NCBI GenBank assembly: GCA_948099385.1
Contig: CANUEZ040000207.1
Coordinates: 1,963,501 to 2,027,500 of the forward strand
Direction of reading: 5' to 3'
From: Fasciola hepatica
Taxonomy: Eukaryota; Platyhelminthes; Trematoda; Plagiorchiida; Fasciolidae
DNA length: 64,000 nt
Positions 1-64,000 of this stretch are shown piece after piece; position 1 is the first letter of the stretch; every line of letters begins with the position of its first letter. Below the pieces are notes generated by a model. The model saw only the letters and a list, made by a program, of their open reading frames with translations, searched no databases and was not told the origin of the DNA. The position numbers were made by a program, and so were the translations under genes.

Positions 1-56
1 AACGTGTATTTAACTCCGTACACAAAGGGTAAGTTACAACTACAAATATCAAGATC

Positions 57-1800
57 ATGTCTGCGAGAATATTCCTAATCCCAATCATCATATTGTTGAT
101 TTGGACGCAGTCGCTGCATTCAGCATGTCCCACAAATCTCGTTGAGGTCGCTCCCGACATTTGTATGTTGGTTGTTAGATCAAAGGGATCTTTTTGTGAA
201 GCCCATGAACTGTGTGAAACTGAAGGACAAACACGTGGTATGCAGATGTTTGTACCAGGAAGAAATGCCCAACTGATACCGGCGATAGTACCATCTACCA
301 GCATTGTTTTCACTGGAATTTCCGCATTCCTAAATCGATCACTGAACAACCGGGAAGGTTGGCGGTACGCGGATCCTGGTTCGAGTTCGGATGATATCGA
401 TGCAAGTGACACGAGCATACCGTGGAGCCATGGGGAACCAAATGATATCTACAGTTCAATTGCCGCATTTTACTCGCTCAAATTTTGGGATGATTTACAA
501 CTCCACTACAAATCAACACACGTAGTTTGTCAGATGTCCAACGATCAAGTAAATGCGCCAATGGAAATGTTCAAGCACAACTGGCCATACCTAATATCTC
601 CTCTATTGTTAACACACAGCCACGCAATTGGCTGTTTTACCTTCACAAATGAGAGCACATTGGTTGCATGCTCCCTCAGGTAAATAGTAAATTATTGGGA
701 CTCTTCATTTTTGTATTTTTCTCTGCATCTCGTTCACTTCCATGCTGTTGCTTGAGCGTTTTGATGATATGAGTTCAGTTGAAAAAATAACTTTTCCGAC
801 ACGGATTTGAACGTAGAGGTCAATAAGATTAGATTGCATGATGTATTCCGGACCATTTCTCTGCTTCTTCAATAGTGCATAATGCAGTCAAGGTGATCAT
901 TTATAAGTGGTAAATTTAACTTTCTCATGAGACCAAAGGCAAAAGTGCACACACACACAACTAATTATAGCAAATAAAAATGCGGTACCAAGGCAAGGCT
1001 AACCTAATTATCCATTTTCGCTATTTGCACGGTTGAGGGTGACGTTGGTTGATTTCTAGTGCCTCCGCGTATCTCAATAATCGTTGATTGTTTGTGACAT
1101 AAATGACGGTGAACTTCGTGCTCAGATTAACACAGTGATTTGTCTCCCACACGTGTTTTGTAATGGATGACCTGAGTGTTCTGCGTGCGTTCGATGACGT
1201 CACTGGTTGCATCTGTCCGCTCATTGTTCATTCTTATACCGCATTGATTTATCCACATTTTTTTGTGTAACTTGATCACATTGATCCAGCTCAAAACATT
1301 CATCAGACGTAGGTGATCTCACGCACAAAGCGGTTCAATAAAATATTCACACTGCCACCACGTGAGAAAGTGTATTATCTTGAAAATGATTTTTAAAAAA
1401 AAACTGCTTTCTCTTGATTTGAATCAAACCGAAAATGTTTCTTTGATATTTTACTAATATCGCCAATTGTTATTGACTGAATTCAACTCATTTAGCCTCA
1501 TTATAAAAAGCACTGTTTTGCATACACTCGCTGTCATTTACTAAAGACACATCGGTAAAAAAAATCAGTGTTTATACTGTTCAATTTTGACATTTCGAAA
1601 GTGAAAACGAATCATACCACACTTGGTTTTGTCAAACTTCCCTTTATTTCAGATGCAAACGTCGCATTGTTTGCCGTTCCTTCTATTACAACACGTCGGT
1701 CGGCCTTTGTGGACTCTCACTTTACGTCGATTCTCTTCTACCCAAAAATATGTCCGTTATCGCGGGCACATGGTTGCGTTTTGGAAGAGCTAATGGATGA
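57..1800 (+). CDS. Secreted C-type lectin-like protein, two exons
   Basis: Two exons, 57-679 and 1653-1800, joined across a 973-bp intron (donor CAG|GTAAAT, acceptor TTTCAG), give 256 residues. Residues 1-23 are a hydrophobic signal peptide ending before CP. The C-type lectin fold follows: Cys24/Cys36 near the N terminus, Cys47 and Cys53 in the first helix, Trp123, the carbohydrate-site-like GEPND at 126-130, WDD at 144-146 and the closing VVCQM with Cys158. In the family EPN plus WND usually ligate calcium and mannose-type sugars, so GEPND/WDD suggests a possibly functional site (inference). Predicted N-glycosylation sites are NRS at 93 and NES at 198. The first exon also reads into a stop at 681, so an unspliced 208-residue form is possible. 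Splicing preserves the frame and adds a basic, Cys-containing tail starting CKRRIVCR. An AATAAA lies 109 bp after the spliced stop. The family call is solid; the second exon is a reading of splice signals. Confidence 0.7.
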
Positions 1801-1908
1801 CGTGAAACTCTCCAAATCTCGTTGTCCTTGCTCTTGTTGCTTCCAGACAGACAGATTACCAAATAGTAGCTGAACTGCAATCATTTCATGAATTTGACAT
1901 GTGAAATT

Positions 1909-1914
1909 AATAAA
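1909..1914 (+). promoter_or_regulatory. Polyadenylation signal of the lectin gene
   Basis: AATAAA lies about 110 bp downstream of the predicted second-exon stop and is followed by a T/G-rich stretch. This supports a transcript that ends here and therefore the spliced two-exon model. Confidence 0.55.
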
Positions 1915-2040
1915 AACTTATTGTCTAGAAGAGCATAGAATTCATCGCTTTGCTATTCTTGGGTATTCACTTATTTCATCAAATAGTGGTTCGCGCTTTA
2001 TCGATTATTCATTCGCGTTATTTACACTGGACCATCCGGA

Positions 2041-2112
2041 CTAAGATAGCTCAGTTGGTAGAGCATCTGCTCAGTATGCGGATGGTCGTTCGCTCGATTC
2101 CGGCTCGTGGCG
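2041..2112 (+). repeat. tRNA-like sequence (pseudo-tRNA or SINE head)
   Basis: It contains an A-box-like TAGCTCAGTTGGTAGAGCA with a perfect GCTC/GAGC D-stem, an anticodon-like stem TCTGC/GCGGA around a 7-base loop, and a B-box-like GCTCGATTCC. The acceptor ends do not pair, the T-arm stem has mismatches, and loop position 33 is C rather than T. A working tRNA is therefore unlikely. A tRNA-derived SINE head or a tRNA pseudogene fits better. Confidence 0.45.
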
Positions 2113-4429
2113 TTTGAAATTTTGATGGAAAAAGTGCAAGGGGATTTTCCATTACGCAGGATTTAGGCTCCTGGTGCCAACAACACATTCTGTAAATAAA
2201 TTTAGATGACGGTTCGCGTGCCCAATTTCATTTGTTAAAAATGATACATCATGACCATCTAAAATCAATCAAACCGTCCTACTGATGCAAATGGTTAGTT
2301 TGGTCGATGTCAGCTTCCTAGAAGTTCAGGGAGACAGTTATATTGTTCGTCCGAAATACTATGGCCAAATTGAAGGTTCGACGTAAACGAATTCATCGAA
2401 CCGTGTCCGCGGTGACTTTCGCCTCATGTTATGCATATGCACGACCAAATAACTAAACAGATACCTAATCAGTGTGGAAAAGTATTTTATTGGGGACCGT
2501 GGAAGCCAAAACATTTATCGCCCTTGTGTAGTGGTTAGCCTGAAAGCCTTCGCAGTGCGGAATCAAGAAATAAGTTAAACTCAACGAATCAGATTGACAA
2601 TGGTAGGTCATCACTTGTCAAGAATCGAGAAAACGATTGGGACCAGAGGATTTAGTTGTTGAAATATTCATTGGCTAAACGTTGTGTGAACCGACCGTAG
2701 CTAAATCAGCTAATTGGGTTACAATCAGAACAGGCCGCCCGAAGAGCCTCACGTCAGTGATAATTGAGCTAACATATATTCGTTCAAGGATTTTATCATG
2801 GTCACCGAGCATCTCTTACATAATTGATCTATTTTGTAAAAGTAAGTTCAAATGGTTTGAAGGCCGTAAAGTGCTCCTACTGGAGCTTTTGAGACGGATC
2901 AAACCAGATGTCTAGCACGACATAACCTATCATCTAATCTGCCACGTAAACAACATCCCTAAAAGATGCATTTGTCATCAAACTGTAAAATAAGGCCAAT
3001 CTCGATTTCAAATTATTTAATCCGGATTGTTAATAATTACTGGGCATCTTCCCACAGGGAACAGTTTTATTAGATGATAAGAACAGTACCATCCATATAT
3101 ATTTGGTCCAATAGCTGGTGAATAAATGTATTGGAAGCACAAACGTGGTGGATGAATCCCCAGAGGACTATCCAATTTGCGGTACCAAAGAAGTGAGATT
3201 TCTGCAGCGGTTTTTATACGCAATTATTTTGGTTATATACACAAGACATTGAGTCCACGGATCAGTCTGATTCATGTCCATATCAAGTACCGTTTTTGCG
3301 GCAATAGTGGTCCAGATTCATAACTGAGGATATAAGTGTTCTCCGCGTCAATGAGTTCACTCATAAAATTAAAAGGCTTCTCAATAGGTTACGCATACTT
3401 ATCGGATGTTATCAAAAATTTTTATAGTGAAAGTATTTTGACCAATGTTAATCCAGTTCAAACCACAAGTAAAGTGACTGTGCTCGTTGTTTTACAATAG
3501 ATCAAATGTTGAGCAAAGACATTGATTAAATCATTCACATGAGAAGCTATAAACTTTGACGGCCCACTTATCATCATCAGTTCGTTTGGTAAACAAGGCC
3601 TAATAAGTGGACTGTATGACGTTTTCAATGGATAATTGGATGACTGAGGCAAGTCGAAATTGCTGCCTCAAAACAATGATTTCCAAGAATAGCTACGGGT
3701 TTATAAAAATCTCCTAGCTGATAAAATAAACTGATAAAACGCGTATGTTTAAATTCACGGGATCTCTCAGACTGGTCGCTTTTAAATCCCGTGAATAAAT
3801 TTGAATATTGGTTAAGTAAATGGACTATTTTATCTATGAATACTTGTGTATATTAATCGAAATTACATAGTATTTTACTGCTTTAAGGACCTTCCTCAGG
3901 TTAAAAGATTCAATTTTCAGTCATGAACAGCCTCGAAAACCGACAGCGATTACTTTAGTATGAGTTGAAAAAAGCTGTTGAAAACCACTGGTTTTGCCTC
4001 CGAGGTTCGTGGGAATTTATTATGCGAACTCCACACTTTGGCTCGCTTCTATGTAATGTACAACCTGATACTATCCTGATAAACTGATTATCTTTGGAAT
4101 TTACTGTTGCATAAATAGAGAAGCTGGCTGGAAACCTGTGATAAACCATTTTCCCGGACGTATGGAAGCTCTAAGAAATGCTACTGTAAGCTGAAGCGAA
4201 TGCGTCCAGAATGCTTGCGGTTCGTGTTTGATAAGACTGTCTACACATAAATTGTGATTCTTGTAGCACATACGTTACATATTGTGAAATTGGATTCTGT
4301 GCCGAGACAGGTGACAATTTATGAAAACAAGGGCAGGTGTACAACGAGGTATTCAAATATTCTACCTTCTTGTCGAATAGAGTAGTGACACGCTTCTGGT
4401 CGTACGGCTTACAATTCTGATTGTTATCT
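2113..4429. other. Intergenic, no recognisable gene
   Basis: Only short reading frames under 80 codons occur on both strands, without recognisable motifs, splice-supported exons or clear repeats. It lies between the tRNA-like sequence and the BEL/Pao relic, so old transposon sequence is possible but I cannot show it. Confidence 0.4.
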
Positions 4430-5161
4430 TCATCGAGATTTCAGGAACGGAGAAACGATCGTACCCGTAACTGTAATACCGTTTCTGTGAGACCACAAAT
4501 TGCATTGCTTACTACTGTGTGCTCCTGAATAACAGAGGAGAGGAGGAACGACAGTATGCCAAAATTCATTAAAATCAGAGGACTTTTCGAGCAGGGGAAT
4601 GCTGAAGACGTGGACTGATCCCTTCGATCTAGTACTAGCGACTACTTGCCATAAAGAACATCGCCAGCCAAGTTTTTCTAGTGGAGGCAAGTACCACTCC
4701 AAAGCTCCGTGTTGCGGATTTTGGTTTTTACCTCGTATTCGAGCAGTACTACGCAGACATCAACATCCAAGCACCAAAATCTTCGCCTACATTTTACTAG
4801 TAAAGACGATGTTCGTGAGTTCCACGGAAGAATAGACCAAAATTACGCCGTGGTAAGTCATCTTTTGAGAAACAACCGAAAGTTGTGGTTGCTCCACAGA
4901 TAATTGAGATTGGCAAAATTAAAGAGGGAATTCAGTAAACGCGAAGATACCTACAACTTCATCTGACCTCCGGTTGGACGTAACTGAACAAGTAACAAAA
5001 CGTTTCTACTTCAGAAAGTCAACAAAGTTGGCAGAACCGTGAGGCTCGTCTAAGAGTCTGAGGTGAGGGAGGGAAGACAAATCAGGTGGATATAGTCAAA
5101 CGGGTTAACATGGGTCACTTCTGTCTGAAAGGTCACGGGTGCAGGGTGTAGTAATAGAGAG

Positions 5162-5924
5162 CTAGGAAATACAACTCTGGACGCGTCCGGGTCGTCGTAA
5201 ATCAGGAGTAGAAGAAGGTTGTTTAATATGAGTTCTACCTTCGTCAGACAGGTAATCAGCGATTTCTCGGTCAATATCTGTTATTGTGATACAGCGATGA
5301 GAATTCTTCTGACTAAGCGTATCATGCGCTCCCACAAATCTCCCCCGTGGCTCGCGTACGGGAAGTTGAAACACCTTTCAATCTCATATTGAACTTGGCT
5401 GTCCTCAGTACCTCCTGGGAATTGCCGCATTTCTACCTGTGCCCCTACAAAGTTCTGATGTCGATCGCTGTGGACTCGTGTGGGAGATCCTCATCTGACC
5501 TCAAACTGGGAGAAAGTTATGAGGAACGAATAGATGTTGAGAGAGTAAGCAACTTCAGTATGCACCGCTCGTGTTTTGAAACAGGTAAAGTGATCTCCTG
5601 AACATTTCTTGGTGACACAGACTTCACGGACGAAGGACGATCCAAAGTAGTTGACTACGGTGACAACGAATGGATGATCAGGTTTTGTGTGTGCAACTGG
5701 CAGCTCAGGCATAATTTGTACTACTGGTTCGCCCGATCGTACTTATGACGGAAGCACCCTTGATGATCGTATACTTCTCCTGACTTACAAACAGCACATG
5801 TGATAACCCCATATGATCTTCCGACAAGTGATAATGACAGACAAAATATTGTGGAGTTTTCTGCCGACTTGAAAGAATTATAGGCCTGATCTGGGTTGGT
5901 AAGAGATTTCCGTGATTCATTCAC
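5162..5924 (-). pseudogene. BEL/Pao integrase fragments
   Basis: 5712-5491 reads MPELPVAHTKPDHPF, then VNYFGSSFV and GDHFTCFKTRAVHTEV. These match the BEL/Pao integrase core in which DYFGP carries the first catalytic Asp and FTCLxxRAVHxEV follows. The Asp position is replaced (VNYFG), so this copy is inactive. 5920-5705 lies where the zinc-binding domain should be. 5374-5162 holds GRFVGAHDTL, like the family's NGTNFVGAxxEL, the second Asp region. The frames are broken between blocks. Confidence 0.6.
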
Positions 5925-6275
5925 CTACCAACCAGCAACAGCCCACTCCATAATGCAGGACATTTATTGTACATGGACGGACGTCATAATATGGTCACCT
6001 CCACATCCTTGACCTGTTTTATCGCACCACCCAAAAATGTCGTAGAGTGCCTGCTGCTAAAAGTGCAAAAGTAGAGCAGATCCCACCATCTCCAACTCAT
6101 GAATCTTCAAAGTTGCTGCAAGTAATGCTGCCTTGGGTAATTTGTTTGTTTTTATTCGAACGTGGTTCTGGAATCTTGCCAACAATACGCGGACACTTTT
6201 CAGTTTGTTCCAAGAGGAATAGTATGATATCAGTCTCTCTAACGGATATACTGTCAAGGAAGTAGCTATGACCGA

Positions 6276-6985
6276 TCAGTATCCCCTTTGCTCAGGGTAA
6301 AGGAAATAAGTTTCCGTGAGCGGCCATTGAAGTTCACTTTCCCATAAGAATCTAGGGCCTTGCAACCCTTGACCTAATTTATCAGATGCGCCACCAGTGA
6401 ACCCTCGAGATGCATAATCAGCGGGATTATCTGCTGTAGGCAAATGCATCCACTGAACGACACTCGTGTTTTCATGTATGAACCATATACGGCTGGTCAC
6501 AAAGGTCTTGAATCTGTATTTATTTATTTAATCGAATGTAATTAAGTACAACGATAGAGTCCGTCCGGAGATGTACACTTCCATCGGATTCCTTCATAAT
6601 TTATCGCAGGAGCTTTACTGATAGTACGGTAGTCTGTAGCTCTAGGTGCGGTATTTCAATTGGCTTCATCGGAGTAGCTGTTGATTTTTGCATTATGAAG
6701 CTACAATGAGCTGTATGCGTATCAACCGCATACCACAGATACGCCACTGCGCCTTATCCTAGCTCGAAAGTGTCTGAGAATAAATGCAAGGTGAATCAGC
6801 AACATGCAACTTGTTAGGCTTGAAGCATCGCGGTACAGACAGGGATATTTCCGACTTCCACTTCCTTTATGCCAGCTGGATGGACTCACTAAAGGGTTAA
6901 TCTCACCCGCAATGGTTTCGGCACAGTTTCCGTAGTAAAAGTGTTGGTAGAAGAAGCAGCGCAGCGAAGAATACCAAGATATCAT
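6276..6985 (-). pseudogene. BEL/Pao RNase H/connector region
   Basis: The 6500-6276 frame contains WMHLPTADNPADYASRG and later FLWESELQWP. These correspond to the BEL/Pao block WxxVPxxxNPADxASRG followed by W-x-GP-x-FLW. Further upstream, around 6850, an alternative frame has VPRCFKP, like the P-R-C-F motif just before the RNase H domain. The coding sequence is split over several frames. Confidence 0.6.
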
Positions 6986-7102
6986 TTAATGAGTCCGTGC
7001 AGGACAGGATATCTATCATTATGACCAGACGATTCCGAATATTCACTTCACAGGTAAAGCAATCATCGTCCACATATCAGCATAGGCCAAGTGTTTTTTG
7101 TA

Positions 7103-7860
7103 TCAATGGGTCAGTGGGATTTTCGCTGACCATTGTGAATATTCTCCACTCTGTGATATAGTTTTCATCAATGATTTATCTTTGTAGACCCATTTACTAA
7201 GTCGAACTCCTCGGCACTCCAGTAAACCTTGGAGTTGTTCAGCTAGCTTTACGGCTTCATCGACAAGTTCAACCGACACCAAGCAGTCTTCGACATAGAA
7301 ACTGCTTTTATTAGCGTTTGGTATTTTCTTGCAAAACTGATTTTCACATTTATTTGCCAATTGCTTCAGTGCAAATGCAGCACAAAACCATGAGGATGAC
7401 GCCCCAAACAGATGCACCATCAGCTGATATGATTTTGGCGAAGAATCAAGGTTCCCAAATGGATACCATTGAAAGCTCATAGTTGTCCTATCTTCCGGGG
7501 TTAGGCGAACTTAAAAAAGCATTTCTCCGATATCCACCGATGGGACTACTTTGTGCAGCAGGAATCGCATAAGAACTTCCGTTAAGTTGTTGGTTAGCAC
7601 CCGTCTAGAGTGAGGACATTCTTTTACACAGAGACTACCAACCTTGGCGGCAAAGTCAGAAGCAACCCTTACCTTTTCGGGTTTATGGAAATTCATAACG
7701 GGATGACGAGGAACAAATCACAGTTTTCCGATGTTATGTTCAGAGACTCGGTCGATCCATCCTGTCTGTTCATAGTTTGCCATTAAACTGGTATACGCAT
7801 TGAGCAGTGCAGGATTCTTCTGCAGTCGCATCCGAAGAGAGCGCAGACGTTTCTCGGCTG
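7103..7860 (-). pseudogene. BEL/Pao reverse transcriptase, frameshifted
   Basis: Three frames read in order. About 7851-7700 encodes an RT-entry segment with a tyrosine/leucine-rich helix followed by PRHPVMNFHKPEKVRV, matching the family's H-P-V-x-N-x-x-KP-x-K-x-RV block. 7696-7511 continues with SDFAAK and VLMRFLLHK, the DxAAK and LLRFR blocks. 7480-7103 gives MVHLFGASSSWFCAAFAL and FYVEDCLVS, the VHLFGAxSSPxCAxFAL and catalytic FYVDD blocks. The second catalytic aspartate position reads E-D rather than D-D, so catalysis would be impaired even without the frameshifts. Assignment to BEL/Pao rather than Gypsy rests on the FGA-S-S block. Confidence 0.7.
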
Positions 7861-8700
7861 ATGATTTGTTTTTCGGGATATCACGCCAGTTGTGTTTTTA
7901 GGGTATTTGAATTTAATAATACCCTCCTGCGGCGGTTACCGAACTTCAAATGGTTTCTAATTCAGCCTTGTCTTCCAGAGACATTGCTGAACCTTCTCTA
8001 CAGGTCTCCTCCGAGAATTCTATTTCAAACGACCTAAAAGGTTGTAAATGCACTGTAGTTTATGTAGATAGGAAATCCACAGACCAGCAGACATGACAAA
8101 TTCAACAATGGTAGGGGTGGCAAATATTGTCAGTGGACGCATCTTTCTCTCATTTCCCTTCATTTTTTCTCAGTTCATCACTGATCAAGGTTATTTATCA
8201 AACACCTGACTGATCTGCTGTCATATAACAAAACAACTGACTTCAAATAGGAGTATCGTTTGTGAGATTTGCGCGAACTAGAGTCTTGCATGCCTTTGGG
8301 GACGACGTGAAAGGTTTCCATGAGCTATTGCTTGCGATCATTTGGGTCCTGACTCCAAGAAAAGCTGGCAGGTGAGACATCCGTCCAGCAAGGTAAAACA
8401 CATAAGAAGACAAGGAATCTGATAAGGTGGGTGGGTGCTTAGTTGAACGTAAGGTATGAAACATAAGAAGATAGTCACCTGAGCAGGAAGACTGAATGAA
8501 TTCCAGTCATTAGCCTTTTTGAGAGTTCTGTTTGAGGGTCAGTGCATTTCAGCAGGAACAAACTGAGGGGTTTTTGCTTTAATTGGTTTCATATAAGCAC
8601 CAAGATGGATGATTAACAAACTGACCATAGAAACACGACACAATAGGGTCATCGTTATTGCTCTGCGAAACATTCAAAAGGTGAAGTTCATTTTGTTCAT
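7861..8700. other. Intergenic gap between two retroelement relics
   Basis: No recognisable gene. It is the expected position of the gag/protease part of the minus-strand BEL/Pao copy, but I cannot recognise those domains here. Confidence 0.3.
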
Positions 8701-9460
8701 GGTGGCTCAGCATCTGTTTTTGAGTTGACAAAACTCCTTGGTCACATTGGGATGAAGGAACACGTTCCGAAGAATTGGTGTAAACAGGTAATCGTACCAA
8801 GTTACTCAAGGGATGTGAAGTCTTTCATCAGAAGTGCAGATAAATATGTTTATTTAACACCGCAACTAACATGTTGGCCAAAGTGGTCCTCCATTGCAAC
8901 CTCACAAAAATGTTCCTCGATAATCAAACTGAGTACATACCTTATCAAGAGTCTAATAATAAATTTCCCACTATCTGATATGTACTACGTTGGTGTCTGG
9001 TTGATCTCAAGCACAGTAAGTGGACAACCGATCAATATTTCTCTTGTGAATCGACACACGTCCGTTTTAGCTTCGACCTTTAATCACACTTTGGCGCCAG
9101 ACCTACTGACTTATACTGACCGGTCTTTCTCTTTTGAGCGTGACAGAGCATGTAGTTTAGCTTTTTTTGCTAACTTGTTTGTCGTTTACTCGCTGGCTAC
9201 CACCGGATTATGTGTTTACGTTCGTAAAAATAAATGTAGTACCGACATTGCGCGTTCTAATACTAAATACGGACATAACAGTTACATTATTCTATTCACT
9301 TCCTTAAATCCAAAATCTAGTCAACTCTTGATCATAAAGCATCGTTCGACTCAGTTTGTAGAAACCAATCCAGGCACTGCCTTTTCAAGAGAGGTGTATC
9401 TAGGTAAATCATTTTTATCATAGAACCTTTATAAAAGATTAGCTCAAGCCGGGTTCTGGC
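8701..9460 (+). pseudogene. LINE (RTE/CR1-type) reverse transcriptase fragment
   Basis: A 232-codon open frame from 8725 (apparent start at a TTG/ATG cluster) begins with EHVPKNWCKQVIVPSY, matching the LINE RT block VPxxWxxxxIVPIYKKG. About 500 bp later a different frame reads DHKASFDSVCR and HCLFKRGV, matching DFKAAFDSVDR and HCLLKRGVPEKFI. Normally only about 75-90 residues separate these blocks, so some 250 bp of extra sequence lies between. The long frame is therefore a chance or inserted run, not a working protein. A truncated, decayed LINE is the most economical reading. Confidence 0.5.
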
Positions 9461-10940
9461 CCAACGTTTTATACTTATGGATTTTTCATCCCATTCAGCC
9501 GTTGTACCTCATGCCAATTATCAGGCACGGAGAGAATATACGTAATTTGAGATACGAGCATTTCCTTCACTCCTGTCGATGGCGTACGTGAAACATGTCA
9601 GTTTATACGTGACACATTACAAACGTTACAGTGGAAAAATGAGGAAAGTGTTTAGCACATAAACCTCAGACATTCGTATGGTTTTTTTAGCTAATAACAA
9701 GGAATGACGATTGTTTGCAATGATTTTCTCTGCGCACAAAGAGGAGGTTTTAGGTCTCATTATATACAGCTTCACTTTACGCCAGCAGCTTTGCATTCCG
9801 GTCGCGTAACGATACTTTGAATGAACGGATCTGTTTAACTTGATGATCTGTTGAAAGTAAATGCCTTGCGATGGCTGCTGTTGGATTTCCCACCGGAACT
9901 TGTTTACCGCAGTCCATCTGAGTCAGTAAGTGCAAAAGCCTCATCGGAGTGTGTTCAGTAACTCCCTAAGCCAAGTACCATTCTGTTCTGCCAATTTACT
10001 TGTCACCGCAACTGCAAGGGAACTCGTAGACTTGGTAAGCAACCAATAGAGATAGACTGAGCAATATTGTTGGATAAAATGACAGCAGGAAGATAGTCAG
10101 CCGTTTCCCGGAGGGGCACTTCTGGTAAAAATGAGATTCAACGTCCATCGGATATGTTCTATGAGCATAGCCTTATGCAAATTGAAAGAGGCACCAGTAA
10201 GATTTTCACCATTTTTACCAACATCTAGTAGACCGTTTTCGGTTCACATCCTGCCTTGATTCTTACATAGGTAATAGGAATATAGTGAACAGACCCAAGG
10301 TTATGATCAAAAAATGAGGTGTTTTCGATGACTCATTTTCAAGCCAATACAATCACACTTATTTTCATTAGAAAAAAGGGTGACGGAAACAAGACAGTCA
10401 GTAGGTCCGTCATTACGTTTGTTATTCGACCAGTTAGTCGGTCAGTCGATTGGATGGTAAAGGAGAAATGTAGAAATACTACACTGGAGAAAAGTATATC
10501 GTTGCCCTTACGTTTAGTCAATAAACGATTCCAATCTGTGTTCGCAGTCTGACCGGATGATTTATACTGTTTGGATTCCAAAAATATCTGGACCAAAGTC
10601 GATTTAGTCCAACAGAAATTAGGCAACTTTGTGCATTTTCCACCATCACTGTCGATGGAGAGAGATTATTTTCGGTGACAGAATCCGAAATAGTTGGCGG
10701 AAATTGAACAAAATTCAGATCTTTTCACAAATTCGTTAGTAGGTCACAAACATTTATATTCGTTTCCGCTTTGTAGTTCATAAGTTCACACGTCTTACTT
10801 TACTTTGGAGTTCACTTGATGCTCATTAAGCATAGATCATCTGGCGTGACATCGGGCGTTTGGAAGCAGGAAAGTCACGCCACGAGAATATCAAGTGATA
10901 TGGTTTTTCATGACGGATATTGAGTAGATAGGTAGATCGT
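9461..10940. other. Non-coding stretch
   Basis: Short frames only. The minus strand near 9850-10200 contains a run with possible coding character (a WLRELLNTL-like segment), but I could not place it in a family. Confidence 0.3.
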
Positions 10941-11530
10941 CTCAACAATGAAGTCCAACACTAGACTGGTGAGTCAGCGTTTTCCTTTTTCAAACATGAC
11001 CGTCGTAAGCGTGTTTGGAAACAAATCTCTGAAACGGACAACAGTGGTACGATTGCAACAAAAATGCGGCCCAATGCAGATTCAATGCACATTTGTGGAG
11101 TCATCTTGTGGGAACATAGGAGCGAGTTAATCTTACTGGACGGCACAGTCACTGGCCAAGTTTACCTGGAAGTCCTGGTTCGACACATCTTGCCACTATT
11201 GAACACCATTACAAATTGGTTTTCCAGCAATAGCACCTACCTGCATATCGTTCCCGTGTGGTACGCGAGTTTATGCGCATCATGGTACGAAGACGCTCCC
11301 GTGACCATCTCGATCACCCAATCTCAATCTAATAGAATATTTGTGGGATACACTCCGGGAGAAATCCTATCATGGGCAGCAGTAAAAATACCACTTGGGT
11401 GGTTGGAGGCGACCTTAAAAGAGGAAGATCGTATGCCTCAAGATGCTATAAGACGGTTGATAGCACGCATAAATCTACTGGTGAATACTCTCATTCCCTC
11501 CGAAGGTGGTGTAAATCTGTCCGTGTTAAT
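10941..11530 (+). pseudogene. Tc1-like transposase relic
   Basis: Around 10995-11140 one frame gives RRKRVWKQISE and ICGVILWEH. Frame 11064-11570 continues with RSELILLDGTVTGQVYLEVL, matching the Tc1 block GRSELVFxDGTVNGQRYL. At 11305-11358 a +1 frame reads SPNLNLIEYLWDTL, the canonical SPDLNPIEHLWD box. The first frame resumes with EEDRMPQDAIRRLI, the C-terminal I-P-Q-x-x-I-x-x-L helix. The catalytic QQDNAPxH segment is degraded to YEDAPV. No terminal inverted repeats were recognised. It is an inactive DDE copy on the plus strand. Confidence 0.65.
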
Positions 11531-14500
11531 CCATTTTCCGTGTTTTTGCTACCGACTATTTTTTCAGTAGTCCGACTCTATGACTAAAACACGCTTTCTC
11601 CCCTTTTCTCATTAGTCAATTCATCTGATCTTTGCTCAGACTGGTCGGCCATCCTGAATCTGGTCATTTTCACTCCTGGATCACCCACAGCCGGGGTAGA
11701 CTGACTGGGACCGTTGGAAGTTCATCTCAAATGTAGGTTCTGCTTCTTTTACCGGTTTTTCATTGGTTATTGCGTCAGACATCATTATGGTAATAACGTG
11801 GCCCTTACAGAACCACAAACAAGTACTATTTAGCGAGGCATTTGACTGTCTCCCAACGTTATATCAGCCTCGGGTGCGTCTGTTCGGGTGACAAGTCAAT
11901 GAAGTTCGTGAACAAGTGATTTGCTGTCTACAGGTGATTTGACCGTACATTAAAGAGTGACCAAATGAGAACAATTACGTTACTTAGTTCACAGAAAAAA
12001 TATTCTGATTTCAAAAGGAATTCCCTTAATGTTCAATGTATTGAGTATGATCGTTTTCTTACGGGATGGGAGCTTTCAATCGGATAATTATGCATTTCAT
12101 TTGCTTTCCTGTCTCGGAGTCATTGATGCAATACCATTTTGGAAACTTTCTGTTACTATCATAAACTACTACACTCGTTCACTTTTAAATTGGTAGATTA
12201 GCTGTTCTGTATTCTATATTCTTCTGTTTATCACCCGATCATTTGATTGCATCATACATAGCTGAGAATGGAGATATCTCCTTACATTCGAAACTAATTG
12301 AGGCGTTTGCAATTATTAGTGCGTTTTGTTGCAACCCCAACAAAATTCCATGACTCCAGCCTTTCTCGTCGCGTTTCGAATGACAGTATCTGAACGAGTT
12401 ACGAAGAAAACATGACTGGAATTTGTGCGAACGGTGATAAGGTACTGATGAGTTAGGCAGTTACTTCAGTGCGGATTGTAATAGACTGGATGGAAAAGCT
12501 GACAACAAATTGTGGACCACTTTTCTAACTCGGTCAACCGGTCGCGCTCGATAGTCATTCCACTGTGGGAACAAATCTGTTTCTGACTGATTTAACATTG
12601 TTCCTGCCCGGAGTATGGTTGCGAATAATGATAACTGCAACCTTTTTCTGCGATCAATATACGTGAACATAAGTGTGCTTAATATTCTCTGTTTGATTTA
12701 AGATCAGTGGCATCATTATCAAACACTTTCCACATACTTTGGTATTCCGTACATTTTCCGAAAAATTAAAAACAAGAGAATCCGGATTGGTACTGCCATC
12801 CAGAAGTCCCTGCGACTGCGCGGTTTTTTAAGAACAAATTGATTTTACCAGAATGTTTTTGAAATTTGTTTTTTTTCGTGAGGCTAAGCAAAACAGAATA
12901 TACCAACATTCTCCAAAGTTAGTTGAACTGATCCTTGTGTAAATGAATTGGTTTCCACTGATCGAGTGACTCGGATTTACAACCCATGATCTTTTAATGT
13001 GAGTGGGTATTTTGCATGTACTCCAAGAAACGATAATTACATATGTACAGCGTGGGCTTCTAACCAGAGTACTCCCTGGGGAGGTGGAATCCCACAACTT
13101 ACTACTCATAAGCTTGTTGGTAGATAAAATAAAGCAAATACAGCATTGCCTAATAAATGCGCATGGAGAAGCTAGTGTGAAAATTTGATGGCAAAGAAAT
13201 AATTTAGAGAACTTAACTAATGTTTATTGTAGGATAATGGTTCTAGGTTGCAGAAGAATCTTACACGAAGTGTTTGTATTCAAATTATTACTTTTTTTAT
13301 ATGGAATGCTAATTAAGATGAAGTGGGATAAAGTCAGTGTTCCAGACGAGTTGCTGCCATACTTGGTAACTGAATTTGTTCTCATCTCATCCTCTGTGTT
13401 TCCATGTCTGTCAATCGTGTTTTTGTTCTGTGAACATACCCTGGTATATGCTAGATGGGCACCCATGTTGCGGGTGGATATTAACTCTCCGGAAGATATT
13501 TAACAGACTACAAGTTCAACCACCTTGACTGAAGGAAGCACTGGTAACGATGCAGCTAAATACTCCAAAATATATAGTGTAATCTAGTACTTTTCGCACT
13601 TTTGTGTTCAAACACTCCTGTCGCATCGAAAGCTCTTTCAGGTAAGAACATCTGGCCTGGTAAGCTTTGTTATTGTCACTTGAGTGCCCCAATGAATTTC
13701 ATGAGATATCATACATTATTTTGTCTTCACTCTGTGTGGAATATAAGAACGTCAGTAGCATAAACGACGGCAGACCGATAATAGCTGAATGAGGCCGTTT
13801 TCCGGGTGATGGACACATAAGTATCAAAGAGCTCACACATCAGTTCAACTCGTGTGCTTTTCATCCCGTTCGGTTAATCGCAATTGTTCATAATAATCAG
13901 TTGCACTGTAAACGTGACTACAGAGACTAAATCGTTCTCAGTTTAATTGAGACTTGTCCACTCGGAGACTTTGAGTGAAACGCACTTGATTTTTTCAACC
14001 AGGGTCTGTTCGAAATCCGGGTAATCGTGCTCATAACTCGATGGCTACTTCTGGACATACAAATACATGACATAAATCAGTGGTTTGAAGTAATCTGATA
14101 ACAAAAGACAGTCAATATGTATCAAATCTTGCGAATGGTTATCAAGGAACGTAAGCCGAGCTATACGAGACTGAAACTCCAATAGCGCATCCGGCATTCA
14201 GCAATAGAACGGAAGCCTGGGTATGAGAAAGAATATATACTTAGGAAAAGCCTGTGGAAAACCCGAGAGCAAGCATGTCTGCAGAGAAGCGAGCAAGTTA
14301 GTAAGTAAGTAGGTAAGTAAATCTGAGTCACATGCCAGTGAAAACGTGAGCATACAACTGGATCAGACCATTGCTGAGTACTGAGTACAACAGTCAGTGT
14401 AAGACGAAAGTCAGTTTTTATAACACGGAAAATAGCTAATCAGAGAAGGCGCTCGGGACACTCATATGGTAGATAGTTGGGCAGTGAATTCAAACAATGA

Positions 14501-15151
14501 CAGAGGAGACTGAACTGAAGCCTGAACTAGAAAATCAAACGAACCTGGCTTGATCTCAGAAAGACATGGAAGACTGATTGCTGCTCGTATAAGTCGGAAG
14601 AGAAGTTTGACTGGGGTCTTCGCATGAAAACTGAGCATGCACTTAAGCAAGGCGGGGGCACATAGAAGTATATGAATGACTCATGGAGGATGGCGTCAAC
14701 GTAGAGTAGGTAGTCTGGTTTTGCGAATGAAATGTGAAGCTCGTGGATCTCTGGAATAGAAAGCCAACCAAGCATAAGGTGTGCACATAGACAAGCCTTT
14801 GATGAAGACGGTAGGGGACAATAAATTCGGTGTAGGAAGAGACGGACGAAATGGAGATCGACATGAGATTGGGAAGGAGAAGAATACATTTTGGGAAGTG
14901 GGACTCGACTGTCCAACCTGGGAATTTCAGGAACGTGTTGATTCAGTGGTAGACCAAACCATATCAGTTAAAGATTTCATTAGGCTCTAATACGTTGTCA
15001 GTTACTAACATGGAAGGTAGGTATTAGAAGCGAGACTATTGCATTGGATCATCTAAGACCTTTTGGGCTTTCTCAACATGGTCCTCAAAGTCCGATTAAC
15101 CAGTAGGTAAACGGAGGTAGATATGAGAGCACATCATAACAATCAAGTCTC
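11531..15151. other. Long stretch without a recognisable gene
   Basis: The largest frames are 13237-13503 (+, 88 codons, hydrophobic) and 14916-14527 (-, 129 codons, Ser/Leu-rich, no motif). Neither has flanking signals I trust. Short GTAAGTAAGTA-type repetition occurs at 14303-14320. Otherwise unremarkable. Confidence 0.35.
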
Positions 15152-15358
15152 ATGTATTCATATAAGCCATTTTTCAATTTGATACCATTATTCGTAGTTC
15201 CATTCTTACTTTGTCACAGTGAAGATTATTCCGATTTGCAAGTTCGGATGCTACTGAAAAGTGGCAATTGGAGAACCGCAATAATCCGTGAACCGTTACT
15301 GGTTGTTTCAACTCTACTATATTCATTGAACTCTCTAATGTTCAAGAGACCAAACTGA
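15152..15358 (+). CDS. Candidate first exon with signal peptide
   Basis: It starts at an ATG and encodes 68 codons. Residues 1-22 have an aromatic/leucine-rich hydrophobic core (NLIPLFVVPFLLC) ending at HSED, like a secretory leader. The rest shows no domain. It lies just upstream of the serine-protease-like frame at 15382-15633 on the same strand and could be its leader exon. I found no convincing donor that joins them in frame, so the link is speculative. It may equally be a chance frame. Confidence 0.25.
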   Translation: MYSYKPFFNLIPLFVVPFLLCHSEDYSDLQVRMLLKSGNWRTAIIREPLLVVSTLLYSLNSLMFKRPN

Positions 15359-15381
15359 TTATATGACGTGAAACCACAACC

Positions 15382-15633
15382 AGGTTAGCGATAAACACCG
15401 TGTTCGTGGGTGATATACCAATGAGAAAATACTACATGAATAGCGTTTCGATTCGCATGTTCCCTGTAAGGCGCTGCCAAATTGATCAGTATGGCTGTTT
15501 TATTCGTAGCAAGCTAATCCATACCGGTCGATATACCAATGCCAGTGCAACTGGTTCACATCCGTGGCTCTGTTCCATCGTTTGGAGATCAAATAGGACA
15601 TCACTGTCGTTCACCATCTTCTCAGGAGGATAA
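15382..15633 (+). pseudogene. Possible S1 (trypsin-like) serine protease fragment
   Basis: The open frame runs from before a non-ATG start at 15400 to a stop at 15631. It contains RRCQIDQYGC, then GRYTNASATGSHPWLCSIVW and, at its end, FTIFSGG. In S1 proteases a zymogen Cys region is followed by a basic residue, IxxGxxA, then GSHPWxxSI, and about 12 residues later FCGGTLI. The spacing fits. The CGG element is damaged (SGG then a stop), and no catalytic His (TAAHC), Asp or Ser block is recognisable further down. It is either a decayed copy or an exon whose continuation I cannot see. Confidence is limited because only the N-terminal part is covered. Confidence 0.35.
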
Positions 15634-16387
15634 CGCTGCGAAAACCCTGTGACTTCTCCTCATCCCATTCCACAAACAATGAACATTGTTCCACAATGTT
15701 CACGCGTTTTTAAGCCATCACACACTTGAGGTTCGCAGATTTGTCTTTCCACAGTTGGTAAACACAGAAGTGATCCCCGTTGACTTTCTACGATCTCTAC
15801 TGGCTATCTATGGCTCAAATCGGCCACATCGATGAAGCCGTCTCACAAAAATCCATTGACAGCAGAAGTCTGACAACAAAACTTGCTTGGATTTTCTTCT
15901 TTTTCTTCTGTTGTGGTGTAAAATGTTGGCTCAAATCCTCGCGGCGAATATACAGGGCTTGGTAAGACGCAGTCCAACAGCATGAGACTGGCAAATGGAT
16001 CATTCTTGATCCCCTTCCTTTGTTCGTGTATTTAAAGTTCTTTTGGGGTAAATAAATCTAACAGCTTATCCTGCTCTAAATTTTGAAGTGAGTTGCTCCG
16101 GATATTATCCCTCAAGTGATTTCAGTTAGACAGATTGCCTTTGTTCGGTATATTATCTTTTTGGTCGCTAAAACGAACTTTCTACTTCACACCACCTAAC
16201 TTCGAACATCCCGCCAAGCCTACTGTTACCACGGAGACACCACTTCCGGTGTCCAACAAAGCATTAACCACAACCGATTTCTTGGGTCGTCTGACCTCTA
16301 CCGGAATCATTCACATGCACACATCGCAATCCATAGAGTACATTTGACAAGATGTTTGCATGACAGGTGTGACAGGTTCTTGTTGTC

Positions 16388-16880
16388 CTAGCCAGTGGTG
16401 ATGAAACATGCATATCTTATTCTTGCATGATTTTCGAAAACCACATTGATCGGCGCTATGCTCAGAAAGTAAGTGAAACGTAGCCTGTTGGCAGATAATA
16501 AACTTCGATGTTGTTGTTTGGTTAGGAATTGAGACTGATTAACTCTAGCTGAATTTCTCACACATGGTATTATCTGAAACGGCAGCATTGAATTTCTGAA
16601 ACGTCGCAGGTTATTTTCTTGAAAAGTAGGAACCTGACTGTCGAATTCCCAGTAAATGACAACCTGAACTTCCATATAAGATTGCCTTTGACACAGCAAG
16701 TTCGCTAGCATCTCAAAAGAAGTAACTCCCAATTATTCCGACAGATTTACTCAGAAATATATACGACGCCGTAGATTTTTGAAGATGATCCAACTGTGTG
16801 TACTGAATTGAGGTCGGTCACATAACCTAATTGATTCAGAACATCACCAAACTGTGACCAGTAAGACATTGTCACGATGT
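16388..16880 (-). pseudogene. BEL/Pao gag-like fragment (copy 1)
   Basis: Near 16870-16800 the minus strand encodes SQFGDVLNQLGYVTDLNSV, resembling the BEL/Pao gag block L-x-D-x-L-x-x-x-G-Y-x-x-D-L-x-S that precedes 'RLPxxLQxRW'. It continues towards 16388 as an open frame of 114 codons (LLCQRQSYMEVQVVIYWEFD), where further gag sequence would be expected. Frame breaks are present. A related motif occurs at 32.9 kb. The family call is moderate. Confidence 0.45.
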
Positions 16881-17309
16881 ACCATGTTTGGTGAAGTTTT
16901 CCAATGCACACCTAAAAATAATGTGGTCCTGTTTGATATAGCAAGCAGCCTTCCAGGGCAACGTTGGTCTTCCCTTTACGAAAGGAACGCAGATCAGCAG
17001 AGGCTGAGCATCACTTGTAATGTGCAATGCTATCTGTTCGTCGATCAGTTCAAAAATTGCATGATAAATGACAAGTGGACAGCCTCAGACATCTCAACAA
17101 GTAAACCGATCAACGTACTTTCCTATTCAACACGTAATCTCTATCCGCAATACCGATTTCTAGTCACATCACCTTGAAAGTGAAGTCGCAACCTTTGTTT
17201 ACATATTAGGGAACGTAACACTAACGAGTTTGTTAACCCCGACATCATCTGTTTGGCCAATGATGTCAGTAATCCCATCGCATTTCAAGGCAGCTGTTGC
17301 TCATCTCTT
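16581..17309 (+). repeat. Tandem direct duplication, unit 1
   Basis: 729 bp starting GGCAGCATTGAATTTCTGAA and ending just before the same sequence recurs at 17310. The two units align end to end, sharing stretches such as GCATCACTTGT and CAGCTGTTGCTCATCTCTT, with many substitutions. The duplication is therefore old. It contains BEL/Pao gag-like coding sequence on the minus strand. Confidence 0.75.
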
Positions 17310-18084
17310 GGCAGCATTGAATTTCTGAAACGTCACACATTATTTTCTTGAAACGTCGGGACCTGACTGTCGAAGTTCCAGTAATTGACTATCTGAACTT
17401 CCATACAAGATTGCCTCTCACGCAGAAAATTTGAAAGCTTCTCAAAAGAATAAACTCCCGATCACTCCAACAGATTTGCTCAGAAATATATAACGCGTTA
17501 GATTTTTGAAGCTGATTCAACTGTGTGTACTGAACTGAGGTCCGCTACATAACCTGATTAATTCAGAACATAATCAAAACTGATACCAGTCAGACATTGT
17601 CAGGAAGTATCCATGTTTGATGAAATTCTCTAATACACACTTAAAATAATGTGGTGCTTTTCGAACAGTTCCGTCAGTATCCGTCTGACCCAGTCATAAC
17701 CGTCTACTAATGGATACAGCCTTCCAGGGCATCGTTGACCTTCTCTTTACGAAAGTAATGCAAATCAGACAAGGCTGAGCATCACTTGTGATATGCAGTG
17801 CTATCTGTTCGTCAATCAGTTCAAAAGTAGCATGATGAATGACAAGTGGGCAGCTTCAGGCTTCTCAACAAATAAACCGATCAAGGTACCTTCCAATTCA
17901 AAACGTAATTTCTATCCGCGTTACTGATTTCTAGTCACATAGGGACCTTGAAAGTGAAGTCGTAACCTTCGTTCCCATAATAGGGAGCGTAACAGTAACG
18001 AATTCGTCAACAACGACGTCATCTGTTCAGTCAATGATATCAGTAATCCCATCGCGCTTTAAGACAGCTGTTGCTCATCTCTTG
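17310..18084 (+). repeat. Tandem direct duplication, unit 2
   Basis: 775 bp, homologous to unit 1 along its whole length. It carries about 40 bp of extra sequence near 17660-17705 that is absent from unit 1. It ends with the same CAGCTGTTGCTCATCTCTTG. The minus strand still shows the gag-like segment, but with more damage. Confidence 0.75.
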
Positions 18085-20502
18085 ACTTCAGTGATTCATC
18101 TGATTGCTTCCGGGTCCTTCCACCCCAAATGTGCCTTTTCTAATTCCAATGCATTATCACTCATCTGGAAATCACAGTTTGCACATGAATACGGAACGGC
18201 ATCTTTACAGGTTAAACTCCAAGCTTTCTGTTCAATACAGAGTTGCATGGGATGTGAAACAAAAGTGTGACTGTCAGAAATGCCGATGGAATTCAAACGA
18301 ATAAGCGCAAATGTCAGAAAGTGGTATAACAAAGCCAAAATGGAACAAATCAAATTCACCGGAGTGGAATCCGAACAATCAGCAATTGTCGTGACGAAGA
18401 TAAATGATATAGGTCAACGGAGGACGGTTAAGTAATATTACGGCCGCCTAGAAGGGATCATCTTTACTAGTATGGTCCAACTAATCAACTACGAGATCCT
18501 AATTCCATGGGTTTGAAACACATTTCAAACTGTGTTTCGGTTCATATATTACACGGTATCCGAAAATGTACAATGATGCAGAAAGTAGCACATTCACCGC
18601 TCCACAATATCATTTATGTAATTTATTCTATTACTTCTACTACTACCACTACTAGTACTAGTACTATTGATATCATTATTCACAATAGATGTGAGTTGGC
18701 TTTTAGCTCATTTCCATTTATGGTCCCGGACAGTACCCTTATGAGTAAACAACAACTGAACTGGTCATTTGCATCTAAGATATATGGTGAACCATGATCC
18801 AGTGTTTCTCCGTCTTGATGAAGCAATGACACAGTTCCTATATCTTGTCTCAAATCACCGCAATCTGTTCGTTGGATATATATAACCTCCTTCTCGCCTA
18901 TAACATCGCAGTGATCTACATATTACAGTGATATAGCCTTACAATACCGCAATTCTTCTCTAAGAAAAAGTGCCCAGTTTTGCGGACCATCATCTTCGTT
19001 CCTTTTAGGTATTTTGTTCGAAACGCGGTAGGTATCTATCTGACCTTTGTGTGGAGATCTCATACACAGAGATCGATTCTCACACCGATATTTACCGGAG
19101 ATCTGGTTTCTCACCACATCACAAAATCGAACGTAATCGTTTCTTTGTCATTGAAAGCTGCACTTTGTGCCGCTCCATCAGTATTCAACCGAAGGTTGTC
19201 AACGGTCTTCATCTGAACGGCTCAGAGTTAGACTCCCTCACTTACCAACGGATTGGATCGGGAAACAACTACTTACTTACCCTCCACGAAAACTTATTTC
19301 CGGTCATGAATCACAACTTTAGCCTGGATCCCTTTGCTGTTCACTATCTCAATGAGGACTGCATCCGAAGACAAAGATTTATGCCTCTTATACTCCTGAT
19401 GACATTTCGGGCAACCATTGCAAAAAGTCTCATATTATTGAAACAGGTTTGGTTTGGATTCCCGGCTTCGAAAGCTACATCAAACGTGGTTGAAATCTCC
19501 AAGTGCGATGTCTGGACTTCCTATCCTTTTTTCGGATCGCTTGTGTGGAACAAAGCAAAAGGTCGAACAACCTAGTCACTATTGTCTCCACCGTTTTCAA
19601 ATGGATTTGACGAACGATCTTCGACAAATCTAGAGGTATTTTGTAATCTTCTTCGAAGGTTTCGTGGTTGGCCTGGTGCACTTTGTTGGCTAGGGGCGCT
19701 CCGATTGCAACAGTCACGCTTCTTCTAGTTCATGATCAAGCCGGATTGAGTTATTGTATTCTTTGAGACAGATGCCAATTCGCTGTGCCTGCATAGCCTG
19801 CCGAACTTGAGGGAACGAGTGTCTAGCCAAACACTGAGTGGGGAAGGACATGATCTTGATCTTTGAAATTCATAGAAATTCCTGACAGGATAGTGACGTG
19901 GAGGCGCAAAGTGGCGGAGGGAAATGTGTCGTTGATTGGGTTACTAAAGCGCAGAACTATCAGTTCGCTTTTTACATCTCATTTGAAAAGAAGCCGTGTG
20001 TGGCATTCTTTCTTTTTGACAGGTTAATATCAATGGTCGTTTGGCTACTTCCGAAGTGTTCCTTTGATTGAAACGGTCCAGGTCCCCGATGTTTGGTAGC
20101 TTTTTTCTTATCTAGCCTATTTTTTCGCTCACAGTTTCCTTGTAACGTTTTCTTTGTATACGACAGAATTGGGACCGAACTGGATCCAATTCTTCGGAAA
20201 CTGATGCGAAATCAAGGTGACATCGACGGCGACGTTTCGATCGTGATGGAGAACTACCAACACACCCCACATTTACTTTTTAAGCCGAATTTTCCCAACT
20301 TTGAACAATCAACATCCCATCTAAGTCCGAATCGCACAGCACTAAAGCATTGATTGTCAATCTCAGTTTGATAATGTGAACACACGGTCTTTCGGAAATA
20401 TGCATTCCCATCATATATTTGGAACTGTGCTGGCTCAATCTCCCTTGTATTTCACGTTTCACGCACAAATCTCGCTCACCAACTGAAAGATCGATTACAA
20501 CT
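18085..20502. other. Stretch with unassigned open frames
   Basis: The longest frame is 19051-19575 (+, 174 codons, starting at GTG) with ESCTLCRSISIQPKVVNG; no family recognised. 18034-18270 (+) and its antisense 18359-18096 (-) are Cys-containing but unassigned. A short triplet-rich run (TAC/TAG type) lies at 18625-18665. At 20167-20216 a well-formed acceptor (pyrimidine tract, ACAG) and donor (AAG|GTGACA) bracket a 50-bp open segment that could be a small exon. I cannot build a gene from these parts. Confidence 0.3.
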
Positions 20503-20531
20503 GAGAGTCAGCCAACAAAGTATCACAAATC
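20503..20531 (+). repeat. Direct repeat, left copy
   Basis: 29 bp beginning GAGAGTCAGCCAAC. The same sequence with 3 mismatches recurs at 20944-20972, on the other side of the SINE-like element. Could be an old, long target-site duplication or part of a larger repeat. Confidence 0.5.
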
Positions 20532-20607
20532 CCACGCACCACTCGCGAGTGATTGCAAGATATACTTTAAGTATGCATATGAGATGCAAGACAGATTCAA
20601 ATGCGAG

Positions 20608-20925
20608 TAAGATGGCCCATCCTGTGAAGAAGACCTGATTTAGTCGGGGGCATTCGCTCGAAGTCAACGGGACAGATACGATGTATCCATTCGAGGCTGT
20701 CGGGCATTTCTGGATGTCAAAGAGGACGGCATCCAAAATAACTTACCTCGGTGGGTCTGATAGGCCCAGATGGAAGCAGGGTAGCACAGTGGTAACACAT
20801 ACACATTCCAGTTCAAACACTGGGCGCACCAGGGGATACGTGCCACTGAAGAGCTCTGAAAAGAATGAAACCCGAGTCTGGTGCTTCCGAGTGTGGCTTG
20901 GTCGGATCACGTGGGAACTGTGAGT
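20608..20925 (+). repeat. SINE-like element, copy A
   Basis: About 318 bp that match 38545-38835 along their length. Shared parts are the 5' CC.ATTCTGTGAAGAA-type start, TCGGGCATTTCTG, a tRNA-like middle (AGCACAGTGGTAACACA ... AGTTCAAACACTGG, A- and B-box-like) and GGATACGTGCCACTGA followed by GTCTGGTG. Promoter-like boxes inside a short dispersed repeat suggest a tRNA-derived SINE. Direct repeats flank it at 20503 and 20944. Confidence 0.55.
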
Positions 20926-20943
20926 GAATGACGGAATCCAGAG

Positions 20944-20972
20944 GAGAGTCAGCCAACGAAGTATCATCAATC
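20944..20972 (+). repeat. Direct repeat, right copy
   Basis: Partner of 20503-20531 with 26 of 29 bases identical. Confidence 0.5.
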
Positions 20973-20994
20973 TCAAACAGTAGATGCCCGTATT

Positions 20995-20996
<2 letters not shown>

Positions 20997-21037
<41 letters not shown>

Positions 21038-21059
21038 TATATATATATGTATATATAAT
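20997..21059. repeat. (AT)n microsatellite
   Basis: About 60 bp of alternating A and T with three interruptions near its right end. Confidence 0.95.
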
Positions 21060-24000
21060 TCTATTAGCCAGATGATGAAGTAATCAAAAACGAACACGTT
21101 CGCTACCGTGCCTTTTGTTATAGTGCATTGGGCGTTTTCGGAATAATCATGGAATGAATTGCATCTAAATTAGGGCTGAACTTCGCGGAGTACAAGTAGA
21201 CGTTCTTCGCGGTTCCACAAGGCTACGGAGAATGACACGCAACGGTCCGTTCCCATGATCACCATGTAGTTCGAACCCAGTCATGATCGCCCTAGGATGA
21301 AAGCAGAGAGTCCCATGCACTGCAAATGAAAGCGATGGCAAAAGGTTTTCTTATTTTTGGCCACAGTGAGACAGAAACATCTATTATTTGCGAAAGATCC
21401 TGCTCATTCCTGAAAAGTGCCACATTTGAGTCAACGGAACTTTGACCGACCGCCATCATTTCCCACGAAGATAAGTTACTACACAATAAACGCTTGCGTA
21501 TCCGAGATATTCACTGAGATTTTCTCGCGACCCGCATGAAGTTGTTACGTCAACATCTGAATTCGAAATTACTTAGAAAAAGCAGTATGATTCTCTATTC
21601 AAATGCATTTTGACCGCAATGAAATGAACTTAATACGATTTCCTTATCAATCCATAAACCATCGTCAACTTGTACAACGATTACGGTAAGAATCATGACA
21701 AATTCACCAACTGTTTCCACGGTGGGTTTTTCGCCAACAACTATGAGAGCTTTGAGACGCAATGTGCTAAACTTGTTGAGGACAAATCTTTAAAATTTCA
21801 TTCTTGCTGGTTGTAGGTAAAAATAGCACGAACAGATAAACAAAATCATATAATAGGCCTGTGTGTACACTAATTTATCAGTGTGCGGCAAAATCGAAGG
21901 GAAGAACTGTTTCCATTGGGAAATTACACAGCACGTTTGAAAAACGCGAATCGTGCAAACATGTGTCAAGCTCAGTGCCAAAATCATCCAGACGTTTGTG
22001 ATCGCTGATGGATTTTGCGTCATGCCCTCCACCCCACTATTTTCACAGGGTGTGTTTTTGTCGAACTCGATTTGGTTTGTGTGTCGAGTTCTTCTTTGAC
22101 TCATCTGTATACGCTAAAATTGGCTTATCTGTGAATAGATAAGTTTTCCAAATTTACCTAGGTATAACAGTGAATAAAGCAGGTAATATTCACAAATCCG
22201 GATAAAGAAGAAAAGCTTCGGAACATTGGTTCAACGAATTGCACTGTAAGTGCCTAGTTGTCGGCAACAAATTTACGTCAGTGAACATTGCAATAAAATG
22301 TATAATTTTCACAAACCGGTTTTCCAAATCGAAAGAAACCTAGCAGATGGGAAGTGTGAGTTTTGCAGGTGCGAGAAAACAAGTTTGATTGATGGAACAA
22401 ATCGCTCCTTGAAACATGTCTGAGTAGATATCTTGGTGGTCTGCCTATATGGGCTTCAGGCATGCAAACAGTGCATTAGCTTGTATTCAGTTTTGATGCA
22501 TTTTCTGGCACACAAGGAGAAAGGTGTTCCTTGCCATGCTACAAATGCCACGATAAAGTGGCTCCATGTTCTTTACGGAGAGGTCCTTTAGTCATCAATA
22601 ACGGTCCCTTGATCGATTGTATGTCTAACTCATATGTGGAAGCTAATCAGGAGCCGAAAAATAACCCATCTTTAGGGTACCTGCCATTCAGAGGTCTCTC
22701 ATGAAGTGTTTTTCTGTGGTTGTCATTAGAAGTACAAGTGAGACACAATGTAACTCATAATAGACTGTAACTAGAGACTATGTTCACCAGGACAGCAAAC
22801 CTTGCAACAATTCCAAATCTTTGCGATACACATCTAATGGGTGCTCATGAAGCCGGTATAAACTGAGACATGGTACATCACAGGAAGTTTCAGTTGTGAG
22901 GATAATACATTTTCCAGTTCAATGCAACAAGTGTCAAAATTGTACTTATATTCCCAACCCGAAAGCTGTGATCACACAAGTTCAAACGTGCAGTCTGTGT
23001 CCGAGTTGAAAGTTTGTATGGACCAGGTCGTATTCGGGACATACGCAGAACAAATGAAAGTGAAACAGACTAGTTTGTACAACGGCACGCCACTTGTCTA
23101 AACTATCATCTCATTCCGATTATTCACACTGCTGTCAATCTTCGACATCAACTGAAAAATAAGGAAGTATTCTTCGACCATATTTTCTGACTAGGGTGAG
23201 GCATTTTTAGTACATGTTGACCGCCTAGTGCTTGTAGTTAGACTCTGTTGAACTCTAGGCTCTATGTCTGTCTGCCTGTTCGATTCCAAGTAACCCAACT
23301 TTTCTGCTTGCATATTCTGAGAATAGAATCTTTGTGAATCGGTAATATACTGTTCACTTTTAATTTCGGTGGCCCTAGTACTTCTCATCGAAGGTGAAGT
23401 AAACAAGCAACCGGAGAGTCGTCTCTCATTCCAACCGTTCATAATCCTACGAAGCACCCATTGGTGAATTACCCATATAAAATAAAATCAGAGCAGCTTC
23501 TTCGAAACACTCTTTAAAATGATTCAGTCGTCTGATAACACAAAGATGTACTCAAAACGTCATCAGATAGAGAGTGGGAGCTTTCCCTCTCTAAATGCTG
23601 AAAAAAATTCGGGCAGCCGATATGAGAAAGGTAGATCCTACCACAAACGGCAACAATAGTTCCAGAATGATAACGAAAGTGATCTGGTCACGGTAAGTTC
23701 GGGGGGAGAGTGGATGTAGAAACTCTAACACGAAATATTCCATCATCGACATCACCGTAATTAGGATCCTGATCATCATTGACATCCGAGTAATCGTCAT
23801 CGTTACCATGGTCATTATCAGTAATAATAATAATAAAACCGATAGGAAATTGACGACCATGGCCGTGTCAATATAATTAACCGGTAGATATTGGATGAAT
23901 AAGACAAGAAATTGCACCGCTTCATGTACATCAATTGATCGCGAAATTTAACCACCATTTTGTCCCAGTGTCGGATCACAGAGACCGGGGAAAGTACTCA

Positions 24001-24270
24001 ATAAACTTCACAAGAGTTGAGATGGCTGCCCAATTACCGATAGTGAGTCGATGGACTTTCTCCACATCCGACACTCGTAGGACGAATCGGTGAACGGAAG
24101 CTTGGCACTGGATCACGTGTTGGCAGAAACCCGATTTCGAAACATGGGATCATCATTATCTGGTTAGTAGGAACGGAAATAAAACACGTAATTCAAGATG
24201 CAAGCATATGCTTTACTCTTGTTAATGGGTAAAATGTTAGTCTTTTCCTACCATTTATTCCAAGTATTAC
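21060..24270. other. Stretch without a recognisable gene
   Basis: Unassigned frames include 22104-21790 (-, 104 codons from an ATG, with a hydrophobic middle and end) and 23917-23591 (-, 108 codons, strongly hydrophobic, overlapping a TAA-rich run at 23820-23840). No domain or reliable splice structure was recognised. Confidence 0.3.
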
Positions 24271-24274
24271 ATCA

Positions 24275-24282
24275 TATATAAA
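24275..24282 (+). promoter_or_regulatory. TATA box candidate
   Basis: TATATAAA lies 48 bp before the ATG at 24323. The spacing resembles the TATAAA found 47 bp before the CAP first exon at 27853. Confidence 0.35.
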
Positions 24283-24322
24283 CTAGTACGATCGACTTAC
24301 ACCACTGACCAACGTGAGCAAA

Positions 24323-24580
24323 ATGTCAACACTTCACAATCAACATCCTCATTTATTTCTTATAAAATGGGATGATCGAAAATGCATTCAATACGAGCGG
24401 ACAAGACCGGGATCAATCCAGCTCAGAACACACGAGAAGCAACCAAATAAGAACAAACAAACTGGTAAGCATCTTTGTCTCTCTCTTTCTCTGCAGTTCA
24501 TAGTGCGACCGAGTGACAATCAGTCAACGTACGATCGCCACTCCGTGGTCAACAGACGAAGGCAATCAAATGCTATTTAG
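24323..24580 (+). CDS. Small hypothetical protein, possible micro-intron
   Basis: The ATG lies 48 bp downstream of TATATAAA. The unspliced frame gives 85 residues, basic and Gln/His-rich, with no signal peptide or known domain. Inside it, 24465-24496 has the exact form of a 32-bp intron: GTAAGC, a pyrimidine tract, CTGCAG. Removing it would end the protein early after six further codons (VHSATE, with V spanning the junction). Very short introns are known in flatworms, but the frame loss argues that this one is either not used or regulatory. There is no homology evidence. Might be non-coding. Confidence 0.25.
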   Translation: MSTLHNQHPHLFLIKWDDRKCIQYERTRPGSIQLRTHEKQPNKNKQTGKHLCLSLSLQFIVRPSDNQSTYDRHSVVNRRRQSNAI

Positions 24581-25907
24581 ATCGTCCATTGAAGTTGCTT
24601 ATTCCGCTCATTTTGTCGTACCTGTACACTTTGGATTTTGCGGCCGCCTGACCAATAGAGCCGTCGGGAGTCGGCCTCCTAACCATCAATTATATTATCC
24701 GAATCGGTTCTATTGCGTACAGACGTGAACATGCATCCGTGAATGTGTTTGTGTGCCCCTTGTAAATAGAGGTGCTGTCACTGCCTCATAAAGTGAACAT
24801 AGAAAGGACAGTAGGAGTGATTGAGATAAAATATCGGTTAAGCGAAGCAGGTCATCGGTGAAGCCATAATCAGACTACTGACTGACGGATGATAATCTGC
24901 CATTTGAATGCTTTTACACTGAACTATGGAGGAGAATCATAAAGTACCTTCGACTGGAATCGGGCTTCTTTATTTGTGGTTATTTTTGAAGAGACACCAT
25001 TGATGTATATCCATCGATAGAGAAAAGATTAGGTGTAGTGATTCTCTCCTATTTATCGGCGGTTCGAGAAAGCCCATTCAGACCAATCTGTATTCACTCG
25101 TTCAATGTACTCTCCAATCTGCATCCTTGCATTTCCGTACATAAACAAGTGCGTATGGCTTATCTCATTCTAGCCATGGAAATGGATGATCGCAGTACAC
25201 GTGTCTCGTGCACATGATCTACTTTCATATCACGTGACAGTGTATGGCAAGTTTGTGCCCACCTATCGCATTGCTGATGGATTACTGATTGTCTGTGCAA
25301 ATGCGTTCCGTTCCGCATTCCGTATTCATATAAATGCCGCGTTTATAATCTAAACAACAATATATTTCAGTCCCACTTGGTGTGACTTCTCGTTTCATAT
25401 TCAGCAACTCGGTCATCACATTAGGTTATCATTAAAATGGATGAGTCAGCGATGGAATTGACGAGTGATAAACAGATGAAGCGATCAGCACAATTGAGTA
25501 CACCTCGACATCCGTTTGATGGGACTAATGGACGCTGGAACCAAGGTTTACATGTGAAGAGCTGGAGGTTGCACATAAGAAGCACACGGGAGTGATAAGC
25601 ATACGACTATATACCTTATGCTTGGGTATCAAATAAAGGTTCAGGAACAGAAAAGTGGACCTCGGTTGATGCTGATCACAATTATCGGTCAACAAGTGTA
25701 CCAGGGTGCGATTGTGTGTGAATCATTTGGTGAGAAGTGTGTTGAACAATCGGTCGAAGTTTTCTAGTGGATACGTCACTCACGGTGGAATCATCACCAA
25801 ACCGAATTACCAAGTCATTTGATACCAAGAATGATGGCTCGCTGGACTGGAGGATTTACTTCTTCAACACTTTGAGTTTTGGTCATCGCAGACAAAGTAA
25901 GAGAATT
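24581..25907. other. Gap with one short ATG frame
   Basis: A 52-codon frame starts at ATG 25437 (MDESAMELTSDK...) about 100 bp after a TTATAA-like element; it ends before any recognisable domain and has possible donors near 25540-25570. No other signal. Confidence 0.25.
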
Positions 25908-26132
25908 ACATGTTAAAATCGCTAAGAAAATCAGTTAATACTCGTGCCCGGTTAGTGAGGATTCTGGGCAGGTATGGAACGGTAGAGTTTTTGTAGGCGA
26001 TGATACGAGAGGTTATGGATCAAAAAGAGGAATATGTAAAAGCAAGAGAGTTACTTTTAGATAAAACACCGTGTAAAGAATGAGGTCTATCTGTAAGGAC
26101 TCCGTGAGCAAACTTTTCACATGCGGCCAAGT
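25908..26132 (+). repeat. Tandem duplication of LINE 3' end, unit 1
   Basis: About 225 bp that recur at 26143-26368. Shared landmarks: GAGGATTCTGGGCAGGTATG, ACGAGAGGTTATGGATC and TAAAACACCGTGTAAAG. It corresponds, on the minus strand, to the end of the reverse transcriptase frame and what follows. Confidence 0.7.
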
Positions 26133-26142
26133 GAAGCTATTA

Positions 26143-26368
26143 CATACTAAAATCGCAAAGAAATTCAGTTAATACTCGTTCCCGGTTGGTGAGGATTCTG
26201 GGCAGGTATGGAACAGTAGAGTTTTTTGTAGGAGATGACACGAGAGGTTATGGATCGGAAAGAGGAACATGTAGAAGCAAGAAAGTTACTTTTGGATAAA
26301 ACACCGTGTAAAGGATAAGGGCTTTCTGCAAGGAATTTGTGAGCAAAATGTTCACATGCGGCCAGGTG
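26143..26368 (+). repeat. Tandem duplication of LINE 3' end, unit 2
   Basis: Second copy of 25908-26132 with scattered substitutions. On the minus strand it is contiguous with the LINE body at 26400-27480, so unit 1 is the extra copy. Confidence 0.7.
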
Positions 26369-27480
26369 TATTTTGCACGCCTAGCAGATAGTTCAGTAAA
26401 GGGTATGGAAGATACTCGACTGATAATAGATAAACCTCGACAGAGGATTTTAAATCTCTCTTCAGTAGACCAGCAAAAATAACAGGGGAACAGTAAAGTG
26501 GAACGGGATTGACACATTAGCAAACAGAAGGGAATTCACACTGTCTAACGGCGAAATGCCTAAGCCTTTGGATTTGGTAGGATAGCCGGCGTAGTTTCTT
26601 CACGTGGTTTGAAATGTAAGATGACAACTTCAACTTTGTATCGATAGTGATTCCTAATTATTTGACGGAGCTCACTCTAACAAGTAGTTCTGTGAAAATG
26701 ACAGATGGATGATGAGGATTAACTGATCAAAAATGGGTAATTAGGCTCTCAAAGCATTCGGACAAATTTGAAGCTAACCTTGATCGAACAGAGAAGTCAT
26801 AGCTATGGGACAGATTACTGAAAAAGTCATTGAATTCACGGATCACGGAAACATCCTAACAAACAGCCGCATAGTCGGCATATTTAAATAAATGTGCAGA
26901 AGAACTGAATAAAACATCACTATTGTGGGTGGAAAATAAATGGGGGAGAACAAAGCTGCCTGAAGCACTCCTAAATTGTTCACCAAGGTCTTGGATATTT
27001 TTAGACCTAGTGCTGTGCACTGAGTTCTGTTGGTAAAATAATCAGACAATCACGCTTGTAAATTTGTGGGACAGCCGGAAGCTTCCAGTTAACGGATAGA
27101 ACAAGACCACGGAATGGAATTAAAGGCGGATGAGTGGTCTAGAAAAGAGCATCGAGCAGTCTTCGCTGAACCATCCAGGGATTTTGTTACACGGTGAACT
27201 AACGAAGCGATAGCATCCACAGTGGACCTTTTCGATCTGTAGGCAAACTGTAAAGGGCACCGAGTGAGTTCATAGGAGATTTCAAACGTTTAGGAGCAAC
27301 GGAATGAAAGCTTTTAGCTGTGACACTAAAACTACGAGGTTTGGGCGTAGGAACAACGGTGACTGGTCTCCAGCAGTGTAGAATAGAATACGAGCACAAG
27401 TATTTAATTAGGAAAGAAGTAAGTGATAGCAGCTGTATCGTATCAATAACGATCTGCTGTAGCTCATCTGCCAAGGCTAT
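26143..27480 (-). pseudogene. LINE reverse transcriptase relic (jockey/CR1-like)
   Basis: On the minus strand, 27474-27199 reads HCWRPVTVVPTPKPRS followed by SFHSVAPKRLKS, matching the LINE block W-x-x-A-x-V-x-P-I-P-K-x-x-RP and the FRPVALTSVxxK block. A degraded stretch follows. Then 27049-26843 gives YFTNRTQCTALGLKIS and NNLGVLQAALFSPIYF, matching FLTxRTQxV, SxxxxNxGVPQGAVLSPxLF. The YADD catalytic box is lost where it should follow. 26523-26248 covers the thumb/C-terminal part and runs into the tandemly duplicated 3' end. Multiple stops show the copy is inactive. The superfamily call is firm, the clade is not. Confidence 0.6.
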
Positions 27481-27805
27481 CTGGGATGCATATGCTCTGT
27501 GAATGAGAACATTTCCGTCTTTGACTTTTGAGAAATAGGTTAGACGCTTTTGAAATGACGCGGTACATATAGTTTCATTTCATCCTTATTACTCATCCTA
27601 AGCGCACGATGATGGCAACAACGAAAACAGCAACAACAATTAAAAGCAAACATCTTTCACTAGCTGGTCACAACGTCAGTTCAGGTTTCCTCCACACGAA
27701 AGAGAAATGCACTACAAAGTAGTCATGCACATTGATCAATGACCTACATGTCGATACTTCCTTCACACACACACAGAGCAAGAATGGGATAGAACGAGGT
27801 AAGCA

Positions 27806-27811
27806 TATAAA
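27806..27811 (+). promoter_or_regulatory. TATA box of the CAP gene
   Basis: TATAAA followed by G, 47 bp upstream of the ATG at 27853. It is the clearest core-promoter match next to a likely gene start in this window. Confidence 0.5.
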
Positions 27812-27852
27812 GAACAGTGCTGAGCATTTGCATTTGGCCTAATCTAAGGGGC

Positions 27853-28071
27853 ATGATGAAAATGCGGCAAATCTGGCTACAAGGGATTTATATAATTTTC
27901 TCCTCTATTTTGATCCTCAAACTTAGCCTCGTCACTGGAGAAGGCTCTCGCTGGCCACACGAAGACGACACTTTGAACACACTCATGATATCATGGCACA
28001 ATGAAGCTAGACGGAGGATGTCAGAATGTCTCGTACCTGGACAACCGGCATCCGAGAAGCTTCCACAATTG
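27853..28071 (+). CDS. CAP/SCP-TAPS secreted protein, first exon
   Basis: Start chosen at ATG 27853 (ATGATGAAAATG); the open frame extends upstream only through a GTG. The 73 residues comprise a signal peptide (core IYIIFSSILILKLSLV, cleavage near TGEG), then ISWHNEARRRMSECLVPGQP and KLPQL. This is the first helix of the CAP domain: H-N-x-x-R-x-x-V ending before the usual W-D-x-x-L-A motif. The exon ends at TTG|GTATGT in phase 0, the same point and phase as the related first exon at 55259. CAP (venom-allergen-like) proteins are expanded and secreted in parasitic worms. The later exons, which should hold the helix with the second Cys and the CAP cavity residues, were not found before the Gypsy relic at 30.4 kb. 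The gene may be long, split by insertions or dead. Confidence 0.6.
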
Positions 28072-30419
28072 GTATGTCATTTTGTTCCACAGCAGGAGAA
28101 TTCCTTGCGCATTTTATCACGCTACCTTCTATGCTTCGTGTCTTCTACTCACCGGCAATGTTCAGTAGGAAGTCATTCTTGCTCTTGATCGTCACATTTT
28201 GATGACAATCCCATTAGGAAGCTCGAGCCTGTGTTCACTTGTTCGGTTGTGTTGTTTTGTGGCTGGTGCAATCAGGTGTAACGTTGAACCGGGGGCCTGT
28301 TCTTTTCTGGAACGAGCAAGCTTGTTTGTGAGTACAAATAACGAGTGCATAGGAGGTATGGTAAATATTTGAGTGAGCCAGTCGAGAAACCCTTTTTTGT
28401 TAATATTTCCTTGTTTTCTGCAAACTCCTTGTTGATTACCCGGGTTAAACAAGTTATCAGAATTCTGTTGGTTAAACAAACAGCACTAGTTTCATTATGC
28501 AGTATCGGAACGAAAAAATGGTTTGAAATGCTCGTAACAGTCCTACGCTTATTGTCCTCCTATGAATGCTTCGTTGGAGTGACCCGTTGGAAGGGATAGG
28601 CGAAAGTACATCTACGAGTACACGATTATACAAGTGCATTCGAGTGAAGTCACCTAGAGCCCGTTATTCACCACAAAGTTGTCTATAATTGGGTTGGTCA
28701 ACTGACTTTCTTTGATTTCCTGAAACTCATTTGGCCTTTTGCGACGAAAATGACGGCCCAACATACTCGATGAGTCTAAACGAAAGCAATAAATGAACCA
28801 CTTTCATAAAGATATCACTACACCACTCCAAATTCGTGTTAGGTAACTAGCACTTCCGGTAAAGTGTCAGTTTAATTTCTGTATATTATTGCACTTAAGG
28901 ATTCTACTTTTCAATGCTCTTACTGTACATATGAAACTGACTGGATCGTGATGTCGATGAGTGAGTACATATTATGGTAAGCAGGGACTCACACCTGAAG
29001 TTATTTTACATCTGCCGTTTTTAAGTGACTCTGGATGTGGGTGTGCTTGTGTGTTTATGTGCGAACATGTATGTATTATTGTAGGATACAAGCTGTGGAA
29101 GGCTTATTGGAGGATGGAAATAATTTGCAAGTTGGTTGACTACATCCTCGTAAACTGTCAAGTACATTACAGACCAATGGTTCACTTTCGATCTTTGGAT
29201 TTGATAAGCTTTTGTCGATGTTGCTGTTGTTGTTAATCATGGAAAAGCCAAAGAGTGAAACGTTAGTAGGGTCTTTTGTTTGACACTCTCCACAATAAGA
29301 TAGAACACATTAGCAGCTTGAACCAATTCAGTTGATGTGCGCGTATGTGACGTTCAATTCATGATGACGACTCGCAGTATACTGCAAACTGACCTTTCTA
29401 TTAGTGAAAACTATGTGACCAGCAATTGGCGTCACAGTCACAACCGTGGGCAAATATTTACGCAGACGGTCATGATGACTGGAGAGGTAGACGACATCCG
29501 AAATGGTCAAAAGTCGGGCAAAACTGGGCCGCTGGTCGTGTGTACAAAGTGTGAGATTGGAACCAAGCTTCTTTGATACCAAATACGGTTTTAAGTTGTA
29601 GCATTCTCGTCACATTCCATCAAATTAAAGTGTGGGATCAATTTATTTCATAGTATTGTGTTTCGAAATTGTACACGCAAACAAACACAAATACGAGATA
29701 TACCCCTCTCATTGTTATGATAAACTGACCGTGTCTTTTTATTATTTATATTTTGAAATTCATTCAATGATCAGTTCATTGCAAACTTGGATTATGCGTA
29801 TGACATAATGAACTATGACCTTAAAGCCTATTGTAGCCACTATGTTCAAGCTTACTGAACATTTATTAGGTATTATTTCGGTGCGAAATTAATGGCGCCT
29901 GCACATTTTAGAGTAATTCTTGTGCCTCTGTTTTGACTCAAGTCATCTTGAAGCAACTGTGATTTGTGACCAAAGTTTTCTACTCTGCTGGTTCACATTG
30001 TATGTTGCTCCATCCATCAGTGGATGTCAGGAGATGTATGATGTAACTGTGAAACGAAAGTAGTATACCGTAGCAGATGCCATGTTCACGGTTGACCACA
30101 ATTCCTCAATCACCATTCTCAAAATATGTAACAATATACTGATTGCTTTTCCCGGAGAACTGACTTTTGACTTAGTGACAGCGGAAACTGATGTGAAAGT
30201 GTCGATATCGGAGACGCGAGCGAACAAAAGCCGGCCGATCCACTCACTGACGCACTTGGAGATGGAAGGCACGAGTCTATTGGCCAACAACTGAAACCTT
30301 TGTCGAACACACTACGAAGATTTTTGGATACTGAAGGCAAAAGACCACGAATCAAAGGTGGTTCAGCTTGCGTCATTTAGTCACACCATTAGACGGGCGG
30401 CGCTCCAAGTCCTGAATAG
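28072..30419. other. Downstream of CAP exon: intron or intergenic
   Basis: No CAP exon recognised. Unassigned frames: 28961-29236 (+), 29337-29576 (+) and 30082-30294 (+). The last is preceded by an acceptor-like CCGTAG and reads DHNSSITILKICNN. A frame overlapping its end, about 30212-30380, carries a stop near 30378. These could be exons of the CAP gene or of nothing. Confidence 0.3.
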
Positions 30420-30539
30420 TATTTTATGGGATTCCGGTTAGGAAAGCAATGATTGGATGATGGTTACGCTGAAATTCGAACCGTACTGTCTTGGTGAGCG
30501 TAAAAAACACCAGCTTTTTGTTTCCAACCAACGGACAAA

Positions 30540-31191
30540 AAAGCCGTTGACACTCTTGTGCTGTTGTTAAGATCCTTGGCACCTTGTCTAAATTAGTCTC
30601 GTGCGGGACCGGATATTGGTTGTATTGCACGACGCCATGGTGAATAAACGGTTGCTGAAGATTCCGAAATTATCACTCCAGCGGTGTTAACATCTCTCGA
30701 GGTATGAAAGCAGCCACAAGCCCCAAGGAGATGTTATATGCATCAAAATCGTGTGGTCAGTACAGAATAGCACCAGAGATATGCAGGGAGCCATTGATGG
30801 AGTGTCGGTTCAGTGTCAGACTACACTTCGTGGGAAGAGACAAATGTTCTGTGTGAGGAAATCATGTGATAGCTGCAGGAGGCGAAACCATTTCGCATCA
30901 GAATGGTTTCTCAAGAAAACAGTGGACAGGGAACGAAATCATCAGAAAACAGGCCAAGTGAATGAGGTGAGAAAGCATGCAAGACTAAAGGATGTTTTTG
31001 TCAAAGTATCAGTGAACGGAGAAGTAGATTTCCAGTTATATATGGGAGCATCGGCGAGTTTCATACTCTGTTCAATACTGTATCGACACGAACATAGAAG
31101 AGACTCTTTATGTGGAAAGGTGACAAGGTTCATCCAAGAGTTGAAGCAAAGCTGCAAGTGGTCAGTCCCAAGGATGGACATCCATCACTGA
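30540..31191 (+). pseudogene. Gypsy gag end and protease, degenerate
   Basis: Near 30610 one frame reads RILVVLHDAMVNKRLL, typical of the gag C-terminal helix region. The frame 30751-31191 then has CDSCRRRNHFASEWF, a decayed CCHC knuckle (C-x-x-C-x-R-x-N-H-x-A, last Cys lost), and VKVSVNGEVDFQLYMGASAS. The latter matches the aspartic protease block VxVNGxxxxFxxDTGAS, with the catalytic Asp-Thr/Ser replaced by Met. Inactive. Confidence 0.55.
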
Positions 31192-31199
31192 CAAACTTT

Positions 31200-32449
31200 G
31201 TTGTTGTCGACCAGGGTTAGCTTCCCATCCTCGGATGTGAATCTATCGAAAATCTGGGTTTGGTGTCATTCTACTATGATTCAGTCGTCCACCGTATATC
31301 TGATAATGTTGAATAATACTTGAAAAAACTCACTTCTGTTTTCGATGAGAAATTGGGAAAGCTTGTTGTACCACCCACAAAGCCTATTCCATACTCCGTC
31401 AGAGAACGATCTGAACTCGAGTTAGGCATCCTCATATCGGACGATATCCTGGTTAAATTTGATTGAGTCTAATCGTGATCGCGACGAAACCATTCGGGAA
31501 CTTCGCATCTGTATTGGTCCCAAGGAAAACGTCCAGGAAAGATTACTTGTCGTTTTGACGATGTTCTTCGTAAGTTATCAAACGTGCGTCGTTTTACGAA
31601 ATATGATCCGGATTCAGCGTTGTAGCGTTTGTAGATGGATGAAGCCTCGAGTTGTTATCCAAGTTTAGCAAACCATACGGCTGTTACTATTGGAAGAAAC
31701 TACCATTCATACTGAAGCTATCGGGCGGAGTATTTCAGAAGAGGATTCTCCAAGTACTGGACGAAATATTCGGATTGCTCTGCGTAGCAGACGATATCCT
31801 TATTTTTGGCCGAAATATTGAGGGTAGCAAAAGAAGACTCGATTCTCTTCCACAGCAAAATTTCCGTTATGGAGTTAGACTGAAAAGGGCCACATTGACG
31901 TTTTGTCAAACAGCAGTCAAGTTTCATAGCCACATTCTCACAAGGGAAGGTATCAAACCAGATCCGAAAAAAGAAAGCGTGATTAGAGATACGCCTGCTC
32001 CAACCAATGTGAGAGAGTCTCACTTTTCAACGGGATAATCGACTACCTGAGCAGATTGTCACCGGAATTAGTGGAATTGATGGGACTGATCAGTTTATTA
32101 CCACATAAAAGATAAACGTGGATATGAGGTGAATAACAGAAATTAGCATTTGATGGCATAAGAAAGCTTATCGTGAAGGCCCAAGTCTTAAGGTATTATG
32201 ATCACAACTTGCCCCTATGGGAACAACGTGATATTAGTCAACGTGGCTTGCGAGCCGCTGTTTACAAAATGGGTGTTCCCAGCTGATACACTCTCACGAG
32301 CTACACTACCGGATGCGGGAGGCGAAGATGTAAATGAAACTGTAAACATGACATTCACGGTAATAGACTCGGAATTATCTCAAATCCAGATTGCCAAAGT
32401 TACAGATCCATATCTACAACTTCGTAAGAAAGTCATTAGTATTACTTAA
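31200..32449 (+). pseudogene. Gypsy reverse transcriptase/RNase H, frameshifted
   Basis: After an RT-entry stretch with ILGCESIENLGLV and a later KLVVPPTKPIPYSV, the frame 31652-32038 holds KPYGCYYWKKLPF, FQKRILQVLDEIFGLLCVAD followed by D-I-L-I-F-G, and GIKPDPKKE. This matches TPxGLYxWxRLPF, the catalytic V/Y-x-DD with ILIFG, and the GIxPDPxK block. The catalytic Asp pair is preserved, but stops and shifts lie on both sides. 32198-32449 includes FPADTLSRATLPDAG, the P-A-D-x-L-S-R motif that closes the RNase H region. A dead copy of Gypsy (Metaviridae-type) pol. Confidence 0.65.
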
Positions 32450-32879
32450 GAATGAGAATTGAATACTGGTACTACTGGCAGTAAATGGAATATAGCTCCT
32501 GCGCGAACTACGCATAACTAAGGATCAGGAACACCGACTAATCGAGCACACACTCGAACTCGTATCCTGCGCGATCGTAATGTACATAAACACGCAGATG
32601 TAATAAAACAACATGAAATAATCCCTATAACAACCGCCAACTCCCAACTCCAGAAAGTCACGATGGCAGATCCGTGTCTACAATCTGAAAATACTTATCA
32701 TCTAAGGTTGACTTTAAGATAACAGAGAATCATTTGCAGAAATATTACTCCATTTTGAATTTCGTGATAAGCTAACAACAGAAGATGAACTGGTTTTTCG
32801 AGATGAGGCTCGAGTGGTCGTGCGCGCTTTTTGAAATAAAGCTTTCCTACATGATCATTCAGATCAGAGTATCGCAGCA

Positions 32880-33235
32880 CGATTCCCTTCGAACCCAATC
32901 ATAAATGCCTAACGCAGAATCGTTTCCAGCACTGAATCAGTTGTGCGTACTGAATAGAGGTCGACCATATAACCTAGTTGCTCCAAGGCATCATCTAATG
33001 TTCACAGAATGTTGGCCTGGGAGTACAAGGAGTTTGCATTCTCCAGGATGGATCTATGTTTAGTGGTCTTTTCCAAAACACTACTGACAACGGTTTTGTG
33101 CTGTTTAAATAGCTCCTTGAATATTCTTTTGCCTTGGTCACAAAATTCTGGTGCTTTGTACGGTAAAGGACCTTGTATGACATTCTTAGCCATCCTCCGG
33201 CCATCAGCCGTAATATTCAATTCTATCTGATGCCT
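32880..33235 (-). pseudogene. BEL/Pao gag-like fragment (copy 3)
   Basis: On the minus strand, 33220-33002 reads QGKRIFKELFKQHKTVVSSV and LEKTTKHRSI; about 32990-32925 continues with LDDALEQLGYMVDLYSV. The last block is the same motif as SQFGDVLNQLGYVTDLNSV in the 16.6-18 kb duplication. The order (helical 'xxLLxxxYGxxxxVxxxxL' then the GYxxDL block) is that of BEL/Pao gag. It lies beside the plus-strand Gypsy copy but is a separate element. Confidence 0.45.
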
Positions 33236-34044
33236 TGGATACTGGCAGTGGAGCTTCAGGGATAAGAAATGAATTGCACCATATTCGAAGTTCGATGGTT
33301 TGGAGCAGAAAGTGCAATCTATTATTTCAGATCAAAACAGTTCGCAGTTATCTTCTTGGAGGAAACCAGTAGACAACACAGAGTCAGTTGATGAAAAATC
33401 AGCATACATAACGCTTTCGATTCTAGGTTTTCCGATTTCTTCATCGAACAAAGGCACCCTATTTAGATAGGATCACTTGGAACATTTCGCAACGTACTTC
33501 TTACTCATTTGTTTCCACAGCACGTGTTCTCGTTGAATTTGATGAAATCCATACGTAAAAATCCTCTTTAACTTCTGCAAGTACGATAGAATTCGCCCAC
33601 CCGTGGGATTACATTTCACTATGGCAAAAAATCATGTCGTCGTAGTTTCTTTTAAATAGACCATCGCTCTCCAACAGAAACAATTTCACAGACAAACAGT
33701 GATACGGAGTCTTAGCGAGTTGGTGATACAGAAATAAAAGAAATAATATCAGCAAAAATAATAATGATAATAAAAATAATAATAACAATAGCGGCTTTTC
33801 TAAACAAGCAAAATAGTGCAGCCTGTTACGTGGTTTACTCTGAAACTCTTACTTATTGTCTTCGGATCGGGCTAATTTGGAAGATAATGAGTTCTTTATT
33901 AGGGCTTAATAAAAGTGAATTATTCTAAAGAAGGTGAACACTTTGTTCTCTACAAGGATTGTTTCCCTTGTTCAAATCATGCTTATCAAGAAATGATTCG
34001 AGAATCACACGATTTCATATAACGGCTAGTCACGACTTTTCAAG
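33236..34044. other. Gap with AAT-rich microsatellite
   Basis: Contains an interrupted (AAT)n/(AATA)n run at about 33733-33790. No gene seen. Confidence 0.6.
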
Positions 34045-34673
34045 ATGAAACGCGATCCAGCGGGAATGTTGATGATCTATTCAAAACTGTCGCTTCTAAT
34101 CGTCTTGCTTTTCCGTAGTATTGTGAGTGATCACCGATTAACGCAGAACAATTCTGTTGGGAATGAGCTACAATCCTGGTCGGATAACACTAACACGAAA
34201 TCCACAAGCACGAGGCTGAGCGAAACATCGATCATATATCGACTGGGCAATGAGCGTCAAGAGAAATCAGCGTCTATCGATTTGAGGTACGTGATTTCGT
34301 TGATCAATAGAGATCGGTTTGCACGCACATTCATAAAACAGGTAGGCAGAATGCACTGTCGGTACTTGGAACGGCATGTGAAGGCCAATCAGAATACAAC
34401 AAAGGTGAGCGAAGCTTTTTCTGAAGGATGATTTGGATTGCAAAGGAACTCCGAAGCTTCATGTTCTGCCCAAATACCGAAATGGGTTAAACAAGAATGA
34501 TTGCTAACTCTTTCCGTTGGGATTAGGAACATTTTTACGCGGCAGGAATGAGTCTCCGGGAAATGCAAAACACCGGGGAGCTTGGTGGATGTAGATCAGA
34601 AAGTGATTTTGAAGAAGATGCATCAGATAAGGAAACTGTTGAGGTCAGGACAAAAACCATGGGAATCAAATAA
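34045..34673 (+). CDS. Secreted orphan protein, two exons
   Basis: Exon 1 is 34045-34404 from an ATG; the donor AAG|GTGAGC is a near-perfect consensus. Exon 2 is 34527-34673 after ATTAG. Both junctions are phase 0, giving 168 residues. Residues 9-27 form a signal-peptide core (IYSKLSLLIVLLFRSIV). The mature part is polar, Asn/Ser/Thr-rich, then has a basic helix-like segment (SLINRDRFARTFIKQVG) and a strongly acidic end (SESDFEEDASDKETVE). There are only two cysteines, in MHCRYLE and GGCRSE, one per exon, which could form a single disulfide. No domain is recognised. AATAAA overlaps the stop codon, so the 3' UTR would be extremely short. Without splicing the first exon would add only eight codons. 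It sits 0.7 kb outside the palindrome. A real gene is likely, function unknown. Confidence 0.5.
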
Positions 34674-35391
34674 ATAATCTGAGTGAGTTTATTGGATCAT
34701 TCATAAAGTGGAATGTGCGAAAATCCACTTTCAAAATCAAGTTTTAAGAGGAATTTAAATGAAATGACTCTGGTGTAAAATAGACTCTGACTGTAGAATT
34801 CAGCAAACTAACTGCTTCGAAACTTTGTTCAAGGTGAAACTGTAGGGGCTGAAAACTCCAGGAATAATTCCACCCGTTGTCAATGAGATCACGATCGAAG
34901 TAGTCCAAGTTGAACAACTCACAGTTATAGTTATCCCTCTGGAGACCAACATATTTGAAGTATTTTTACCTGGCTCACGTACTGTTCAGGGGAACGGTGC
35001 AGAAACCTGTGTAACAACAAGTTCACGATTCTTTTGCAAATAGCAAATCACATGATAAATGTGTTCACTACTCGGTTTGTCGAGGGAACTAGTAATTCCG
35101 AATGGAGGATGTATTGTGGAACACTAGAGATAACGCCACCAGAAGGGCGAGCAGCACAATTGGAAGTTGAATGTGAAGAGCATGAAGTCGTACTTTGATA
35201 CTGTCTGTTTGCAGAGAGCCATCTCTTTTATTTGGACTCAGGTCAGAAGTGTTCACCTCTCTTGGTTATTTATGACGCCGCTATTTTGATGTGCTGACTC
35301 TTGATGGAAGTGCAACATGTTTTCTAATGAAATCCTTTCATTCATTCTGATTTCCTCATTACCTGACACATTTTCTTAAATTTTCCGATGA
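34674..35391. other. Unique left flank of the palindrome
   Basis: No gene recognised. It has no counterpart outside the right arm, which helps fix the arm boundary at 35392. Confidence 0.5.
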
Positions 35392-38300
35392 ACGTGGCTG
35401 ATGATCAGCCAGAACAAGGTCAGGAATTCTTGAAAACAACTGTTTACCCTTCAGCCATTTCGGTCATTAGGTAATACCCATCGAGGGTGGAGAAGACTTT
35501 AGATAGTCCAAGTTGAAAGATAGAATTCTTCAACTCAGAATGATCTATAATTAATAGGCTAAATTGTTCCCTGTGGGTTGTATGAAAGGTTTTCATGTTA
35601 AGAAGATGCATAATCCTGATGATTACCGCGCCTCGCAATCATACGGAAATGATGGCATACACGTTGTGCCTGGACACCTAGATACGGTGACAAACATGAA
35701 CATTCAAGTTAGAATACATACACTTAATGAGGAAATTCTTGTCGTACACGCTCATCAGTCGTGTAGGTAGGTATGAAATCAGGCAAACGACTGAATGTTT
35801 GAAGAGAATAAGGTGACTGAAGTGATATCCATGGGACTTAGGTATTTGAAGATTGAAAGGAATTCTTTCAGGAGTGTTTGTCTTCTGAATTGACTGTTCA
35901 AATATATATGAATATTCCGCAGCGTCACTTGTTGATTTGGTTTACGCGAAAACAGCTGACAAGTTGGGTGATTCCGTCCAATTTTAATGGCTAATAAATA
36001 TGCACTGTGTACGATGGTTCCAGTTACTATTCATGAGCTCAGTACTCAAATGAAAACAAAATGACTGACAATATGGAAGTATCAAGGAAGGATTCAGGGT
36101 AAGTGGCATCAATTCATAAACGTTTGTTGTGTGAATGCAAGCGGGCCCTTGGTTGCAACATTCATCTCTGCCTGTAAGTGGTTGTATCCAGGAGAGCTAG
36201 GCAGATCTTTAGGACCCAACCCAATGTGCTTAACATGCCTAGTTGTGATAAGTGTTTTGTTTGTGTTTTTAGAGAATATTCTACTTATCCTGTGCTCGAA
36301 AGCCCAACATGGCTTAAAATTACCATTCGCCGCAACAAACATTGTTGGAAGAGTCCATCCCGGAATAAATGTGAAACAAATCTGAATTTTATTGTTTGAC
36401 GAGGGAATTTGATTCACTTGGCCAAAGCTTGGCGCCTAATCTCAGCATCGTTGTTTAAGCTTATCCACCAGGTGGTAAAGTGGTTCAGAAGAAACCAATT
36501 TCTAGACGACTTCAGTCTTTTTGTATCCCATACGCACACAGAGCGGCCACTTCTTAGAGTTGCACAGGATAATTATCAGTGCTGCGTCCACTCGTAGAAG
36601 TCTGAGATCAGCGAATGCCTAACAAACCTCCAGTAGACCTAGGTACATTTCATTTGATAACCGACATCACTGAAATGTTACTGTCTACATAATTTTGAAT
36701 CCAGGTGAAGCTGTTAATATCTCTGTTACATCTTTCCTTATTTTTAAGTGAATCCCAAGTATTAGTTGATTCGACCAGCTGTAAAGTTCTCCTAATAGGG
36801 ACACTTGATGGGTTTGACAGTGATCACTCGTTACCTGCCCACGAAATCTCCCATAACCAGTCGAGAATCCAACTAGCAATGATGATTTCCATCAAAAATG
36901 ACCCCATCTATTACAAATGAGTAAAACCAGCTTCTCAGGAACCCCTGGATGGCGAGTTTTGACCATCGATTACTACACAGGATTTTTGGTAACTGTGACA
37001 TGTAGGATAAGCCAGATTGATGCTCTTACCGATCAATAGTTCGTTTTTCTAGAGCAAAACTTGATTACTGGCCCGTCAGCCCGTCCCGCGAGGAAACACA
37101 TTAGGATTTAAAAGGATGCACTTTAGGACAACATTTGGTTGAACTTTCAAGCGTTTCAACAAAAATATGACTAGGGAATCCCCAGAAAATGGTGCAGAAT
37201 GACATTTCAGTGAACAGCACGACGAACTTGGAGGGCCAGCTTTAACTGCCGCAAACTGCTCTGGAAATAGCCATTTCTTCATACCATACCTGTAGCTCAC
37301 GTTCCGTTGATCCAAATACCCACACAAGCGTTTCTATCGGATTCCAAAACAATCGCGGTAATTGGTGTACCACAATAAAAAAATATGAAAAAACAAACCA
37401 GAAGGTCGAAGGCATTTCGCCCAAGTAAAACCAAAATATGCTTATGGCACAAATATTGCGCTTTATGTTGCATGAACGAGATGAAGAACCGTTTAAACAG
37501 CTGTTCATATCATTTTGAATTGACTAGCACTTTTGGTACATTTCTGTCTATCTTAGGACAAAATATGTTTCATGAAAGGCGTCACGTTGACAACTGTCAC
37601 TGTCGATATCAAGTCAGGTCAATTCAAGGATGAACTTCATTCGTCCAAAGTGAGCAACAATTCCGCGGATTATGTGACGTTGTAGTCGTCTCGATGACCA
37701 CCTTGATGTATATCTGGTCGTCTGTCTTTCAGTCGCACAGACGGCCCAGTAGTACAGGTTATAATTGTCCTTTATCGGAATAAAGAATTAGGTAGAAAGA
37801 ATATTTTGTAAATATGTATGTTTCACAAAGGTTGGGTTGAAAATAAGTTGTGATATAGGTTTTTTTTCAAATCAAGTACCTACCGGTGGATAGTGGCAAG
37901 ATATAAACTGCTAATGGCCATCCAGAAGTTGACATGGCATGACAGCCGTTTCTAAATTGCTTGCTTCTTGTTGTGTTGAACCGACGGTTCATAATCATGT
38001 TTCACAATAAGGTGCTATATCTGAGACAGCCTTTTGGTCGCCCGGTATTTTACTGCTTTCAAATCAAGTCAGTTGAAATCAGTAGTTGATCCATACACTA
38101 AAATTGGTAGATTTAAGGCTTTTTACAACACTTCTACAGATAAAAAAGCTTTTCGTGCACTATTTCAACAGGGGAAAAAGAGAATCAGAATGGGTTAAAG
38201 GTCGATAGCCAAAGTGTTTTGTAGTTCTGAGGGAGCCTGCTTGAGAGGTAGACGAGCGAAATATGGCAAAACGGAATTGCGACAAGCAGAGGTGTGTGTA

Positions 38301-38544
38301 AACAACAGTTGGAAGTTCCAGTGTGACGGAGGATGTAAGTACAGCCGTTGCAAGTTCACTTTTCACGAGAAGATGAAATTCGGAGATCATTTTGGAAAGA
38401 GACTATCACAAGCACAATAGCATTTGTTTAGGATGCTGTCAACAAGTATAACCATACATATGCCACTGAATCTAGAGATGTGTTGTATGGACCTATGATC
38501 CAAGGAAAACCCATTTTAATCGGAGCATGTTCAAAAATGTGGGA
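35392..38544. other. Outer left arm, no recognised gene
   Basis: Short frames (up to 102 codons, 36417-36109 minus and 36131-36385 plus) are mirrored at 51927-52235 and 51959-52213. None shows a domain I can name. The left-arm minus strand (right-arm plus strand) generally holds the longer, more protein-like frames. Confidence 0.4.
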
Positions 38545-38835
38545 ATGTTGGCCCCATTCTGTGAAGAAAACTTAATTTGGTGGGAATTATTCGCTTGGAG
38601 TTAACTGTCTAGGTACCGTTTCTCCATTTGAAACTGTCGGACATTTCTGAACAAGGTCATCTTGATGATTCGGATCAGCCCGGACGGGAGCGCGGTGGCT
38701 CCGTAGCAATACACACGCCTTGGAGGTGAAAGGGCTTGGGTTCAAACCCTGGGAATGGCGAAGGATATGCACCACTGATGAGCGCTAACAAGAGCGAAAA
38801 TAATGTCTGGTGTCCCCAGTGCAGGTCGGTCATAT
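38545..38835 (+). repeat. SINE-like element, copy B (left arm)
   Basis: Matches copy A at 20608-20925: CCCCATTCTGTGAAGAA, TCGGACATTTCTG, then GAGCGCGGTGGCTCCGTAGC and GGGTTCAAACCCTGGGA (a strong B-box-like hairpin), followed by GGATATGCACCACTGATGAG and GTCTGGTGTCCCCAGTG. The tRNA-like part is better preserved than in copy A. Confidence 0.6.
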
Positions 38836-39246
38836 TTGAAATGTACAAACTCCGCAGCCCCCAAGAACCTGGAGTACTCTCGATCTGTCGAAACAGTTAA
38901 ATACATTACTGTAGTCAAAAAGCTTACTCTGACCGCCTGGCTTTTGTGGTCTGTTGGGGTTAAAAACGGGTACGTCATGCTAAGACCTTCCATGTGTAGC
39001 TTTAGTATTGGCATGCAAACTGGTTGGGATCCAGGGCATACGTCTGCGGGGAGATTGTACGCAGAACGAGTTTTTCGAACACCTTGAGGGTAGCTAGTGT
39101 ACAGGCAATGGACCGTTATTTCCATGATCCTTTTCAAGGCTTCGGAATAAAAGTGACCTCTCTCCATCAGTCAAGAATTTGTTATTGAGTCAAGCATGTG
39201 ATGACTAATACCGACATTATTGGGGACAGTGTTTCTGTGCACTTCT

Positions 39247-39636
39247 TTAGGTTACTGAAAGTAGACCGCCTGGATTGCTTATCTTGTTTGTCGAGAATTG
39301 GGTCAGTTCTTTGTACCCTTTCAAGGGAGGAATAGAACCTGAGACAGAGTTTGGTTTGAATTCTATGAATGAATTCAATGTTATTGCATGTTGAGCTGCA
39401 TCAGTGAAGCGCCAATTCAGTTTTTCAACATCTTCCGGAAGTGGATATTTACCAGATCTTAGACCACCTAACTGCATATTGGTTTTCCGGATGTCCCGGC
39501 AGTTCTTATTTGAAGTCATGGGTTGTGTGCGTAGGGCAAAGATCAGTGATTTTCCGTCGATGATTGGTCGTGTTCGGTCTCCAAAATAAAGAAACAGAAC
39601 AAAATCAATGAGCTCAAAGCTCGGTAAATGTATCAT
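39247..39636 (-). CDS. Unassigned 129-codon frame, left-arm copy
   Basis: Open frame on the minus strand, identical to 48708-49097 on the plus strand of the right arm. It starts from a non-ATG codon. The composition looks protein-like: SLIFALRTQP, KTNMQLGGLRSGKYPLPEDV, LNWRFTDAAQHAITLNSF and PLKGYKELTQF, with few low-complexity runs. I do not recognise the family. Immediately upstream on the same strand (39852-39670) is a 60-codon frame with RLRPVNFRASLLGQ and NQLTLTLEGYAL. This vaguely recalls the beta-rich repeats of MSP/ASH-type ciliary proteins, so both could be exons or a pseudogene of such a protein. That is speculation. There are no supporting splice sites I would trust. Confidence 0.25.
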   Translation of the reverse strand: MIHLPSFELIDFVLFLYFGDRTRPIIDGKSLIFALRTQPMTSNKNCRDIRKTNMQLGGLRSGKYPLPEDVEKLNWRFTDAAQHAITLNSFIEFKPNSVSGSIPPLKGYKELTQFSTNKISNPGGLLSVT

Positions 39637-40241
39637 CGGTGAACCAAACTTTCAATAATCGGGTACCAATTAGACTATGAACAACCTGCTCACTACACAC
39701 AATGCATAACCTTCTAAGGTCAGAGTTAATTGATTGTTACATGTCAAATCAAGGAATAGGATTTCCATATATAGAGTCTGTCCTAGTAGTGATGCTCGAA
39801 AGTTCACTGGTCTTAGGCGGTAAACATGTCGGGTAAAAAGTGTTACTGACACAAACCTCGGATTCCGTGCTCAACTGCGATCGACATTAAAGTTCAGTTA
39901 ACCGGTAGTAATAGGACCACGGACGATACAGGTCTTGGTTGGAAACTGAGTAACCGATTAAGTGCGTGTTTGTGTTGGCGTACACACGCCGGCATTAGCT
40001 AGGATCAGTAACGAAATGCACCGAGATTGATTACAGATCGCGATGGGGTTATCGACTGCAAAAATATTAGTGTGACAACGAAAACCAACCATTTTCGATT
40101 GCCGTTATGCTGAGCAAGAGTAAGAGTTTTCATCAGGTTTGTCTCTTTTTCGAGAATAAGCGGAGTGCAGATAAAACGTGAAAGGGTTTTTGTCGACGAT
40201 ATTCGAAGAGGAATTCGATTACTACATGAACAGTACGCAGG

Positions 40242-40985
40242 ATGGTAAGCCAATTTGAAGAAACTGCATCGGTTGAGGACAAAGCAAATAGCGGGCGACC
40301 AAAAACGGCCATAAGCAAAGGTGTCTCACATGAAGCTAGAAAAGGTTTTCGAGACCACCCACAGCAAATCACCCGACCACTCGCAAGCTGGTGTCATCAC
40401 ACGTGGTCATTCGTGGTCCGGAATCCACAAGAGAACAACTTGAAGTCATTTAAGAGGCGTCATCTGCAACGGTTTCACTTAGAAAATGCATATTGTCGCC
40501 TTCAGTTTTGTACCTGGTATCTCAGTCGCGACATTGTACGGTGCACCTAGTTTAGCGATGAAGCCATATTTCAGGTACGTGGAATGTGAATCTGCCAAAT
40601 ATACTGATCATAAGAGAATCGCAGGCAATTTGTGGCTGGATAATACCAGCATAATACCAAGTTTATGATTTGGGCAGGAATCCTGGGAGATAAAATTTAA
40701 CGATCCTTATTTTTCGATGAAAAATTCACAGGTGTAAAAAGATTTTATTTTATTGATTTTCAATAGGAAACGCCTCTGTGGACATGCCTCAACGTTTTTG
40801 AGCTTCTCTTGTGAATGCCGATGGATCAACTGTTGACAAAGTGACATATATTCGGCAGTAATTCAGAAACCTATTTCAGAGACGTTTGATTGGAAGAGGT
40901 GGATCAGTTGAACGACCCGTGGGTCTCCGGACCTGAATTCGTTAGACTTCATTCCGTGGTCCTTCTTAAAAAGAAAACTGTATCA
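40242..40985 (+). pseudogene. Mariner-family transposase relic (left arm)
   Basis: The 40242-40550 frame begins VSQFEETASVEDKANSGRPK, matching the mariner N-terminal helix-turn-helix linker 'xxFxETGSVEDKxRSGRPKT', and continues to FKRRHLQRFHLE and LQFCTWYLS, like the RRxxFCxWFL block. About 40670-40735 gives WAGILGDKI then LFFDEKFTG, matching VWxGIxGDxIIGPYFF. About 40860-40985 gives LIGRGGSVERPVGL, the WIGRGGxVxWPPRSPDLT block. The catalytic D positions between these are eroded and the frames shift. Terminal repeats were not identified. The copy lies wholly inside the arm and is mirrored at 47359-48102. Confidence 0.6.
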
Positions 40986-42299
40986 AAATTGACCGGAAAC
41001 CTCGGAGGACTAGAAACCATCCATCACATTGCGGTACAATAGAATAGCTGAGTGTGTTGGAGTAAGCGAAGATGTCTTCCCTTAAAAGGTTGATAATGTG
41101 CAGACAAACGTATAGGTATCAGTTGAACACCACGTGGTAACATTTAGCATTATTAGCTATACACAGCTAGATCAGTCAGAGACAGAGCTGCTTCAAAAGT
41201 TAGATGACTGGGAAGCGAGGCTGCAGATTGGAAGTGAAACAACTGGCCTAAAGTTTTTGGTTAACACTTCTAATCATCTACGGTATTGCAATCTTCAATG
41301 GATAATAACTAACTATTTCATCCATAATTATTCACTGATAGGTAGCCACAACTATATGGTTAACACATCCACTCTTGTCATAACCCCCTCACGCATGGAG
41401 AGAAAGGTTGAATTTCTTTCCAGGGTTGTTTTACTTGAACTATTGTGAGGAGTAAAAACGTTGCAACTTACTGTCGATCAAAATCATTCCAACTGACAGG
41501 TACTGTCGGAGCCGTTGCATACGGGTGTTCGACAAACACATTTTCTGCTCGTACACGACTGCATTGAAGCACAACTGAATAATTTTATAGTAACCATAAC
41601 AAGCACGTAGTGGTGATGTTTTACGACAATGAAATTTGCGGTTTGCTTGTGTGCGATGAACAGCTATGCTCCAAAATCAGTAGAAACTGTATTTTGCAAC
41701 TGCCAGTTGGCCACAGCTATGAAAGAATACGAACCTCTGAGAGAAAACGGAAAAGCAATATTTTACATTGAATCAACCCAAACGTTATTCAGGACAAAGT
41801 GCTCAAACACGGTATTAAACATGTGGTCTACCTAATTCCTTAGGATTTTCCGCATTCTCATCGGTATAGAGTTCACCATGTTGGTGATAAAATAATTAAT
41901 TATCTTATGCACCATCATATATTGCACTTTTTACTCCAGTGGCCAGTGTGTAGATAACCCATTGACTAATTTTGACCAATTTTTTGCTATTAAATTTAAA
42001 TCAACGCTATTAGGGAGTAATTGTATGAGCTGGAACTTGAAGTTGCGCATGGTTACGATAGATAGTGAACGGAAAAATCGTTCAGCATGACTTTTTCACA
42101 GGTCTCTTGTGAAACAAAGCATCAAGCAAAACCCTGAAAAACCATTGCCTATCCAGTTAACTTCGTTTTGTTGACTTCTGGGACTTTTTCAATCATACCA
42201 TTGAAGATTTCCCCAACATTCGATGCTTCTGTAACTGAAGTCCACCAGCAAAGCTAAATGTGTTTTATTCCAGTCCAGATCAATAACGTTAATTTGTAT

Positions 42300-42560
42300 C
42301 ATATACCAACATTTGGCGGGATAATTTTTCTGGGGAAATTAATACGCCGAGTGACATTTTTCCGAGCCTTCTGCAGCCCACCATATAACAAAAACGCATA
42401 CGACAAACAAACCAATCGTCGGAATGATGAGCTTCGTGATGTGAATCTCCCTGTGAAATCAAAACGTGTCTTCATTTGTTGGGATTGCAGTGCAGGTTTC
42501 ATATCACATGATACAAGCCGCATTAAAAATTATCACTACATCATGTCCAACAGAGAATAA
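42300..42560 (+). repeat. Dispersed repeat shared with 61.2 kb (left arm)
   Basis: It contains ACAAACAAACCAATCGTCGG, CGTGATGTGAATC, TTCATTTGTTGGG and TGTGATAC-like blocks in the same order and spacing as 61170-61400. In translation both show QTNR, RD-N and C-W-x-C at equal spacing. Family unknown; probably an old transposon piece. Confidence 0.5.
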
Positions 42561-43484
42561 AACAGTTTGGGAATATTCCAGAGCAGGACTAAGAACAGGG
42601 ATTTCAGGCAGTTTTTTGATCGTAGGGCACATAAAATCGTCCCATCCATTCGATTTCCTAGGTCTTCTTTTTATTACACATGAAGGTAATTACAGTAGAA
42701 GAGGTAGACCCCATAGTTCGGAAATGTACTGTAAGAGGAGTCTGTAGGGAACATTCACGTCAAAACTAGTTTGTTGATTCCGCTTTTGAAAAGAGAGAGG
42801 TTCTATGTTGGTGAAAAGACAGAGAGGGGAAGGGTGTTCCATAACTTAACCGTCCAGGGGAAAAAAGAAGACTGAAAAGTCACGGTCCGTGGTTTAGCTC
42901 CAGAAAGCTGATAGGAGCGACTAGCTGCCTGTGCTAGGGATTGGCGTTGAAAAGTAATGGGAATAGGAACAGTCGAGAGAAAGCCCAGAGGGACTTATCC
43001 CTAAATAATAATGTAGAATAGGGACACCGAAGCAATTGCCCGGCGAAGAGCAAGTAACTGCAAATTAGACGATAAAACTCGGTCATCTACCAGGCGAATG
43101 GCTTTGCGTTGCACTAGGTAGAGAAGAGATAAAGAAGAAGACTAAGCTTCACCCCACACCTGACAGCGCTATTCAAGTGTGGTACGGATTTGAGCTTGCG
43201 TACAGTAAAAGGGAGGGGGGGGGGGGTATGAAAATACTCGAAGTGCGGATTAAAAATTCAGTCTTCTGCGCGGCACGATAAGCAAACTAAAATAGGTATG
43301 AAAACAAATTTAGAGAGAAAACGGTCAAAAGACCCAGGAAAAGAATGGAATTAGAGGGATGAAGGGGAACCGAATCAAAACTTAGTAAGAGAGAAAAGAA
43401 ATGATGTTTGACAGAAATAAGGAGAACAAATGTTTTAGAAGCATTGAAGAGAACGTGATTTTGAGAGCCTCAAGAGGAGATCTG

Positions 43485-43848
43485 TTAAATGTCCAAACTG
43501 CCCCATGCTACAGGGGAAAAACGATCAAGGTCGACGTTGGCAGTGGCATGACGGGAGGTGGGATGCAAAAGGAAGTTGTGGAGGATGACATCCTCGGCAA
43601 AAGCGAAAATGGAGATGGAAGTAGTTGACAAGTGAACATTCACAAAAGGCGAAAAGAGGGTGATTGAGAATACATAATCTCGGCAAACACCGGCGTTCAT
43701 GGGGGAAAGGCTGCCATTTTGCACCATGGACACAAACCGTAATGGTCCGGTTACTGAGAAAACTCGACATCCACAAGCCAATGGTCGGAACAAACCCAAA
43801 ATTGGGCAATTTACACAGTAAACCACTGTGCCATACACGGTCGGTCAC
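43485..43848 (-). pseudogene. LINE reverse transcriptase core, frameshifted
   Basis: The first frame gives TDRVWHSGLLCKLPNFGF and LWMSSFLSNRTITVCVHG, matching the jockey/CR1 block KAFDRVWHxGLLxKLxxxGF and WxxSFLxNRxxxVxVxG. A second frame carries NAGVCRDYVFSITLFSPFVN and then FAFAEDV, matching NAGVPQGSVLSPxLFxxFIND and the FADD box. The catalytic pair reads A-E-D, a likely inactivating change. Downstream (about 43480-43055) the thumb region is poorly preserved and contains a 12-G run at 43215-43226. Confidence 0.65.
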
Positions 43849-44636
43849 CGTGCATAGCAGGAGAAAAAAATTATGGCTTCTTTATATGGGGCGGGAAACA
43901 TACGAGATTGGAAAGAAAGTCGAAACAAATGACATTAAATTGGTGCTTATTCCGGGGCGCTTATCTTTGGATGGTGGGTGGTATATCATCCTGACTAGGT
44001 GATTTATTCTGATCGAGTGATTGTAAAGTCCAAAGGACCATTTTGGTTGTGATAAGGCGAATAAAAGGGCGTCTCGTAAGAATGGTTCGAGGTGGAATAA
44101 TGGAAGAGTTGGGTAAAGTGGAATTAAAGGCAAATTGGGGCGCGAAACCTCGACTTTCTCATGAGGTTTGAAGGCAAAACGACGGGTGCTTCGTCATGGG
44201 AGAAAAATTAGAGGGGAGGCGGAGAGTGGGAATTACGGGAACAGCTTCGACGAAAGACCAAATCGAATGGCTACCAGTAGCGGAAGAAGCTAGACGTTTG
44301 GCTTAGTGGCAGGTGAAACGATTCTTGGCTATATGAATTGAAAGTGAGCATGTCTTTTTGGCCCACATGAAGAGACTACGATATGGGACAGTGGCAAAGC
44401 AGCATCACTGTCTGAATAACACGTTCTTTAAGAGTACAGCGCCATGGCAGGCGTGGGCAAATTACACGGTAGATAGTAGTTTGCCAAGTTTGGAAAAGTG
44501 CGGAATAAAAAGAAGCGTCCCTTGGAGAAGAGTCACAGTGAAGTTTGCAATGGAGGAAGAAACCTTTGAAGTGAAGTAACAGTCTCATCAGAGATATGAG
44601 GATAGAAAATCAGAAAAACCTTCCTGGTTGGATGAA

Positions 44637-44906
44637 TCATAACACCAAATGATGTGTCTGGCTTTGTACACAGAAACAGTCATATAAATCGGCAGAGGAG
44701 GACATAAGACAGTGGTTCGACCAGCAGAGTGGAGGAAGGGAGATAATATCAGAGAAAAAGGAGGGAAAGGAAGTGAAAACAAGACCGAGAGTATGTGCAT
44801 GCTTGCAAGCCCAATCGGGAATGCGTGCGAGGAAGTCAACGAGTTGACTTCGATTGTTGAGTAAAGCGAAAGCTTCGGCTTCGAGTCCCAGAGCCGTAGT
44901 GTCCAA
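44637..44906 (-). pseudogene. LINE endonuclease C-terminal part
   Basis: The minus-strand frame reads AEAFALLNNRSQLVDFLARI, then a LxLVFTSxP stretch and PPLCWSNHCLMSSS. LINE endonucleases of the exonuclease-endonuclease-phosphatase family have LxxLVxxPTR followed by LDLxLTxxP and the catalytic SDHxxV. Here SDH is altered to S-N-H. An overlapping frame 44839-44588 carries the same region shifted. Confidence 0.6.
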
Positions 44907-45292
44907 TGAGTGCTAAAGCCATGTTAGCTGGAACTTGCAGTTAGCGAAGTTCAAGTGTGAGATACGAGAGGCAGCAACTAACTGGTGGATGTAGGCATGG
45001 GAGCCAGCTTGAGATAAAAATGAGGAATCGAAAAAGTAGTTCGGAAACTGGAGACTGATAGTATTCGCCGTGGGTGGGTTTTGCGTTTCCTCCAGGAATA
45101 AGACGGGGGGGGGATAAGGAGATTGAAAAAATTATGCTCAGAATCAGTTTTGTGGTTCAAACCGCGAATTTCGGTAAGTGCGTCTTCTTTAGTAAAGTGC
45201 CGAGAAACTTCAGTTTCAGTAGATCCCTTCACCGCTATCGCGATAACAATACAAGCGATTAAAAAATGAGCTCAAATGAACTTGAAGACAAC

Positions 45293-45590
45293 GCTCTTCG
45301 CCGGGCAATTGCTTCGGTGTCCCTATTCTACATTATTATTTAGGGATAAGTCCCTCTGGGCTTTCTCTCGACTGTTCCTATTCCCATTACTTTTCAACGC
45401 CAATCCCTAGCACAGGCAGCTAGTCGCTCCTATCAGCTTTCTGGAGCTAAACCACGGACCGTGACTTTTCAGTCTTCTTTTTTCCCCTGGACGGTTAAGT
45501 TATGGAACACCCTTCCCCTCTCTGTCTTTTCACCAACATAGAACCTCTCTCTTTTCAAAAGCGGAATCAACAAACTAGTTTTGACGTGAA
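45293..45590 (+). pseudogene. LINE 3' fragment inside right arm
   Basis: Starts abruptly at ALRRAIASVSLFY and continues to FQSSFFPWTVKLWNTLP and LFKSGINKLV. This is the conserved C-terminal tail of LINE ORF2 (RRAxIASLxLFYRYY, SFFPRTxxLWNxLP, FKxxV). It mirrors 43051-42760. It abuts, head to head, the 5'-truncated minus-strand LINE of the spacer. Confidence 0.75.
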
Positions 45591-45783
45591 TGTTCCCTAC
45601 AGACTCCTCTTACAGTACATTTCCGAACTATGGGGTCTACCTCTTCTACTGTAATTACCTTCATGTGTAATAAAAAGAAGACCTAGGAAATCGAATGGAT
45701 GGGACGATTTTATGTGCCCTACGATCAAAAAACTGCCTGAAATCCCTGTTCTTAGTCCTGCTCTGGAATATTCCCAAACTGTT

Positions 45784-46044
45784 TTATTCTCTGTTGGACA
45801 TGATGTAGTGATAATTTTTAATGCGGCTTGTATCATGTGATATGAAACCTGCACTGCAATCCCAACAAATGAAGACACGTTTTGATTTCACAGGGAGATT
45901 CACATCACGAAGCTCATCATTCCGACGATTGGTTTGTTTGTCGTATGCGTTTTTGTTATATGGTGGGCTGCAGAAGGCTCGGAAAAATGTCACTCGGCGT
46001 ATTAATTTCCCCAGAAAAATTATCCCGCCAAATGTTGGTATATG
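45784..46044 (-). repeat. Dispersed repeat (right-arm copy)
   Basis: Mirror of 42300-42560; also related to 61170-61400. Confidence 0.5.
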
Positions 46045-47358
46045 ATACAAATTAACGTTATTGATCTGGACTGGAATAAAACACATTTAGCTTTGCTGGT
46101 GGACTTCAGTTACAGAAGCATCGAATGTTGGGGAAATCTTCAATGGTATGATTGAAAAAGTCCCAGAAGTCAACAAAACGAAGTTAACTGGATAGGCAAT
46201 GGTTTTTCAGGGTTTTGCTTGATGCTTTGTTTCACAAGAGACCTGTGAAAAAGTCATGCTGAACGATTTTTCCGTTCACTATCTATCGTAACCATGCGCA
46301 ACTTCAAGTTCCAGCTCATACAATTACTCCCTAATAGCGTTGATTTAAATTTAATAGCAAAAAATTGGTCAAAATTAGTCAATGGGTTATCTACACACTG
46401 GCCACTGGAGTAAAAAGTGCAATATATGATGGTGCATAAGATAATTAATTATTTTATCACCAACATGGTGAACTCTATACCGATGAGAATGCGGAAAATC
46501 CTAAGGAATTAGGTAGACCACATGTTTAATACCGTGTTTGAGCACTTTGTCCTGAATAACGTTTGGGTTGATTCAATGTAAAATATTGCTTTTCCGTTTT
46601 CTCTCAGAGGTTCGTATTCTTTCATAGCTGTGGCCAACTGGCAGTTGCAAAATACAGTTTCTACTGATTTTGGAGCATAGCTGTTCATCGCACACAAGCA
46701 AACCGCAAATTTCATTGTCGTAAAACATCACCACTACGTGCTTGTTATGGTTACTATAAAATTATTCAGTTGTGCTTCAATGCAGTCGTGTACGAGCAGA
46801 AAATGTGTTTGTCGAACACCCGTATGCAACGGCTCCGACAGTACCTGTCAGTTGGAATGATTTTGATCGACAGTAAGTTGCAACGTTTTTACTCCTCACA
46901 ATAGTTCAAGTAAAACAACCCTGGAAAGAAATTCAACCTTTCTCTCCATGCGTGAGGGGGTTATGACAAGAGTGGATGTGTTAACCATATAGTTGTGGCT
47001 ACCTATCAGTGAATAATTATGGATGAAATAGTTAGTTATTATCCATTGAAGATTGCAATACCGTAGATGATTAGAAGTGTTAACCAAAAACTTTAGGCCA
47101 GTTGTTTCACTTCCAATCTGCAGCCTCGCTTCCCAGTCATCTAACTTTTGAAGCAGCTCTGTCTCTGACTGATCTAGCTGTGTATAGCTAATAATGCTAA
47201 ATGTTACCACGTGGTGTTCAACTGATACCTATACGTTTGTCTGCACATTATCAACCTTTTAAGGGAAGACATCTTCGCTTACTCCAACACACTCAGCTAT
47301 TCTATTGTACCGCAATGTGATGGATGGTTTCTAGTCCTCCGAGGTTTCCGGTCAATTT

Positions 47359-48102
47359 TGATACAGTTTTCTTTTTAAGAAGGACCACGGAATGAAGTCT
47401 AACGAATTCAGGTCCGGAGACCCACGGGTCGTTCAACTGATCCACCTCTTCCAATCAAACGTCTCTGAAATAGGTTTCTGAATTACTGCCGAATATATGT
47501 CACTTTGTCAACAGTTGATCCATCGGCATTCACAAGAGAAGCTCAAAAACGTTGAGGCATGTCCACAGAGGCGTTTCCTATTGAAAATCAATAAAATAAA
47601 ATCTTTTTACACCTGTGAATTTTTCATCGAAAAATAAGGATCGTTAAATTTTATCTCCCAGGATTCCTGCCCAAATCATAAACTTGGTATTATGCTGGTA
47701 TTATCCAGCCACAAATTGCCTGCGATTCTCTTATGATCAGTATATTTGGCAGATTCACATTCCACGTACCTGAAATATGGCTTCATCGCTAAACTAGGTG
47801 CACCGTACAATGTCGCGACTGAGATACCAGGTACAAAACTGAAGGCGACAATATGCATTTTCTAAGTGAAACCGTTGCAGATGACGCCTCTTAAATGACT
47901 TCAAGTTGTTCTCTTGTGGATTCCGGACCACGAATGACCACGTGTGATGACACCAGCTTGCGAGTGGTCGGGTGATTTGCTGTGGGTGGTCTCGAAAACC
48001 TTTTCTAGCTTCATGTGAGACACCTTTGCTTATGGCCGTTTTTGGTCGCCCGCTATTTGCTTTGTCCTCAACCGATGCAGTTTCTTCAAATTGGCTTACC
48101 AT
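47359..48102 (-). pseudogene. Mariner-family transposase relic (right arm)
   Basis: Exact mirror of the left-arm copy at 40242-40985, with the same helix-turn-helix linker (SVEDKANSGRPK) and the same frame breaks. The breaks therefore predate the palindrome or have been homogenised since. Confidence 0.6.
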
Positions 48103-48491
48103 CCTGCGTACTGTTCATGTAGTAATCGAATTCCTCTTCGAATATCGTCGACAAAAACCCTTTCACGTTTTATCTGCACTCCGCTTATTCTCGAAAAAGA
48201 GACAAACCTGATGAAAACTCTTACTCTTGCTCAGCATAACGGCAATCGAAAATGGTTGGTTTTCGTTGTCACACTAATATTTTTGCAGTCGATAACCCCA
48301 TCGCGATCTGTAATCAATCTCGGTGCATTTCGTTACTGATCCTAGCTAATGCCGGCGTGTGTACGCCAACACAAACACGCACTTAATCGGTTACTCAGTT
48401 TCCAACCAAGACCTGTATCGTCCGTGGTCCTATTACTACCGGTTAACTGAACTTTAATGTCGATCGCAGTTGAGCACGGAATCCGAGGTTT

Positions 48492-48674
48492 GTGTCAGTA
48501 ACACTTTTTACCCGACATGTTTACCGCCTAAGACCAGTGAACTTTCGAGCATCACTACTAGGACAGACTCTATATATGGAAATCCTATTCCTTGATTTGA
48601 AATGTAACAATCAATTAACTCTGACCTTAGAAGGTTATGCATTGTGTGTAGTGAGCAGGTTGTTCATAGTCTAA
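48492..48674 (+). CDS. Unassigned 60-codon frame, right-arm copy
   Basis: ATG-started frame with RLRPVNFRASLLGQTLYMEI and LTLTLEGYAL. It is mirrored at 39852-39670, where one codon differs (Lys here, Thr there, from the single base difference 39743/48601). It is followed 33 bp later on the same strand by the 129-codon frame at 48708. The pattern of a beta-strand-rich segment ending in LTLxGYA resembles immunoglobulin-like repeats of ciliary MSP/ASH proteins, but the similarity is too weak to name a family. Could be an exon of a broken host gene. Confidence 0.2.
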   Translation: MSVTLFTRHVYRLRPVNFRASLLGQTLYMEILFLDLKCNNQLTLTLEGYALCVVSRLFIV

Positions 48675-48707
48675 TTGGTACCCGATTATTGAAAGTTTGG
48701 TTCACCG

Positions 48708-49097
48708 ATGATACATTTACCGAGCTTTGAGCTCATTGATTTTGTTCTGTTTCTTTATTTTGGAGACCGAACACGACCAATCATCGACGGAAAATCACTG
48801 ATCTTTGCCCTACGCACACAACCCATGACTTCAAATAAGAACTGCCGGGACATCCGGAAAACCAATATGCAGTTAGGTGGTCTAAGATCTGGTAAATATC
48901 CACTTCCGGAAGATGTTGAAAAACTGAATTGGCGCTTCACTGATGCAGCTCAACATGCAATAACATTGAATTCATTCATAGAATTCAAACCAAACTCTGT
49001 CTCAGGTTCTATTCCTCCCTTGAAAGGGTACAAAGAACTGACCCAATTCTCGACAAACAAGATAAGCAATCCAGGCGGTCTACTTTCAGTAACCTAA
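48708..49097 (+). CDS. Unassigned 129-codon frame, right-arm copy
   Basis: Identical to the left-arm frame 39636-39247. It starts from a non-ATG codon and ends at TAA. Features: FGDRTRPIIDGKSLIFALRT, QLGGLRSGKYPLPEDVEKLN, and HAITLNSFIEFKPNSVS. Charge and hydrophobic spacing look like a folded domain rather than random translation, and it has survived intact in both arms. No catalytic motif is visible. As the arms are nearly identical everywhere, conservation between arms does not by itself indicate selection. Confidence 0.25.
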   Translation: MIHLPSFELIDFVLFLYFGDRTRPIIDGKSLIFALRTQPMTSNKNCRDIRKTNMQLGGLRSGKYPLPEDVEKLNWRFTDAAQHAITLNSFIEFKPNSVSGSIPPLKGYKELTQFSTNKISNPGGLLSVT

Positions 49098-49508
49098 AGA
49101 AGTGCACAGAAACACTGTCCCCAATAATGTCGGTATTAGTCATCACATGCTTGACTCAATAACAAATTCTTGACTGATGGAGAGAGGTCACTTTTATTCC
49201 GAAGCCTTGAAAAGGATCATGGAAATAACGGTCCATTGCCTGTACACTAGCTACCCTCAAGGTGTTCGAAAAACTCGTTCTGCGTACAATCTCCCCGCAG
49301 ACGTATGCCCTGGATCCCAACCAGTTTGCATGCCAATACTAAAGCTACACATGGAAGGTCTTAGCATGACGTACCCGTTTTTAACCCCAACAGACCACAA
49401 AAGCCAGGCGGTCAGAGTAAGCTTTTTGACTACAGTAATGTATTTAACTGTTTCGACAGATCGAGAGTACTCCAGGTTCTTGGGGGCTGCGGAGTTTGTA
49501 CATTTCAA

Positions 49509-49799
49509 ATATGACCGACCTGCACTGGGGACACCAGACATTATTTTCGCTCTTGTTAGCGCTCATCAGTGGTGCATATCCTTCGCCATTCCCAGGGTTT
49601 GAACCCAAGCCCTTTCACCTCCAAGGCGTGTGTATTGCTACGGAGCCACCGCGCTCCCGTCCGGGCTGATCCGAATCATCAAGATGACCTTGTTCGGAAA
49701 TGTCCGACAGTTTCAAATGGAGAAACGGTACCTAGACAGTTAACTCCAAGCGAATAATTCCCACCAAATTAAGTTTTCTTCACAGAATGGGGCCAACAT
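49509..49799 (-). repeat. SINE-like element, copy B' (right arm)
   Basis: Mirror of 38545-38835, with one base difference inside (38648/49696). Confidence 0.6.
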
Positions 49800-52700
49800 T
49801 CCCACATTTTTGAACATGCTCCGATTAAAATGGGTTTTCCTTGGATCATAGGTCCATACAACACATCTCTAGATTCAGTGGCATATGTATGGTTATACTT
49901 GTTGACAGCATCCTAAACAAATGCTATTGTGCTTGTGATAGTCTCTTTCCAAAATGATCTCCGAATTTCATCTTCTCGTGAAAAGTGAACTTGCAACGGC
50001 TGTACTTACATCCTCCGTCACACTGGAACTTCCAACTGTTGTTTACACACACCTCTGCTTGTCGCAATTCCGTTTTGCCATATTTCGCTCGTCTACCTCT
50101 CAAGCAGGCTCCCTCAGAACTACAAAACACTTTGGCTATCGACCTTTAACCCATTCTGATTCTCTTTTTCCCCTGTTGAAATAGTGCACGAAAAGCTTTT
50201 TTATCTGTAGAAGTGTTGTAAAAAGCCTTAAATCTACCAATTTTAGTGTATGGATCAACTACTGATTTCAACTGACTTGATTTGAAAGCAGTAAAATACC
50301 GGGCGACCAAAAGGCTGTCTCAGATATAGCACCTTATTGTGAAACATGATTATGAACCGTCGGTTCAACACAACAAGAAGCAAGCAATTTAGAAACGGCT
50401 GTCATGCCATGTCAACTTCTGGATGGCCATTAGCAGTTTATATCTTGCCACTATCCACCGGTAGGTACTTGATTTGAAAAAAAACCTATATCACAACTTA
50501 TTTTCAACCCAACCTTTGTGAAACATACATATTTACAAAATATTCTTTCTACCTAATTCTTTATTCCGATAAAGGACAATTATAACCTGTACTACTGGGC
50601 CGTCTGTGCGACTGAAAGACAGACGACCAGATATACATCAAGGTGGTCATCGAGACGACTACAACGTCACATAATCCGCGGAATTGTTGCTCACTTTGGA
50701 CGAATGAAGTTCATCCTTGAATTGACCTGACTTGATATCGACAGTGACAGTTGTCAACGTGACGCCTTTCATGAAACATATTTTGTCCTAAGATAGACAG
50801 AAATGTACCAAAAGTGCTAGTCAATTCAAAATGATATGAACAGCTGTTTAAACGGTTCTTCATCTCGTTCATGCAACATAAAGCGCAATATTTGTGCCAT
50901 AAGCATATTTTGGTTTTACTTGGGCGAAATGCCTTCGACCGTCTGGTTTGTTTTTTCATATTTTTTTATTGTGGTACACCAATTACCGCGATTGTTTTGG
51001 AATCCGATAGAAACGCTTGTGTGGGTATTTGGATCAACGGAACGTGAGCTACAGGTATGGTATGAAGAAATGGCTATTTCCAGAGCAGTTTGCGGCAGTT
51101 AAAGCTGGCCCTCCAAGTTCGTCGTGCTGTTCACTGAAATGTCATTCTGCACCATTTTCTGGGGATTCCCTAGTCATATTTTTGTTGAAACGCTTGAAAG
51201 TTCAACCAAATGTTGTCCTAAAGTGCATCCTTTTAAATCCTAATGTGTTTCCTCGCGGGACGGGCTGACGGGCCAGTAATCAAGTTTTGCTCTAGAAAAA
51301 CGAACTATTGATCGGTAAGAGCATCAATCTGGCTTATCCTACATGTCACAGTTACCAAAAATCCTGTGTAGTAATCGATGGTCAAAACTCGCCATCCAGG
51401 GGTTCCTGAGAAGCTGGTTTTACTCATTTGTAATAGATGGGGTCATTTTTGATGGAAATCATCATTGCTAGTTGGATTCTCGACTGGTTATGGGAGATTT
51501 CGTGGGCAGGTAACGAGTGATCACTGTCAAACCCATCAAGTGTCCCTATTAGGAGAACTTTACAGCTGGTCGAATCAACTAATACTTGGGATTCACTTAA
51601 AAATAAGGAAAGATGTAACAGAGATATTAACAGCTTCACCTGGATTCAAAATTATGTAGACAGTAACATTTCAGTGATGTCGGTTATCAAATGAAATGTA
51701 CCTAGGTCTACTGGAGGTTTGTTAGGCATTCGCTGATCTCAGACTTCTACGAGTGGACGCAGCACTGATAATTATCCTGTGCAACTCTAAGAAGTGGCCG
51801 CTCTGTGTGCGTATGGGATACAAAAAGACTGAAGTCGTCTAGAAATTGGTTTCTTCTGAACCACTTTACCACCTGGTGGATAAGCTTAAACAACGATGCT
51901 GAGATTAGGCGCCAAGCTTTGGCCAAGTGAATCAAATTCCCTCGTCAAACAATAAAATTCAGATTTGTTTCACATTTATTCCGGGATGGACTCTTCCAAC
52001 AATGTTTGTTGCGGCGAATGGTAATTTTAAGCCATGTTGGGCTTTCGAGCACAGGATAAGTAGAATATTCTCTAAAAACACAAACAAAACACTTATCACA
52101 ACTAGGCATGTTAAGCACATTGGGTTGGGTCCTAAAGATCTGCCTAGCTCTCCTGGATACAACCACTTACAGGCAGAGATGAATGTTGCAACCAAGGGCC
52201 CGCTTGCATTCACACAACAAACGTTTATGAATTGATGCCACTTACCCTGAATCCTTCCTTGATACTTCCATATTGTCAGTCATTTTGTTTTCATTTGAGT
52301 ACTGAGCTCATGAATAGTAACTGGAACCATCGTACACAGTGCATATTTATTAGCCATTAAAATTGGACGGAATCACCCAACTTGTCAGCTGTTTTCGCGT
52401 AAACCAAATCAACAAGTGACACTGCAGAATATTCATATATTTGAACAGTCAATTCAGAAGACAAACACTCCTGAAAGAATTCCTTTCAACCTTCAAATAC
52501 CTAAGTCCCATGGATATCACTTCAGTCACCTTATTCTCTTCAAACATTCAGTCGTTTGCCTGATTTCATACCTACCTACACGACTGATGAGCGTGTACGA
52601 CAAGAATTTCCTCATTTAGTGTATGTATTCTAACTTGAATGTTCATGTTTGTCACCGTATCTAGGTGTCCAGGCACAACGTGTATGCCATCATTTCCGTG

Positions 52701-52950
52701 TGATTGCGAGGCGCGGTAATCATCAGGATTATGCATCTTCTTAACATGAAAAAGTTGCATACAACCCACAGGGAACAATTTAGCCTATTATTTATAGATC
52801 ATTCTGAGTTGAAGAATTCTATCTTTCAACTTGGACTATCTAAAGTCTTCTCCAACCTCGATGGGTATTACCTAATGACCGAAATGGCTGAAGGGTAAAC
52901 AGTTGTTTTCAAGAATTCCTGACCTTGTTCTGGCTGATCATCATCCACGT
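49800..52950. other. Outer right arm, no recognised gene
   Basis: Mirror of the outer left arm. Frames such as 50836-51102, 51017-51268 and 51927-52235 (+) are open but unassigned. Confidence 0.4.
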
Positions 52951-55076
52951 GAATGCAGCTTGGTTAACAAGATATTAGCTAGGTAATGAGTAGTAAGCTC
53001 ATAAAAGGGGGCTTTTGTGTTCCTAATTATTATTAGACCACTTGATGGTGGCACTATATTTATTTGTACTACGCGGCCGTAGCTTGCGAGCAAACAGCAG
53101 GCAAGTGCAAGTTATCAAAGCAATGTCAATGAACTGCATATACTAGTGCGCCTTCACCTTAAGCCACACATGGTTAGTCGATACATAGTAGAATCAATGG
53201 GTCAACAAACATCGCATGATTAAACATAAACAAGCACGAGGATGATGTCGATCGATTTTCCGGACACAGCAGGAACCATTCAGACAATTTTCCGTGTTAC
53301 AGCTTTATTCTCATCTGAACCGAATAGAGCCTGCATGGGCGAAGTTCATTTTTGGAATCACTCAATGCTCAAGTACAAAGGTAATTGGGCTGGAAAGCAA
53401 GGAATACGTATACCTGATGAGCGGCAAGAACCGCGAAACTAGTCGTGTGCTCCAGGAGAAATTTCGTCCTGTCATCCACACACAATACCATACTATTGAT
53501 ATCAAAAATCTTCCCTTTTGAGTATTTTGCATACTGTGTCACTGACGTACTGTTTTTCTCTCTAGTTCGCTTCGATTTGCTTGCCCAATCATTTTGGTAG
53601 TTATCGCGCTCTCTTAAATTAGGTACTGGATAACCATTCCTTTACTGAGAATAGCTCGAAAGCAAAATATGTCCCCCTGTCCATACGGACATTTTATTCT
53701 TTCAGCAGCATGAAGAGTGGTCAATCACGGCTAAAATAAACATGTGGCGGGGTAGTTCTGCTTCTGAATGGTCGGCGGTAGTCAAACGGTTATCACTGTG
53801 GACTTTGGGCAATAACGGCCCGTTTTCCATTCCCACCACCTCTTGTCAATTTTTCATTGAGTAGACTTTCATTGATCGCTGCGACCTACCTGAATTGTTG
53901 AAATTCTTGTATAACAAACGCAACGGGAGGCGGAAGGGATAGTTGACGATTATTCTTCCAAAGATATAGTCCCATTTGTGGTTTTAAAGTTATAAGAAGT
54001 ATATGATCTAAGGTATTAAAGTGTATATTCAGAAAATATTTCATGCTGTTTCGTACCAATTTCCGGAGTTTCATTGCCCTAGAAGGGACCGCACAATTAA
54101 TTATTTGATTTGACATGATTGAACTGAACCATACTAAGAAGAATTTGAAATAATAATGTTCTCTTCAAAATGGTAGAGTTACCAAAACATAACAACGCAT
54201 AATAGACTGCCAAAACTGGTCAGCTGTTTTCAGTGGAACCCTAATGCACTGAAAATGGAAAATAGTACATGAATTACAAAACAACACATTATGGTCAGGA
54301 AAAAGTTGTGAACGAGTCTTTGACACCAGGAAGTGTTTCATAGTCACATCCAACGTACAGGTCTATGCTGCCTCATCCTATTGGCACAACCATGGAATGC
54401 AACTTGGAGTAGCCAACAAAACATTGGACCACCTGAGAGAATTTTCAACATATTCTTCCTACTACCTGAATGTAGGTCATTTTGCGGGTTAGAAAAATTA
54501 CGGTTCCAACTTCTCACGGAATCAGTGGCTACGGGACCGTTAAAAGGTGCTTTTCACAAGAAGTAGTAACAAAGCTATGAAAATTATACCAATAGTATGA
54601 TGAAAATTACAATACCCTAAAATCACGCGACTTTCGGATCTGCAGATAATTCATTGCATCGGTGGGCAATACAATTGTGTGCTTCTGTTGAACACTCTGA
54701 TAGAATGTTCTTAGTATTGTTAGACTCGGTCTCCAGTGGAACTATTGACCCTAAAATGGAATGTTCATCGATGAACATCCGAGGTGAATTGAGTGAGTGG
54801 GAATGCATTTAGTGATTGATTGTGTTGCTCAGATTGAGAAAACATACAACCCAACTAGTACTCAACAGTTCCAGGTAGCTTACTTTAGTAGAAAATCAAC
54901 TGTGGGGACGGTGATGGTCGATCTGATTTTGATCGTGGTGGTGGTGGTGGTTATAACAAGATAAGTATGTATACATCATTTATGTTTTTTATATATAATT
55001 ATACTGGTTATCATCATTGTGATTTGGAGGATCTCAAACACACTCGCGTTTACCTATACTGTACTTCGTACGAACC
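52951..55076. other. Unique right flank, no firm gene
   Basis: An ATG frame at 53242-53442 (66 codons) and an overlapping one to 53521 (RVLQEKFRPVIHTQYHTIDI) are unassigned. 54333-54566 holds another open frame. A short (GGT)n run lies at about 54936-54953, and a TA-rich tract at 54990-55010 precedes the next gene. Nothing here matches the left flank. Confidence 0.4.
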
Positions 55077-56144
55077 ATGGAACTTTGGGCGTTTGCTTTA
55101 GTTTGTCTTCTCTTTAATCTACGAGAATCGAACTCCGCGGAAGAACTGACTTCAGATGAATTGAACCAGGGCATGTTGACTTGGCATAGCGAGTTTAGGA
55201 AAAGAGTACTGAACTGTCAACTTGAAGGACAACCGAAAGCCAATAAGATGCCACATATGGTGAGTTGAATTTCTGTCATAATACGATGTCCCATGAACCA
55301 CATATGACCACGTTATCGTCCCGACCGGTGACGGGTAAACGGTCATGTTAGTGGCACTGAAAACATTGACCTCAGCTTAGAGATTTGTTTCTGCCACCGG
55401 TAGTTGACTTCAACATCTTCCCTGAAAATATTCAACGAATACTGCATATTAGAGAAAAATGAGTAAAATATTAGAAAGACTGGTTTTGCGCCTAACTCCA
55501 CTAGTATGATACGGACGCTACAGAAGAAATGAAGGGATTAGACTCATGCCTGGTGACCAACGTTCGAAATTATGACATCCAAACCACATCCTTCGTCGAC
55601 TGTGATAAACTCATTGTCATGCTGTGGGCCTTGAAGTGCATCCGATGGCGCATTTTAGAGTACAGTCGTTCAATATGATTTCAAAGTTCAAATACCAATT
55701 GTAAAACTGATGGAGATTTACTTTAGCCCTTCTCATCGGTGATAGCATGCACTGGATTGACAAAAATAGAGCCAACGTGTTCATCATACTATCCATATTG
55801 CGGATACTAACCGATAAATATGCAATTCCTCAACTAACGGACACTACACAATTTTCAACAACAACACAAAATTCACACATATACAGTATTGATACAACTG
55901 AGTTTTTCTTTACTCGACCAATGTAGCGCAATAAATTCGCTCGGATACAAACACCTAATTGCGCATCCGACTCATTGCAGGCTCGGAGGAAAGCTCGTAT
56001 AATGTTATCAACAGAATTGAAACGATCCCACAGAACCACCACTGCAGATGGTCAAATATTGGTTCAACTAGTAAATCCATCCAAATCTCAATAGAATCCG
56101 TTGGCAATGATTCGAGTCTAATTGTTCATGTGAATGTGATCTGA
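55077..56144 (+). CDS. CAP-like secreted protein lacking most of the CAP domain, three exons
   Basis: Exon 1, 55077-55259, from an ATG: signal peptide (LWAFALVCLLFNL, cleavage near SNSA), then MLTWHSEFRKRVLNCQLEGQ and KMPHM, the first CAP helix, closely like the exon at 27853. It ends ATG|GTGAGT in phase 0. Exon 2, about 55505-55601 after CACTAG, reads YDTDATEEMKGLDSC, in register with the family's WDxxLAxxAxxWAxxC helix. Exon 3, 55981-56144 after TTGCAG, reads SEESSYNVINRIETIPQNHH and ends at TGA. The exon 2 donor (GACT|GTGATA) is weak at -1, but it keeps the frame and makes a Cys across the junction. Total 147 residues with four Cys after the signal peptide. The CAP cavity His/Glu motifs and the H-x-T-Q-x-V-W signature are absent. 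Polyadenylation signals follow at 56169-56178. Exon 1 is firm, exon 3 less so. Confidence 0.55.
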
Positions 56145-56168
56145 GATGAATTATTTACTCTATTTCGA

Positions 56169-56178
56169 AATAAATAAA
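56169..56178 (+). promoter_or_regulatory. Polyadenylation signals, overlapping pair
   Basis: Two overlapping AATAAA hexamers 25 bp after the predicted stop of the CAP-like gene, consistent with a compact 3' UTR. Confidence 0.5.
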
Positions 56179-56261
56179 TTCGCATACAATCAAACTGAGT
56201 GTCTATCCAAACAACAATTTATTGCTCCTGTGCAAATTGATTTAACCAGTTATTTCTATTT

Positions 56262-56516
56262 ATGAGTGGAAAAAAATCATCATTCTTCATTCCGCACCCA
56301 GTGATCAGTTTTGTAAGTGAGTCAGTCAATCACAAACACTATAATTCAGCCGATTTATCCATTGGCATTCATAGACCGCGAATCAGTGTGTCACGATCAC
56401 ATGTTCAGATCAGAAAGGCAACGAATTGTGTGCTCTCGCCGGAAGAAATTGACTCAAGTGCAGCAAAACGCCTATTACAGTCGTATATCTCACTGAAATA
56501 CTTGTCGGAGACTTAA
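56262..56516 (+). CDS. Hypothetical 84-residue protein or exon
   Basis: ATG-started frame, 84 residues, no signal peptide. The composition is plausible for a protein, with SGKKSSFFIPHPVISFVSES near the start and LSPEEIDSSAAKRLLQSYIS, an amphipathic helix-like end. No family is recognised. It lies 85 bp after the polyadenylation signals of the CAP-like gene on the same strand. An independent small gene, a terminal exon or a chance frame are all possible. Confidence 0.25.
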   Translation: MSGKKSSFFIPHPVISFVSESVNHKHYNSADLSIGIHRPRISVSRSHVQIRKATNCVLSPEEIDSSAAKRLLQSYISLKYLSET

Positions 56517-56559
56517 AATATTTCCAAATAACTTACCACTTGAGCCTCACATCCGGAAG

Positions 56560-57572
56560 TTATTGTGTCTCTATACCGATATAGCAACGCACAGTAACTT
56601 CGCTCCCATAAAGTCGTTTGATAAAGATAGTGAAAATTCCGAAGATATTACCATATATCCGGGTGAGGACATCATCCTTTGCATCATTCGCATTTTTGAA
56701 CTGCTTGAATAGTACAACGTGAAACGGTTTATTGCATTTTAAAGCTTCCAGTTGCATATTATTGTACCCGTATTGCCTTGGTTCGATATTGTGAGGTATA
56801 CTTTGAAGGGTGGAATGCTTGAAAATGTTTAAATGACGTGTCATGCACGAAGCAGGTACAACTAATCAGGAAATTTCATATCGAACGAAAAAATCTAAAT
56901 TAAAAAGGAAGCAGTTCTCACCTTCAAATCTGCATTGCGGTCAGTATTGACCGAGTCATGATGATAAGGAATATCTCGGAGAGTTCATTCCTTGACTGGG
57001 GATTCATGGGCATGTTTTGCGGTTTACGATTCACGGAAAAGGAATCCGCAAAAATTGATGAACAAAGGGAACAAACTTGCAAAACTGGTTCTGATTGGTT
57101 TTCATCAGCTTGTAATGTCTTTTGGAAAGAGTTTCCGCCGCACATCCACTACCACATTCTCTGATTCTGTGGTACATTTCTGCATCCAGCAGAATTTCTT
57201 TCATCAATCGATCAAACGGAGTTTCTTCGACGTATACGGGAAATTCTAGTTTCTCGTATATAAAGATATTGATAAAGAAGATAAAGGCCGCCGGGTGTGG
57301 ATGACACTGAGTATGTTCCAAAATGACTGAAAAATGCATGCCCGAGTTGCTTGATATCTGTGATGAAATATTTCCAAATAGAATGGGTGAAAATAGTTGA
57401 CATATTTGCCGCGAGAAGTTGAACATGACATGATCATGGCGTCGGTTTTCTCAGGCAGGTCGGATATTACTTCAGGGAGTTTCCCGCTGTCGTGGTCCCC
57501 TCTTCTACTGCGTTCGTATACTTGAGCTTCCATAGATCTTAATTTAGGTTTAAAACTTGCTAAATGAAGCAT
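56560..57572 (-). other. Cluster of unassigned minus-strand frames
   Basis: Three overlapping or adjacent open frames occur on the minus strand: 57572-57246 (108 codons), 57426-57031 (131 codons from an ATG, with YVEETPFDRLMKEILLDAEM) and 56844-56560 (94 codons from an ATG, with KPFHVVLFKQFKNANDAKDD). They could be exons of one gene, but I could not find splice sites that join them convincingly, and no domain is recognised. Confidence 0.25.
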
Positions 57573-60500
57573 TTTGATGCGTAAACATGTAGTGTAATAT
57601 CATTTGCGGGGTAATGTTGTTCTTCCGATTATATTCCATCAGTTATCGCGATGAATTTAGGCAATCATTTCCCATTGGTTAATAGAAATCATCCTATTCT
57701 GTGGAAGTGTGGTTTTTGTGAAATTTATAAGGGGGGTTATTCCTGCGACGAATGCCCCCAGATCATTGGCATTAGTTCATTCAGTTGTCGCAAACAAACG
57801 GCCATTTTTAGTGATAATGAAGCACGGCATCGGAAAACGGGAGTTTGTCCCGATTCTCGGAAAGGTATCAGAAAGGGACTGGGAAAATCGAGGATTCGAA
57901 GAGAAGTGAAGACTGCAATTAGAAAATGAATAACAGCAATCATCTCGGGCTAAGGAAATAAATTAATCGATGGGAACCGATGAGCCTTCCATCTACCCAT
58001 CCATCAAAAATCCCACCCACTGGCCAATAAATCCAACCATCCACCCATCTATCCGTCCGTCAAATCATCCATCCATCCATCCATCCATCCATCCATCCAT
58101 TAATCCATCCATTTTTCATGTACGGCTCGATCCATGTCTTGATCTATTTTTCCATTTTTATTCTTCCGAACAGGTTTTATTCTCTATCCCTCTCTCCTCT
58201 CCCTTTTATGAACTCCAGACGTGTTTTCCAATTATCTTCTTGTCCTATTTTGGTCCATTTTTATTTCATTCACTCTTGTTTTATAGTATCATCCTTGTCT
58301 GATCATTATTTCCCCATTTTCATTCACGTTATTCACACGGATCACTGTTTATCTTCTCACTTCTGTGTGGTGTGATTTCACCCTTTCTTCAACAAACGTA
58401 AATTCATTTACTTTTTCTTTCCGGATGTCACTGATCGCAGTTATCGTTCCTCCTCGTGTTATCACCTACTTTCACTACATCTTATTATCTCATGTCTAAT
58501 GATTACAAACCTTTATAAAAGGTCCAACTTTTGGGTTTCAATGTGACTTCCATCTCCATTCACATCGCAAACTTATGACACCAATGTCACTTACGCCGAT
58601 ATATTCTCCCTTTCTCACGGATTTGTGAAACATCAACTCGTTGCACTGAGTTCAATGGAAAACAGTGTTGCCCGTATTTTTTCCACACATTCCTTTGTAT
58701 CAAGTAAAATATATGAGCTTTATCAACCTGGACATGAGATGAGACTGAGCATCCGTTGAATTCGGGATCGCACTGGCAAGCAAAATTCATAGCGCGTTAT
58801 TGACACCCAATTAGTATTTAATTGGATTTCGCTGTGTCATTTAAGATGCACCACCGCGATTTCCAAAATGTGGCCCTTGTAGAGTTCGAACAAAAACGAT
58901 CTGGGTTTTTTTCCCGTCACATGCAATCACTCACCTGCTTGGAAAAGTTTGATTTAACGCCGTCCCCTCCTAAGTTGTTGCACACTGTTCTGTAATACAC
59001 AGAAGAAAAAAAATTAAAATTAGTATTATGGGAGGATCACAACAATAAAGTAATTAACATACTGTTCACCTTTACTCCGTTGTGATCGGTATTGACGTTT
59101 AAACGGGTTGCGAGTTACTCAAAATGAAATGAGAAATGCGCAAGCATTGTAAATAAGGAAGAGTATTTCAATGCAAGTAAAGTAATGGCAATATATACGA
59201 TCACGCCAGAAGGACAACGAGGACTAAGCATGAATAGGAACAGAACATTTTCAGGCATAAAGCTCATCAAAATGGAAATAACATGAAGTACTGCATCGAG
59301 CACAATGTTAGAATTCGGGCACTGTAAGGAATAAACGGCGTTCTGGTCGATTTGCATCGATGAATTTCTCAGACCGTTCGTTGCGTACTTGAGACGGAAG
59401 ATTGCGAAACTCAGTTTATGGGTAACAGAAAAAGAAAAAGAGAAAAAAATACGGTAAGAACAGGTGCTTAAGCAAACTAAGGAGAGTTTTGTCGAAAACA
59501 TCCCTTAGAACACATTTCGAAAACACAGGTTGGCGAACAACCTCGTTTTCGTTGATTCCTAATCATGTCAACACTAGATAAATAAGGGGTATAGTCAACA
59601 AAAATATAGTCTGAAATCACTGTGCACACCTAGTGTGGTACAGGATTATCCAGAGATCAGGTGTGAACATTCTCAGCGTGTAAGCCTACGGACGTTCTTG
59701 AAACTGACGTTGGGTGGTGAGTGGGCCAGGGTAGAATGATATCATGAACGAATTTCTTCTCAGCACACAAAGGAGGGTTTTGGAGGTGAATCTTGACCGC
59801 CTCTGCTGTGGTCAAGATGCGACTACTCGCCGATCTTGAAAGCCCACCGGGGATCTTAAACAGGGGGCCGAATGCTTGGTCCATGCTCACTGTGAATAAT
59901 CTCAGCTAGGTGTGGATCAACTGCGATGGTAACTGATCTAATTGTCCCAGTCCTCAATCACGCTAGGTGGTGCTCATGGATGCGTTCAGACAAGCGTCTG
60001 ATCGTGCAGTCGATATATGATGTTCCACAGGATAAGAGTTTATTCATTTATCCTACATGGTATTCTTAATTAAACTGATCACATCAGTATGTTTTTAATC
60101 AGAAAACCACACAGCCCAATGGAGATGCATTGAGGTTGTCCTCAACTCAGTTGATCATGTATAGGCGAGGAAAAAATTATATCCGACCAATAATTTAGTA
60201 AATTGGAAGAAACTTAACGACGTGATGTAAACCAAGCGCCATCAATCAGCTGATTGCGTTATATTTATGGAGTGGATTCAAATGGTAAACACCCTCATCG
60301 CAGATGGGCTTCTAGGTGAAGAATAGGGAGCACCCAACCTAATTGCTTTACGCGTATGATCAAATGGATTCCAATCAGAACCGATGACGGAATCGGAACC
60401 ATGAAAGTACTATGAAAGTAAATTTAAATGAAGTAACCAAGAACGAGAATTTCGAAAACATCTATCAAGGAAGTGGAACCGAGAAACCTTTGTAATCTTT

Positions 60501-60660
60501 CTGAACAAAAAAAGAATCAAGCCGTTCGGGTCATGAACCAGTAAAACTACAGTTGATCGCTGTAACTGATCAGCTTGATAATGCGAATAAATTCGGTTTT
60601 TCATCCCTTATTGTAATGGAGCAGGCTCATCTGGACATTTCTCAATATCAACGATCTTCT
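57573..60660. other. Gap with pyrimidine-rich tract and unassigned frames
   Basis: 57651-57929 (+) and a second overlapping frame, 57709-57909 (MKHGIGKREFVPILGKVSE), are open but unassigned. 58140-58560 is T/C-rich. 59501-59115 (-, 128 codons, hydrophobic) and 59890-59657 (-) are unassigned. Confidence 0.3.
58065..58111. repeat. (ATCC)n microsatellite
   Basis: About eleven ATCC units with one interruption, preceded by degenerate CCATC units from about 58030. Confidence 0.95.
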
Positions 60661-60905
60661 TTTCACAGAGACAGAAGCTATGCCAGTTCAATGTGATCAG
60701 CCGGATGCCAAAAAGAAGTGCGGGTATTGCAAGTGGAATGAGGTTTTCTTAAAGTTTACTGCAACAATCAGTTTACATCATTTAGCCTATTTATTATGAA
60801 ATATTCTTTACCGTATTTTGCGCCGTTACCAGGTAGAATATGCATAGTACAATAGAAATGCATCAGTACGTAAAAACGTGAGAACAAACATTACACTCGC
60901 ATCAA

Positions 60906-61091
60906 GTGGTGTTGAAGCTCGAGGACAATGACCCTTTTAATCTGCTTGCATGTGGCGAATATATATGCCTTGAAAAGAAGACGAAACAATATCTTGTCAA
61001 AATCAATTACCCGCAACTAGGGCGGTACTTAAACCTACGAGGAAAAGACGGACAACATTATTTACATCGAATTATTGCAAAACATTATTAG
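60906..61091 (+). CDS. Candidate terminal exon, unknown protein
   Basis: Open frame of 61 codons, entered through an AG and not an ATG: LEDNDPFNLLACGEYICLEK, then KTKQYLVKINYPQLGRYLNL and a Lys/His-rich end before TAG. About 240 bp upstream, after TTTTCACAG at 60668, another open segment reads MPVQCDQPDAKKKCGYCKWN, with closely spaced cysteines. Both look like exons of a Cys-containing protein, but the visible splice phases do not match. At least one exon is missing or one of the two is spurious. No family recognised. Confidence 0.3.
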   Translation: MVLKLEDNDPFNLLACGEYICLEKKTKQYLVKINYPQLGRYLNLRGKDGQHYLHRIIAKHY

Positions 61092-61169
61092 GAACACAAT
61101 GTTCATATACATTATTAGGCATTTTGGTCTACCTGCATCACTCAGGGCTTTGCACAGTTTCGTCACCAT

Positions 61170-61400
61170 GGTATTCACTGTATGTCAAACACTCACTTCA
61201 GAAACAAACCAATCGCCAAAGTGACAGGCCTCGTGATTTGAATCCACTGACGGAATCAGTGCGTACCTTCACTTGTTGGGCTTGCCATTCAGTCTTCATA
61301 CTTTGTGATACTGGTTGCATTGTGGATTTCAGTTCCTTTATATCCAATAAAGAGCGAGGGCGCCTCGAACTATTTGCACGCTGGATTAGAGACAAAGATT
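61170..61400 (+). repeat. Dispersed repeat related to both palindrome arms
   Basis: Carries AGAAACAAACCAATCGCC, CGTGATTTGAATCC, TTCACTTGTTGGG and TTTGTGATACTGG in the order found at 42380-42520. The 125-codon open frame across it (61124-61501) is probably incidental. Confidence 0.5.
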
Positions 61401-61870
61401 TCCGGTACCACTTTAGCGCAAAATGCACAAAGCATTCCTTTCTATTCGTTGTTTTGAGTCATCCAACTGTGAAATGTGTACTTGGCGTAGTTTTTCTGTA
61501 AGTAATCTGATAACGGATGCTTGTATTCGGGTTGGTCTGTGGTAAAAATATTGTTCTTCTTTCTTACATAGATGTTATACCAAAAAATATTGAGCAGACT
61601 TGGTTTCACTAGTTTAACTGATGGTTACGGCTGAAATGGACTAAGATATCGATCGCCCCTAAGAAAGTCCTACCTGTCATGGAGTGCAGCTTTATTAGAT
61701 CCGTCCTTGTGCGACCTCAGTTTTCGGAGGGGAGATGACTTAACTCACTACCCCGTGATTAAAATATTAGCTGGATGTCTTAAAATAAAGTCAGGTGTAA
61801 AAACAGAGGAACAATTCGCAATAGAAGCACAGCTTTCATGATTGTCTGACACGCTAAGGAAGTTGAACAA

Positions 61871-61896
61871 AAATGAAATGAAATGAAATGAAATGA
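61871..61896 (+). repeat. (AAATG)5 microsatellite
   Basis: Five perfect AAATG units. Confidence 0.9.
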
Positions 61897-61899
61897 GTG

Positions 61900-64000
61900 A
61901 AACGAAAATATTGTATTACGAAAAACTTACAGGGCTCAGCTACTGAATCGGTTCCAATAGAGGGCGCTTCTTAAGTGTTCACCAATTTCATGTGTGAAGA
62001 CCCAATCCGAGGTCTATGGACGCTGTCCCAACACCAGCATACATATATTTGTATGACAATAAAACCTTAGTTTCAATTCTTCATAAGTCGAATTCGCAAA
62101 GTACGTTTTTTCTCACAAACCTAACGAATTCAGGATAGTTATTATCGCGATACAACCTTTCTTTTCTGTGAAACTATTCGGACAACGTATATGCGTCATT
62201 CTACGCATAATTGTTTCCAGAAAGTATTGCAGATTGCAGACAACCGTGACTAGGGAGACTGAACTGTCATTGTTGTATTATCGAAGTAATCATTCCCAAA
62301 AGTATTCAAAGTCTATTGTCTTTTAAATGCAAATAATTACGACCTGTTATTCTCCAGTAGCCCCTGTAACCTGGTACCCACCGAATACCGAGAATAGCTC
62401 AGGGATCGGGCGCCAATACGAGCTGAACAAAAATTCATGGTTCCTTGGGTTTGTAAGCCAAGTGTCTCTGAGATCGTCGTGTGTTATTGTACACGGCGTC
62501 ATCGCCAGTGTGCTTATGCAAACAGAAGTTCATAAGTGAGAACCTCTCCGAAGTACTGAGTAACTAGTAGCACAACAATTTGAATTGCCAATAAATTTCT
62601 TCGCTAATGAACTTACAAAAAATAGACTAAATTCGTATATGCTAACAGTACTTCATAGTAGAGCAGCTTCTCATGATACTCATGACGTTTCATTTTATCC
62701 GCTGATGTAACGGAGGCTGAGGCGCCCAACTTATTAGTTTTTATCAAGCCATTTCAAAGCTGATTGTTTTCTTCAATTAGCAGCCAACAACGATGCATTT
62801 GTTCGCCCACATCACCAAGGTATTGCGAATATATTCACTCTGTGATTTCGTGTGGTACAGCCTTCCGCCAGCTAAATATGGACAAAAGACGGCTTCGAGG
62901 TATCATGAAATGAAGGAAACATTGCGTAAACTCGAATAACTGGTAATCAGATAGTCAATGACATAGAATTTACCGTTAAACACAGTACGACATAAAACCG
63001 AAACATGGTCCCTTTCTCACTTCATTTAATTTATAATTAAATAAATACTTTTTTAACTAGTACGATATGGTCGATTTCTGCTCCGTGACATCTCTTTAGG
63101 CAGCCATTTGCTTGTTTTCACAAAATATTCCGCTATCGCAAACTGGAGACAAAAGGTAATTTCAATGAATTGTTTGTTTGAAAATTTTATTTTTGAATCC
63201 CTCAAATATTGCCCAAGTTATTTGCAATGTGACTGGACGTGTGCGCTCTCCCGGTAGACACACCATAAAGACCATCTGCAAACAACTTGCTTTAACTCGT
63301 TCATCTAAGAGGTGTACAATAACGACATTTGGCTGCAGCATAGATGAACAATGGGTGAATGTAGAGCAAAATGTCGATGTAACGAATGTGAGTATATGGG
63401 CTGACTCATCGTCGATAGACAGTCAAGTGTCGTCAGCAGTCTGCACATCACCGTCTATCCAGAGTCTAGATCAGTGCTTGAGCCAACGGATGTGTAAGCG
63501 ACAAGGCAGCCGATCGATAAAACGAGAACAGATTCTCGTCAAATGAAGCAAGCCGTATCACCAAGAAATCATTCAGAAGAGAGATTACCGATACAAGTTT
63601 CGACCAATTAGTTCGATTGATGAATGAATATATCTTTCTACATAAACATTATGTATTGAGCTAATAAACTGCTTGATTCGAAAGCAGAAACGTTCTCCCA
63701 CTAGAGTTAGTGAGGCGGGACTGAACAACTAAGTGCTTCATTTTTTGTGTAACCAAAGCTCTCTATGATACAGACAGTTCAATACGCTCAACTTTTACTG
63801 CGATAAATGAACAACCCCTATGACACTAATGCGTAATTAACTGATGCAGAACTGTCTGTGTCAGCGTGAATTTATTAACAAGCATGCAGTGTGCAAGAGA
63901 ATCCTATTTTTACCGTTTACTGTAATCTGAGGAAAACATTCCATTGAGGTTTGGAATGAAGTAATGTCGAGAGGATTAGGAAACCCATTTTGCCTTGTTT
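61900..64000. other. Right end of window, two possible terminal exons
   Basis: Two open frames lie upstream of AATAAA sites: 62327-62539 (ATG, 70 codons, AATAAA near 62590) and 63178-63546 (122 codons). The second is Cys-containing with TIKTICKQLALTRSSKRC, has a donor-like AAT|GTGAGT inside it and AATAAA near 63663. No family is recognised in either. Confidence 0.3.

Follow-up and report, generated by a model that had tools for sequence, protein, structure and literature searches.

We asked how a large and nearly perfect inverted duplication could originate in the genome of a worm, probably a fasciolid fluke, and what keeps its two arms alike. The window, which is the whole stretch of 64,000 nucleotides analysed, sits in contig C207, a 2.84-Mb contig of a 1.5-Gb genome. 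The first-pass annotation had described a 17.6-kb palindrome here, and BLASTN of the window against itself agreed with it, returning a single long inverted pair (35392-43051 vs. 52950-45293) of 7660 columns, in which 14 mismatches and one gap leave the arms 99.79% identical. The arms enclose a spacer of 2241 bp. A 7.66-kb inverted match at 99.8% cannot arise by chance. The coordinates of the features are collected in the table, in which P1025 and P719 denote two sister palindromes on C207.

Table. Features of the palindrome and its surroundings, by position in the window
Feature	Position	Strand	Remarks
C-type-lectin-like ORF	57..683	+	208 aa; match to F. gigantica FGIG_07383 at 88%
Second SCP/TAPS-like first exon	27880..28080	+	more diverged
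Left flank	33758..35391	+	common to P1025 and P719 up to the exact junction; about 92%
Left arm	35392..43051	+	7660 bp; self-BLASTN and difference map
Outer-left junction	35392..35395	+	4-bp microhomology ACGT, flank family/arm family
Left arm, outer 532 bp	35392..35923	+	97.9% identical to right arm; carries 12 of 15 difference events
Old dispersed repeat within arm	39913..41108	+	about 69-77% on other contigs; overlaps weak DUF4817 match
Second old dispersed repeat within arm	41496..42668	+	about 71-75% on other contigs
Spacer	43052..45292	.	2241 bp, not homologous to arms
Right arm, inverted copy of left arm	45293..52950	-	7658 bp; self-BLASTN and difference map
Inner junction	45293..45296	+	4-bp microhomology GCTC, spacer continuation/inverted arm
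Right arm, outer 530 bp	52421..52950	-	partner of left arm 35392..35923
Right flank	52951..56580	+	common to P1025 and P719; 92.6% over 3.6 kb, 92.1% over 2.8 kb
Probable SCP/TAPS (venom-allergen-like) first exon	55077..55265	+	signal-peptide-like start, CAP N-terminal motif; 2.1 kb outside right arm

A 2-bp indel between the arms at 35902/35903 explains why paired coordinates had been found to total 88342 in the outermost part and 88344 inside it. The uneven spread of differences that had been noticed was also evident. The 12 events (of 15) in the outermost 532 bp depart strongly from an even spread (binomial P about 5e-12), and the inner 7.1 kb holds three substitutions only. The inner 551 bp has no difference, against about 12 expected at the outer rate; divergence is elevated at the outer arm edge and not at the inner edge. 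It had further been reported that every reading frame of one arm reappears in the other. This is a consequence of the arms being near-identical inverted copies, and is uninformative, as none of the four ORFs of at least 150 aa in the whole window (ATG, GTG or TTG start) lies in an arm.

We recognised no gene in the arms, whose content appears to be transposon debris only. In all six frames of the left arm and spacer (stops as X), there was nothing beyond a weak, sub-threshold match to the DUF4817 helix-turn-helix domain at about 40140-40274 (18.3 bits, below the cut-off of 22.6). Within spacer positions 1-2130 there were matches, at about 66-78%, to a dispersed repeat on many other contigs, and positions 2132-2241 matched C207 only, both among the matches listed (best 40 of 2004 candidates).

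The palindrome belongs to a large set of related copies, direct as well as inverted, on a single contig. Among the matches listed, the outer arm segment occurs at full length 16 times, in both orientations and always on C207, where all arm matches longer than 1.4 kb lie too (best 40 of 6210 candidates in one search); arm pieces on other contigs reached up to 1.34 kb at 69-77% (best 40 of 6210 candidates). C207 also carries larger palindromes, large direct duplications (e.g., a direct repeat at 123-kb offset, 99.59%) and an uninverted paralog at C207:583837-597184 with the order flank-arm-spacer. In other palindromes of the same assembly, whose arms measure 25, 13 and at least 11 kb, 33, 39 and 20 difference events are spread over the arm length. 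A palindrome at C48:189617-199100 hints that such structures also occur in lectin clusters outside C207. A comparison stretch from another contig (L035) was chosen for its paired lectin matches and is not a control region.

We compared the window palindrome (W, with arms W_L and W_R) with P1025 (C207:1029130-1039286; arms of 2409 bp, 99.585% identical) and P719 (C207:723071-733339; arms of 2477 bp, 99.677% identical). The two sisters have the same flanks as W on either side, at about 92% identity and with 5-7% mismatches, and their outer-left junction is exactly that of W. Part of the right flank also borders the linear paralog at C207:584-589 kb. Since palindromes with flanks at about 92% have the same flanks and the same outer-left junction, the layout is evidently older than the split of W from its sisters. 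The proposal of a recently formed duplication is therefore not upheld; the homogenisation alone is recent. P1025 and P719 are 98.9% alike over 11.8 kb, nearly the same sequence, so that the pair may amount to a single independent locus or to one haplotype present twice.

The arms of W, P1025 and P719 cluster by locus and not by side, with 99.6-99.8% identity within a locus vs. 95-97% between loci. Over the shared 1.9 kb inside the outer 532 bp, W_L and W_R are 99.95% alike, compared with 95.2-95.6% to the sisters, and the tree grouping arms by locus was preferred to one grouping them by side, which was rejected (delta lnL 372.6, AU p 2e-6). Given that identity is higher within than between loci and that arms cluster by locus despite the older layout, the arms evidently evolve in concert, and arm-to-arm gene conversion is the likely process behind this. 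The suggestion of an amplicon kept alike by gene conversion gains from the same clustering and from the flanks and junction that the sisters share.

The outer arm behaves differently from the inner arm. Differences are concentrated in the outer part in W (11/530 vs. 1/1882, p 5e-7) and in P1025 (9/530 vs. 1/1879, p 9e-6); in P719 the excess was not significant (3/530 vs. 4/1879, p 0.18). Position 35398 reads C in all three left arms and A in all three right arms, and it alone among the W arm differences is common by side to both sisters; positions 35394, 35409 and 37782 show a by-side split in both sisters. Most outer differences of W are private to W_L, and ectopic conversion into W_L could thus explain them too. 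W_L and W_R still group together in the outer 532 bp (support 91/96), so this part, too, was alike at a time when W had already separated from its sisters. No signature of GC-biased conversion was found on the W branch, where strong-to-weak changes exceeded weak-to-strong changes (18 vs. 9 with the linear outgroup, 10 vs. 5 with other outgroups). GC-biased change is a usual companion of gene conversion in ampliconic palindromes and is not required.

The junctions bear on the origin of the layout. The outer-left junction was spanned at 3 loci among 30 genome matches; 13/13 arm-side matches begin at 35392 and 7/14 flank-side matches stop at 35395. The inner junction was spanned by the W locus alone among the 41 matches listed; the sisters lack it, as the corresponding segment is missing in them. 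GCTC stands at the inner-junction site in 4/4 linear paralogs read, and GAGC and GCTC are 2241 bp apart. Under a simple model, four bases of microhomology have a chance of about 1.6% per junction. Microhomology at both junctions, here ACGT and GCTC, is what MMBIR/FoSTeS calls for, and it suggests an origin by template switching. No copying intermediate was found for the inverted duplication. Weak homology past the outer edge (a shared 10-mer) was considered as a decayed arm and discarded; its scores were below those of shuffles, and paralogs place the left flank in another family.

Judging from these sequence comparisons, we consider it probable that the 17.6-kb inverted duplication arose by two microhomology-guided template switches and that its 99.8% identity came afterwards, through arm-to-arm gene conversion. 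From the left-flank family, a replicating end would have switched at ACGT onto an arm and would then have copied arm and spacer until a second switch at GCTC onto an inverted arm left two facing arms. Later, the arms would have paired, one repeatedly copying the other. The outermost half kilobase, which adjoins the non-matching flanks, would have been converted less often or less recently, thereby retaining private differences together with a few older ones. The sister palindromes have apparently lost their centre and one of the inner arms. Repetition of the process would have produced the surrounding array, in which direct and inverted copies of VAL-like and lectin-like gene families alternate.

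A real, conserved palindrome might also have been built by tandem duplication and then inversion, or through an inverted piece attached by end joining, conversion following later, a route to which we give a lesser though appreciable chance. Large direct duplications do occur on C207. Microhomology of four bases, being equally characteristic of microhomology-mediated end joining, lends support to the end-joining route and does not tell template switching and end joining apart. Nevertheless, two junctions with 4-bp microhomology are most simply read as two switches, and self-BLASTN of the window showed no direct arm copy next to the palindrome.

We regard an assembly artefact as unlikely, whether through fold-back, through false duplication of a haplotype, or through polishing with short reads that equalised the arms beyond one insert length of unique flank. 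Most of the surviving differences in W and P1025 are in the outer 532 bp, a distance that paired short reads would roughly cover; C207 is exactly 2,841,000 bp long; and the direct repeat at 123-kb offset and the likeness of P719 to P1025 could reflect haplotype duplication. However, a simple fold-back is not expected to yield a 2.2-kb spacer, as the first-pass annotation had argued, or junctions common to loci that are 5-7% diverged. Polishing should have spared the spacer-side edge as well, yet the inner 551 bp lacks differences, and other palindromes in the assembly retain theirs deep in the arms. The shared junctions and these deep differences disfavour an artefact.

Very improbable is a recent one-step inverted duplication without gene conversion, with arms alike through youth. 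The scarcity of substitutions in the inner 7.1 kb and the restriction of the inner junction to W among the matches listed would fit it. A young event, however, would need to have recreated an outer-left junction that W shares, along with both flanks, with palindromes whose flanks are 5-7% diverged; the 2% divergence of the outer 532 bp and the split by side at 35398 point to an older pair, and the sisters have no inner junction since that part was lost there. A large transposon with long terminal inverted repeats, to which the debris and the weak DUF4817 match in the arms might point, is scarcely credible, given that no target-site duplication was seen flanking the palindrome, the inner junction recurs at no second locus among the 41 matches listed, and, among the matches listed, arm matches above 1.4 kb are confined to C207, with shorter pieces and no whole-unit copies elsewhere.

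Sex chromosomes are the best-known setting of long gene-converted palindromes, whose presence there is explained by the absence of a partner to recombine with. Fasciolid flukes are hermaphrodites and are not known to have sex chromosomes. Herein, a signature of the sex-chromosome type appears in a secreted-protein gene array of a probable hermaphrodite. Its layout is old, the identity of its arms is young and its junctions can be read, so that one can ask whether palindromes serve gene amplification generally, rather than the repair of a lonely chromosome. We tentatively propose, at somewhat less than even confidence, a fluke counterpart of a Y-like ampliconic region, in which serial template-switch palindromes, homogenised by conversion, would multiply and reshuffle secreted VAL and C-type-lectin-like families over at least 2.8 Mb. 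Gene counts of VAL and lectin families in fluke assemblies hinge on resolving the inverted copies.

Mammalian X/Y ampliconic palindromes, the subject of PMC8981503, resemble W in their large arms above 99% identity, arm-to-arm conversion, a non-matching spacer and a layout older than the arm identity. Unlike them, W lies on a contig of a probably hermaphroditic fluke, has arms with transposon debris, no recognised gene and no GC bias, and has a VAL-like first exon nearby, outside the arm. The inverted copy-number variants attributed to MMBIR/FoSTeS/ODIRA (PMC10766186) likewise have an inverted copy joined at short microhomology, and such palindromes are prone to secondary loss of the centre, as is apparently the W family. 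In contrast to those variants, W is old and multiplied in an array, with no triplication in the window. ODIRA junction repeats are 40-80 nt apart in that account, compared with the 2.2-kb spacer of W; enlargement of the centre after an ODIRA-type origin is conceivable. Subtelomeric segmental duplications of Schistosoma mansoni (PMC10900676) also expanded fluke gene families; the main text of that paper nowhere uses 'palindrom', 'inverted' or 'gene conversion', whereas inverted copies made up 86% of the 200 kb of sequence read here. Among the titles listed from open-access PMC, none dealt with nuclear palindromes in flukes, the nearest being PMC8490949 on Schistosoma mansoni W-elements.

Finally, we considered the neighbouring genes. 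The F. gigantica lectin P0002 reached at most 92% in this genome. ARAGORN reported a candidate tRNA-Thr at 2040-2112, which is unconfirmed because no Rfam family attained its gathering score anywhere in the window. The VAL-like exon found no candidate in the protein database, the SCP/TAPS-like exons had no match to Pfam CAP, and their later exons were not found. The three-exon SCP/TAPS profile had no further matches up to E 5; as a profile of three first exons, it matched SmVAL4 (7e-4), Ancylostoma secreted protein 1 (0.026) and venom allergen 3 (1.1).

The window palindrome is probably a real, gene-converted palindrome of an ordinary kind in a surprising place, and it probably has many counterparts in an amplicon array next to secreted-protein-like gene families. 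We aligned the window to itself and recovered the inverted repeat that the first-pass annotation had described. The arms have sharp ends on both sides, and the outer flanks and spacer ends gave local alignment scores no higher than those of shuffles. The annotated uneven spread of arm differences was also seen. Of the 15 difference events, 12 lie between 35398 and 35923, namely 11 substitutions and one 2-bp indel, and the other 7.1 kb of the arm holds three substitutions, at 37403, 38648 and 39743.

Coordinates of the palindromes, their uninverted paralog and other window features (bare positions refer to the window; C207 is the contig carrying it, C48 another contig)
Feature	Position	Arm or unit length	Identity	Spacer	Remark
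Window palindrome	35392-43051 and 45293-52950		99.79%	2241 bp	inverted pair; window aligned to itself
Sister palindrome P1025	C207:1029130-1039286	2.4-2.5 kb			
Sister palindrome P719	C207:723071-733339	2.4-2.5 kb			
Palindrome	in C207:240-440 kb	25.1 kb	99.86%	9.1 kb	
Palindrome	in C207:240-440 kb	13.1 kb	99.69%	9.1 kb	
Palindrome	in C207:240-440 kb	at least 10.8 kb	99.8%	0.7 kb	
Palindrome	C48:189617-199100	at least 4.0 kb	99.78%		one C-type-lectin-like exon per arm
Linear paralog	C207:583837-597184				order flank-arm-spacer, without inversion
tRNA-Thr (ARAGORN)	2040-2112				without Rfam support at gathering score; possibly a pseudogene
Direct tandem duplication	16581-18084	778 columns	79.6%		
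Two tandem copies	25905-26368	235 bp	88%		
RVT_1 reverse-transcriptase fragment	31643-32035				decayed retroelement; score below Pfam cut-off

In both sister palindromes, the left-flank sequence of the window palindrome joins the arm at the identical base, and its right-flank sequence comes after the right arm. The sister arms are shorter because the left arm ends at the equivalent of window position 37825; the right arm extends several kilobases further, and repeat-containing sequence replaces the rest of the arm in the sister centres. P1025 and P719 share 98.9% identity over 11.8 kb at a distance of about 306 kb, so they were taken as one independent comparison, perhaps reflecting a duplicated haplotype. 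VAL-like (venom-allergen-like) and lectin-like matches at about 671-762 kb of C207 recur at 977-1069 kb with the same offset of about 306 kb, representing either a large segment duplicated in direct orientation or a duplicated haplotype.

Since the loci have the palindrome layout in common, homogenisation of the arms must postdate the separation of the window and sister loci. Within the 1.9-kb arm interior common to all three loci, the arms of one locus are 99.95% (window), 99.95% (P1025) and 99.79% (P719) identical, and the window is 95.2-95.6% identical to the sisters; for deeper blocks that one sister arm has kept, identity to the window is 96.6-97.3%. A tree grouping each palindrome's own arms gained 372.6 log units over one grouping left arms against right arms (AU p 2e-6), in agreement with an amplicon kept alike by gene conversion, one of the options in the first-pass annotation. 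Recent formation, another of its options, found no support, as the layout is common to sister loci with flanks about 92% identical (against P1025, 111 of 1615 aligned left-flank bases and 177 of 3623 right-flank bases are mismatched). A figure legend of PMC8519440 gives a mutation rate of 1.73e-9, treated here as per year. By our own rough estimate, 288 mismatches in 5238 bases would then correspond to about 16 million years, and 3 in 7128 to about 0.1 million years.

The outer arm edges may in part escape homogenisation. Site 35398 is C in all three left arms and A in all three right arms, and both sisters show a left-right split at 35394, 35409 and 37782. The outer excess of arm differences was significant in the window palindrome and P1025 and not significant in P719. 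No sign of GC bias was found in the arm changes. When a tree was built from the outer 532 bp, the left arms of the two sisters clustered (support 83/92). The two window arms still clustered there (support 91/96) and their outer differences are mostly private to the left arm; thus, this part reflects either merely less recent conversion or a tract from another paralog into the left arm.

Two junctions of the palindrome are new compared with the linear paralog. At the one on the outer left, arm-side matches start at 35392 in 13 of 13 cases, and flank-side matches stop at 35395 in 7 of 14 and at or before 35393 in the other 7, so ACGT belongs to both the arm family and the flank family (two flank paralogs read). 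At the inner junction, the spacer runs on as GCTCATG in all four linear paralogs read; the window has GCTCTTCG instead, leading into the inverted arm. The window locus alone spans this junction among the 41 matches listed (40 of 851 candidates scored). Under a simple model, each 4-bp microhomology has a chance of about 1.6%. As read from the sequence, the two are compatible with template switching, which would have created both junctions; the palindrome may also have arisen by end joining or from a tandem copy that was inverted. A fold-back artefact or polishing collapse could also produce such arm identity, and the surviving window arm differences reach about half a kilobase, which calls for caution, but junctions are shared with diverged loci and other palindromes of the assembly keep differences in the arm interior, which disfavours both fold-back and polishing collapse; the first-pass annotation also argued against a simple fold-back.

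We searched the 1.5-Gb assembly (656 contigs; window at C207:1963501-2027500). With the outermost 709 bp of the arm as query there were 20 matches: 16 long ones, including both window arms, all on C207 and in both orientations, and four fragments of 46-55 bp. Among the 40 of 6210 candidates scored, the arm beyond this part matched scattered pieces over C207, and two stretches inside it are old dispersed repeats, about 69-77% identical on other contigs. Most of the spacer belongs to a further dispersed repeat (40 of 2004 candidates scored). In the 200 kb of C207:240001-440000, which was picked for copy richness and is not typical of the genome, 95% of bases lie within copies and 86% within inverted copies of at least 1 kb at at least 99%. 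A direct repeat with an offset of 123 kb (52 kb aligned at 99.59%) reaches the stretch end. The C48 region was picked since its two lectin matches had identical scores. C207 is exactly 2,841,000 bp long, which hints at a cut at a bin border.

No genes were recognised inside the arms. Outside them, two exon-like frames (55077-55265 and 27880-28080) could be aligned with a frame from C207:331 kb. A profile of the three matched three PDB sequences at E up to 5; each belongs to the CAP/SCP-TAPS family, with Schistosoma mansoni VAL4 at the top (7e-4). A Pfam search gave no CAP domain, either for the exon-like frames or for plus-strand frames beyond 54.9 kb, and the gene structure is therefore unproven; judged by sequence, the VAL-like frames beside the palindrome are candidate exons of putative genes. 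Frame 55023-55265 had 68 genome matches, 57 on C207 and 11 on contigs C47, C167 and C168. The C-type-lectin-like ORF at 57-683 is 88% identical to Fasciola gigantica FGIG_07383 over its length, and all four named proteins among its five matches are from Fasciola; the best match of the F. gigantica lectin-like protein in this genome was 92%, which makes a fasciolid source likely. Of the 150 genome matches scored for the ORF (from 247 candidates), 18 lie on C207 at 17 places. The segment at 10901-15697, located 20 kb left of the palindrome, matches C207:320840-325533 at about 87-88%, where, unlike in the window, it directly follows an arm-spacer segment.
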